From Sipunculus nudus (taxonomy: Eukaryota; Annelida; Sipuncula; Golfingiida; Sipunculidae), in the NCBI GenBank assembly GCA_026874595.1, contig CM049319.1, positions 17,520,601 through 17,584,600 on the forward strand: a stretch of 64,000 nucleotides of DNA, given 5' to 3'. The number at the start of each line of letters is the position of its first letter. Position 1 is the stretch's first letter. The notes under the pieces are model-generated. The model was given only the letters and a program-made list of their open reading frames with translations. It was not told where the DNA came from and did not search any database. Below, one piece after another: positions 1-64,000 of this stretch. The translations under genes were made by a program, and so were the position numbers.

Positions 1-3000
1 ATCCTTTCACTTGGAATAACGGCGTCCCCTTGTCGTACTATAACTGGGCTCCAGGCTACTCCGGAGGGACGGACCCGTGTATGTATGCAGACGCCGCAAA
101 CGGACACACGTGGAAAACCAGCCACTGCGCTTCCATGTACAACGGCCTATGCCAATACAGTGGAGTTGGTAAGTGCAACCAACGTATGCTTTCTCACGCA
201 GCGATTATACAGTGCAGTCGTCCAAGGACCCCTTTCTGTAACCACTGCTTTGAATAGCAAGGTTCTCTTTGTTCGACAACCAGGGGTTGGCACACAGCAA
301 GGTAGTGTAATCAGACCAATGAGAGCGTGGTATGCATTGTGCATCCAGCTCCCACTTTTAATCATGTTACAACCCCACTCATTGGTGAGATTCTTGGCTC
401 TGTACCAGAACCGGTGTTATTAAAACAAAAAAAAACCTTACCATACAATTCTACGGTAAGAGAAAGGGGAGCTGGAGCGAATACAGTGTACAACAGCTGT
501 GTGAGGAGCGTACAGACAGCGAAGCAGAGAAAGCATGCATGGGGCCGGGTATAGCATTAAACTCTCTACTGCTCAGAGCACAGGCACTCGTTTCCAGCAC
601 TAAAATGGCTTAGAAAGCGTGAACACATTGAGTATGGGCGATATGCAAGCTATAATATCGCACCCATACTCAATGTGTTTACGGTTTCTAAGCCATTTTA
701 GTGCTGGAAACGAGTGCCTGTGGCTAAGAGGGGAACTCGGTCTCATTCACATTGCGCAGAATCAGACTCACAAGAGAACGACTCTTCTGGTTAGGGTTAT
801 TTATGGGGGACACAATACGAACTCGACGATGTGCCGCGGCTTCTGTGAATACACAGATTGCGTAGGTATCAATGTAGTGCAGAGGGTTAAGTAGTCCGTT
901 CAAGTACATTGGTTAAGAATTGTTTCAAGACAAATTACATTATCATTTGTGATTTCTGTGTAAGGACTTCACGGGATCAGAAATATTTTGTAATCATACG
1001 CATGCGCGATGTAAACAGAAAGTGTTTCCTTCAAAGTAAAAAAAATTATTATAAAATTGACAGCTGAGACAAGTAGTCCCGGTCGTCCCACAGTGCCAAA
1101 CTGGAAGAAGTTCGTTTTGAGTATCTGGGTTGGACTCACTTAGGCCCTACACTGAGAACTGCGTTATTTGGCTTGACCCGTTCATGTGCAGTTCACATAG
1201 TTCCTGACAGATGGCATTGCAATTTCGTGTCGCGGAAAAAAAAATCATTGAACTCGGGGCCATAATATATACAGAGCCATCGCTATCGCTTTCTTTTTGT
1301 TCTTCTTTTTATTAATAGGCAGGCCGAGAAAACAAAAAAAATATTTGGGATTCTGTCAACTCGCGGAGAGAATATAAGAATGTGTTTATTCCCTGAAAGG
1401 GTACATGTTATGAACAATTTAAGGTCCAGTTCATCATCCATGATACCTTTGTGAACCTGGGTACATTTTAACGTGCGGTTGACCCAGATTTGTTGCATTA
1501 TAGGTGATGACCAAGTGCTGTTTAAACTCTTTGCACTTCGGAAATTTACAGTTTTGCTCTGACCACAAACTGGAAAACCTCTTTTATGCCCACGGTCGTG
1601 TAAATGCTTGTTCACTAAGGTCAAAGCTCTTCAGCTTATACACTTTGCAAACGTTCTATTATGTGTCTGTAATCATTTTATAAATTGTCATATTTTCACT
1701 CATATTTCATTCATAATATTCATTTTATACATCCAGACATGAGATTAACTTGAAACGATTCAGCCTTAAAATAGAAGGCCTCTGTCTGTAATTACACTTG
1801 TATCGTACAGATATTATATGGTTGGACCCTACAGGAACGGGAATGCATTATTAGAAGTTTGTGCAGTTCTAACATTGACTTGAAATTTATATTTTTATAT
1901 TTTGAGATGCTATTGCAATTGCAGGTCTGAAAACCCATTAACAATTTTGTTGTTTTGAAAAGTGTAATTGATCATATTAAATTCCTACAATTTTGCATCA
2001 ATATTTGTAAGTCATTTATGGATATTTAAAATGTTATAGAGTATGTCAATTACGTTTCTTTGCGAACTAGAGTCCTATTTAATAAGGTTCAAATACAAAT
2101 ACGCTATTAAGCCCATTTGTATTGCATTCAGGTTTGCATTTGATAATATTAAGACAGCATAATTGGCAAAAACCCTGTTACTAAAATCAACCCCAAACTT
2201 GTTTTATAATCATTAAAACCTCATAAATTATTCATTATTATAAACATGGTACGGTGTTCTTTCTGTTGGTATGCATAATTTTTAACGTTTCCTTCATTTT
2301 CACATGATATTTTTCAATTTTGAAAAATTTCAAATTTTTTAAAGGTACACTATTTTTTGTATCCAATAATGGTAAGCCAAGTTCTAGTGGACTGATATAA
2401 AACTACATCACGCTGTCTCAAAAGCTATTTCTTCTTTTAGGTCTATCGTGTTTCTATTTACCTTAAAAGCAAAATTCTAATTTTTGAGACAATAAAAAAT
2501 TTAAAATTTCATTTTTCAAAGAGATAGAAATAAGATAGAGGAAAAAATGGCCTTTGGTTGAATGGTTTTCAATATATGGTTCTTGCCAAATGACGCTCCT
2601 TAAGGCGGATTTGCATTTGCATACCAATTTGATTTATTAGAAACATTTGCATTTATATGGACTGAATCATATTTGATCCCGACTCGGGCAGAACTTACGT
2701 AAGCGTGCTCTTTTCCAGACGTGTCATCTCAATGTGCACAGGCGCCATCTGGCGGAGCTTGCTACTGGTTATCGCCGGATGCTACCTACACCTACAACGA
2801 TGGAGTCCAGTACTGTAACAACATTGGGGCAGAGCTGGCAGTACTTGGTAGCATGGGCGATGTTGAATTCGTAATCAATTATATATTTGACCATGGTTAC
2901 CCTAGGTCAGTAAAAATCAAAATAATTCATGTTTGAATAAGTTACCGACTTACGTATTAATGTAATCCCTGGCGTCCGTTTCATAGCTGCATGCGCATGC

Positions 3001-3593
3001 GCATGCAAAGTGCTTACGCATACTAGTGTATTGAATATCACCAAAAAGGAAACCTAAAGGCCCGTTCAGTTTGTAGTTACAGTTTTTGCAAAATTTGTAG
3101 ACTGTTTTCGGTACCAAATCTTGTCAGAAGCATCGATAATCGTATCGTAACTTGTCAGAACGATTCATAAACATATGGTTCTTGTCAGAGCCGTCGGTAA
3201 TCGTATCGTCACATGTCACAACGATTCATAAACATATTGGTTCTTATCAGAGCAGTCGGTAATCATGTCGTCACTTGTCAGAACAATAATAATTGCTTTG
3301 TTTCTTGTCGGAGCCGTCGAACTAATACCTTTTTATTCGACTGCAGTGAGCACTATTGGATTGGGCTACAGAAAGTTGGCACTCTGTTCACATGGGTGAC
3401 AGGGGAAGTGGCAACTTTTACGAATTTTGAACTTTCTCCTGGAGTACAGAACTGTGTCAAGGTTCGTCCATCCCAGAGTCACAAATGGGAAACCGATGAC
3501 TGCGCCACTAAGCATCGGATTCTCTGCAACTTTGGAAGTGAGTAAAAACATATCTTCACGCACTAAATCAAACGCGCGAACACACGTACACAC

Positions 3594-3666
<73 letters not shown>

Positions 3667-3885
3667 AACAGACAGACAGACTGACAGAAAGATTCAGAAG
3701 ACAGAGAGAGCCTTACTCACATAGGTCACTGCCAACCAAATTGAGCGGGAAAAAATACGTTTGATGGAAGATGAAAGCTCCTTCTGGTCATCAGAAGGTT
3801 AACGTGTTTAGACTAAAGATCTTAATGCGATCTTAACACTTGAAACAAGGACTCGGTTAAGATACCCATACAGTGATTCTATTTC

Positions 3886-3916
<31 letters not shown>

Positions 3917-6008
3917 GGTATATTTTTGCAGTCTTGAAAAATGTCAATTTAAATAACTATTAAACCGACGATTTTGCACAATTTAAAGAAAAAAAAACCC
4001 TTATTCGGATCAGCGGCCGTTTTTTAATTCTCTTGGATCAGATGTATAAAAATCACAACAATCAGATAAAAAGGGTAACATTTTAAACTTCATCCATTTA
4101 CTGGTAAGGGACACACTATAGTCCAGCTGTAAATAAACGACTCAGTAGGCTGATAAGCCTGTACTTGGGGTTTGACGCAAGTCATAGGCGAAAACGCACT
4201 CTAACAATCATCAATCCTGTCACATCGATATTGTAAACAGTCGGTAGTTTTAACATTAGGCTACCAGTGATGAATTAACACAAAAAATTCATTTGAGCTA
4301 ATAAACCAGAGTGTAAATCCATCTGTATGGTAACAGGTTCATGAGTCAAAATTTCAACAACCATGCAGTGATAAACCAAAATGCCGGGTTAAAACGGAAT
4401 TCATCTCCCACATGTTAGATGTTTAAGGAGGTTCACAAATATATCGATCGACTGGTCTGGTTTAATTAATGCGACACCGTACATGTACGTCACGATGTCT
4501 TATCTAAAATGACGAAACATTTGCATCCTCAGGGAGCCTTGCAGTGCGGCCCTACATTCAGGATGTAAAGACACTCTGACACTGATCAGAGAATTTCTAA
4601 TGCCCGAGGGGTGAAACAGCATTAAGTATAGGCCTAGCCAAAACAGAATGACAAAATCCAATAAATAAATAATCAAATTGATATCTATTTATTCAAAAAA
4701 GCCACATATGCATGGTAGAACGTAGCCATGACAAATGACACTCAGACCTTCGGAAATAAACTGACAGTCCTGTCTTCAGTCGTCAAAAATTCACGTTTGT
4801 GTCGGCGGGCTGTCGCTAGGTAGAACGTAAAACATCATCATCTGAGGATTAGGTATCATCGATTCTGAAGATTAGTTTTATGATTTCTACTAAAAACTTC
4901 ACTTTCAACTGAATGTTGTACCGTTTTTATGTGGGGGGATTAATCTTTCTCTTCATGTAAGTAAGTCGTCCTAATTTGCATATTATTTCGTATTATTTTT
5001 AAAAATACAAATAATTAAATATAACCAAAAAATTAAAGCTTTGATAATTACTTAAATCACACAATGACCACTAGATGTCGTTGAATATCAGTGAAGACAT
5101 CTTTTGCAGTAAATACACGAAAGTTTTTCAGTACGTCACATTTTTAGTTATGAAATTTTATTTTTAAATTCGCTGAACAGTTTGGTCTATTTCAGTTCTG
5201 TTTTTCTATTCACTATTACCTTTACCTTTCCTTCTTTTTATTTTGTTTTTGCATGTTTAATCGTTGTGTATAGCAAGGTTCGTGTATTATAAAATCCCTG
5301 AAACATAATGAATTGCAAAGCATTTGACCATAGTGCGCTCCAATTAGGTACGCACAAATTTTGAGATATTTTACACATTAAAATAATATTGAACAATAAC
5401 CTGTCATTAAATGGCTCATGTACTTCGACAATTAAAAATTAACCATCACATAACTTTAATTAAACTATTATTGAAAAATATATATTTAATATATCAGAAA
5501 CAGTCTATTTATGTCACGACATATAGACAAAAGAGACTTGGTCAAGGACATGATTTCAGTTGAATCCATATATATGCATGATGGAGTGCATCGTCAGCTA
5601 AAAGACGCCATACAGCCCGGTAACCTAATGAAGAGGGGTCAAAAACAGTGAAAAGTATAACATAAGTTAGTTTGAAACAATTAGATCAATCTCTGTCCTC
5701 GGACCATTTATCATGTTTTGTCACTTTTACACACGGAAAAGTAAAACGGGCATTTCAAAATTACCACCAAACATCGCCCCGAGTTGATGAATTTTAAAGA
5801 AAACGTAAATAATTTCGATTTTGTATACGTATATTGGCTTATGGGATCTAAGCTCTCTCTCTTTCTCTCTCTCTCTCTCATATATATCGCATATATGGTA
5901 TATAACGTGTACATGTATATATATGCTACTTTCATACATGAAACCTGCATTTTATTAAATGTTCCCCTGCATTGTAAGCACTTTCACTGTGATGTATTTA
6001 ACTTGTAT

Positions 6009-6060
<52 letters not shown>

Positions 6061-7839
6061 AACAACAAACTGAGTAAATCAGATATTTACTGCCGGACCA
6101 CTGCAACTCCCGAAATTCTTGAGACGGTTAAAACCTAGAATTCGTAGCACTATACCCTAAAATACCACTATACCTCAAAATCAAAAACGGTTTATATATG
6201 GATTTGGCTCTTAGACGAGGCACAACGGTAATTACCACTAATGTATTTTTGTTAATTTACAGCACAGCCCACGTTTTCACCTCCGACCACCCCTCCTGAG
6301 CCACCCACTACCATCGCCGCCGAGACCACCACTCTTCCTGTGGCCAACCTGCCACATGCAACGATTGCCACGTCCCATACCGCCAACCGTACTCGAGGTA
6401 AGAAAAGAAGTTAACATATACTAGTATGTTCTATTGTCTAGGAAGATTCAACTCTGCGTCTCTATCAACCTGCCCACGTGATCTCCATGCCCCCCCCCCC
6501 TTCCCAAAAAAAGAAAATTATTTTGATTTCAATTGGAATGCTATAAGCTGCAAACACGTTTGCATAAAATAAATAATAAAACTTTGATTTGCTATGATTT
6601 GCGTTGACCTATTGAGCTTAACAACAGTTATTGTCGCGTAAATGTAGTTCGTATACCACATGGAGTTTCACTCGAAAATTTGTAATGAAATGGTTAATAC
6701 TTTTCTCCTCCTGCACTGATTTAGGAAACAAAAAATACCCGAGAATTTAACCTTTTTATGGCCTGAGAAACTTTGCAGAGGGCCGAGAGTAAACCTCTGC
6801 TGATTGACCATGGCCAATGGTCTTTGTACAGGGAAAGGGTACAATTAGAAAACTACAACTACCTTGCATCATCATCGTCAGGTGTGTAATTGTCAAGAGC
6901 CTGTACCAAGAAAGAACTGCCCACATTTAGAGAAACTAGCCATGTGCACTTAAATGAATGCAAGCCTCCGCAATCGCTTATTTGGCCCAAACTCCCGGCT
7001 CATTTATACATAACTGACTCTAGATTTGTGTTTATTCTTTGATGACGTTCCTGGCTTCGGATAATGTTCCCGATCCACACCGAATTCTAATTCTTCGAAA
7101 TGCCCTTGAAATTTCATGAGATTCCGTTGATGGTTGCGTAAATTTTTATGTTGTGCACAAACACAACAACCCCCCCCCCCCCCCCCCCTGCGCCTCCACA
7201 TACACATGAACGGGAATAAAACGCATATAATCCTTGTGGTGGCAAAAACTGTTTAGTGGGAAGACACCTCCGTATAAAACCTTTCCCGTTTTTTTTTCCA
7301 TGACTGCATGCTAAATGTTGATATGTCCTCATGGAATACAGAGCTCAAGCTGTTCCCCTGTTAAAAGACCTGCAATTGCAAAGTGATTCAATTTAGGCCA
7401 TTAGAAATGTAATGTTTTACTGACTAGTGACTCCTGATTTCGTGGATAACCCCCCCCCCCCCCCCCCGGGGGTTTGCTAATGCAAGTTTATATTGCCGGG
7501 GTTAATCTGAAACATAGGAAAAGCTACACCGGTATAAATATGATGCAAAATATTACAGAGCAATTTAGACCATTGGGTTTGTTGTTTTTATTTTTTACAG
7601 GAATGGTTTATCGCAAAACGGCAGAGGGCGCCCTGAACAACGTGTTTGCTGAGCACGCCGTGAGGTCGGTGACACAATGTGCTCACTTGTGTTCTACATC
7701 TCAAGCATGCCAATCATTCAACTTCCGGAAACCAACTACTTCCGGTAAAGATGGATCATGCGAACTCAACGTCGCCACAGGAAACAGTATCGCCAGTAAG
7801 CCTGGCTACTATTACTATCAGCCCATGAACTACAAATAA
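1..7839 (+). CDS. C-type lectin family protein with terminal PAN/Apple-like domain (5' partial)
   Basis: Five exons fit GT-AG sites with matching phase: 1-168 (frame from base 3), 2719-2905, 3347-3537, 6263-6397 and 7601-7839 (stop TAA 7837-7839). They give 305 residues with the N-terminus missing. Exon 1 is the second half of a CTLD (FTWNNG, YYNW, WKTSHC, LCQY). Exons 2-3 make a full CTLD: CYWLS near the start, the hallmark WIGL, then WETDDC and RILC. Exon 4 is a Pro/Thr-rich, mucin-like linker. Exon 5 has the spacing of a PAN/Apple module (VTQCAHLC, CQSFNF, CELN) and ends in a short Tyr-rich tail. CTLDs often bind glycans through Ca2+ using EPN or QPD plus WND. Neither CTLD here shows those motifs, so classical sugar binding is doubtful. 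Likely secreted or extracellular, but the signal peptide lies outside the window. The family call is secure; ligand and role are unknown. Confidence 0.85.
169..578. other. Intron 1 of lectin gene, unassigned part
   Basis: Follows the donor GTAAGT at 169. Short open frames here run out of the lectin exon or lie in intron, and they show no domain. I see nothing else I can name. Confidence 0.5.
579..722. mobile_element. Palindromic foldback (MITE-like) element
   Basis: Two arms of about 65 bp are near-perfect reverse complements around a loop of about 10 bases (left arm 579-644, right arm 655-722, with a 2-base insertion near the loop). The ends read CACAGGCACTCG and CGAGTGCCTGTG. The flanks GCTCAGAG (571-578) and GCTAAGAG (723-730) match at 7 of 8 positions, like an aged 8-bp target duplication. 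It encodes nothing and lies in lectin intron 1. Confidence 0.65.
748..1135 (-). repeat. Dispersed ~400-bp repeat family, copy 1
   Basis: The reverse complement aligns along its length with 8090-8440 and 20195-20600. Shared blocks include GAACTTCTTCCAGTT, GACTACTTGTCTCA, GGAAAC...CTGTTTACAT, TTACAAAATAT, TTGAACGGAC and a final TGCGCA(A/G)TGTG. No open frame is conserved between copies. This is a non-autonomous element of unknown class in lectin intron 1. Confidence 0.7.
1136..2718. other. Intron 1 of lectin gene, remainder
   Basis: AT-rich intron sequence ending in the acceptor TTTTCCAG at 2711-2718. The minus-strand open frame at 1283-1624 has no recognisable domain or splice context. Nothing else can be supported. 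Confidence 0.5.
3121..3320 (+). repeat. ~61-bp tandem repeat, 3.3 units
   Basis: Units begin at about 3121, 3182, 3244 and 3305 with CTTGTCAGAGCCGTCGGTAA and contain CGATTCATAAACATAT. The array ends about 26 bases before the exon 3 acceptor (AG at 3345-3346), so it forms the 3' part of lectin intron 2. Confidence 0.7.
3598..3682 (+). repeat. Compound (TA)n(GA)n(CAGA)n microsatellite
   Basis: A pure TA run passes directly into a GA run and then a few CAGA-like units, just inside lectin intron 3. Confidence 0.9.
3885..3918 (+). repeat. Poly-C followed by (CT)n
   Basis: A C12 tract runs straight into TCTC repeats within lectin intron 3. Confidence 0.85.
3919..5850. other. Lectin intron 3, no feature seen
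   Basis: Long AT-rich intron stretch. I found no exon-like open frame with splice sites and no repeat that I recognise elsewhere in the window. Confidence 0.5.
5852..6062 (+). repeat. CT and TA microsatellites
   Basis: (CT)n at about 5853-5879 is followed by irregular TA-rich sequence, then a pure TA run at about 6014-6052. These account for the short open frames called here on both strands. Confidence 0.85.
7170..7188 (+). repeat. Poly-C tract (19 nt)
   Basis: Uninterrupted C19 in lectin intron 4, explaining the Gly-rich minus-strand frame there. Confidence 0.95.
7450..7472 (+). repeat. Poly-C then poly-G (C18 G5)
   Basis: A C run changes directly to a G run, about 130 bases before the PAN-domain exon. 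Confidence 0.95.
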
Positions 7840-8025
7840 TTGGTAATTTAATCATTATTCATTGATTGCATGAGTTATGATGAAATCGTCTGCAGAACCA
7901 GAGTCGCATGCTGAGAGGGGGTGGGGGTTAGGAGAGTTGCCTTACAAACCTTGAAAAATATCAACTTTTTCATAAAATCTCAAAACTGAGTCAAATACAT
8001 TCATTATTTATTATGTAAAATCATA

Positions 8026-8031
8026 AATAAA
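8026..8031 (+). terminator. Candidate poly(A) signal of the lectin gene
   Basis: AATAAA lies about 190 bases after the lectin stop codon, the right distance for a short 3' UTR. The surroundings are AT-rich, so chance occurrence is likely enough to keep this tentative. Confidence 0.35.
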
Positions 8032-8077
8032 TTAACTAGTACTGTATAGTTTGACTTGTATCTTATGGAGGTTTTCT

Positions 8078-8445
8078 TTCTACTCAGAACGAACTTCTTC
8101 CAGTTATGCAGTGTGGGACGGCCGGGACTACTTGTCTCAATTGTCAAACTTCTAAATCAAAATGTGTTACATTTCACGGAAACCCCATCTGTTTACATTT
8201 CACATGCGTGTGCTTACAAAATATAACTTATTCCGTGTGATCCTTATCACAAAATCACCAATGTTTATGTAATTTGGTTAAAAGCAGTTCTTGTCCAACA
8301 TATTTGAACGGACCTTATAACCCTCTTCACTTAATTTGTATCACCACCGCCGATGTAGAGGCCTGGTGCATTGTGGGTGGCAGATTCTGAAGCCCACAAA
8401 CCCTCACCGGCAGAGTCGTACTCTTAAGATTGCGCAGTGTGCCTG
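8078..8445 (+). repeat. Dispersed ~400-bp repeat family, copy 2
   Basis: Aligns with copy 1 (opposite strand) and copy 3 through the blocks given for copy 1. It ends in TGCGCAGTGTG just before a poly-C tract at 8449-8466. Confidence 0.7.
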
Positions 8446-8448
8446 CAG

Positions 8449-8466
8449 CCCCCCCCCCCCCCCCCC
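8449..8466 (+). repeat. Poly-C tract (18 nt)
   Basis: C18 immediately after the end of the dispersed repeat copy, followed by further C-rich sequence. Confidence 0.95.
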
Positions 8467-8469
8467 ACC

Positions 8470-9668
8470 CCCACCATTTCTTCAATAAGAAATCTTGGAT
8501 CCGGCTATGTAATATAATGGGAAATATCTTTTATGAACATTTGCTGAACAGGAACTGAAGAATATTAACTGTTTCTTCATTGTAATTAATCTTAAAGTAT
8601 TGTAATAATCGTTTAGAAACGAGCGATTCATTTGATAAACTAGAAATATGCGTTCCATTTAACAAAAGCCTCCGCCCGCCATGTTTGCTTTCACTTATTC
8701 GAACCATATTCCCATGTTCATTCGTGCACAAGTGACTGTGCATTTGTGAATATTCCTTGATCGCGTTCTTGAATCCGGATCATGCGCTGGGTCTACACTC
8801 AAATCTAGTCTGTTCTTCATTGGAATAACTAAACAATGTACAAAACAGGTATCATAACTATCAGTTACCTAATATGTAAGCAAGATCTTAACAATTACAT
8901 GCGGAGCCAAGAACATTTGAACAAGTGAAATTCTTCATTCATTAGATGTACATTAACAAAAGTATTGGCTTTATTTAAATTATCAATATCTGAATAATGG
9001 GTAACATAATATGTATGTTAATATTGGTGATACAGGCACTATATACGTCAGATGCCATTAAAAATACATTAATAATACTTTCATATGTGCATATGTGGCG
9101 TCCTATTTACGAAGTTTTTATTTTCGGGATAATTTCCCCTTCGCGAATTTCGAGAATTTAAAACCCTCGCGAACAAAATGGTCACAGTATACTAGTTAGG
9201 TATGATGTTTAACATGTTGATTTATCCTTGAACATATCGTGAATTGGTATGTCCAGACAATCAGGTATATATAACATATATCCGATATGTATGTGTGTAT
9301 ATAATATTATATATATCAACCATAGCTGTACTTTATTATGAGAATGTTTACACTCTGGAGCAATCCATCTAATATCTCATGTGAACTGTGACGTGCATCC
9401 TTAAGGCTTCACGATAACTTATGAATAAACATATTTTAAAGAAAATTATATTTTCATTTAGAAGAATGCGTATTTATGAGATTTCCTGTGATATCTTGTA
9501 CTTTGTCAGGCATTATGATAATATATGTCGAAATAAGATTTATATACATTAAGGTACTGATCATTATTGTAAAGTTGCATATATATTATACATATCCATA
9601 TATTATATCCATATAACCCCTACCTCCCTCTATTAACGCCCCTGGTTTTGAGTATTACAGCCTGGCGG
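8470..9668. other. Intergenic, no gene seen
   Basis: AT-rich sequence with short TA-rich runs (about 9265-9320 and 9575-9610). No supported gene or RNA. Confidence 0.5.
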
Positions 9669-9689
9669 GAGGGTGGCAGACATGGGGTC

Positions 9690-9836
9690 TATTACAGTTG
9701 TTCTATTACTATTACTATTACTATTACTTTCAATTTCTGATATTACTATTACTATTACTATTACCACATTTTATCTTCTATTACTATTACTATTACTATT
9801 ACTGGGGTATCTATTACTATTACTATTACTATTACA
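9690..9836 (+). repeat. TATTAC hexamer array, left subterminal
   Basis: Several runs of TATTAC/ATTACT units separated by short spacers, inside the left end of the transposon. They produce a spurious Leu-rich open frame. Confidence 0.9.
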
Positions 9837-11634
9837 TGTACTTAAACTGATGGTAGGATTCTAGACCTTGCGCAGCCATGAGTGCTATAAACTAGCACTA
9901 CAATCACATGTTTAAATAATATTAAAAGCAACTATATCATCCAGTTACCTACACAATTTTCTTATACTGTGTTATTGTCATTTACAAGAAGCCTAATAAT
10001 ACTGGAGATCTTTATTATTTCAGCTTCTTTAATTCTGTTTTTTTTTAATATTTTGAAACCTCGTTATTGGGGTGTTTCAAGTCGAAATTATAAGATAATT
10101 GTATGAACTCTTGAATACATGTAATTAAAAGCAACCCATTGTAAAGGCCTTAGCATATTTAAAATATTGATTTATAATTATATGCATGCTTGTTCATTTT
10201 ATATTATTTTCATATATATTTCACATAAATTTATTTTATAGTACATACTTCCGTTTCGATTTAATCTTCGTTCTCATAGTCAATAAATAAAGATTTTCAG
10301 TGTAACTAAAAATTGTCTCCAGAGGAATTATTCGTGATTATTGCATATTATTATTTAGTATCAAAGCTGACAATTCAGTCCTTTATGTATTATCAGGAGA
10401 GGAATTTATGTAGGGCTGTGTCCTGTTTCCAAATCCTTATAAATATATCCAGTAAAAATACTGTTTACGTCAAGATTCTGGACAGAAACAAACTGGAGAC
10501 AAAAGTACCCCATCTTCTCGAGTGTATTTATTCATTTGGATGTGATGCCACATTTTATTCCATCACATAATACATCTCGAGAGTGACCAGAGAGGTGGTA
10601 AATTTTACAATAATGGAAGCAGGCAGGGCTTTTATTTTTCAGGCATGCCCTTCTTCATTGCAGCAAAACAAGCACAGGACAATTTAGGAATGTGGAGAGC
10701 GATTTAAACTTACATTAATTTTACAAAACAAATAAAATATTATTTAAATTTGGTATTAAACAATCTTGTACTTAAATTTTGTACATAACAGGATCTAATT
10801 ATTTAATGTCAAAATTTATATATTTATATATAAATATATATATATTTATATAAGATATTAAATAATAAAATATGAACAGTTACCTATATTCTCATATTAT
10901 TTAATCAAATAAATTAATATCATGAAAAAATGGTTCATTTAATTTTCAAAATGTAAATTAACATAATTTAAGATACTGAATGAAGGTCTGCAAAATTGTT
11001 ACTATGAAATAACAGACAAGTATTAAAAGAATAGTTTTAAAAAGAATATGTATATAAATTAACTAGATAATACATGTGCCTGCAGTATGACTTTATCCAA
11101 GTGATTGTAGTACTGGTCTGAGTTTATAGCATTGTAGGCTTCAGTACATTATGGGTAGTGAAAACACCATAAGCTTATCATGAACATTTTGGGTCTGCAC
11201 TGAACCTGGTTCCTTATTATATTTTTCTTGAATGATGTGTTATTGCAATTTGTATGATTAAAATGCAAACTGGCTTGTGAAAACAAATCTAGGTACATTT
11301 CAGAATATGCATATGGATTGATGGATGTGAGATAAGATGTACATGTCACAATAATAAAAAACTATATTTATCTGTCTCTTAACATCAAACATGCCTCTGT
11401 TTATCCATGGTTTACTAATCAAAGGTCAGATTGTGCCAGGTAACTTATTTGGCTGTGACCTACTCTGTCCAGTACTCTTATGTATTTAGCACCAGTGGTC
11501 ACCAGCAATGTGACAGCTTGCCAATGCTTGCCTCAACAATAGGCACATCCTGGGCAGTTACTGGACAAGAACTGAGTCTGTTCATGTAGCATTTATATTT
11601 GCTGATATGCTTAATGATCAAGGGGCTTACAGGA

Positions 11635-11795
11635 AGTAATAGAAAGTAATATGTATTACTCTATTACTTTGCCTTCTGTTTCTATTACTATTACTATTAC
11701 AGCTCAAATTTTTGAGTCTATTACTATTACTATTACTATTACATGGAAAAAGCTGTAATAGTCTATTACTATTACTATTACTTATTACTATTACC
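11635..11795 (+). repeat. TATTAC hexamer array, right subterminal
   Basis: The same hexamer in the same orientation as the left array, reaching the right inverted end. Confidence 0.9.
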
Positions 11796-11812
11796 CCATG
11801 TCTGGAGGGTGG

Positions 11813-12135
11813 ATTAAGTATGGATCGCTGATATTTAAATATATAAAGGTAATAAAGCTAATGAGTTTTAATATCCATAAATGCCTGTGTATTTATCTTT
11901 TGCACCTTGTTCTCGTACACATATATTATATTTGTATACGGTATATTTGTGTATATATCAAAGGTACTGTATCGTTTGTTCTTTATCCTCAATATTCTTA
12001 ATAATACATACATCAATTCGAGAATATCGCATTGTTATTCATAATGAATTTAATGTGTAATTGTTATAAAGAAGGGTGACAGAAAAAGAGATAGAATTGA
12101 GAACTAAAAGTGTCCAAGTTTTGAACGAAGGCAAT

Positions 12136-12174
<39 letters not shown>

Positions 12175-13583
12175 TTGTTCAAGTCATGCAAAATCTATTA
12201 ACTTTAAGTCTTTTCATATACCTTATACACTTTACTCTGACACAATGTTGATACCCATGAGTTGAACATGGTATTTTCAAGATGCAAATCATCCTTGACT
12301 TGGTATATTCTTGATAAAGAGAGTTTAATCTATACCAAACTGTCCGTCGTCATGGTTACTGCACATGGTTGACTACATTTTACTTTTCTGAAAACAACCT
12401 TGGCGGAGATGCCCTTTCCGATGCTTTGCGTTTAAAATCAACTTCATTAATTTGATTTCTCAAAATAAATAAAATCCATTTTATAAAATAATTGTTTTAA
12501 ACGATTATTACGAAAGGTCCACCTTACGGTAACCTTATGAAATAAGGTTTCGGTATCAGTTCAGAGACCACAATTACACTGAAGTAAAAGAGATTTCGTC
12601 ACCCGTGTTATTTGAAGAATGGGTTTAAGTATGTGGTTAAATCTAATTATTTCCTGTGCTATACAAATTTCCAAAGTTGGTGCACATATTATAGGTGACC
12701 GCATAGTATTCTTGCCAAGATGTGCAACATTACTCATGTTGCTTCAGTTGAAAGAACAGCTAAGGTTAAAAGAAAACCTTCAGAACAAACCGTCTTTCCG
12801 CCGAAGTGGTTAATGTTTTATAAAAGTCCAAACAAATATGAAGTGCTTTGAGGTGAGCCATTCTCAGCTGAAGGGTGCGAAATATTTATCTGAACCACAA
12901 CCTTATCTTAATTGGTACAGAAACCACAGTTTTATCAAAAGCACGCTTAATATGCCCACGCGCCCCTGTTATTTTAGTTTTATAATTGGTCTAGTATCTC
13001 TTTAAATCAACGTGTCACGGTATAAATAAAATGTCCAACCTGTTAGGAGTCATGCATCGGTATGGTTCCCTCAATATTTGACGGTATGTGAGACATTAAA
13101 AGACGTTTTGGTGGCCATGTACAACTAGTTAGGCATGACATCTCTGGTTGTCGAGTGGAAGTACACCTCAGAGTAGACTGGTATGTGCGCACAAATGACC
13201 TCTATGGCAAAGGGAGCAGTCAGGATAATAAGGTTGCCTAGAGACCAAGTATCACTCGTTTAAGTAAGTATATTTAATACCCAAAAAATAACTAGCTTGT
13301 ACCTAAACTGGGTATACATTAATCGCATAAGCGCATGAAAAACTGAGTTCCGAGCAAATTTTTGTGAGACAAATTGTATATCTTATATAAATTGCCTTAT
13401 ATATTTGTTGAATCATGTATTAATATTTTTTAATTTTATGTAAACTGATGCTCTAAGTATTCAAAAATTATAAACGAAATAATATGATAAAGCTTTCATT
13501 AAATGAAAGGGGGAAATCGTTTTGGTAACAGAAAATAATATTAATCCCCAAAATAAGTTGACAATAAATTGCTACAAGACCCG

Positions 13584-13643
<60 letters not shown>

Positions 13644-14166
13644 CATGTTTCTGTGAGAGATCCCGGTAATCTGCACTGGATGACCGGTCAAGAAATCGTT
13701 CCGATGCATAGACTTAACAATCCAATTAAAATATTCACAATCAAGTCTGTATTTTTGGAGACGCCATTTTAATTAACCGCTGGATAAATTCATTACAGTT
13801 TGTAAATTTCATACTTTAACCCGTTGCCACAAGTACCGTTCAAAATTACTCTGAATTTGTGTAGTTAATTACTTCTCGCTTCTCTCATGTTAAAATTACA
13901 CTGATGACATATTTTTCATATTAACATAACTTTTCTTTTGCTCATTTCCTAGCCATTTGTAGCACTGTATTAATACAATGTATGTATCGTTCATTTCTCG
14001 TTCCCTATATTTTGTAATACAACCGAAGATATGTTATATAAGTCGGGTAGAATGCACAAGATTAAAGCCAGCTAAAAACAAATGCGAGTGAATCAAATGA
14101 CGAAGCAAGCTAAAATTAAAAAGCATAAGAGACACGTCCATTCATCATAATTTAAGCTTTGAATAT
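11813..14166. other. Intergenic with GA and TA microsatellites
   Basis: (GA)n at 12140-12171 and (TA)n at 13587-13642. Open frames at 11798-12001 and 12619-12813 show no domain or splice context. No gene supported. Confidence 0.5.
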
Positions 14167-14202
14167 TTGAATATTATATATTATAATAAACAAAGTAAAT
14201 AT

Positions 14203-14583
14203 ATGACATCGTTATCAGTGCATGTCGCCAATGATTCCTTGAAGGAGCCCTATCACCTGTCTGACCTTTATAAGTTAAAGGTAGCTTTTATAAAAAGAGG
14301 CCAGAAAACGTGGATATCGCCGCACAGAGGCTGCTTGTTTCGTTTATATCAACGTATTTATAATATGACAGGGCCCGCCGAAATAATCAAAAATATTCAA
14401 TATGGCAGCAAGTCAGATGAGCCAGAGCTTTGCAAATGGCGTTTTGCAACAAGTGACCTCTCTTCATCCGCATATATGCAACCTACCACCTTAGGTTACA
14501 TGTTTACAACAAAAAATTATCCTTGGATCGAAAATATATACAAAAGGAAGCCTAAAAATCACACAATTTGTTTCAAAAGGTAG
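14203..14583 (+). CDS. Unrecognised open reading frame (126 codons), doubtful
   Basis: The first ATG is at 14203 and the frame stays open to TAG at 14581-14583 in AT-rich DNA, giving a basic product of 126 residues with mixed composition. I recognise no domain, signal peptide or membrane segment. There is no clear acceptor before it or poly(A) signal after it. It could be a decayed transposon fragment, an orphan single-exon gene or chance. The length in a stop-rich background is the only reason to list it. Confidence 0.2.
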   Translation: MTSLSVHVANDSLKEPYHLSDLYKLKVAFIKRGQKTWISPHRGCLFRLYQRIYNMTGPAEIIKNIQYGSKSDEPELCKWRFATSDLSSSAYMQPTTLGYMFTTKNYPWIENIYKRKPKNHTICFKR

Positions 14584-14589
14584 GTGAAT

Positions 14590-15490
14590 GGGCACCTTTA
14601 AAAAGTATCATATCTGTCCTTTCCTTAGGGTTCCGTCTTCCGCCTACTCACCTGAAATCCGTATCGAAACTCAAGGTAAAAGTGTTTTAATGCTTGCAAG
14701 TAAACGTACATTAGCCGATACTTAATGTGCAGTTTTTAATTACATGCCTACAGTGATATGAGAATATGATAAGTTATTATTAAACTCAATACATAGTTCA
14801 GTCTTTATACCGATTGGTGGAAGCACCACAAAGTCTCGTGGCGTAAACAATGATTTATGAATTAATGTATTTTATCTTATTGCTAGATCTCTAAGTTCCG
14901 AAAAAATCAATCTAATTCAGAAGCATGTAGGTGAATATAAGATGGTAAAAAAAGTAACACATATGAAAAGTAAAGCGAATTAATAAGAATATAGCCTTCC
15001 CCTGCATGGTATACTTTTGATTATTAAGTACATGTACCAAGTGACACTATAGGGCGAATCTCTAACTTTTTGACCGGCGCCCTACTCTTAATTCCTGCTT
15101 GGCTATTTATTCATCGAAAAGGGTCACATATAAGAATGCATTATATAACCAATGCCGCTTTTGTTGATGGGTCAGGCGGGGCTTCGGGCACCTGCAAAAG
15201 AGAAAGTGAGCACCAATACAAAATAAAGTCGCGTCAACAATAAAACATGTGTGAACACAAATGCAAAATTCATTTGTGTATTTGGAGCATCGAACGTACC
15301 CGCATTTTAGTCTACTATCTAGCTAACTGGGGGTTAGCCAGACGGGCCATGCGCAATTTTGTTTCAGGATTTATTGAGGTGTACTATCGGCCGGCAGCGG
15401 AATTAAATAAAAGGGGCCGGACAATATCCACACATAGGAGCTACCTGCTTAATGTAAAAGATAACTAGATTAAAGCAATCGTCAAGCGAT
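14590..15490. other. Intergenic, nothing recognised
   Basis: No domain-bearing frame. The open frame at 15247-15468 is short and without context. Confidence 0.45.
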
Positions 15491-15496
15491 CATGAA

Positions 15497-15579
15497 CCCC
15501 CCCCCCCCCCAACTCTAACCCACCCCAACGGGCATGCACTCAAGTGACAAGTGAGCGATAATGGGGGGGGGGGGGGGGG
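15497..15579 (+). repeat. Poly-C and poly-G tracts 52 bp apart
   Basis: C14 at 15497-15510 and G17 at 15563-15579 face each other across 52 bases, so a single strand could fold into a C/G hairpin. Confidence 0.9.
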
Positions 15580-15659
15580 TAATTCTATGGAGTGGACGAC
15601 CTCAGAAATAAGATAAGGGTCAAAATATAAATTAAAACAAATACTATGCCCAAATTCAG

Positions 15660-17400
15660 TTTTTAGCAAACCTGTGAGCTTATGCGATGGTGCAGCGTCG
15701 TCCGTCGTTGCGTCGTGCGTCGTCTGTACGTTAACCATAGCTAACTTCAACTAAAAAATCGGCAGGAGCTAGTATCACCAAATTTTTTTGCAAATACATG
15801 TTATCAGTTATCTGAAAAACTCCATCGGATTTTGTTTATTTATTTCTAACTGCATTTTCTTTGATTCTGTAGGGGGAAAAGCCAAAAAAGCTTTAAAAAT
15901 CTTCTTCTCCGGAACTGTCCAGCCAAATTGTCCCATATTTCACAGATATAATCCCTGGAACAATCTTTCTTAAGTTTGTTCGAATGGTTCCAGTTCGGAG
16001 ATTTTTGGCCGAGTTACAGGAGGTTGAACTTAGTCATTTGACCAAAAAAGCACACTAAAATTTCATTCTCAGAAACGGCTAGAGCAATCATCACCAAATT
16101 TTATGCCAATGTTTGTCACATATGTCAAATCCAAATTTGAGGTATTGGTGGCGCCACCTACGTTGATCTGTTGTTTACAAGCGAAAATGTAATTTTAGAC
16201 TCTTCTAGCTTATACACTGTTTTATGATGAAACTGTTAAGCTGATTGGTTTAACCTTTACAAGAATAATTCTATGGTAGAGTTCTGCCAGGTTTATAAAA
16301 ATAGATTGGGTAAATGAAGCTTAAAAAAAGTAATGTAGCCAATTGAAAAAGGCTTTCTGTGTTTGAAAACAGATTTGACAATATACTGAGTTTCAGTAGC
16401 CAAGTCAAGAGGTCACTGGGTACAACCAGGTGGGGTCCAGACATCACCAAGGCAACTGACCTGGTTCTGTCTGGTGTCTAGACAATGTGTCTAGACATCT
16501 TGACAAAGCGTCTAGACCTCTAGACACATCGTCTAGACGCAGAATGCCCAGATAAGAACTATTGGAACTATATATTTTAACTATTTGAAAAAAACTTGGT
16601 TTGCATTTTTAGCGAATCTGTGAGCTTATGCAACAAAGCAATCTGTGTGGCGTTGTCCGTCGTCCGTCGTGCATCGTAGCTATCTCAAAAAGGGCAGGAG
16701 CTAGCATCATATCTCTGCATTGCTTGGACTTATCCCCCTGAAATTTTGCATGTGTATACATCCTGGAAAGCTTTCTTGATTTAATGACAGGTGGCGCCAC
16801 CTACATTCACATTAACGCTGCAGACATCCAAGCTTATATCTCGGGAACCATCTAACCGATTGGGCCAAAATTTTGCTTGTGTATAGATCTCACATAGCTC
16901 TTCATCATACGCAAAGCTGGGGGCGCCACCTGCAACCATTTTTGCACAGCGTCCATCTGTTCATCTGCCTTAGGATAAAATCACTAATATCTCGGCAGAG
17001 GTTTGACTTATCCACCTGAAATTTTGCATGTGTATACATCCTGGATAGCTTTCTTGAATTTATGACAGGTGGTGCCACCTACATTCACGTTAATGCTGCA
17101 GACATCCAAGCTCATATCTCGGGAACCGTTTGACCGATTGGGGAAAAAATTTGCATGTGTATAGATCTCACATAGCTCCAAATCATACACAAGATTGGTG
17201 GTGCCTCCTGCCACCATTTTTGCACAACGTCCTTCTGTTTGTCCGCTTCGGGATAAAATTACTCATATACAAGTAGTGGCTTGACTAATTTGCCTAAAAT
17301 TTAACATATGTATACAACTTGGACAGTTTTTTCTTTCTGGATTTTGTGGTAGGTGGCGCAACCTACATACAAATATCAGCTGCAAACATCCATGCTAATA
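15660..17400 (+). repeat. Dispersed repeat with ~278-bp internal tandem units
   Basis: Starts with Tyr/Cys-codon-like GTCGTCCGTCGT stretches. From about 16620 there are three tandem units about 278 bp apart. The landmark GAAATTTTGCATGTGTATAC lies near 16740 and 17018, with a diverged form near 17296. Each unit also carries a GGTGGCGCCACCTAC-like palindrome. Open frames on the minus strand here follow the repeat and are not genes. Confidence 0.65.
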
Positions 17401-19720
17401 TGCAACACACATCACTCTATTTCCCCTTGCCACTCAATCCATGCCTCACTTCACCTGTCCCACTCTAATTTCGGCGGATACACGTAGTCGCTTGTCGACT
17501 ACCAGTATTCTAGTTTTAAAATATCCAAGTCCGAAACTTGCAGGTCCGAAACGTCCATTTTGCTGAAATCATAATGACTAAGGAAGATATGCAGGGCATA
17601 AGAGGATTTTAAAATAAACCTTCATTCATACTCCCAAACTTTGCACAGGTTCGCATTAGGCCTGTAGGCCTTGTTAAAAACCAGCTTGTTCCAGACTAAA
17701 TGCCGAAAAAATGACAGAAGTAATATGAAAAAAAGAAAACATTAAATTAGTTGGGTTTGCACTCGGGTTGGTGGACCTAGGTAGGCCAGAAATGTTTAAC
17801 CCAAATCTGACTTTAGAAATAAACTCGTCGACCCCTGTAATTAATGCCTCTCCATCCTTTGGGGAGAGGCGCAAATTTGCAACAACAGATCCTGACCCTG
17901 CGTGGAGGTTGGAGTCTTGCAAAGGATTTGTTACCTCAGATTTGTTACGTCAGATATCATTGTTCCACCAATGTCTGTCTTTTCATATCTGTTTATTGTT
18001 GTTGTTTTTTTATGTGTTTAATAATTATCTAATGGCGTATGCTCACGTTAGCTAAAACTTGGAGTTAATCTGCTTACATGGTTTTGTCCCCTGTGTTACT
18101 TTACACAAAGTGTCGAAAGCTTTTTTATATATTGAAATTAAATAATGAAAAACAAAGGTCTTGCAGAAAAGAGGACGCGTAAATAGATTAAAATGCATCT
18201 GGAAATAGAAAATCACGTTTTGTCTGTTTGTACGTTTCCCAATTTTTTAATTTTATTAAATTCCTCTAAAAGTTGATTACCTTTTCATTTTTAGGTAGAA
18301 ACAATAAAAAGAAATAAAAATAGAAAATGAACAAGAGCTGAAAAAATTTCGACATGATATGTTAAAACACTAAACCAAGTACCGTAAAGTATCCATACAT
18401 CATTTTGGAATAGTTGTATTGTTAACTATATTTCACGCCCTGTAGTGATTTATTGCTTTATTCATTACTTACACTGTCATTCTGAAACTATAAACTTTGT
18501 GCCAATAAGAACAGATATACTAATATGAGCCAGCATTATCTATAAAAAAATAAAAAGGAAACCATGGGATCACCTTATGGCCCACTTTAAGTGGAAGAAT
18601 CGAGGCTCTCCGTGACAGCGTCATGCATTTGAATCCCTTTACATGCACCAGGGTTGTGAGTAAAGTGTATCTAAGAAAAGTCAAAACGTAACCGAAATCA
18701 TGGTGTCCATAAAGAGATTTTTTTGTGAGTATATGAGGTTGCCAGTTGTCTTTAATATGGTTGTGGATGTTCAGCATCGACGGAGGGATTTGCGCTCTAG
18801 GGAAGGCCCTCGAATTTATGACTGGATCACAACGTCTAAATTGGCAACAGTGAAAATTAACCTCACGGATACACCTGACAAATATGGGAAAACTGTCAGT
18901 TTTGTCACGTGATACAGACATGGAAAGGCTGTCACGTTGTTCCGTGAATTCGACCAGATGTTACGTAAAGCTATGTGAAGCTTCCACGAGGGCCCCCGAC
19001 TTACCGTGACTCGTAACGTAAGGCGGCGACCTGAATGGAACCAGCGCTTAGCAAAGTCTTCAGAGATACAACTCCGCAAGGATTATCAACAAAGACGATA
19101 AAAAAACTTGTGGCCTCACCCGAAGTTTATTTATTATATTCTAGACTTTGTATTTCCGTCTGTCTGTTTGTCTGTTTACAACTAAAAATGCGAAAACTTA
19201 TTATGGAGAACACAGATATTTTGTCCACACGTTTGTGAAATTTCTTGAGATGAAGGAGTGGAGGTCGATACTTCTATTCCACCATCTAGTGTATAGTGCT
19301 CGTAATGATCGCCTACTTTCGATTCCTGAGAGCCAGCATTTTTTCGGGATTTGTTAAAAGAAGCCATTACATGTGCTTGGTAAGTTGTATTACTTTTGTA
19401 ATAAAAAAAAAGATATAAAAATACGATCTTTTACGGACCCGAACACAGAGTGTCATTCGTCACCGACAGGTGTTGCAGGGTCTATTAATCGGAATTCCCG
19501 CACGATCACGATTGATGCATTGTTAGAATGTCCAATTATAATGTAGATTCACTGGTGCTGATATCTAGTGGTCAAATTTGGTACTAATCAATGGGACTCT
19601 CATCCCAGGAAACATTTTGTTAGGAATTACGTTGGGTTCAGAATGAAACAAGAGGCATACATTATGAGTGATATTTGTTTAAGTGCATCAATCCAGCCTA
19701 AAATATCAAGAAAAACAAAT
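17401..19720. other. Intergenic, low-confidence open frames only
   Basis: Overlapping frames on both strands at 17674-18055 and 18520-19367 carry no recognisable domain and no consistent splice sites. Nothing can be supported as a gene. Confidence 0.4.
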
Positions 19721-19724
19721 CACT

Positions 19725-19998
19725 CTGTAAGGTAAGGTGAAGTCTGTTGGGCTTTTTCACCCGAGCCTAATGACCTGTAGTTATCCCGGTTTCTCTAGCG
19801 TGAAGCGACTTAGAGAGACTTCGGACGCCAGTCCATCGCTGTAATATCGCAGGTTACCTTCCAAGTATTTACAGGTACCCATTTCTACGGCTGGGTGGAC
19901 CTTGCCTAAGTGTCTTTGCACGGTGGTGTCTGACCGGGATTCGAACTCACCCCCTCTCGGTTATGAGCCCGGCACCCTAACTATTACACCACCGCCCC
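19725..19998 (-). mobile_element. tRNA-derived SINE
   Basis: On the minus strand the head reads like a tRNA: GTGGTGTAATAGTTAGGG (A-box region), an anticodon-like loop CTCATAA, then GAGTTCGAATCCCGGT (B box and T-arm). The body includes CCACCCAGCCGTAGAAATGG and a tail block with AAACCGGGATAACTACAGG. Such tRNA-headed bodies are typical of animal SINEs. Without an intact cloverleaf it is not a working tRNA gene. I do not assign a named family. Confidence 0.8.
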
Positions 19999-20194
19999 CA
20001 CCATTTGTATGGTAATCACAGAAAACTCAATATTTAGTATATCATAGATAGACTCTCCGTGCAAGTTCAAAGGGACTGCTGCTGTGACAGAATTAGGTCC
20101 CTGCTTTTTCAGTAAATGGAAGGAGTTTAGTGTCCTAAAAGTCACTTATGTGATAAAATCAACGTTTAAGCACCTTTGTTTTCAGGCATCCTTC

Positions 20195-20600
20195 CGTCAG
20201 AGTTCGTTTCTACTCAAAACGATTCTTTTCCCGATAGTCACCTTGGGATGGCCGGGGCTACAAAATTCAAAATAAAAATTTGTTACATTTAAAGGAAACA
20301 TCTTCTATTTTTATTTAATAAGCGTACGCTTACAAAATATCACTTATTCCGTGAAGTCCGTACCATAAAAAAAAACACCCATGCTTATGTTATTTGCCTT
20401 GATATAATTCTAATCCAATATATGTGAACGGACTACATTACAGTCTTCACTATATATTAACCTATACGCCGTTAGTTAATGTATGTATAAGCCGGGGCCT
20501 ATACATACCGTATTGTATTGTCGGGGTCAGAATGTGACGCCCATAGACCCTGAAGAGCAACGTTTTACTCCCATGAGTCCGAGTCTGCGCAGTGTGCTTT
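20195..20600 (+). repeat. Dispersed ~400-bp repeat family, copy 3
   Basis: Same block order as copies 1 and 2, more diverged. It includes TTACAAAATATCACTTATTCCG, GTGAACGGACTAC and a final TGCGCAGTGTGC. Confidence 0.65.
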
Positions 20601-21890
20601 GCCATTCAGCAAAACCGTTGATCTAGTGCGTAAATTAATAAATAATACCTTGACAGGACAGTCCCCCGACAAAGAACTGAAAATATTGTAATCTGATGAA
20701 TTTGCGAGGTGTATCCATGGCAATTGACATATACACTGCAGTCATATCTCAGGCAAAAAAAATTTATTAGACTCTGAGAAAGATAAGTCCAAGATGAAAA
20801 ATAAAATAAAATACAATTAACCGGGGGAACAGTCAACAGTAATCTAAAGCGCGTTAGGCCGGTAAAATTATGAGGACAGTCAAATCATTGAACTAGGAGA
20901 ACCAAAATTTGATTGTAGGCGTGAATAAGGGATCTATGTTAGTGTAGCGCGCTGCTATGTACATCAAAATATATCATTGGCTGTATCACATAACATTTCC
21001 CCATATATAATGAGATATCGTAAGTCGTTCATTGGATAGGTCACCTCCCCCCCCCCCCCCCCCCCCCCAATCATCGAATATGATTTTAAGTTTAGCCTCA
21101 TTTCCCCTAAAATGATACAATATGAATCACATATAATACTCCGTTTCCTTTATGTGAATAACATAAAAGATGAAAAAATAGACAATTCGTAAGCCCTGAT
21201 TGATAAATAAAGTAAGCCCTTGTAGTTATATCACCTACATGACTAATAGTACAGGGAATTATAAAGGAATGCCAAGAATGCAGATAACCTCACTACATAG
21301 GGGACATGAAATTTGATATTATGGGCATGAGGCCTAAATTCTCTAGTTTCACTATGCTATCATAGTACAAACTCGTCTAAATTAAAAAGGGTGACTGGGT
21401 CACTTGTTGGTTAAAATGCAACTGATTTAATAATCTTATTTTACATAATCAGCAACAATTTATATATGCTTGGCGTTTTTTCTTGTAATATTATCATTTT
21501 CAATTATATTTTTTCTCTAGTCAGGTCGATATGAATTCATAATAGGCTGACTAGGTTATCGAGAAAATGGGTCGAGATTATAGTTAAATAATTAGTTATT
21601 ATAGTAAATAAATTATGTTCTTGTGCCACATCATGCCCTCATGTACATGTAGTTCTAATTGAACAATTTATAAATCCATCTAGATTGTTTGTTTTTTTTC
21701 AGTTAGAAATAGACAAGCAAAATGCTATGTAAATTTCCCCATAAATCTTTAAAAAATGCAAATAACACATCATTCATATTACACTGTTCCTTTTGCTGGA
21801 GAACTGGGTGAATTGAACAAGCGATATGTAGCCTAATAAAATGTGCCTATTACAAGTGAATGATTTTTTTTTACTTCACTGTGTCATTTT
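20601..21890. other. Intergenic with poly-C tract
   Basis: C21 near 21048-21068. Otherwise no gene or repeat recognised. Confidence 0.5.
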
Positions 21891-22046
21891 GAGACCACCA
21901 GACGACCGCGCCACCTGCTGGACAGGTAGTGACTCATACCTTTAAACGGATGTCGACCTAGTTAACGAGGCTGGCGATAACACGGCGAGTTGAATACATA
22001 AATACCGGTAGTTAATGATTAACTCATTCTGTACCTGAGGCCTGAG
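21890..22046 (+). promoter_or_regulatory. Candidate 5' UTR exon/promoter region of the tetraspanin gene
   Basis: A short CpG-containing stretch in AT-rich DNA ends in a strong donor, CTGAG|GTAAGTG, with the exon edge at 22046. The next acceptor (AG at 22957-22958) opens the exon with the tetraspanin start codon, so a non-coding first exon here is plausible. No TATA box seen. Inference only. Confidence 0.4.
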
Positions 22047-22799
22047 GTAAGTGAATACTTTGCTTATATTCTTATCAGCTTATCAGTTTGAACGCTTACA
22101 CCTTATTAGTAACGGGTTACCTTTAATAGACAGGTGTGTTCAATGATTAACGAAACACAGAGAGCTGACCGTACAGACTCCAAAAAGATAACGCTGTGCA
22201 CAAAAAAATCAACGCAATATTTCAGACGCCGCCTCACTTTACCAACAATCGAATAAAAATCAGTTATATGATTTGGAGATATTTCTGTGTTAATATAAGT
22301 GTGATATATTTGAATTTGTGTAGCATATTTGACCAATACCTGTCCAAAATTTAAAGCATTTTATGCTCTGTTTAGGTCGACCCAGTTACAAAATACTCCG
22401 CCATTTTCAAATGGTCTTTCTCTCATCTACTTCACAGATGTCTGAATTGTTTAATATAACATTAACAATCACAATTTTAGGATATTATTACTTTTTCCTT
22501 TGTTATTTATCATATATTTGATTATTTTTCCTCAACTCTGTTTTGGTTTTGAAAGCCGTCTTCAAAATAACTGCATTGTCTCTAGCCCGAATTTGCAGTT
22601 ATGGTATTGTATACAAAATCATGTTTAGCGTATGATATAGCATTAAAATGACTTTTTTATTACAATATTCAGTTTGTATTAATGACATAAAATTGCATTA
22701 TCAAATGATTATAATGCATTTATTTCATACATATTCTGCATAATCATATATAATAATGTTAAATATTCAAAGTTGGTTAAAATGGTTTCATAAACATTG

Positions 22800-22808
22800 G
22801 GTATATAT

Positions 22809-22860
<52 letters not shown>
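22800..22860 (+). repeat. TA microsatellite
   Basis: TA runs with one AAATA interruption, about 100 bases before the start-codon exon of the tetraspanin. Confidence 0.9.
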
Positions 22861-22862
<2 letters not shown>

Positions 22863-23002
22863 TATATTTATAAAAAAAGTTTTGTGTATAAAATATCCCA
22901 AATATGTGTAACTATAATTTGATATTTAAAAAATCCTTAATACTGCACTTCTTTTTAGGTCTGTAAGAGAGCAACAGATTTAGTGGTGACTAACAAGTGT
23001 TG

Positions 23003-26000
23003 ATGATGAACAAGCAGAAGGATTATGGCAGCGCGGCGTTCTGCCTGCGGTACCTGATGATCATTATCAATATCATCTACCTGGTAAGTTACAGCCACAG
23101 GGCACAGGTGAGGCCAAGGCTTGGTCCACAGCCAATCCCATACATTCCTGGTATCATACCACATGACCCAGCATGATTGGCATACATTGCACCTGTGCTT
23201 TGCTTGTCCTCATTGTACAAGGGGAGGTCATTCTGGTCATCATATAATTTTATTATAATGTTTTTTTTGTAATGATTTACGATTGAATAATTACAGAAAG
23301 TACAAGTTTATTTTCCACTCTTAATTCATAAATCTATTTTCTCCAACTTTTATCATTTTATAGCTTAAGCAAGGTCTTGAATTCAGTAACATATTTTCTG
23401 TTACTTTTTATATAAATTCATAATGTCACCTTTAGATATTAACATGTTTTGTGGGGGTGGGGCAGGGTTACTAAAAATCAGGCTTTTGTTTTTATGAGAA
23501 TTAATTTTCAAGTGATGTTATTTGCAGTAAACATATACAGATAATTGCTTGTATACAGGTCATCATTTGGACTGTGTAAAAATTGTCCTATATTGGAGAA
23601 ATGTCCTCAATCATGGAGTGAGCCTTCAGGGGGTAAAGAGTTGAATAGGGACAAGGAGACTGACCTCAATATTGGACATGCATGGTTAACATTCAGGAGA
23701 GACCTGAGTTTATAATCATCATTAACATTAACCAGAAAAAAAATTTTCATAATTTCTTATTTTGTCACCTTTTTTGTCAGAAATGTGCAGCTTATAAGAA
23801 ATCAACTAATTGAAATTAATTTTTTTTAAATACAGGTAAAAAATTCCTACAAAATCTACACAGTTAATTTTTGTTTATATTTTCATTATATCTCATATTT
23901 TACCATGTCATTTACCAGATAACAAATTATAGTCATTATATCAAATACATATTTTAACTAACCTTAATAAGGCTTTTCTTTTTGTTATTATTGTTATGTA
24001 TTGTTATTATTAGTATACCTCATAGGGAATGGAGTAATTTTCTTTATTGTATTAATACATATATAGTCCTCTTCATACTTTTTATATGCCCATCCATAAT
24101 GGGACATTATAGTATACCCACAGTCAGTCTGTCTGTTAACCTTTAGTGTAACCGTGATAACTTACCAGGGTTGTGATTGATTTTCACAAAACTTGCCATG
24201 ACTTCTAATCAAAAGATTATCTTGCCTGGGTTTGATTATAGGCAAAATTCCATGCATACTTAAGGTCACCAAGCTCATAATAAATATAAACCAATAAAAT
24301 GATGTCAGTATTGCGTAATTGTTGTATGTCATGGGCCCGAACATAATGCACTTTTGAAAAATAAAGAAATATATTTACTCCCTTAACATAAAAATTGCTG
24401 AAGCTAGAGTTTTTTTGTCAGGGATGTAACATTATTCAGTGGAGATTCAATTGTATACCCAAAATAAGTTCTAAATTTTTAAAAATTTCATAAGTTATTA
24501 GCATAAATATAAAATCAGTACTTTAAATTTTGCCTACTTTTCCCATGGCATGTTTGTTTCCTGTAAGCACTATTGATATAATTTTCATATCATGCACACA
24601 TAAGGATTTGAGCTTGTTAGTTTTGAAGGTTGAAAGAAATTGACCAAACAACAGTAGCTTTTATTAAAAATTTTATGAGACCATGTCACATCCAGGCTCT
24701 ACCCAGCCCCTCTTCAGTCAGCTATATGTCAGCTTGTTGACCTTTTAGGCACATTATGCATGCTTGAGGCAGGCATACTGGTCAGCCAGGCAGTTTATAG
24801 CTGGCCACTGTTGACCCAGGTGTCCAACTCAACTCATCTAGTAAAAAAATTTATTGGTTGAAAATAACAACTTAAAGAAAAATTAATAGAAAAGGAATTG
24901 ATAGTTGATGAGTAAAAGGGAATTACCTTGCAATTACTGATGTTGTGTAGGATGGATGCAAATGTATTCCAAATAACACCATGCAGTCACCTATGGTGAT
25001 TTCTATTTCAATTTTTATTATGAAAAAAAAATTAAATTATATTATTTTCTATTAGGGATTATTTGAAGGAATTTAATGATAGACAAAGATGCAGTTTAAA
25101 ATATTAATCTAAATTTCCAGGTCTTTTCTAAGTGTTTCAGCTTGTTAATATGTATTTATTGCAAAAATAAAAAAAGTTAAATATGTCAAAATTTTAAATT
25201 TTACTCAGACAAGTACTGATTTAAAATGTCAATATGTTTCACTTATGACATTAAAGACTTGTGGCTGTATCAGCTGTCACAAGACTATGTAAATGATCAA
25301 AATTTATATTATTGGTTCATTTATTTCAGTTAATAAAATTAAATTTGCCCATCTTTAGTTTGCTCCATGTATAATTTATAGGGTGTCTTATCCTGAGGTT
25401 ATTTTTTACCCATATATGGTTTTATAGCTGAGATTACTTTAATTTTTTTTCGGATACATTTTTTTTATATTAAATATATTTGAATATGATAAAAATCAGA
25501 TCTTAAACAAGTTCTCATTATGATTTCTGTAATGTTAATAATTGTCAAAAGACTCTAGCTATGTCAAGTGTGTAGATTTATCTGAAAGTAGTCCAAAGTG
25601 AATATAATAATTTTATTTTTTAAATATAAATTAAAGCCATAAAACCAGGTACTTTTGATCATTATTTAAATTTTTAAAATTTGTACATTCTGAATTCTCA
25701 ACAAATTTGTTTGGCTAAAAACTGAATAAATACCAGGCATGGTGCAATACTTGGCAAATGTATTTGAATAATAAATAGTTTAAACTTCTATCTTGTTTGT
25801 GCTAGTGCTACTCTTGGGTAGGGATAACCTGAAATTATTAAATAATAGTTAACTCATTTGTAAAAAGCATATTTAATATGACTGATACCAGACAGTTTTT
25901 ATTTTCAAATACTTCTACTGCAATGTAGTTAAATTTATATGGCCAAGTCAAAACCTGTGTAACACCATTTCCAAAAAGAAATATAAATGACATCCGTCCT

Positions 26001-29000
26001 CTTCCCTCACTCCAAGGATAACAATTATCATAATCTTACATAACTTGAGTTAAACATCATCAATTATAATACAGCTTATATTACCACACAAAACCAGCAT
26101 TTGCCTGCCTCCTCTTCCAAATAATATTTTGTGATCATATATAGCAGCTGAGTGCCATGACCCATGGGTCCCTTGTTTGTCATCCTTTAAGCTGTCTGTC
26201 TTCCTGTCTGTCTGTTAACAGGGCACAAATCTTAACTGTTTGACCAAGAAGTTTCTTATTTAATATCAGGGGAGGTCCTTTGTGTTTTGAAAACTAAAAT
26301 TCTGTCACTGTGACCTTTGTTCTAAGAGTTAAGAGGCCTGTTTAGCACACCAGATTTGTTGGACAATTAAAACGTATGGCCATTGGCCCAAGTCATATCA
26401 TCTTCTTATGGCCACACCCAGCAAACCCAACAAAGTGAAATCATGCAGTACAAATGTATGGTTGTGCATAAAGTATTGTGTAAAAAACATGAGTCCATTA
26501 TAGGAGAGTTTTCTTGTCTTCAGTAACATGACGTATGTTTGTTGTTTACAGCTGTGTGGTGCGGGCCTGTTTGGGATGGGACTGTACTTTCAGCTGGAGA
26601 GGAATTACATCGCTGGCATCTTGGGTCCTCAGCTGTACACCGCAGCATGCTTCATCCTAATTGTCTGTGGCTGCATCCTCATGTTGTTGTCCATGTTGGG
26701 ATTTGCAGCATTTGTTGCCCTTCGACCAACCCTTATTATTGTAGTAAGTATTTTTATACACCTGTCATATGATGGGATTATTATGGTTTATGCACTTTCG
26801 GTCCATCTGTTAACTTTTAGTATCACCAGGATAACTTAGAGGGGCTTTGGTGGATTTTTGCACCATAATTACTTACCAACAGATTACCTGGCCCACGTTT
26901 GATTATGGGCAACGTCCATGCATATTTAATAAGGTCAGGGGTCACTCAGCTACTTTGTGGTATTGGCATGATAACTCCCAAAAAATATAAAGGATTTTTA
27001 TAAAACTAATTAGAATTGTTAATTATTATCGAAATCCAGCGAAATCCATGCATATTTAATGAGGTCAGTGGTCACTGTGAGGCACCTTGGTGATTTACCA
27101 AAAATCAGATGGATTTTCATGAAACTTATACATATTAACCACTAGACTTTCTCTCCTGATTTTTATTCTCATCAAAATTCATGCACTTTTAATGAGGTCA
27201 GAGGTCACCATATTTTGGAGGTACTTTGGTGACCTACAAAAATCTATTGATTTACATGAAACTAATTATACATATTTACCAGTAGAGTTTCTCACCTGAA
27301 TTACATTCTCATTAAAATTCCTGCATATTTAATGAGGTCAGAGGTCACAAGACAAAAGAAGGGTGTATTTTGCACATTTGCATTGCTCATGTTTGTTATG
27401 TTTTCATCTTGCTGGGTTACTTTGTTGGTTTGTCTGAATTCAACTTTATTGATAAAATTTATGAACAGAATATTTTGATGAGTTTTGTGATGGGTTTGAT
27501 TAATATTCAAGGTGAAGTCCATTACATTTTTTTATGATTATCTGGATCACAATTATTTGCTTTTAATTTTAAGGGTTCTTTACCAGTTTGATATTCCCAT
27601 GCATTCTTAATCCCAGATTAGGGCAAGAGCAGTTCTGTGGTATTAGGGGCCACATTTGTATTAGAGCTAGAATATGACCCGAACATTGTTGGTGTATTTT
27701 TGTCTGTGTAACACAAAGCAAAATAAGGATTCTGGCAGGGGTATGCATATTATCTCAGACTGCTATTCTTGATTTAGTAAGTATTTCATACACTATGTTC
27801 TTCTTGTGATATTGAAAGAAAGTCACTTAAGATTTTTCAGATCAAATTAAATTCCAATCCATTAAATGTTATGAAACTCCAGTGTGTTGAGTAAAATACC
27901 CCCCCCCACATGTTGTAAACATGGATATACACAATCTATGTGTACTATAGTGTGAAATTTCCTTATATAAAGAAAATGGAAAAGTTACTATATTTAGTGT
28001 TGTACATTTTCAAGAATTTTGATACATTCTTATATCCCTTCAATAATTAAGTGTCAAAAATTTAAAAATTGTTGTCTCAGTCAGTAAAAATATGAAAAGA
28101 GGATAAAAACACCAGCTTCTGTAGCTCAGGGGTAGAGCACAGGACTCAAGGCCGGGAGATCGTGAGTTCGAATCTCAGCCGAGGCTGTGAGATTTATCAC
28201 GGTCGCCCCCACCCAGGGTCAGCACTCTGCAGGCTTAATGGGAAGGCTGTGCCGAACGGCCGTGGTTCACTCACAAACAAGGGTGACTTTTGGGGGTTCC
28301 TCCGTGGTATGACACAGCAATGGGGATGGTTACGCACCAAGGACCCACAGATGCAGTAGTCACCGGGCCTGGTTAACACCTGGATATAAAATGAGAGAAG
28401 GAGTGTATTCTAGCTGAAACTGGAATGGAATCCTGCTGATGTACATATACTTTGTTAAGTTAGCCTTAAAAAATGATGGGGGTTACCTCCGTCAAAGAAA
28501 GAAAAGAGGATAAAAATACCCACACTCTTTCCATATATTTTGTATGATGTGGCCTGATCTTATTTTTTTCTTCTTTTTCAGTATGCAGGTGCTTTGATCA
28601 TCATCGCTCTCCTTTTGATTGCTGGAGTCATCGTGGCTGGTATATTCCATATACATGTAAATATGTATTTCATTATTTTTAGGCCAAAAGAAAAAGGTTT
28701 TAGTTTTTTCAGGCACTTTGTGTATCAGATTTAACCCCTGGCATCAACAATATTAATTAGGTTTTCTGGTAGAAAATATACTGGTTTTGAGCTCCAGCTG
28801 CTCAGACCATTCTTTCCAAAAAAATTGGTTAATAAAACATGATTCCTTTGTTGTGTGGTTAGATTACACCTTTTTAGCAAAATTATTCTGTTATTGTCAT
28901 GTTGCCCCTGATTATATGAAATAAACATGAAAAAAGGTACCATATGTAGGTTTGAAAAAATTAACCAGCCTGTGCTGAAAACAAGTGCCTGAGAAACCTA

Positions 29001-32000
29001 CCTTTTTGTTGGCCTTTCAGTAATATTACACTAGTTGATGATGCCCTCAGTTTAATATTAGTTGTAAATATTAACATTTTGGTTAAGTTATAGAATTAAA
29101 AAAAGAGTCATAAGGATCTCTCTAACACGTTCTTGCAAAGGTGCACTCAAATTCCACAGCAGGTGTTATATTTGTTAATAATTAGGGCCCAGCTCAACTA
29201 GTGGTGCCATGTAGTGATCACTGTGTCAGCCCATCCTTACGTCTTTCTGTACTTCTGTACTCAGTGACACATTCTTTCATGCGCAATAACTCAACAACAA
29301 CATAATTCAGCTTTCTCAAATTTCAGAGACTATTGGTAGATACAAGAACCTTAAGACCTATTGAATTACAAATCTGTCGGAATTCCAATATGGCTGTTAC
29401 AGCCCAGTAACTGATTTTCTTTTGTGCGCGATGACTAAACACCAACATATTTTAGCTCTCCAAAATTCACAGGGTATAATTGATACATATGAGGGCTCCA
29501 GACCTATTGAATTACAGACCTGTAGGAATTCATATATGGCCGCTGAGGCCAAATCGCTGATTTTCTTTGGTGCCCAATAACTCAACAACAACATGCTTCA
29601 GCTTTCCCAAAATCAGGCGATGATTTCAGTGTACATATGATGGTTCCAGACCTATTGAATAACAGACCTGTGGGAATTCCAGTATGGCAACAACAGCCCT
29701 ATCGCTGATTTTCTTTCGTGCGTGATTTCTCCACAGCAACATTCTTTAGCTTTCCAAAATTCACAGGGATGATTGTTACATATTAGGGCTCCAGTACTAT
29801 TGAATTACAAACATGTCAGAATTCCAGTATGACTGCCACATCCCAATTGCTAATTTCTTTTGCGCTCAATATCTCAACAACAAAATGCTTCATTTTTCCC
29901 GAAATCACAGGGATGATTGGTACATATGAGGGCTCCAGACCTATTGAATTTCACAAATGTCGGAATTTCAAAATGGCGGCCATCTCAGCCCGATTGCCCA
30001 ATCTTAATACTGTTTTAAGTAACATCTAAATACACCATTTCTCACTTTAGGGCCCTCTGAGGACCATGGTCCAATTACATCTAGTTTAAATGGTGTCTAG
30101 CATAACTGGAACTTGTAGCTAGAAGCTATAGTGATGCCAGTGTGGAATTTAATATAAGCAAGTTTGGCATAATAAGGTTGAAAGCAGCATCATCCAGGAA
30201 TTAAATGTTGCAAAATTTAATTAAAAAAATAAAATATTATAAAACATTGTCAGTGACTGTGAAGTATTACTTTGTCTGATGGATTAAAAAAAAACTATCA
30301 AAAGAGGTTTCCTGTAACCTTTCCCTGGTTCTGAATAGCCTGTATTATTATGTGTGATAATCATTCTTTGTATGCGTTTATTAAAGATTGAGGAGCGTGT
30401 ACGAAATGAGATGGAGAGGAACATAGAAGATGGTTACGGTGTAGATTATGGTGTCACGGAAGCCTGGAACAGGACACAGGATATGGTAAGTTTGATTGCT
30501 GGAGCACAACCAGTTTCTCAGGGGTGGAGCAGTACTACCATATTCAGGGGGAGGGGTTGGAGCTGGAGTACAACCAACAATTTCGGGGGGGGGGGGGAAG
30601 TGAGTAAGACATCTCAAGCATTTCTGTTGAATCTATGCTCCTAATATCAGAAAATATATGTAGTTTTAAGAAGCATATTATTTCTGATTTCTCTATAGTA
30701 AAATAAACTTAGAAAACTCAAGTTCTTTTTCATACTGATTATTTAAATTTTATTTAATATATTTGATGTTTAAAATCTTAAGAGAATTCATTTATATATA
30801 GAAACACAGTTTGCAACATGAGCCCAGATGCCAGAGAGGGTCACATAATCAAGGTTTTTGAGTTTGAGTTTTGGATTTAGGAAAAGAGGGTGGTCCAACC
30901 CTGGAGGACTAGTGGAAAACTTAAGAAAAGGTCCCCAAATCCAGAAAAGGGGTTCCATTAAAAAAATTTGGTCTGAAACCCTTGAAAAAGGTTGTTTGGA
31001 TAAAAAAAGGGTGGGTCTGGATGCCGGGCCCCTGGATCCACTTCTGGTGGTCATGTTACAGACCTGATTGTAGGAAAAATGGTTATAACAAACAAAAATG
31101 TAAGATATTTTAAAATGGTTCAGTATCCAGATTCAATGACACACATCCTATTTGTCCATTCAAAATGAAATGCAAGTGTAGCATATATTGTTGTGGTTTG
31201 GATATAGGATGAGCATGCCCCCAAGATTTGCAATACTGCATAGTCACATTTAGACACACCTATTATATTTTAGTTTATTTTTATTTTTAATGTGTTTTCA
31301 ATCACTACAGTGAGAATTTGAAATGTGCTGCAAGTGCATAGGTATATACACATACATACTGCATACACACATATGGAATCACTCCCAAGAGAATATAATG
31401 TGTGCGATTTCTCGCTGCATACACATACATAATACATACTTACTGTATAGGCACATATGGAATGCTACCTTTATACAGTTATTCTCAGTGGTATATTTCA
31501 TTGGTTTCATTTGACTTTAATATATATGACATACATTGTGTGAGGCTGATTTTTGTTCTGCCTTGATCAGCTTGGCTGCTGTGCTGTGAGGAACAATGGA
31601 TGGTCGATCTACAGAAACACCAAATGGTTCCGTGATGAACCTGGAGTTCAGGGGTCAAGTGAGTATACTGTCAGTTTATGTCAGTGTGGTTTTCATCAAT
31701 GAAATTAACTAGGATACTTGCGGTCATTTTTCTCTCCAATATTAGAGGGTCTAGTGAGATGTCATAATGGCAGCCCATGCCATAAAAAAAAGTCAGTTTG
31801 AAATCTTAATGAGGAAACAAATTTTTTATTATGTTTGCCAATATTCCATTCAAATTAAAAATTTAATGGCCTTAAACTTAACCAACTGTTCAGTATATTT
31901 GTTAACTATCAGACCACACCCTCCATGTTTGTGAAAAAGATGTTATTTTATCTCAGTATGTTGTTAAATCAGCCTGCATTTTTGTTGAATTGGGATCTGT

Positions 32001-32897
32001 ATACATGCATGTCTTCCATGGATTTTGTGATTGACACTGAGTCAAGGGAGGTGCAGAAAATGATTGGTTACCACAGAGATGGTGGTGTAGACTCTGTAGA
32101 GCTTTGCTGACATAACAGGATATGACTGCTCAGTTATGCCTTTCCCCATGCATATGAAACCTTTGTGGGAGTTTATGGGTCGGATATCACCAACAATTTC
32201 AGTCAGTCAACTTTACATTTTGCCTCTCTGGTCTTTTGAGCCTGTAAATTCTTATAGCTTTCAGGGGTGAATCCATGATTTAGGAAAAGGGTGGATGGGG
32301 GGTCTAACTCAGGAGGACTAATGACAAAGCCAGAAAAAAAGGTGCCCAGGTCCTGGTGGCAAAAATTGGTCTAAAACCCGAAAAAAAAAACTTGTGGAGG
32401 CTGTAAAAGGGGGGTTCTTGACCCCCCCCCCCCCCACCTTTTGGATTTCTGTGCTCCCTTGGGAGCATATACAACCTAAGCAGCCTTAAGAGGCGCTAGA
32501 AGGTGATACATTCTACATTTGCTGCCACTCATGAGCAGCATTCATTCACTCTTGGGTGAAGAGCGCACACCCTTGTGGTAAAGACTTGGGCCAGGAGTCT
32601 CACTGAAGAGGGCAGCCAGAACAAGATGCAAAACCACATCCTTGTAGTCACAAGTCCTGTGCCCTTACCATTGTGCCACTATATGCTCTACAAAATCCAG
32701 AAATCCAATATCACATAGTAAATCCATTACCTATATTCTAATTAAATGTACAGTGCCACCAACAGGCCATAGACTCTTCTTTGAAACAGACCACTTGATT
32801 GTCAGGTCCTTTACTTCTCTTAAATAGACTCTTTTCTATCAATGCATTAAGGACAAAACCACAGTCCATCCATCATCCATATTTGTAAGGTTTTCAC

Positions 32898-32929
<32 letters not shown>

Positions 32930-35900
32930 GTATGTAGTAACTAGCAAAAATGCTTTTACTTCACAGGTGTTCCTATTAGACAGGTATAACCAATGTCAAT
33001 TCTTTTGATTCACTCAAAGGTGGTCTCAATAGACAGGGGGTCTTCTTTGATAGGTGATTTCAAATGGGTTCCACTGTATGTATATAACATGTATATTTTT
33101 TCTGTTGTATTGCAGGAGGAAGAACCTTAAGAAAATATGTACCTGTTCAATGCTGCAAGAAAACAACCACCATGGACAGCGAATACATCCAGACATGTAC
33201 AACAAAAGAAGACCGACCCCCAGGCATAAACAGTGGTCCTCAAAACAGGGCACTACAATACAGGGTAAGTAACAGTTCTTATCTCCATGGGGGAACAGTG
33301 GTCATGTAAACAAGGCACTGCACTACAGGGTTAGTAACAGTTCTTATCTCCAGGCATAAACAGCTAGTGGTCCTGTAAATTAAACAAGGCACCACACTAC
33401 AGGGTAAGTAAAAGTTCTTATCTCCAGGCATTAACAGCTAGTGGTCCTGTAAACAAGGCACTACACTACAGGGTTAGTAACAGTTCTTATCTCCAGGCAT
33501 AAACAGCTAGTGGTCCTGTAAACAAGACACCACACTACAGGGTTAGTAACAGTTCTTATCTCCAGGCATAAACAGCTAGTGGTCCTGTAAACAAGGCACT
33601 ACACTACAGGGTTAGTAACAGTTCTTATCTCCAGGCATAAACAGCTAGTGGTCCTGTAAACAAGACACCACACTACAGGGTTAGTAAAAGTTCTTATATC
33701 CAGGCATAAACAGCTAGTGGCCCTGTAAACATGGCACTACACTACAGGGTTAGTAACAGTTCTTATCTCCAGGTATAAACAGCTAGTGGTCCTGTAAACA
33801 AGGCACCCTACTACAGGATTAATAACAGTTCTTATCTCCATGGGTGAACAGTGGTCATGTAAACAAGGCACTGCACTACAGGGTTAGTAAAAGTTCTTAT
33901 CTCCAGGCATTGACAGCTAGTGGTCCTGTAAACAAGGCTCCACACTACAGGGTTAGTAACAGTTCTTATCTCCAGGCATAAACAGCTAGTGGTCCTGTAA
34001 ACAAGGCACTACACTACAGGGTTAGTAACAGTTCTTATCTCCAGGCATAAACAGCTAGTGGTCCTGTAAACAAGACACCACACTACAGGGTTAGTAAAAG
34101 TTCTTATATCCAGGCATAAAAAGCTAGGGGCCCTGTAAACATGGCACTACACTACAGGGTTAGTAACAGTTCTTATCTCCAGGTATAAACAGCTAGTGGT
34201 CCTGTAAACAAGGCACCCTACTACAGGATTAATAACAGTTCTTATCTCCATGGGTGAACAGTGGTCATGTAAACAAGGCACTGCACTACAGGGTTAGTAA
34301 CAGTTCTTATCTCAAGGCATAAACAGTGGTCCTGTAAACAAGGCACTGCACTACATGGTTAGTAACAGTTCTTATCTCCAGGCATAAACAGTGGTCCTGT
34401 AAACAAGGCACTACACTACAAGGGCAATGACAGTTCATATTAGCATCCACGCATAGGTAACTATAGGTATAGGCAATTAGGTTATAGAAGGAGAACCTGA
34501 AACACATATCAATGCATGTAATTTGAATTAGCCTGAAAATGCAGGGTGAAGTTTGTGACTTCATATTTCTTTGGAGTAAATATATCAATAGAACGCATAT
34601 TTTGTTTTAGAAACATAAGTGGATATATTTATTATTTTCCACACTTGTGAAGAAATATTTTTTAACTTGATCAAAATATAAATATAAAAAAAAATAGTGT
34701 TAAAAAGCTGAGTGATTATCAACAAGTTGAAGATGAAGATGAAGATATATGTGGCATATGATTTAGAGTAATCCTATTCTAATACTTATTTTCAAAGAAC
34801 TAATGGTAATAATAATGGCCAATTATTGTGATATGCAGCCTGTGACGTCTGGGTATTAGTGTGTCTGCAAAATGTTAACCTATATGAGAAATTATGAGAA
34901 ACTTTGAGAACTTTAAACTGTCAGGGAACAATAATGGTCTGAGGATGCTGCATGAAAGTACGCAAAGGAAAGTATCCAGGTGAGGAGCTAAAGGGTATCC
35001 ACAGAGAGAGATTGATCAAATGGAGGAAAGTATCGACAAAGTTTAGTGTGGAATAATGCTTTTCTTGGACCATGCCCAAATCCTCAAGTTTAGAAGGATG
35101 CATAAATGTAAAATACTAGTATGTTCTTAACATATTTAAAGATATATACTTTATTACAGGGATGCTGGGAGGCAGTGAAGGAGTTTGTACACAGACAAGG
35201 AATGTACATTGTTGGGTTTGGTGTTGCTTCAATTCTTTTACTTGTAAGTATCTCAGGAGAGGTGCAGGGGTGCAGAGTTTGCCCTCATGATCATTGCAGT
35301 TTTGTATATACCGTAAAGTTCCATGTACAAGCCAGACCCAGGTAAAAGACGTTCTGGATTTTCTGGTATTTTGGAAAGTATGAAAACAAACAAAGACTAG
35401 ACCATACACTTTTGATTGCTGTTCACTGATTTGCTTTGATTCATAGCGCATTAAATATAATTAAGTCAAATTCTCTTACCATAGACAAATTGATAATAAG
35501 TGGATTGGTAACAAACATAATGGCCCTCTGCTGTAATCTTATTTGAGAGTAAATTGTAAAATTCTTTCCATTATTAAGGTGACCAGAAAAAAATTGAGCA
35601 ATTGGTATGGAATAATTATTATGATAGTTTAAAGACTGTATAATGTCTTAAGGGAAAACAATTGATTATCATATTCTTTCATATGATATGAAATAGGTGT
35701 TTGAGAATATCTTTGGTAGTGAAATTGATTGTTAAGGGAAATTTCAGTTCCTTTGTTTAATTTTTAAAAAAATTTTTGAATTCTTAATTTTTAGCTCAGC
35801 TGACTAAAAGTCATCTGAGCTATAGTCGTGGTCCATTGTCCGTCGTCCGTCCGTCTGTCCGTCCGTCCGTCTGTCCGTCTGGATGTCCGTCCATAAGACT

Positions 35901-38389
35901 GGCACGTTTCGACACCATTGGACCTACGAATCTGAAATTCGGCATACAGTTAGATGTCCCCAAAATCTCCTACCGTGCCGAAAATTGGGTCAATATGACT
36001 TTGTTTCTTCGAGATATTAAGGAAAAACCTCAATTTTTTTATTAGAAATCTATTTTCACACTTCACGACTGCCTAATATCAAAATCACTCATCTGGTTTT
36101 CTTCATTTTTATCATACATATTCCTCTATATGATTCCTATGTACATGCCAGAAATTAAGTCAGTATTTTTTAATTTAAAAAAGTTATGGGCCCAAACATA
36201 ATCGACTTTGTAAAAAAATGAGGAAAAATATTTTGTCACTTAAGACCAAAAGTGTTAAAGGTAGGAATTTTTTTTCAGTAATACTACTTTAAATAATCAA
36301 AATTTAATCGTATACCAAAAATTAGATCAAAATCTGTTAAATTTGTTTAAATATTGGCAAAAATATAAAATTGGTACCTTAAATTTTGCCCAAGTTTGAC
36401 CATGGCACGTAACTGCTGTGGATTTAATTTTCAAAGCATGTTTTTGTTACCATTTCAACTGTTAAAAACAAAAAATTTGAAACCAGTTGATCAAAAACTG
36501 TAGATTTTATTCAAGTTTTTAGGCACCATGTCACATATTGTTTACATCAAGCTAGTGTTATGCAGTTTACTAGAGCTCAGCTCCCCAGCTTCAGCTCTAA
36601 GTTCCTTAAATTTTGCATGCAGTTAGATGTCCCCCAAATCCTCTACCATACTAAAAGTTTGGTCACTAGGATTGCATTCCTTCAAGATATTAAGAAAAAA
36701 CTTCATTTTTCCGTTAAAAACCGATTGTTACACTTTAAGATTGCCTAATATCAAAACCACTGATCTGACTTTGATCATATATAATATAAATATTTTTCTA
36801 TACATTCGCTATGCATATGCCAGAAATGATGTCAGTATTGTGTAATTGTTTTAAGTTCTAGGCCCAAACATAATGCACTTTGTAAAAAATCAAGAAATAT
36901 ATTTACTCTCTTAACATGAAAATTGCTGAAGGTAGACATTTTTTGCCAGGGATATAACATTATTTAATCAAGATTCAATTGTATTCCCAAAATTTGTTCT
37001 GAATTTTTCAAATTTTATAAGTTATTAGCATAAATATAAAATCAGTACCTTAAATTTTGCACAACTTTGGCCATGGCATGTTTTTTCCCTGTAAGCACTG
37101 TTGATTTAATTTTTATATCTTGCACACGTAAGGATTTTAGCTTCTAAATTCTGAAGTTATAAAAGGAATTGATCAAAAACTAGCTTTTATGAAAGTTTTT
37201 ATGAGACCATATCACACCTTGGCTGTACTGAAGCCCCTCTTTTATGTCCCCACATTGACCTTTCAGGCCAATTATGCATGCTTGAAGCGAGGCACTGTGG
37301 AGCCAGCCAGCTCTTGGGTGGCTTCAACTGGATCTAACTGTCCAACCCCCTCCACTAGTATTTGTTTAGGCCATAAGCATAACAATGAACTTTTTTTTAA
37401 TGCTTGGTTTATGATAAGAACTTAAAAAAAATAAATGGAAAAGGAATTCATAGTTAATGAGTTACAGGGGATTACCTTGCAATTACTGATCATTTATGGA
37501 TCTTCCATAGATGGCCAAAATTGTATTTCAAATGACACCATGCAGTCACCATTGGGTATTTTTCATTTCAACCATAAAAATGAAAAATAAATAATTAAAA
37601 TAAATTGTTGTTTACTATTAGGGATTATACGAAGCAAAATAATGATAGACAAGGATGCAGTTGATTATATTAAATTAATCTAAATTTCCAGGTCTTTTCC
37701 AGGTGTTTAACTTGTTGGTTTATATTTATTACAAAATTAAAATAATAAATAAATATGTCAAAAATTTAAAATATTACTCAGACAAGTGATCATTAAAGAT
37801 TTTAATTTGTTTGACTTATAACTCATGGTTGTATCAGTTGTTACATGATACTGGCTAAATAATCAAAATTTATATTGCTGGTCCTTTATTTCAGTTCATA
37901 AAATTAAACATTCCCAACTCCAGTTTGCTCCTGGTATGATATATTGGGTGTTTTGATCCTTGAATTAATTTTAACACATGTATTAGTTTTATAGCGGAGA
38001 ATACTTTTCTTTTTTTCCTGATACCATTTAAAAAAATATGAATATTCAAATTTTTCCTGTTAGTGCTGTGGATTTAATTTTCACAGCATGTACACATTAA
38101 CATTTCATCTGTTAAAATCTGAAATTTGAAACCAATTGATCAAAAACTGTAGATTTTATTCAAGTTTCCAGGTACCATGTCTTCATTGTTTACATCAGAT
38201 CAGTATAAATGCAGTGTACTGGGCAGTTACATAACACCTTCAGGTCTGACCTACTGCCACTATGAGTGTCTGGGGCAGGCTGGGTCAGGCAGTAATTACC
38301 AGAGAGCCTCTCTTTCTCTCTTTCTCTGGCAGTCTAGGTCTCTCTTTCTCTCTCTCTCTCCTCTGCTTTTTCTCTTTCTTTCTCCATCT

Positions 38390-38427
<38 letters not shown>

Positions 38428-39984
38428 CTCTCCCTAATTGCCTCCCTTCCTCCCTCCATCCCATTCTGTTGACAGGTACTTTAAACTAGATACATTAGCT
38501 ATAAATGTTGATGCAATTTAGAAATGTGAATCAACTAAAATATTCACAATCACATGTATGTTATACTGTAAATTTATTGTAACATTCGGAAACTTATGAT
38601 TAAAATTATGTAATGAAAAAAAGGAATAAATGCAAATATTGTTAATTTTTTCTTGGCTCAGTAGAATGGGGAAAAATTATTTGCTTTGTTTCTCCATCTT
38701 TCTGTCTGTTTTAAATATTTAATGTTCATGAATAAACTTTTTTTATAAGCACTGTTGAATTAAATTTCATATCCTGTATGTATATGCAAGGGTGTTGTAA
38801 CTCTCACCATCCCCTTCTTCATCCCACTGAGGCTTTGCTCCTTGGCACTGTGAACAATAGTTCTATGGCTATAGCATAAAATTTAATAATTAAAGAAAAT
38901 ATCTACAGAGAGACAGAGGCATTGTAACTCTGATCATAACACAACACAACACCCCCCCCCCCCCCCCATCAAGTCATTGCACCTGTGGAATGGGGACGTT
39001 ATGGAAACTGTATACATATCATAAAATTGATAAAAAAGGTTTACCAAATAAATTGGATCTCATCAGACAAATGTGTAAACTGTTGAACTGTCAACAGCTT
39101 ATCAAACAGGTAACCAATGGAAAGGCATGGTCAGGTCTCAAATATTATTTGCAACATTGTCTTCAATCATATGAACCAACCATGGCCCAGATTACCTCTT
39201 CCTCTCAAACATTATCTACATTTCATCATATTTTTAAGATTTTTACCTTCCAGGTGGTTCAGTATTGTTGACCATTTGTCCATAGGTACCTATGTACATG
39301 CCAGAAATTATGTCAATATTGTGAAATATGTAGACGTGAGGGGCATCAAAATAATGCACCTTGTCAAGACAGATCATGTCAAGATATTATGTCATACAGT
39401 CACAAATTCATAAATCCCCTCATCAGCATAGTTAATCATAACCTTGTATCTGTCAAGTTGAACTCTTGCAGTTTTCCATACACTATAGATCCTTCAACAA
39501 ATAGCCTTATCATCATTATACCACTGCTTAGCATACTGTCATTGCATTCATATTTGCTCAAATAAATTGCTTTTTTCGACCCCTCCCAAATAAATAAAAA
39601 ATAAACCACTATATTTTATTCCGTATTAATGCATCAGTTAGGTTATTTCATATATCATTTACTCACATATTACATTATATTCCTTTATAAAAGCCCAACA
39701 TGACCATGATATTCTAAGCTTTATCTACTCAATATAGTATCACAATGGTGATACATTTATAGTCCAATCATGATCAGCTGAGCGCCGTGACCCATGGGTC
39801 CCTTGTTTTTGGTAATAAATGAGAAAAGGGTATATTTCTGACTTTTGAAATATGAATTTAAGGTATATCAAACTTTCCTCTTTTTTATCAGGTAATCGGC
39901 ATACTTGCATCCATAGCCCTCTTCTTCAAAGTCAGGAAGGAGCCGTATGACCCAGCCATAATGATGGGAGGCCGAAAGATGTAG
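23003..39984 (+). CDS. Tetraspanin family membrane protein, 286 residues
   Basis: Eight coding exons with agreeing phases: 23003-23083 (exon opens at 22959), 26552-26743, 28582-28656, 30387-30485, 31571-31658, 33116-33264, 35160-35243 and 39892-39984 (stop TAG). An in-frame TAA at 22991 supports the start. Four membrane segments lie near residues 17-40, 57-83, 90-113 and 244-270, with a large extracellular loop of about 130 residues between the last two. The loop has six cysteines (152, 153, 191, 192, 206, 230) in the order CC, PVQCC, C, GC, the tetraspanin disulphide pattern. The usual CCG is CCA here. One N-glycosylation sequon (NRT) is at residue 144. The short C-tail ends GGRKM. Tetraspanins organise membrane microdomains and partner receptors. 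The family is certain; the subfamily is not assigned. Confidence 0.95.
24080..26190 (+). repeat. Dispersed repeat element, copy A (tetraspanin intron)
   Basis: 24300-25470 aligns almost continuously with 36813-38010, sharing GATGTCAGTATTG, CATAATGCACTTT, GTTATTAGCATAAATATAAA, ACCATGCAGTCACC, GGGATTAT and GACAAGTA/GA. The right edge near 26150-26185 carries CAGCTGAG...GACCCATGGGTCCCTTGTTT, also found at the end of copy B. No conserved coding frame. Confidence 0.75.
26830..27350 (+). repeat. ~130-140 bp tandem repeat, about 3.5 units
   Basis: CATGCATATTTAATGAGGTCA recurs (with changes) near 26918, 27048, 27180 and 27322, each followed by a GGTCAC block. It lies in the intron after tetraspanin exon 3. 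A related stretch is at 24220-24270. Confidence 0.7.
28114..28500 (+). mobile_element. tRNA-derived SINE with 20-bp target duplication
   Basis: The head matches a tRNA: GTAGCTCAGGGGTAGAGCA (D-arm/A box) and GTGAGTTCGAATCTCAG (T-arm/B box). Bases 28114-28120 and GAGGC near 28180 can pair as an acceptor-like stem. The element is bounded by direct repeats 28094-28113 and 28501-28520, identical at 19 of 20 positions, and ends in an A-rich tail (AAAGAAA). This shows insertion by target-primed reverse transcription. It lies 81 bases before the exon encoding the third membrane segment of the tetraspanin. The tRNA part is unlikely to be a functional gene. Confidence 0.88.
29280..30010 (+). repeat. 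~146-bp tandem repeat, five units
   Basis: ACCTATTGAATTACA and GGAATTCCA blocks recur near 29356, 29502, 29650, 29795 and 29939, with CTGATTTTCTTT and AACTCAACAACAACAT between them. Intronic; units diverged. Confidence 0.75.
30584..30598 (+). repeat. Poly-G tract
   Basis: A G13-14 run about 100 bases after the donor of the first large-loop exon of the tetraspanin. Confidence 0.9.
30855..31047 (+). mobile_element. hAT-like MITE family, copy 1
   Basis: Shares the order GGATTTAGGAAAAG, GGTCCAACCC, GGAGGACTA, AAAGGTCCCC, GGTCTGAAACCCTT and a GGATCCACTTCTG end with three other copies in the window. The ends are imperfect inverted repeats around GGATCC. Confidence 0.7.
32262..32450 (+). mobile_element. 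hAT-like MITE family, copy 2
   Basis: Same block order as copy 1, with a poly-C tract (about 32420-32434) near the 3' end. Tetraspanin intron. Confidence 0.65.
32470..32690 (-). mobile_element. tRNA-derived SINE, second family, copy 1
   Basis: The minus strand begins GGCACAATGGTAAGGGCACA, then ACTTGTGACTACAAGG. The body contains GACTCCTGGCCCAAGTCTTT and a GGGTGTGCGCTCTTCACCC stretch. The same order is found at 58520-58810. The tRNA-like head is decayed. Confidence 0.65.
32898..32935 (+). repeat. TA microsatellite
   Basis: TA run with a TTTA interruption in the intron before tetraspanin exon 33116-33264. Confidence 0.9.
32965..33076 (+). mobile_element. pogo/Tigger-like MITE remnant
   Basis: CTATTAGACAGG, GGTGGTCTCAATAGACAGG and the end GGTTCCACTG followed by TA match the right end of the element at 45830-46305 and the end at 41591. 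The end lies only 39 bases from the splice acceptor of the tetraspanin exon at 33116. Confidence 0.55.
33222..34430 (+). repeat. ~69-bp minisatellite derived from the exon 7/intron boundary
   Basis: The unit is CAGGCATAAACAG(CTA)GTGG, TCCTGTAAACAAGGCAC, ACTACAGGG and TTAGTAACAGTTCTTATCTC. The first unit is the end of the tetraspanin exon (to 33264) plus its donor GTAAGT. About 17 further units follow in the intron, most carrying GTTAGT or GTAAGT where the donor lies. A higher-order period of about 410 bp (six units) is visible, for example 33721 against 34131. Confidence 0.9.
34440..35159. other. Tetraspanin intron, no feature seen
   Basis: AT-rich intron ending in the acceptor TTATTACAG at 35151-35159. 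No repeat or exon recognised. Confidence 0.5.
35790..39806 (+). repeat. ~4-kb dispersed repeat element, copy B (last tetraspanin intron)
   Basis: Opens with a hairpin-forming stretch (AGCTCAGCTGACT, AAA, AGTCATCTGAGCT), followed by a (GTCC)n-like run of GTCCGTCCGTC units. It contains internal direct duplications: 35930-36260 against 36590-36900, and 36410-36560 against 38050-38200. 36813-38010 matches copy A, and it closes with TGACCCATGGGTCCCTTGTTT. CT repeats (38290-38430) and a poly-C tract (38951-38967) are included. Short frames inside have no domains. Confidence 0.65.
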
Positions 39985-42789
39985 GAAGTTATGGAGAACA
40001 GTCACTCTCCCTGCATATGTCACTAGAGAATAACCGATCTCCAAGCAGAGGTTGTTGTCACTCTCTTAACACATGTGTAATGCCAAACAACAAATTCTCC
40101 ACTTTTTATTTTATTTTTTTTTTACAATTCAGTCATGACACTTGATTGAATTTCTGTCAGAACATGTAATATGACAGTTATTAACAGATCTTTGTTATTT
40201 TCAAATTGGAGAGTTTATTTATATCCAAAATAACCAGTACCAAACTTTGTAGCTGTAGAAAGATATTAAAAAAATCTGGTTTGACATGCTTGCCACAGAA
40301 ATGTTATACATGTATATTGCATTCAAGTTGCAACATAATAATTACAAATGATTTTAGATTTTACAAGCAGGATTTATTTCAAATTATTCAACCACGACTG
40401 TTTTAATATGTAAATTCCACTTTTGTTTTAATATGTAAATTCCACTTTTGTACTCTTATTTATTATTTCATTTATGCATATTAAATATATTTGATGCAGT
40501 AGTTGTAAGTAAACCGTCATAGCAAACAGTACAAACGACACACTGCTGATATGACTGGTCGTCATGGAATTGTAAAATGCAAAGCTCTGTTGGAAAGATT
40601 TATGTGTGGCAGTGACATCTGTTGAGAGTGAGGAGAAATCAGGATGGTTAGAAAAGACGTAGACACAGCAGTTTTCTTGCTCATTCAGACACAGTTAACA
40701 TATTGCAGCATCAGTTTTACAGAAAAAATACTGGGACCAATTTTACCTGTAATCTCAATATGTAAAATACTCATTTTATGAAACCAAATACCAGTCTTTG
40801 CTTGAAGGAAATACATTTCAAGTAATCTATAAAAAAAATAACATTATAATCATGGTATACATTGGTTTATATAATGTGCACAGCTTGTATAGAATGTAGA
40901 AAAAGTTATTAACAGCTGTTTTTTTTATATTTTTGTTAGACTGATGCAGTGAAACATACCTGCACATTCTAGTTATATTTTCTGCTTGTGATGCATGATA
41001 TTAATGACCATTTGTTAATGGATATTAATGACCAAAGAACCCCTTATTTACCCAGGTAGATGACATGTATTTGTGACATTTTCATGTTTGTAATTAAGAT
41101 AACAGAGATTTAGATATAGGATTAGGAACATATGAAAATACAGTTTGTTCATTAAAAAGTCATAATTGAAACTATTAACTGTTATTTCAGTTCTAGTTGC
41201 TGTAAAAATGCAGAATGCAACAAAAAAAACATATTCTTTGGATAAATGATTTGTGCAATATCTGAAAAAAAAGAACATTCATGTTTGGTCTTGCGTCAGC
41301 TAAAAAGTTAAACCCTACCCCTTCAAATTTGTTGATATCTTGTAAACAGAGAAAAGCAATTGCTACTCCTGATTCCTCATCCAACACACTGCCTCCAAGC
41401 CATAGTGTAATCATTTGTTCTTTCCTCAGACCTACTTTTATAGATGTACAGTAAAACCAACCCTTAGGGGACATTTACAATTTATATAGGTATTTAGACT
41501 TGGAGGACTCTAACCTCTCTAGTCCAGGTACCTCTGTAATAGGGAAGAAATCTCATGTCCCACTGGTGTCTGTAATAGAGAGGTTCCACTGTATATTACA
41601 TGTAAATATCATTGACCCATGAACTGCTTCAAGGTTCTGTGTTATTTAACTTTGGTATGTAATTTACACAGGGAACTCCACAAATAATATTTGCATTAGT
41701 TGAAGTGCAAAATCCATTTTAGTCATGCTTCAGTCGACTGCTTCTGTTAGATACGTTATACATTGCACACATGCATTATTTGTAAATTTTATTGCTTAAC
41801 CTAGAATTACATGAGTATTTTTTTAGGATGTAGGTTATGGTGTTTAACAATAGTCATACAGTGTATTAAGGATACCTTTAGATTTTCTTTAAGTAGAGGA
41901 GGGAGATCAGGGAGAGTTCCATTTCATGGTAAACTTTTACACTGCTTTTTCAAAATCATTGTGTGAACAGTCAAACATTCCATAAGTAAGGTATAGATCT
42001 GAATATGTTATATATTTTTCAGAATTTTATATGATGTTGAAATCTTGTATAATCATTTTGGAAAATATATACAAAGTGCTTAAACATGATTATGTATATA
42101 ACCATTTCAATATAGTTCCCAATTAGCATTTTAGATATTATCAGTGTACATATAAGTATTTAATTTTTTAAATAGTTTTAGTGATTTAGTGCTAGCTTAA
42201 GCCTTTAAACATTCTTTTACGATTGTATGTCCATTCGTGGTTAAAAGTAAAATATCAGCATTGGGAGTCACAGTAGACAGTAGACTCGAGCAGAGTAAAA
42301 TTTGCATTTTAAGTGAATCTCCCGGGCCATGTAGCCTGCATTTACGGTGATTTTTTATATATTCTTTTGTGACATGTTATTACAAAGAATGGTAATATAA
42401 AGAAGGAAAGCTAAATGTTGTTAAGTAGTAATTGCTTTGAAGATAAAAGATATATAGATTGAATAGTGAATGTATCCATTACTTTAAAACAGGGCTCAGA
42501 TTTATAGGGCTGTTATATAATCCAGGTTTAAATCACACAGGAATGTAACTTGTTCAATCGTAACCCGAAAATTACGCCCAAAACGAGGCTAACCCACGAT
42601 TGGCCTAGATTCCCTGATGACCCTGCTGATTAAAATATTAGCACCAATATTAGATGGGCTAATTTAAATATTAGCACCAATATTAGATGGGCTAATTTCT
42701 ATTATTTTACATTGTTACTGTGACTGTAATGAACTATCTTTTTTGTTATCTGGGGTAACTTCTCATGCTGAAACAAGTTAGCGAATAAA
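39985..42789 (+). other. Probable 3' UTR of the tetraspanin gene
   Basis: No splice-bounded exon appears after the stop. AATAAA at 42784-42789 is a candidate poly(A) signal for a long 3' UTR, but AT-rich context makes several alternatives possible. Small tandem duplications lie at 40400-40450 (28 bp) and 42640-42705 (about 34 bp). Confidence 0.35.
41449..41591 (+). mobile_element. pogo/Tigger-like MITE, 143 bp
   Basis: Left end CAGTAAAACC and right end GGTTCCACTG are imperfect inverted repeats, each next to a TA dinucleotide. Target TA and a CAGT..AACC end are typical of pogo/Tigger elements of the Tc1/mariner superfamily. Confidence 0.65.
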
Positions 42790-43458
42790 AGAAATCGTTT
42801 TATTTCACTAACTTAAAAACTGTGTACATTTAATACAATACCTTTCAGCTATCAGAATATATACACAAGAAATGTAAACAGAGGAGACCAAAAAAAAAAA
42901 AATCATCATGATAGAATTAAGCCGGATACATATTGTTTAACTGTTAAATACATTATGAGTAGATACTGGCTGGAAGAAAATTTTTGCAAAACTGGGAAAA
43001 CTGATAATTATACTGAAGCTATACGGCCATTTATGAAATTTTGATTATGCTCCCCATTCAGAGCTTGAGATGTAATTTCATTCATCAGATAAATGGTTGA
43101 CGACTTTCAAAATTACGCGTCTATTTAAGTCTATCAGTATTTAATACATGGTGATGTCCACACCCCCAAGGGCTTCCATAAATTAAAAAAAAAAGGAAAT
43201 GGAAGCATATGAGATATAATGCTAGGTAGGCTTTGGTCAAGGCGTGCTTCATTTCACGTTTATGGGCGAAATGACATTGTAAGGGGAACACTTAAAGAAT
43301 GACCACAACTTGCTTAGGAATTGTGGTTGCATACATTACCGCTATTTGATGAATGGGATATTAGATAAAAAATAGATCTGTGTATATATAGGTGCATGCT
43401 CTTGGAGTAGTGCACGATAAAGTGGAATGTTGCAATAAAGTTACTTAAATCGAGAGGC

Positions 43459-43620
43459 ACGTGCAAGTTTGTATGGTTATCATTATGACGTCACAAATAC
43501 AACAGTAATATTACCATACAATTTTATAAAGGTACTGCAGTCATATTTTGGACTTTGGTCGTGAGGCATTAGTGAGTCTGTATGATAATCAATGTGACGT
43601 CATAATTACCAGTAGTAGTG
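43459..43620 (+). promoter_or_regulatory. Duplicated TGACGTCA (CRE-like) segment
   Basis: Two related stretches, TATGGTTATCATTATGACGTCA and TATGATAATCAATGTGACGTCA, each carry the full palindrome TGACGTCA (43486-43493 and 43595-43602). This is the consensus CREB/ATF site. Function unproven. Confidence 0.45.
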
Positions 43621-43982
43621 GAAATTAACCCCGCTCACAGATCCAAGTTAAGGCTATGAAACTCTAAAAGATCGCTTTTTACCGGGTACCTGTAGGGAAG
43701 CCCAGTTTTGTTGTGACGTAGCCTTTTCGTTTCAGGTAGTTTTACTGTGTTATCAAGCGAGCACTTGTTAGAAGTACTATATATAGTCTGAGCGATGTCC
43801 AATATATGTGCGATACTGGTGACTCAATATCTAGAAGATTTACATATGTACATATTTTATTGAACACGTGGTCGTATATGCATTGTCTTTTCAGGCTTCA
43901 GTGAATTGACTAAAACGTATTTCATAATCTTTTATTTACATCTTGTATAAATAAATATGTCATAAACAACGAGTTTCTCGGC

Positions 43983-44205
43983 TTTATTCTGCTATAATCG
44001 GTTTTCTTATCAAGAATATTTACAGCGGAGAGATGCCTACACTCCAGGGGAGCCTTTGGTCTTTCGGGAAGGAGATGGGTGTTGGTAATTTCGCCGGTTG
44101 AATGGATTTTTCCCCTCCACTCTTCATTTGCTGGTCTTCTCTTTCCCTGCGCCCTCTTTTTCTTCTAGACTTTCCAGAAGGACTGTAAGACCTCTGTGAC
44201 TCGGG
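43983..44205 (-). CDS. Possible terminal exon of a minus-strand gene
   Basis: On the minus strand an acceptor-like CACCCGAGTCACAG precedes an open frame with a Ser/Arg/Lys-rich stretch (SGKSRRKRGRRE) and a Pro-containing end ISPL, stop at about 44028. AATAAA (minus strand, 43983-43988) follows within about 40 bases, as expected of a terminal exon. Its upstream partner was not found. It is not phase-compatible with the gene at 47237-59351 in its open frame, unless that gene has other exons. Confidence 0.3.
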
Positions 44206-44667
44206 TGATTGAAATGACAACTACTTATTAGAATTTTTGTCAGTTGACCATTTTAGTTATAGAGCACACAGGGCAGTCACATTCAGTCGCTGTGTGTTTA
44301 AATAAAGACAGGCTTTAGTCCTTTATCAGTTTGGCAACATGCATAATGTTGTTACTAGTATATAAACGTATGTATATAATATATATATATATATATGTGT
44401 GTGTGTGTTTTAAAATGCACTTTGACAACGTATATTTTTTTTTTGGGGGGGGGGGAGGGAGTGGTCCACTCAACAAAACCCGCCAATAACATGGGATTTG
44501 ACTTTGTTGTTGTGGAAAATATCATGGCACGCCCGATGTTTGAAAACCAAATTAGGTGTAAAACCCAATTAATATTTGGTTTAATGCTTGTCACACCTAG
44601 ACTACATGACCTACTACATATTTATACTCGGGGATCTAGCCAGGATTGAAAGAAGGAGCGTGCATGC

Positions 44668-44769
<102 letters not shown>

Positions 44770-44779
44770 GAGGGGGGGG

Positions 44780-45829
44780 GATGCGGTGGAATGTGACTTT
44801 CTACCCAGCAAAATTATGTAGATCCTTGTACATAAATTTTTGTGTGTGACAAAATAATTATTTGCCGAAGATCAGCTTAGAACTTTAATATTCTTGTAAC
44901 ACTTTTCATATTAAAAACAACATTAACGAAAATTGAGAATAGTTGCATGGAAAAGTGCCAGTTACGGCCAGCTTGGTATTTAGACTCCATTTTCATTATG
45001 TGCAGCTTTGTAGTTATCTGATGAAAGGTCGGAACATGCTCTATGTACGCTCCTGATACTTTTATAAATGTATAGTGGTTTTTAAGGGTTATGCCTCTAT
45101 TTTATAAATATTCTCAGAATTTTACAAGTTTTACTAACAAAATAACACTACAGAGTTAGGACTACATGCATACACACACAAACAGACAGGCACGTAGCAG
45201 ACAAACTCGATCACAATATCCTTACATCCCGGATTGCGAAGCTATAAAGAAGCAACCATTCTATTAATTATATGATAATTTTCAGCATTTATCAAACCCA
45301 CGCCATTTTTGCTTACCCATTACCATGACAACAATACAGATATGATGTATGTAAAGTTTTATTTTGAAAATGTTAAAAAATACATTCTTATTACACAAGA
45401 ACGTGTAATTTATGCCATAAACATCATTATGTGTATTTACAAAATCGGAATTACCCTATTCGATGGTTCACCACCAAAACAAAAAATCGCCTCAACACGG
45501 TATAAATGTGAGACAGGGACGAGTCTATGGCTCCACTTTAGACAACCCGTCCAGACATTTGTGCATATTTTGTGTATTGCATAAATATATTTGTGCAAAA
45601 TGATTAATATTTTTACAAAATGATTATCGTATGCCTAGTCTAATGTATTGTGGTTGTGTATATTTCTAAAGTCTACGCCACCGCCAGATATCAATTAAAT
45701 CCGACTAAGTTTTTGCATATTAAAACAAAAATGATATAATATTACATACAAATATTTACAAAAAGTGCATAATCGTACTGCAACGAATGAATAAGACAAT
45801 GGGTTAAGCCGATACTACAGTATATGTAA
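44780..45829. other. Intergenic, nothing recognised
   Basis: AT-rich. The 91-codon frame at 45309-45584 has no domain. Confidence 0.45.
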
Positions 45830-46305
45830 AGCTTTGAAAGTGGAAACTGTCCCAAAGACCACTCACCAAATAAGACCACAGGTCAGTTAAATAAGTTGAG
45901 TGAACCGAAAACATTCTAATATTGCTTGTAACTGACCTGTCTAATAAGACCACCCGTGAATTAAGACCACTTCTGGCCAGTCCCTTATGTGGTTTATGAT
46001 ACAGGTCACTCTATTTATAAATAAGCAGACTCAATGCAAGTTTAACCAAATTCACCATGATGTAATAAATGTGTTAAAAAAAGCATGTCTTTTAAAGTTA
46101 ATCTAGAACGACCTCAGGCTGTTGGGGTACTTGCTTTTTGAATCACAAATGATACATGAGCCTAGTTTGATTCAGCAGAATATACAGTGTGTTATTGATA
46201 GTTAAGTTTTAACCAATTTGAGCGTTTTCGGTTTACTCGAGGGTGGTCTTATTAGACAGATGATCTTATTAGACAGGTGGTCTTGCAGATAGGTTCGATT
46301 GTATA
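45830..46305 (+). mobile_element. Degenerate pogo/Tigger-like element
   Basis: Contains AATAAGACCAC and CTAATAAGACCACC near the left, and GGTGGTCTTATTAGACAG-like blocks near the right, ending GGTTCGATTGTA. The halves are roughly inverted copies. No transposase frame. Confidence 0.5.
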
Positions 46306-46650
46306 TTCACTTGAGGGATCCTCAAAAACACTTTTATAACCAGACTCTGTGCAGAATTGCCACGCCATCCCCACGCCGCAAACCCTTTCTATCAATCTCA
46401 CCAGAGTCGCTACGAAAGCATGTAGGGGAGTGTGGAGTTTGCCGACACATGTTGGTCTTTACTGACACGAAGTACTAGTGTTCATACTTGTTTAAATCTC
46501 AATTGAATAAAGGAGAATCTTATCTTTAAAGGTGAGGTCCCTGTCGCTCGGTGTCTATGGCATGGATCTGTTTTCCTGTTCACAGCAGACGACAGTTACA
46601 CACTATAACGTCGAGTATGCTCTTTGAAAAGTCAGTTATCTCTTCTTTTT

Positions 46651-46656
46651 TTTATT
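46651..46656 (-). terminator. Candidate poly(A) signal of the minus-strand gene
   Basis: AATAAA on the minus strand, the first seen after the stop at 47237, implying a 3' UTR of about 580 bases. Tentative. Confidence 0.3.
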
Positions 46657-47236
46657 TCAGAATGTGGTGATTGAAAAATTGAACTCATTACCAGTTAACC
46701 TGTCTCCATGAAAACAGCAAGAAGGAAATATAATGTACCTATTTATAAAATTAAAAAAAAATTAGTATGATTTTGGCTGTTTGTATGGAGGTAACCTTAT
46801 TCAAGAAAACATACCCCTGTGACAATAATATTTATAGAGTTGATATATGGGAATATGCTTCTAGGGTAACCTTAACCCATTCCATTTAACGCTAATTTTA
46901 TGGAAAATATAAAATCATGGGACGCAAAATAAATCTGTAATGCATATGGTTACTGCAGTTTCATGAAATAATCATGAAAACTTTATCATACAGTACAGGA
47001 ACAGGTAAACATGCACATGCATAAAATCTCATAAATCTCACAAACAAGTCCACTGTCTGTGAAGAAAAATATAATGGTGAACATTATGTTTATATGGGCC
47101 ATTCCTTCTTTGGTCCCTCAGCTGTTTTACTGTATGTACACGAGATCACGTGACATCGGCTGAATAGCTTCAGGTAAGGTCCGTAATGTTGTTTCCTGGA
47201 CGAAGATGCCATCATTGCGTCATATCATTGATGACG

Positions 47237-50200
47237 TCACATATTTTCCATAAAGAAGAACACCACACCGAAACAAAGTATGGTGGCGAAGTACTTCTGA
47301 TTGGCTAATCCTGAAATACATATTATGTAAATTGAATATGTGCAAAACATATTCTTAAACATTTTGAAAATATAAGGAGCATATAAAGAGAAATATTTGA
47401 TTTTAATAATATAAATACAGGAAAGAACTGTGGAACTTAATCGTTTCTGCCGTTATACTCTGTTCTATAGTTTCCTGGAAACAAGGGCATAAATTGGGTT
47501 TATAATCTGATACCACTCTTTGAGAGTCCCATCCCACTTTTCACTTTTCCTTCTTGGTCTCTCTTCTTGTAATTTTCCGGCCCCCATTTCTGGCCAATTA
47601 TTATGAAAGGTCTAAGGGATTTTCTTTAGTTAATAGACATCGGTAAAGGCCACTTTAATGACAATTGTCATAATAAACATACAAAACCAGTTCTCATACA
47701 CTGCCACTATCAAATTACTGGTTTAAAGAGATTTTTAAAGTGGTGGAAAATTGTTTTTATATAATATGTTAATCCAGCCTTATGCAATCATTTTGAGAAA
47801 TGTCACAGTAATTGTTTCTATTGACCATCTTGAATAAAGATTGCTTCAAGTAAAGAATACCGGTAATTGTTCTTATAACCACATGTGCTCTTCTACAGTC
47901 AAGTCGGAGCGAGACAGATGGATGATGATGATAATGAGGTTGTTAATGATGATGATTATGATGCTGATAATGATCATCATAATCATCATTGTAATTATGA
48001 ATATAACAAATAACAAGAAATTTGCACTCAGACAGTTCAGACCTTCATCAAGGTCTTTTTCATTGAAAAAAATCCTGGATCCAGACGGTGATCCCCATCA
48101 CCCCCAAAATTTATTTAATTGTTCTTGTATCATTGACGAGCTATCTTGAAAATTTCATCAAAATTTGTTAATAACATTTTTTTAGTAATGTTGCTAAAAC
48201 ACAAACAAACCTTCCTTGGCGGAGGTAATAAGGAGAAGAAGACTAAAAAAAAAGAAAGAAGGAACACCATACCAGCGGTACCGGAAGGTGACGTCATATC
48301 TCTCTCTGAAACAGGACCCTTCTTCACAAACTTATTTGCAGTCGGTCGCAGCATCTTAATTGACTCTACATCAATCACTGTCAAAGAAATATCAGCTGTC
48401 GGAGGAGGCGATGAAATGACGTCACTTCCCGTGGAAGAGGAACTGCGCGGCTCTTCTGTTGTTTGCATTACCGAGTCACATGCCGATAACATTTCTTTGA
48501 CCACTTTGTCCCCGCTTTCTTCTGTGAAGGCCAAAACAAAGAAAGACTGTAACATTATATAGTCCGTTCTACCAGTTGGTGCCCATTGAAATTGGGAAAT
48601 AGTCTCTTGAACTATATGTGTTCCCACAGAGCGTGACTAAAGCTGATGAAGGACTATAGGCCTAATATGAAACTTGTCGCCAAGTTATATGGCGTCTATA
48701 ATTGGGTACCAACTTAACTTTAAAAGTTACTTTTTTAGAATATTTATGACACTTAACTAAAATGTAGTTTGTTTGATCATGTGACCAGTGACCTTGACCT
48801 TCATCAGTGGAGTTGAGATGTTAAAAAAAATATACTGTTTTCCATATATTGATTTTATATTGGAGTTGAGATGTTAAAAAAAATATACTGTTTTCCATAT
48901 ATTGATTTTATTCAATCACTTAAATATTTTCAATGTAAGGTTTTGGTTTCATTCTAATTAAATGAGCCTGTGCCTCATTTCTTCATGTCAGCTTACTCTT
49001 TTTTAAGTGATCTGACATAATTCTGAAAATATCCCCACATTTCAGTAGGCACCCCTTCGTGGATCTGGCTATAATACATTTTATTCCTTCTTAACAATTC
49101 TTAAACACTTCAGCCGTTCTATACTTTTCAGTATTGCTTCCCTTGGCAGGATTTGCCTGCATATGCGCTGGCACAGTCTGGGCTCCTTATCAAACAAATG
49201 ACAGCGAGGTGTCGCAGGTTTAATTGTTTGGATTTGGATGCACAATACCATATCATTGTTCTGAAAACTATTCTAGACTCTCTGCCAGAGCGGGGTTGTA
49301 AAACCCGACATACTTTTTATTCAGAAATCACTATGGGCGGGCGGTATTTTATTTTTCAAGTTGACTTTTTTTGTATGTTACGATAAAAATGTCAAATGAT
49401 CAGGGAAAAGCATGAAATAACAGTTTGTTTGCTAAACAGGTAAAAGCACTACATAACAATGGAAATCGTGAAAAAAAGTGTATTACTTTATCTTCTTGAA
49501 AGATGTAAATAAAAATAAACATTTTTGATGCGGAGGGTTAAAATTGACGCGGGTGGTGCTTGAAACCATACCTTTTATTTTATTTTATTTGTTTTTCCTA
49601 ACCACTGCGTAAGTGCGGTACGCGTAGTTTGTTTCATCGAGATAGATTCGATCTATTCTTTTTAGTTTGTGCTCTTTCTTTAACATGCTATTCTATTCAG
49701 AACTTAGCGTCAATCCTTTGCTGAATCCTAGTAAACCAAGAAAAGAAACATTTTGACATACTGATTGTTCACAGAAGAAAATCTAATGTTTTAAGCAGCA
49801 GTTTGCATTTGAATGGAAATAAAGTAAAAGTGATGAAGAATAAGCCTGATACAAGTGTATTCTTGTTCTTTGACCTAAGATAAAAAGTAATCTAAATTGT
49901 TCAATTTAGAGAAGTCATGTAGACAAATTCCACGGAATCCACCGTTACCATTGCAATATTCCAGAATTATATAATCATTTCCTTTGTTTTACCTAATTAT
50001 TGTTGTTGTTTCAAAGTATATGTATATTTAACACTTCGTTATCCCTGTCATTTAAATACTCTTACCTGGCAGGCATGCCTTTAACCAACACTGAAGAACC
50101 TCCTTGGGTTGGTCCAGTTTGTTCAACGATCTAAAATAGTTTTATGCAGAATGTACAACAGGGTATCAAATTGTCATGTTCATTAAATTATAGATCAGTT

Positions 50201-52508
50201 ATAAATACAGAATCTGTTGCATATTTTAGCCTTTTCCTTAATTTCCCTTTACGCCTCTAAGGCCTTGCTTGTTGAAAAAAAAATGTAAGAGTGAATAACC
50301 ACCCCTACCACGGACAAAGACCCCTCAACGAATTACGGAGTCCGCTTGAAGTCTTCCCAAAACACCCCCTGTGAGCAAAGGGGTTTGTTAATAAAATACT
50401 AATTTTTGTCACATGATTAGTGTAAATATATATTTTGGTTGTATATTTGTGCTCAATTTTCAAGACCAGTGTGTGAAGAATCAAGACTAGCGTGTAAAGA
50501 ATCTAGTGGGGCGTGTCAAGAAACAAGACGAGCGTGCAAAGAACCAAGGCGTGTTTGTAAAGATTCAAGAAGAGCGCGAGAATTATGATTATCATATAAA
50601 GAATCAATACGAACGTGTAAAATATCAATACGAAGGTGTAAAGAATCAAGACGAGCGGGTCACGAATAAACACGAAAGTATAAAAAATCAATGTGAACGT
50701 GTAAAGAATCAAGACGTGCGTGTAAAGAATAGAACGAACGTGTAAAGAATTAAGACAAGCGTGTAAAGAATCAAGACTAGCATGTAAAGAATCAAGATGG
50801 GCGTGTAAAGAATCAAGGCGTGTTTGTAAAGATTCAAGAAGAGCGTGATAATCATGACGAGCGTATAAAGAATCAAGACCATTGTGTTAAGAATCAATAC
50901 GTACGTGTAAAGAATCATGAAGAGTGTGTAAAGAATCAAGAAGAGCTTGTTAAGAATCATGACGAGTGTGTAAAGAGTCAAGACGACCTTGTAAAGAACC
51001 ATGGCGAATGTGTAAAAAATCAAGATGAGTGTCTTAATTATCTTGATGGGTGTGTAAAGAATCAAGACGAACTTGTAAAGAACAATGACGAGTGTGTAAA
51101 GATTCATGACAAGCATCTAAAGAATCAAGACGATTGGGTCAAAATTAAAGACGCGCTTGTAAAGAATCATGAAGAGTGTGTAAAGAATCAAGACGAGCTT
51201 GTAAAGAATCATGACGTGTGTGTTAAGAATCAAGCCGAGCTTGTAAAGAATCATTAAGAGTGTGTAAAGAATCAAGACGACCTTGTAAAGAACCATGGCG
51301 AATGTGTAAAGAATCAAGACGACTGTCTTAATTATCTTGACTAGTGTGTATAGAATCAAGACGAACTTGTAAAGAACAATGTCGAGTGTGTAAAGAATCA
51401 AGACGAGCATCTAAAGAATCATGACGAGTGTGTAAAGAGTCAAGACTCGCTTGTTAAGAATCATGATGAGTGTTTAAAAAATCAAGATGAGCGTGTAAAG
51501 ATAATGACGATAGCGTAAAAAAATCAAGACGAGCTTGTAACGAATCTCGATAACATGTAAAGAATCATTATGAATGTGTAAAGAACCATAACGAGTGTGT
51601 AAAGAATCAGGACGAGCTTCTTAATATCATGACGAGTGTGTGAAGAATCAAGACTCGCTTGTAAAGAATCTTGACGAGAGTGTAAAAAATCAAGACGAGC
51701 GTGTAAAAAATAACGACGACTGCGTAAAAAATAAAGACGAGCTTGTAAAGAATCATTGTGAATGTGTTAAGAATCAAGACGAGCTTGTAACGAATCTAGA
51801 CGAACATGTAAAGAATCATTATGAATGTGTAAAGGATCAAGGCAAGTATGTAAAGAATCAAGGCGAATATGTAAAGAATCATTGGGAGCGTAAAAGCGTG
51901 CACACAATTATATTGTTGAGATGGTCCTAAATGATTCGGGGAAGTTTCGGCCTGGATAAACTGTTTTTAAAGGGCCGTTCATGCGACAGGGTCCAATACA
52001 TAAGTTACATTATGAGTGACCATGTGAATTACAACACATTTGCACATACTTGCATAGATCTGTTGAAGACATGTCGAACTCTAGTGCATGGAGGACTCGT
52101 CCGGCCTCTGGTCTGGACAAAGCCCCAAGAGGTGCACAGCTGGTTACGTCACCCAAGTGACAGAAGTCAGAAATCACTATGAATAGAATACAAATAAGGT
52201 ATTATAAATATGAATATCTTATTATATACATAGTAGTATATCAGTGGTATAACATGGACATTATCATTCTCATTTTAAGGTATGATTAAATTAATCAAAT
52301 GGGACCTACAGTTGCAGAGTTCACAAAATCTACATATATAACATGTCACTGACCGTCAATGCACACCCCGCTGGTGGTGATCTGACATGAGTACTCGTAG
52401 TTGTAATCGTCAACACGACAGGCGTAGTAGTCCTCAACCTCATGTTCCCTGTCACAACCCTCTGTCTCGTTCTGTGCACAGTAAATCTCACTCTGTAGCG
52501 CCCTAATG

Positions 52509-52540
<32 letters not shown>

Positions 52541-52765
52541 TACTTTATGTCTGAAATCGCAAGGAAAGCCTCCCCGCTCCTTGACCCTTATCCCCTCCCC
52601 TGGTATTCCAACTTATCCCCTCCCCTTTATCCGCTAGTCAGCTTGAATATTAGGTGAAGATCTAAAAAAAATATCAAGTGTAAAAATAAAACATGGCCAA
52701 ATGACAGTTTTGAAAACAAAGTAGATTTCAGAACACACACACCTACATTTACACACACACACACA

Positions 52766-52828
<63 letters not shown>

Positions 52829-53228
52829 AATCAGTCAATTTGTAAATTGCCTGATTCACTCAGGCATTTTACAAATTGACTGAAAAATCAGTCCAATTAT
52901 TTGACAGATGGATGTTGTTGTTTAGCAAGTAACTCACGCAATCATGAAGGAAAACTCATGAAATGTTCAGGGCATTTCGGGAAAGGGCCAATGAAGAATC
53001 GATTAGTTTTTTGTTCGGATCAAGGAATATTCACAAATGTAAGATCATATATGCGGGAATGAATTTTTGAATATGGGCCGAATAAGTGAATGCAAACATC
53101 CCACAGTAGGAACACACCATATGGCGGACGCTTACATTCCTCAGAAATTCCTAGTTTCTGATTTTGTCATGTTAGAACTTAAAAACTTCATGACTGAAGG
53201 AATCTTGTTCCACACAAATGATTATTAT

Positions 53229-53319
<91 letters not shown>

Positions 53320-56300
53320 TTATAAATGAATACTCACCAACACCGCTCGTTTTCAGAGATGTCAGGAGGAAGATCGTCTAGTGCACAGTCTGCGTGTATC
53401 TTCTCCATGTCTTTAGAACAGTGGTCTGATTGGAAGAACAAACAGAACATGCAGAAGTTAGAATAACTAGATGTTTAAGTCATCTCATCATTGAAGTACC
53501 TTCCTATATAATGCATATGGGTAATTGGAGCTATTTACAAAGCAGAGAAGCTATTAAAAATCTCCTCTATGAAACATTTTCGGCAATAAAACTCCTGTGC
53601 ATAACACAATGTATTTGACTGTAAAATAAACCTACCGGCATACATAAGACTCGTCAATGTCTTTTATTATACATAGTACACCTTAGGTGTACCCTAGTTG
53701 TTACACCATGGCGCCTACATATATATAGTCACGGGTAAAGCTAGGATTAATAATAAAATCGTGGTACATATATTAAGAGAAAAAGAGGGTGCCTGTTAGT
53801 CGGGCTATTTCAGCATGAGAGTTTATGTTCTGATTAATGCTAGTATAGTCAACATGTCACAAAATATAATCACCTCGTTCCATATATTATCGACGTGTGG
53901 AGCATCACTTATAAAGTTGTTATGTATATCTTAAATGACTGTTAAAATGGCGATGCGCAATATTGCTCCATGAAAACTGATCCTAACTTCAGTTTGACAA
54001 TGTTATGACGATATTAATTTGTAGGTGATAACATCTAATAATCAATTCTTAGAGTGTTTCCGTCTGTTGTTTCCATATACTAAGGATGTATCATTATGTA
54101 TTGTACTGGTGCTACTGGTGTTATGACAATTTTAAGTTCTATCGACCTTGGGCGGGACGCCAGCTGTCCAACCGAGGTCGAGGCCATAAATAATCTCGTA
54201 ATAATCTCGAAACGTATTGCGGTTTGACATTGGACAGATATCCTCAGACATACACAGACATATGTCACTAAGCAAGTTTCAAGTGGTATAGGCCATGGAG
54301 CCCTTTGATAACGGACACGTAAGATAAAGCTGGTATCTCGCGAAGGTCATGGCACACTTTATATGAACTCAATATGCAGACAAGGTTTATGATTTTTTTT
54401 TTAGGAGGAAAGTCAGAAAATGTTCAGGCACATGTAGGCCTATTTTATATTCTTTAAACATAAAAATCATATATATAGGATTTAAATAAAGAGAAGATAA
54501 TAAAAACTCGAATGTGCAGTCTGTTTTTTATTCCTTTACCCCAATCAATCCATAGCAGTAATAGCTGGTCATCATCTTGTAAGATATTATGAGTAGATGA
54601 ATATTTTAAAGAACTCTAGGTTTTTCCCACTAAGAAAGATTCTTATAATAACTCCGTGGCGTATATATGACATTGTTTATCTACAGGGTGTTAGTACACA
54701 CGGTAAATGCGCGCATATCATGACAAGCAGAATTAAAACCCACATCTTTGAAGGCATCTTGTTGCATATGTATGTAAAACGAAATTTTAAAATATGCAAA
54801 ACGCCATTTGGAAAACTTGGGTTCGTCTGGCTTGCTGTCAGACAGCATTTCTGAATAAGCCTGGTTTATTTAGGCTTGTCCCCCACACCTTACCAAAAGC
54901 GGATATAAACAAAACCAGAAGCCTGTGTATCGTGAGATCGGTGTTTCCTGGCCTATTCCTATGAATGGTTCAAGGGATTGTCTATAGTTAATATATGTCA
55001 GATATCTTAATGGGCAATTTTAATTTGGAAAACTGGGCAGCGAAACATTGGTACATAATATGGTCGGATACTAAAATAAACTGGATATGCAATTGGCCTC
55101 AGACCATGGAGCCACAACTATGTAATAAATCTAGTATCAAATGAGTAAAACCTAGTATCAAATAGGTAAAACCAAGAATGAAATGGGTAAAACCTCGTAG
55201 CAAATGGGTAAAACCTAGTATCAAATAGGAAAACCTACTATCAGATAGTTAAAATTAGTATCAAATAGGTAAATCCTAGAATCAAGTATGTAAATCCTAG
55301 AATCGAATAGGTAAAACCTAGTATTAAGTAGGTAAATCCTAGAATCAAATGGGTAAAACCCAGTATCATAATAATGTGTAAGAAGTTTTCACCTGCATTA
55401 TTTGTAGATTCAATGTCCTCATTTATGACTCACTCCGGTACATATTAATGAACACCTATTCCTGCTAATAAATGGTTGTTATTATGCCCCTGTGACGGCG
55501 GTATGAGCTTGGTCATCTACAGGTTGTTAGTAAACATGATACATAAGCCCACGTTAACAAACAGAAAAAAGGAACATCCAAGCAAAGGTGGTGCAAGGGC
55601 GGAAGTTGTTGGTTCAGGTTAAAACATAAGAAGAAACCTTTTTTTTTGTCAAACTCAGGTTCGATATCCCCCCCCCCCCCCCCCCTTGTCATTGTTGGGA
55701 GTTTTTTTTTTTGGTACAGACCAGCAGCCATTTTGTCATCCCCATTTGTTATAAACACGTCGATATAAATAAAAGGGACAAGTCTATTCAACATGAGATC
55801 CGCACTTTTTGGCTTATTTGTATAAAAGATCCATGGAAGCATCTTTATTTGGTAGACGTCTGATATCGGAATAAACCCCTTTAAGAAATGCATGGTATGT
55901 CTTGACCAGGGTTGCTGTGTCTCGGGCCCCCAACAGCCTCCCCTTTTGGGTTAACTAATGTTTCGCCCATGTTTCTATATATTCATCAAATTCCACAGTG
56001 ATATGTATTTAAAAAATACTAAATTAGAGGTTTGGGACCGTATTAATAACTAGAGTTTTGGGACCGTCTTAATAACTAGAGGTTTGGGACCGTATTAATA
56101 ACTAGAGTTTTGGGACCGTATTAATAACAAGAGGTTTGGGACCGTATTAATAACTAGAGGTTTTGGACCGTATTAATAACTAGATGTTTGGGACCGTATT
56201 AATAACCAGAGGTTTGAGACCGTATTAACCAGAGGTGTTGGACCGTATTTACCAGAGTTTGGGGACCATAAAGGTCCTCAATTAGGGTCTCTAATTTCCA

Positions 56301-57069
56301 GTTACTCAAAATTGCAGCCCTGTAACACTATTGGATATCAGATTGATCCGATTAATCAAATCGATCACCACGAATAAACTGAAAGTGATAAATTTTAAGA
56401 AAAATCACAATTTTATATAAATAAACATTGCGAACGAATTTTATCATATATGCCTAGTTTGACAGAAGTCTGAAAGGGCAGTTCTGATATATGATAGGAC
56501 TGGTACGGAGCTCTGAAGGACACCAATCATACCTCTGAATGTTAAGAAAGTCAAATGTAATATCTTTTAAACAGTGCGCGTGATTCAATAGGGCTAGAGT
56601 CTCTATAGGCACCAATCATCCCTGTGAATTTGACAAAGATCAAAGACATCCTTTTGAGATAAGGCGCGAGAAAGAAAATCACCAATTGTGGTTTGCAGCC
56701 ATAATGGATTTCCTTCGGGGGGGGGGGGGGGGGATGTATTAGTCGATAGAGCGGGAGCCTTCATAGGCACCAGTCATCTCTGTGACTTTGGGAGAGATGA
56801 AATGTAAACTCAGAGTTAATGCGCACGATAACTATGGGCACTGCTTATCTTGCTGGGCCCTGATTAAAAATAATAGATAAATAATACGTAATATTAACTG
56901 ATAAAGATGATAACGTAAAGGAATCTTACTGCATTCATGTGAATCGTTGTAGCCGTCTATTTGACGCTGGACGTTGGCTTTATAATGGCTGGCAAGGCTG
57001 CAGTTTTCAAGAACGCGCCGAACACAAGACAAGGTCTCGTTGAACACTAGATCTTTGATGCTGAAAAAA

Positions 57070-57135
<66 letters not shown>

Positions 57136-57224
57136 ACCGCACCAACCGTTGACAGATCACATCTGAAGATTGCGAATGCATGAAAACACGTGTTAATGTG
57201 TAACTGAACATTTTCGTAAATTAT

Positions 57225-57286
<62 letters not shown>

Positions 57287-59145
57287 TGAAACCTCGAAGT
57301 CGAAGGAACGCTCAGAAAACTTCGACACATCCGAGATTCGACACAACCGGGTTTGGTAATAATTTATCTTGAGTTGTCCTTAATATCGAGTCTGGAACTT
57401 CGGTATTCAGGGTATTGGACTTAAGCGAGTCCAACACGAGGTTTCACTGTATATATTATATATATTAATATATTCATTATGTATATTCTTAAATTCCCCT
57501 GCATAAATGTTGAATTTTCAGACCGTATGAAAAAAATGGCTTGCAGGGGATACTGGGCGATTTGTACGCAACACAGGACATGGCACGTTTCCAAAGAGAT
57601 GAATTTTCACCACGTGTGGATTGTTTGTATCATTATTTTATGAATAGACTGGTTAATAAAAGACATTTTCAGGCTGAAATTTATAAATACTATGGACACA
57701 CTTTTGAGATTAAAATCCTTTCCCTTCTCAGTGCCTTCTCAATCTATAACATACATAAAAATAACATACAGGACGCGGGGACCAGTCTGGTCCTAATCAT
57801 TAAGCTGTTTCCATCAGCGCGTATATGCGTAAACTTGCAGACGTATATATTTACGCAATGGATCTAGCAGGTTTTCCACATAAAGATGATGAAATGCCGT
57901 CATTTTACCCCGAATCCCTGAGTTCAAGCAGACCCTATGCGTGAAAATCGTTCCTGTGGTGCATATACACTGACGGACACAAAGAACACCCCAGTTACAA
58001 AATCATATGAGGGATTTTTCACGCATTTACGCATGTACGCGAACATAGAAACACACCTTACACTTTTCGATGCATTTCGGCAGCAGTTCTACTCTAGGCA
58101 GGATATATAAATTGGTATAAACACTTAATTTTTTAATTACTTACCGACAGAATTCCTTCTCTTTAGTCATGACTGGTCCTAATTTATTTCTCATTGGTTC
58201 CAAACACTCCGCTCCCAGGGAGGCGACATTGCAGACGGCCATAGAAGCGCTCCGAACTGCAGCATCAACTGCATTTCCATTGGCTGAAAAATAATTTGTT
58301 ACTTACAGAATATATCCAGATTGCCCTCAGACTGCGCATCCTTCGAATAAAATCTTCCGAAGAAAATATAATTGATATTATACATTCTGAGTTTGCATAC
58401 AGCTAAAGAAGTACACCGGAATGCAGCGTCAACTACTTTTCAATTGGCAGAAAACAATAATTAAATCATTTATGTATCATACCTAGAATGCCCTCTGAGA
58501 GCAAAGAAAGGGTAAAGGTTTTTGGTTTATAGCCTGACATCACTCTATGAGAATCTCATCCGACTAGGACCTGTTCATTCTTGCAGTTTTTTTCGGTTCC
58601 CTGGGGGTACGCACCCTACACACGTTTTTGTACACGCAATAGGGTTGTCCATTCCACATTTTGCCCGTCGCCCATTCATTCCGGGTGGAGAGAACGCACC
58701 CTCGTAGCAAAGACTTTGGCCAGGAGTCTTAGTGAGGACGGCCGTCGAAACAGGATTAAAACCCATGCAACGCCTTGCGGTCACAAGTCCAACTATTATG
58801 CCACCTCACACATACCAACATACAAACTTGGAAAACATACATACACCTAGAGAGATGAACAAGACATGGAGTTTGGATTACCCTCTCCTTTACAACTTTA
58901 CAGCTGTTACTACAACATTTAATAAGAATGTCATTGTATGAAAACTTACTGATATATATTTACTACCACCAATCTGCTTAGGAGAAGGTTTTAATAATTT
59001 GTAAGTTATCTATTTATTGCTTAACTAGGAAATCCTACGTATCATTAGGTTAAGAACACACCTCGATGTAGACCGTGCTTAATTAAGGATATTTACCTGT
59101 TGCGGGTCTATGCAAAAGAGCTTATGAAACAAGATAAAATAGCTA

Positions 59146-59220
<75 letters not shown>

Positions 59221-59351
59221 TAAAGATATACTACATGTGTGGCAATGATGGGGGATTGTATAAATATATATATATATATATATAATATAAAATTCTACTC
59301 ACCATGAGCCACAATGACCAGTATACACAGAATCTGTCTGAGGGAATCCAT
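47237..59351 (-). CDS. Cys-rich secreted or surface-anchored protein, 356 residues, family not recognised
   Basis: Nine minus-strand exons join with every phase agreeing: 59351-59303, 58283-58145, 57060-56930, 53425-53338, 52502-52354, 52176-52050, 50130-50066, 48521-48273 and 47310-47237 (1071 bases with stop). Residues 1-16 are a signal peptide ([16 protein letters not shown]). Residues about 31-260 carry some 20 cysteines in three segments with a repeated layout, C-x(8-14)-C-x(4-7)-C: CRIKDL..SC..NC; CWALQ..YC..GC; CKSLN..QCWLKAC. They look helical, reminiscent of DUF19/T20D4.11-like Cys-rich domains, but I cannot confirm that. Residues about 265-330 are Ser/Thr/Pro-rich. The end, [14 protein letters not shown] plus MENM, suits a GPI signal or tail anchor. 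Sequons include NET and NDS. If the intron after 52354 is retained, TGA at 52346-52348 gives a 187-residue secreted form. A TATA box lies upstream. Confidence 0.72.
48041..48245 (+). mobile_element. LINE (RTE-like) 3' tail remnant
   Basis: AAGGTCTTTTTCATTGAAAA, ATCCTGGATCCAGACGGTGA, AAATTTCATCAAAATTTGTT and AACAAACCTTCCTTGGCGG resemble the conserved 3' region of RTE-type LINEs and the SINEs that share it (from memory, unchecked). It lies in the last intron of the minus-strand gene, next to the donor of exon 8. Confidence 0.4.
48808..48912 (+). repeat. 53-bp tandem duplication
   Basis: Two essentially identical units starting TGGAGTTGAGATGTTAAAA and ending CATATATTGATTTTAT, indicating a recent duplication in an intron. 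Confidence 0.95.
48920..50040. other. Intron of the minus-strand gene, nothing recognised
   Basis: No further exon fitting the phase chain was needed or seen between 48521 and 50066. Confidence 0.5.
50464..51895 (+). repeat. 21-bp minisatellite, about 68 units
   Basis: The unit is close to GTGTAAAGAATCAAGACGAGC. Because 21 is a multiple of three, the + strand reads as a charged heptad (VKNQDER, CVKNHDE) and the - strand as a hydrophobic heptad (LILYTLV), giving long open frames on both. Stops and frameshifts break every frame. A 294-bp (14-unit) higher-order repeat is visible at 50981 against 51275. It lies wholly inside the intron between exons 6 and 7 of the minus-strand gene. Confidence 0.95.
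52503..52541 (+). repeat. (AAT)n microsatellite abutting a splice acceptor
   Basis: Read on the minus strand it is (ATT)n followed by ATCATTAG, whose AG is the acceptor of the exon ending at 52502. The normal pyrimidine tract is replaced by the repeat. Confidence 0.9.
52750..52830 (+). repeat. (CA)n(TA)n microsatellite
   Basis: CA run at 52752-52768 followed by a TA run to about 52817, then TTTATATATATAAA. Confidence 0.9.
52831..52883. repeat. Short near-perfect hairpin
   Basis: 24-base arms TCAGTCAATTTGTAAA... and ...TTTACAAATTGACTGA pair with one mismatch around the 5-base loop TTCAC. It is located in intron 4 of the minus-strand gene. It could be the end-to-end remnant of a MITE or an RNA hairpin. 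Confidence 0.75.
53221..53316 (+). repeat. TA microsatellite
   Basis: ATT units then long TA runs, ending about 20 bases from the donor of the exon at 53338-53425. Confidence 0.9.
53640..55120. other. Intron of the minus-strand gene, dispersed repeat fragments
   Basis: 54940-55020 resembles 47590-47670 (CTATTAGAAAGG..., AAGGGATTNTCTNTAGTTAATA), suggesting a low-copy dispersed repeat. The 85-codon frame at 54597-54854 has no domain. Confidence 0.4.
55126..55372 (+). repeat. ~20-bp minisatellite, about 12 units
   Basis: Unit AAACCTAGTATCAAATAGGT with substitutions (AATCCTAGAATCAAGTAGGT). Confidence 0.9.
55669..55685 (+). repeat. Poly-C tract
   Basis: C17 in the same intron; produces Gly codons in the minus-strand frame at 55513-55893. 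Confidence 0.9.
56020..56268 (+). repeat. ~28-bp minisatellite, about 9 units
   Basis: Unit AGAGGTTTGGGACCGTATTA followed by ATAACT. The last two units are shortened. Confidence 0.9.
56480..56825 (+). repeat. ~120-bp degenerate tandem repeat with poly-G tract
   Basis: The block ATAGGCACCAATCATCCCTGTGA recurs three times (near 56520, 56610 and 56765). A G17 tract is at 56717-56733. Confidence 0.6.
57073..57132 (+). repeat. TA microsatellite
   Basis: Pure TA run about 12 bases outside the acceptor of the exon at 56930-57060. Confidence 0.95.
57284..57449 (+). mobile_element. pogo/Tigger-like MITE, 166 bp
   Basis: Perfect 13-bp inverted ends CAGTGAAACCTCG and CGAGGTTTCACTG, each flanked by TA (57282-57283 and 57450-57451). 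Inserted at the edge of a TA microsatellite (57222-57283), as expected of a TA-targeting element. No coding capacity. Confidence 0.85.
57460..58140. other. Intron 2 of the minus-strand gene
   Basis: The 108-codon frame on the + strand (57541-57867) has no domain, and it lies antisense in an intron. Nothing else seen. Confidence 0.4.
58520..58812 (-). mobile_element. tRNA-derived SINE, second family, copy 2
   Basis: The minus strand begins GAGGTGGCATAATAGTTGGA, then ACTTGTGACCGCAAGG, and continues with GACTCCTGGCCAAAGTCTTT and GGGTGCGTTCTCTCCACCC. This is the same order as 32470-32690. The tail near 58520-58560 resembles 47495-47535. Confidence 0.7.
59148..59290 (+). repeat. TA microsatellites
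   Basis: TA runs at 59148-59217 and 59263-59285, close to the donor of the signal-peptide exon. Confidence 0.95.
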
Positions 59352-59407
59352 GTCAGCGTGAGCAGCCTTAAAAGGCAGGACTGCAACAGACAAGCTAGTC
59401 CCTGCAG

Positions 59408-59445
59408 TCTCTGAAGTGAGAAGGCTGTTACAGCCAGTTATATAT
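59408..59445 (-). promoter_or_regulatory. TATA box and likely start region of the minus-strand gene
   Basis: On the minus strand ATATATAA (59445-59438) lies about 30 bases before a CTTCTCACTTCAGAG start-like stretch and about 90 bases before the ATG at 59351. This gives a 5' UTR of roughly 50-60 bases. Spacing fits a TATA promoter; start site not proven. Confidence 0.6.
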
Positions 59446-59517
59446 GAGGACAGGACGCTGATAACACCCAGCTTATTGTCCTCTTGCAGTAGATCAAGTG
59501 TGATTCACGATGCAAAG

Positions 59518-59560
59518 AGACAGAGAGACAGAGAGAGAGAGAGAGGAAGAGAGAGAGGGA
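59518..59560 (+). repeat. (GA)n-rich stretch
   Basis: GAGA/CAGA repeats upstream of the TATA promoter on the minus-strand gene. Confidence 0.85.
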
Positions 59561-60094
59561 GAAATAGAGATTTAATGAGAGAGAACAACAAAATTAAATA
59601 AAAGATTGTTTTGACAGAAGAAAATCCTCTTACTATTGCCTTTCTCCTAAAAGTAATGTATTATCCTTTTTAATTTATAAGTATGCCTCAGGAAAATCTT
59701 TTTTTTTCACAGCTAAAACACATATATAAATATAACAAATCCTTACAATTTTTTTTCTCATTTTCCTGACATTTACCAGGGTCATGCCTCCTCTCTCCCC
59801 AAAAGATTTCTGATGGTTCACAGGAGAAACTCTAAAATATTATAAGGGCATAATTATGAAAGTTTCTTCAGAACCTTAAACATCCTCGAAATCTTAAAGG
59901 GGCCTATTCATAACTCTATATTAATTGAATTAAAGGGACCTATGCACATACCAGGCATGATACATATAAATGACGTGTCGTGTTTTCTGCTTATTATATT
60001 ATTGTATATGCCAATATACTGTTCTGAAATCGTTTGGTTATCCCAACACCTGCAGAATTCAGCATGCATCGGGCGGGGTCAGTAGCGCTAAATA

Positions 60095-60300
60095 TAAATA
60101 AAGCGCACCCTCTGGTGTCTGTACCGCGCGACTTCACAAATCAATATTTTTCAAGCTTCCAACCGGTGCTTCTTTTGTGTTTCCTCTTTCGTGTTTTCTC
60201 TTGTGGTTTTGATGCGCTTACTGGACCTCTGGTATGACAGCCTTGTTATGGATAACATGTACACACGTGGACCGTGTTTACTCGATCACAAAACCATATC
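60095..60300 (+). repeat. Dispersed repeat, copy 1 of a local pair
   Basis: ATTTTTCAAGCTTCC, GCTTCTT(T/C)TGTG, TTTTGTTATAA/GGAT and ACACACG(G/T)...GTTTACTCGATCAC match 63700-63910 in order. The open frame at 60034-60237 follows the repeat. Confidence 0.55.
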
Positions 60301-60818
60301 AAATTAATACATTTATATTGATGCAAATATGACTTTAACTGCAGGTTTTGATCTGTTAAGTTTTCCCTCTGAATTATGTTAAACCTTGAATCTAGAGGGA
60401 TTAATTATCATATCATTCTCATGTTCATCATGTTTCAGTGAACAAAATCACAGATGGACCATAAAATTATGTTTTAAAAATAGGCACTTCAAGTGGGTTG
60501 GATAAAATATTTATTCCTAATATGATTAATATTACACCCATTTAATTAGGTAAATAATAATTGAAACATACATACCCACGGATGGCCCATAAAAGTGTAT
60601 AAGGAGTCATCAAAAAACCTTAAAATGCAACCATTTATAAGAATTGACGGAATCTGATTGTGTCACCAGATCGGTTAATCTTTGCTAAGTCTAAATACTA
60701 GAAATTTTCATAATGTTAACTTATGGCCATGATGACAATTTATATTAATTTGACATAAAAAAAATTTTTAAATTTCTCAGTACTATGGCCCATATTAAGC
60801 TGTATGCATACTGTGTTA

Positions 60819-61033
60819 GAGGGGTGGATCCAGGATTTAGGAAAAGGAGGGGTCTAACACAGGATGACTATATAATGACAAACCTAAAGAAAAAGGTCCC
60901 CGGGTCAGAAAAAGGTGGGATCCAGCCCGCAAAAATGGGTCCGAAAACCTTAAAAAAAGGCTGCGTCGGCTAAAAAAAGAGGGGTCCGAACCCCCTGGAA
61001 CCTCCTCGCCCCCCCCCCCCCCCCTATCCGCTT
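60819..61033 (+). mobile_element. hAT-like MITE family, copy 3, with 8-bp target duplication
   Basis: Starts GAGGGGTGGATCCAGG and ends CCTATCCGCTT. The 8-bp direct repeat CTGTGTTA flanks it exactly (60811-60818 and 61034-61041). A poly-C tract (61009-61024) sits near the right end. 8-bp duplications are typical of hAT insertions. Confidence 0.8.
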
Positions 61034-61041
61034 CTGTGTTA

Positions 61042-61489
61042 AATATGAAAATCAGCTCATGAAGCATGTAAGATAGTAATGAGCAGTTTTGGATAACAGA
61101 AGGTAGTATTGGATGATGTCCTCCGTGGTACTCGGATCTAACGCACAAAAAGAAATCCATTTACATCATTTTATAACTTAAGAGACATTTTCACTACATG
61201 GTGACATACATTGGCTTCGACTGAAACTAAGATTACGGGTCCATTATTTCAAAAAAGAAAGGTAGCATTTGTTATATCTTAAACGATAAAATTATAAGTT
61301 AAAACCGAATTGATCCCTAATGGCTATATTTCTGTCGGGGACATTAACGTTTTATTAACAAAACTAACAAGACACGAATACAAAGACGGTCATTTGTTTT
61401 CTCTGTCTCTATACTTTTCCTCTATATACTAGTACTTCTTTTACTATACTCAACTGCTTTGAATTTAAAAATCGTTTGCTAAGGCAGCG
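61042..61489. other. Intergenic, nothing recognised
   Basis: No gene, repeat or RNA supported. Confidence 0.5.
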
Positions 61490-61792
61490 TCTATACAGAC
61501 ATCGTTCCCGCGCGTCCTTGAATCGGAGTTACGTAAACATGATTTGTGATGTTGTGTTCGACCAAGCACAGTTAATAGCAACAAGCCACTTGAACTGTTG
61601 TCGCGCCACTTGGCTTTAAGTTCGGCCCGGTCGACAAACGGCAAACATGTCAGCTAGCAGCGCGTCTGTTACTTCGGATTTATAGAGGTTTCTCGTATAA
61701 AACATCAAATGTCTTATCTCCATGTGCGCGGACACGTGACGGGAAAGTCCCAGATTTAACGACTGAGGATTTTAATCAAAGTCAGACTTGGT
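61490..61792 (+). promoter_or_regulatory. CpG-rich candidate promoter/first exon
   Basis: CpG dinucleotides cluster here (CCCGCGCG, GTCGCGCC, CGGCCCGGTCGAC, AGCGCGTC) against a CpG-poor background. It also holds a CACGTG E-box (near 61733) and a palindromic GGGAAAGTCCC, and it ends near a possible donor ACTTG|GTAAAG (about 61791). No TATA box or coding frame recognised. Inference from composition only. Confidence 0.35.
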
Positions 61793-61799
61793 AAAGTAA

Positions 61800-62609
61800 G
61801 GCATATATTTTGTATTATCTCAATTTCCTGAATTAGAAAGAGTTTTTATTTTATTTATGCTTTTTAAAACGGACATAAATATAACATTGAATGGAAAATT
61901 AAAATTTTAAGATTATATATATATGGGGCATGATATTAAGAAAAATAAATGTAATGTATGTGAAATAGACATAACCATTTTTATGTTTAGACGTATACTG
62001 TTTCTCAATGGAGAACTTTGCAATACATGTATAAATGTTGTAAAATGTTACCTTTTTTAAAAAAAAAATACTGCACCATTCCTTTGTTATCGTTCAAATG
62101 TGATCATTTTTAAACAAAACAAAAAAATTCGGAATTGTGATTTTTTTTATATAAATAAAGCAATATTATCAATAATCTATCAGCCAACCAGGGCTGCTCG
62201 ATAGTCCATATTCCCATTTTTCCGCATTGCCAACCCACTTAATTTCTGTACAGGTGATGGACCTGCTATGCCTGTGACTAACTTAAAGTGCATGAAGAGT
62301 TTCGCGCGCGTTTTCCACAAAGGCTTTTTCATAGTACTGTCATCATATTGTAAATGCTATAATTACCCCTACGAAAAGAAGATATATAAGATAGAAAAGT
62401 AAGGGTAATAAGCATGTTGAATTAATTTTACTTTATATTTATGGGTGTGCAATAAAGTCTTAATTGCTACAACATATGATAGTCGGCCATCACATTATTT
62501 AGTGGCGACGATTTATCTGGAAAGGTGTGTTGGGGAAAGAGGGTGGGGGGGGGGGGGGGATGGATGATGCAAAAACGCAGGAGGGTTATCAAAAGTATAT
62601 ATATATAAA

Positions 62610-62662
<53 letters not shown>

Positions 62663-63263
62663 ATGTCTGTGTGAACCTCTACTATAATTAAAAAGTATAA
62701 GACGATATAAATTAAGGTATAATGTTTCGGTATAGGTTAATTCTTACCCAGGCTCATATGTATGATATTTTATAATAAATACTCTGAGCTACCATGGGGA
62801 TACGAAATAATCGTATTTCCATAGAGCTACTGTTAGGTTCGGCATTGTGATTTTTTATAGTTTGAAGTGTATTTAATGTATTTTAAAATGAATTCGAATT
62901 GGTAGCTACTTCAGAATAATTTGAGTGACGAATTCATGATTTTATGCATTTTCATGTAGCAGATGCCTGGGACACAGCTGTTTCATTTGGTAAACTGCTG
63001 GGTCACAGTAGACCGCATGAGGTTGGTTTTACTGGCTGGTTTGTAAAACTGGTGTGTACAATGTAAAGTATGGCTGAAGTCATTAAAAAAATAACAGTCT
63101 GTTAAGGTCAAGCAATGCATTCCAAATCTCATTATTTTATTATATAACACAATTGCCCATGAAAAAAAAAATAATATAGACTTTGCATAGATTAGCAATA
63201 AATATAAGTTATGCCTGTGGATAAATTCCGGCATCGCTAATTAACACCTTTACCTGTGACCAC
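61800..63263. other. Intergenic with poly-G and TA tracts
   Basis: G17 near 62545-62560 and (TA)n at 62595-62661 with interruptions. No gene seen. Confidence 0.5.
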
Positions 63264-63478
63264 CAGGGACGGATCCAGGATCTAGGAAAAGGAGGGGTCC
63301 AACCCAGGAGGACTAAGAAAAAAAACCTAAAAAAAGGTCTCCAGGTCCGGAAATGGGGTTCCAGGCCACAGATTTGGTCTGAAACCCTTAAAAAGGTTGC
63401 TTCGGCTTAAAAAGGGGGTTCCGGACCACCTGGAAACCCCCCCCCCCCCCCACACCCCACCTCTCCGAATATCCTTCT
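63264..63478 (+). mobile_element. hAT-like MITE family, copy 4
   Basis: Starts CAGGGACGGATCCAGGATCTA and follows the family order through GGTCTGAAACCCTT and GGTTGCTTCGGCTTAAAA to a poly-C tract (about 63438-63451). The right end has decayed. Confidence 0.75.
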
Positions 63479-63659
63479 GATAACATACTAGTAGTTGCCT
63501 GTTATTCCTGTTAAGGGGAATCTACGATTCGGGCATAGCTTAGAGACCTATTCACATGCAAGATCTCTTAAATACACTTGTACAGTGTAGTCACCTTAGA
63601 ATATCATGGTATCTGGTCATATTTCGCTCTTAACTGTTTGCCTACCCTGTGCGCAAGTG

Positions 63660-63930
63660 GAAATAAACTCGCACCGGTCGCGATCAGTAGCACAATATAT
63701 AGTCACCTGATATACCGTACCACGAAAATTTTCAAATCGAGATTTTTCAAGCTTCCTCTCTTGCTTCTTCTGTGGGTTTTTTTTTTTTTTTTTGTTAATA
63801 TTCTTTTCCTTGTTTTAGAGTTTTCGCGTGTGCACATGATCAAATCTCTGGCCACACGGTTTTGTTATAATAAACAGATACACACGGAAAATTTGTTTAA
63901 TCACACGGAGAACCACAATAACGTACATGG
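63660..63930 (+). repeat. Dispersed repeat, copy 2 of a local pair
   Basis: Aligns with 60095-60300. An added T17 run inside it explains the Leu/Phe-rich frame at 63578-63952, which I do not treat as a gene. Confidence 0.55.
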
Positions 63931-64000
63931 TAGGTGTACTGGAGATAGCTAGTCCATGTGTGATGGTTTTTCTGGAAATCATTTAAATGAAGTAAAAATC

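What the first reader, a model, noticed from the sequence alone, without database searches (positions are those of the whole stretch)
47237..59351. Nine-exon gene for an unrecognised Cys-rich surface protein, hidden from simple ORF calling
Most exons are too short or lack an ATG, yet nine GT-AG exons join with perfect phase agreement into 356 residues. The product has a signal peptide, a threefold Cys-rich pattern, a Ser/Thr stalk and a hydrophobic end. The total of exactly 357 codons across eight junctions is hard to get by chance. The architecture suggests a GPI-anchored or tail-anchored surface protein of possibly lineage-restricted family.
Basis: partly seen in the sequence, partly recalled or inferred. 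Interest (0 to 1): 0.72.

Follow-up and report, generated by a model that had tools for sequence, protein, structure and literature searches.

The report
Nine-exon orphan cysteine-rich surface protein gene
A real but hard-to-see animal gene, split over nine exons, most likely makes a cysteine-rich protein tethered to the cell surface; it matches no known family well, and its job is unknown.

Summary
On the minus strand, nine GT-AG exons (59351 down to 47237) join to 1071 nt, 356 residues, 22 Cys. A crude gene finder with generic settings picks exons 2-8 base for base at all five penalties tried, with scores well above 20 shuffles each, but not exons 1 and 9; these rest on a signal peptide and a hydrophobic tail. 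New here: intron phases run 1,2,1,2,1,2,1,1, and three introns lie in phase 2 in the codon straight after a Cys, which splits the ectodomain into three two-exon units (61 of 200,000 random intron sets do as well). This speaks against exons 6-9 being another gene. '357 codons exactly' is not evidence: any open chain has whole codons. Residue similarity relates units 1 and 2, not unit 3. No Pfam family passes its cut-off; DUF7658 is a sub-threshold lead (15.4 bits against 27). Best reading: a GPI- or tail-anchored, probably helical, three-unit surface receptor or adhesion protein of a poorly described family. The anchor is the weak point: reading through exon 8 gives a rival tail with its own AATAAA.

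The parts
59439..59444 (-). TATA-like box upstream of the start codon
   Evidence: pattern match; not tested against chance
59303..59351 (-). exon 1: start codon and signal peptide ([17 protein letters not shown]), intron phase 1
   Evidence: best donor and most hydrophobic of 8 candidate first exons within 5 kb; 0 of 5 in the accepted gene finder, 3 of 3 in the rejected looser one
58145..58283 (-). exon 2: unit 1, first half (Cys 1-3), ends in phase 2 in the codon after Cys62
   Evidence: found exactly
56930..57060 (-). exon 3: unit 1, second half (Cys 4-6)
   Evidence: found exactly
53338..53425 (-). exon 4: unit 2, first half, ends in phase 2 in the codon after Cys135
   Evidence: found exactly
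52354..52502 (-). exon 5: unit 2, second half, with two extra Cys
   Evidence: found exactly
52050..52176 (-). exon 6: unit 3, first half, ends in phase 2 in the codon after Cys227
   Evidence: found exactly
50066..50130 (-). exon 7: unit 3, second half (part); weak acceptor
   Evidence: found exactly
48273..48521 (-). exon 8: last Cys of unit 3 and Ser/Thr-rich stalk
   Evidence: found exactly
47237..47310 (-). exon 9: short hydrophobic C-terminus and stop (GPI-signal-like)
   Evidence: best-scoring of three acceptors (47427, 47310, 47304) that lead to the first hydrophobic tail after exon 8; 0 of 5 in the gene finder
46651..46656 (-). AATAAA, candidate poly(A) signal of the nine-exon model
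   Evidence: one hexamer, chance level not tested
48130..48272 (-). rival 3' end: read-through of exon 8 into a hydrophobic stretch and a stop, AATAAA at 48115
58393..58462 (-). decayed partial copy of exon 2 (with its acceptor region) inside intron 1, acceptor AG lost and a stop in frame
   Evidence: alignment score 59; 0 of 500 shuffles and 0 of 114 other pieces reach it; stop

Best explanation
A protein-coding animal gene on the minus strand with nine exons. The product enters the secretory pathway by a signal peptide (exon 1), folds into three disulfide-bonded, probably helical units of about 80-90 residues (exons 2-7 and the start of 8), stands off the membrane on a Ser/Thr/Pro-rich stalk (exon 8), and is held there by a C-terminal hydrophobic segment, most likely swapped for a GPI anchor (exon 9). 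Inferred: the units arose by duplication of a two-exon, phase 1-1 cassette. Inferred and less sure: it acts as a ligand-binding or adhesion receptor without its own signalling part, working with a partner in the membrane. Shown by computation: coding exons 2-8, phases, Cys positions. Inferred: exons 1 and 9, anchor type, disulfides, fold, function.
For: Model rebuilt exactly. E2-E8 recovered exactly by a generic gene finder at five penalties; scores of the whole predicted chain 154.8, 121.6, 94.7, 69.7, 50.9 against best of 20 shuffles 46.1, 16.8, 2.6, 4.4, 1.8. Phases 1,2,1,2,1,2,1,1; three phase-2 introns each in the codon after a Cys, 61 of 200,000 random sets reach three. Units 1 and 2 align better than 984 of 1000 Cys-kept shuffles. 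Exon 1 is the best of 8 first-exon candidates, and a phase-1 intron near a signal-peptide cleavage site is a known excess (PMC1626468, abstract read). AlphaFold on single exons, no alignment: exon 3 one helix over residues 2-40 of 43, mean pLDDT 78; exon 2 one helix over residues 3-21 of 45, mean pLDDT 61.
Against: Exons 1 and 9 are not chosen by the accepted gene finder, 0 of 5 each. Unit 3 is no more like units 1 or 2 than shuffles are (631 and 655 of 1000 score as high). MAFFT lines up only two Cys columns across the three units, one of them pairing Cys 5 of units 1 and 2 with Cys 6 of unit 3. Exon 7's acceptor is weak. Unit 2 has two extra Cys. The gene finder at four of five penalties inserts further exons between the real ones. 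No relative and no transcript was found, so purifying selection is untested. The single-exon folds are halves of a unit, of low to middling confidence.
Confidence: 0.62

Rival explanations
1. The gene is real but ends in exon 8: the reading frame runs on past 48273 through a hydrophobic stretch ([15 protein letters not shown]) and a basic, Cys-containing tail to a stop at 48130, giving a one-pass membrane protein instead of a GPI-anchored one; or both ends are used.
For: Open frame to 48130 and AATAAA at 48115, about 15 bases after the stop, with an ATTAAA at 48119; exon 9 is not chosen by the gene finder.
Against: The donor at 48273 is in the top 1.9% of GTs and the gene finder used it at all five penalties rather than ending exon 8, though each time joining it to an exon other than exon 9. 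The hydrophobic stretch comes from a T/C-rich run (by eye). The DNA after it looks to me like a dispersed repeat, but that is recalled and my test did not bear it out: a recalled form of it found 0 in viral contigs, and the window holds only weak partial matches.
Confidence: 0.25
2. Two genes: exons 1-5 make a soluble two-unit secreted protein, exons 6-9 belong to another gene.
For: The frame after exon 5 closes two codons beyond the donor (ends VCIDGQ); exon 6's acceptor is middling (top 16%) and exon 7's poor; unit 3 shows no residue similarity to units 1 and 2.
Against: Intron 5 is only 177 bases; the one in-frame ATG of exon 6 lies near its end, behind two of the unit's Cys; the next AATAAA or ATTAAA after exon 5 is about 2.8 kb away at 49589; the phase alternation and the after-Cys intron continue through exons 6-7.
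Confidence: 0.08
3. Pseudogene or chance assembly of open stretches.
For: A broken partial duplicate of exon 2 lies in intron 1; no relative was found; Cys richness alone is within chance (22 against a null maximum of 29). That the chain is free of stops is no evidence, since exons were chosen for it.
Against: Score far above shuffles and above 9 other strand-segments; G+C by codon position and exon-intron contrast; regular phases and intron places.
Confidence: 0.05

Closest known systems
DUF7658 (PF24678)
   Same: Weak match of residues 50-123 to profile positions 181-254, E 0.012-0.02; 0 of 8 Cys-kept shuffles hit it.
   Different: 15.4 bits against a cut-off of 27; none of the three single units hits it; I could not see what proteins the family holds.
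GDNF-receptor alpha / GAS1 (GFR-alpha co-receptors)
   Same: Same plan: signal peptide, three Cys-rich units, GPI-type end. That GFR-alpha proteins are GPI-anchored co-receptors is from PMC7529620 (start of abstract in the search listing); three helical domains is recalled.
   Different: No GDNF/GAS1 model among Pfam matches at E up to 10; Cys spacing here differs from the one I recall. A likeness of plan only.
T20D4.11-like / DUF19 and CPG4 (nematode Cys-rich secreted families)
   Same: Secreted, Cys-rich, probably helical (recalled).
   Different: Not among Pfam matches.
Saposin-like proteins
   Same: Small helical six-Cys units (recalled).
   Different: Not among Pfam matches; Cys spacing varies between units.

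Membership tests
DUF7658 (PF24678) | score at or above the curated cut-off (27 bits) | tested here: not met
   14.7 bits whole protein, 15.4 bits ectodomain
DUF7658 (PF24678) | full-length match to the 285-position model | tested here: not met
   only positions 181-254 align
T20D4.11-like / DUF19 | Pfam profile match | tested here: not met
   no match reported at E up to 10; HMMER filters drop most matches above about 0.1
CPG4 | Pfam profile match | tested here: not met
   no match reported (same caveat)
GDNF/GAS1 (GFR-alpha) | Pfam profile match | tested here: not met
   no match reported (same caveat)
GDNF/GAS1 (GFR-alpha) | triple-helical domain fold | not testable with these tools
Saposin-like | Pfam profile match | tested here: not met
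   no match reported (same caveat)
GPI-anchored proteins | small-residue cleavage site, short spacer, C-terminal hydrophobic stretch | tested here: inconclusive
   SPSGTAG, then LANQK, then [18 protein letters not shown] at the end in the nine-exon model; depends on exon 9; no GPI predictor on hand
Secreted proteins with signal peptide | hydrophobic N-terminus with AxA cleavage motif | tested here: met
   [17 protein letters not shown], most hydrophobic of 8 candidates; met in the model as built, so it depends on exon 1; rule recalled, no predictor on hand

The most novel reading that the evidence does not exclude
The gene founds an undescribed, lineage-restricted family of GPI-anchored receptors built from a duplicated two-exon cassette, a six-cysteine helical unit with a phase-2 intron fixed right after its third cysteine, that copies GFR-alpha's three-unit plan without being related to it.
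Probability: 0.2. Interest if true: 0.5.

Novelty: new member of a known kind. Interest (0 to 1): 0.3.

Why it matters
Genes like this, made of short exons without close matches in the family library searched, are easily missed or broken up by annotation. If the intron fixed beside a cysteine is old, it gives a marker by which distant members could be recognised when residue similarity has faded. Beyond that it is an ordinary kind of invertebrate surface protein until a function is found.

Tried and rejected
A first version of the gene finder with too small an exon penalty predicted 54, 43 and 34 exons at three penalties. At penalty -6 the gene's segment scored 372.3, above 12 shuffles (max 250.4) but below 3 of 9 other strand-segments (421.1, 384.2, 378.1). 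I rejected it as over-predicting and raised the penalty, changed the background and also charged the first exon. The rejected version took exon 1 exactly at all three penalties; the accepted one at none of five. The splice, codon and amino-acid tables in both are approximate and recalled. The accepted version still gives 17, 15, 13 and 11 exons at penalties -12 to -18 (9 at -20, with other first and last exons), and does not check stops made at junctions (one such stop shows in its -16 and -18 chains).

MAFFT on the three units lined up two Cys columns only, one of them out of register, so I compared halves anchored at the introns instead; one search had printed the intron test and then stopped on a script error. 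A blastn of the exons against the window showed only matches of 13-23 bases and missed the exon 2 copy, which full local alignment found.

Relatives: 0 in IMG/VR (5 stretches matched a pattern, none confirmed), 0 in GTDB genomes (42 stretches, none confirmed), 0 PDB chains at E up to 10. These are not collections of animal genomes, so absence means little. Exon-by-exon local alignment over the window found one clear relic, of exon 2 (1 of 9 exons). Papers, listings only: DUF7658 in 0 papers; 'T20D4.11-like domain' in 1, on spaceflight; GPI-anchored + cysteine-rich + bivalve + uncharacterized protein in 0; searches gave nothing that I used.

Full report
What was checked. The finding lies on the minus strand. 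I read the region, listed stop-to-stop frames and splice sites, and rebuilt the chain: 59351-59303, 58283-58145, 57060-56930, 53425-53338, 52502-52354, 52176-52050, 50130-50066, 48521-48273, 47310-47237.

Is it a gene? Exons are 39-52% G+C against 27-37% for introns, with coding-like values by codon position. Against 2000 sets of stop-free pieces from window 1-46000, G+C of 0.480 is near the maximum (0.485), but 22 Cys is not extreme (mean 13.7, sd 3.9, max 29). Donors are good (all 8 in the top 7.3%); acceptors are mixed, exon 7's poor (top 43%). A small gene finder with generic, recalled tables recovered exons 2-8 exactly at each of five penalties. Its chain scores were 154.8, 121.6, 94.7, 69.7 and 50.9, where the best of 20 shuffles reached 46.1, 16.8, 2.6, 4.4 and 1.8, and the best of 9 other strand-segments 123.2, 96.0, 76.2, 62.2 and 48.3. 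The best of those others, plus-strand 1-13200, holds lectin and PAN exons, so it is no clean null; two of the stretches also overlap. An earlier, looser version was rejected (see Tried and rejected).

The ends. Exons 1 and 9 were chosen 0 of 5 times by the accepted finder; the rejected one took exon 1 3 of 3 times and exon 9 0 of 3. Exon 1 has the best donor and by far the most hydrophobic peptide of 8 candidate first exons in 5 kb, an AHA motif at the border, and a TATA-like box at 59444. A phase-1 intron at a signal-peptide cleavage site is a known excess (PMC1626468, abstract). Of 70 candidate terminal exons in 6 kb after exon 8, 8 are hydrophobic, from three places; exon 9 is the best-scoring of three acceptors leading to the nearest of these. 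The AATAAA at 46656 lies about 580 bases beyond the stop. The rival end, reading on through exon 8, closes at 48130 with AATAAA at 48115. Both models leave a hydrophobic segment behind the stalk; they differ in GPI against transmembrane.

Gene architecture. Intron phases are 1,2,1,2,1,2,1,1, and exons 2-7 have lengths 1,2,1,2,1,2 modulo 3. Three introns (after Cys62, Cys135 and Cys227) lie in phase 2 in the very next codon; 61 of 200,000 random sets of eight introns have three or more such (the test was framed after seeing the pattern). This divides the ectodomain into three two-exon units with Cys spacings 8,18|12,7,22; 10,14|8,7,11,10,7; and 7,27|14,4,16, the bar marking the intron. The plan suggests duplication of a two-exon cassette. 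Residue similarity backs it for units 1 and 2 (16 of 1000 Cys-kept shuffles score as high) but not for unit 3 (631 and 655 of 1000), and unit 3's last Cys falls in exon 8. So the threefold repeat is likely, not proven. The same regularity, with a 177-base intron 5, argues against two genes.

What it might be. Pfam gives only DUF7658 at 14.7-15.4 bits against a cut-off of 27, with 0 of 8 Cys-kept shuffles hitting it (one shuffle hit another family at E 0.43). The single units hit nothing. PDB by sequence: nothing. Single-exon AlphaFold models contain one helix each (exon 3 mean pLDDT 78, exon 2 mean pLDDT 61), consistent with helical units but half-units only. The stalk, 69 residues, has 21 Ser/Thr, 7 Pro and no Cys. 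There are four N-glycosylation motifs, at residues 70, 82, 101 and 147.

How it most likely works. Secretion, disulfide folding of three units, display on a stalk and membrane tethering follow from the anatomy (inferred). Having no room for a signalling domain, it would act by binding: as a co-receptor, adhesion or recognition protein (inferred, low confidence). Its plan resembles GFR-alpha co-receptors, but no GDNF/GAS1 profile match was found, so it is a likeness and not membership.

Limits. No animal genome collection was available. The window's own assembly could not be reached. The species is not known to me; an invertebrate, perhaps a mollusc, is a guess from the look of the sequence. 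Lineage restriction, expression and selection are untested.

Noticed in passing
58393-58462: Decayed partial copy of exon 2 with its acceptor region inside intron 1, with a stop in frame and the acceptor AG lost.
   Followed up: yes
50460-51882: Satellite array of 21/42-base units in intron 6 that keeps a 145-residue frame open on the plus strand.
   Followed up: no
3213-3545 and 7474-7839: Plus-strand frames with a C-type lectin domain (E 2e-10) and a PAN domain (E 2.2e-7), perhaps one gene with the Thr/Pro-rich candidate exon at 6263-6397 (no Pfam match of its own).
   Followed up: partly
30387-30599: Plus-strand candidate exon with a sub-threshold match to the NAGLU barrel (E 0.085, 12.2 bits against 25.5).
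   Followed up: no
28115-28186: tRNA-like match by Rfam (30.8 bits, cut-off 29) that ARAGORN does not call; perhaps a tRNA-derived SINE.
   Followed up: no
60830-61030 and 63260-63460: Two similar stretches opening with ggatccaggat-t/c-taggaaaaggagggg and ending in a run of C, seen by eye; perhaps a dispersed repeat.
   Followed up: no
48808-48911, 55127-55373, 56025-56249: A perfect 53-base tandem duplication and two minisatellites within introns.
   Followed up: no
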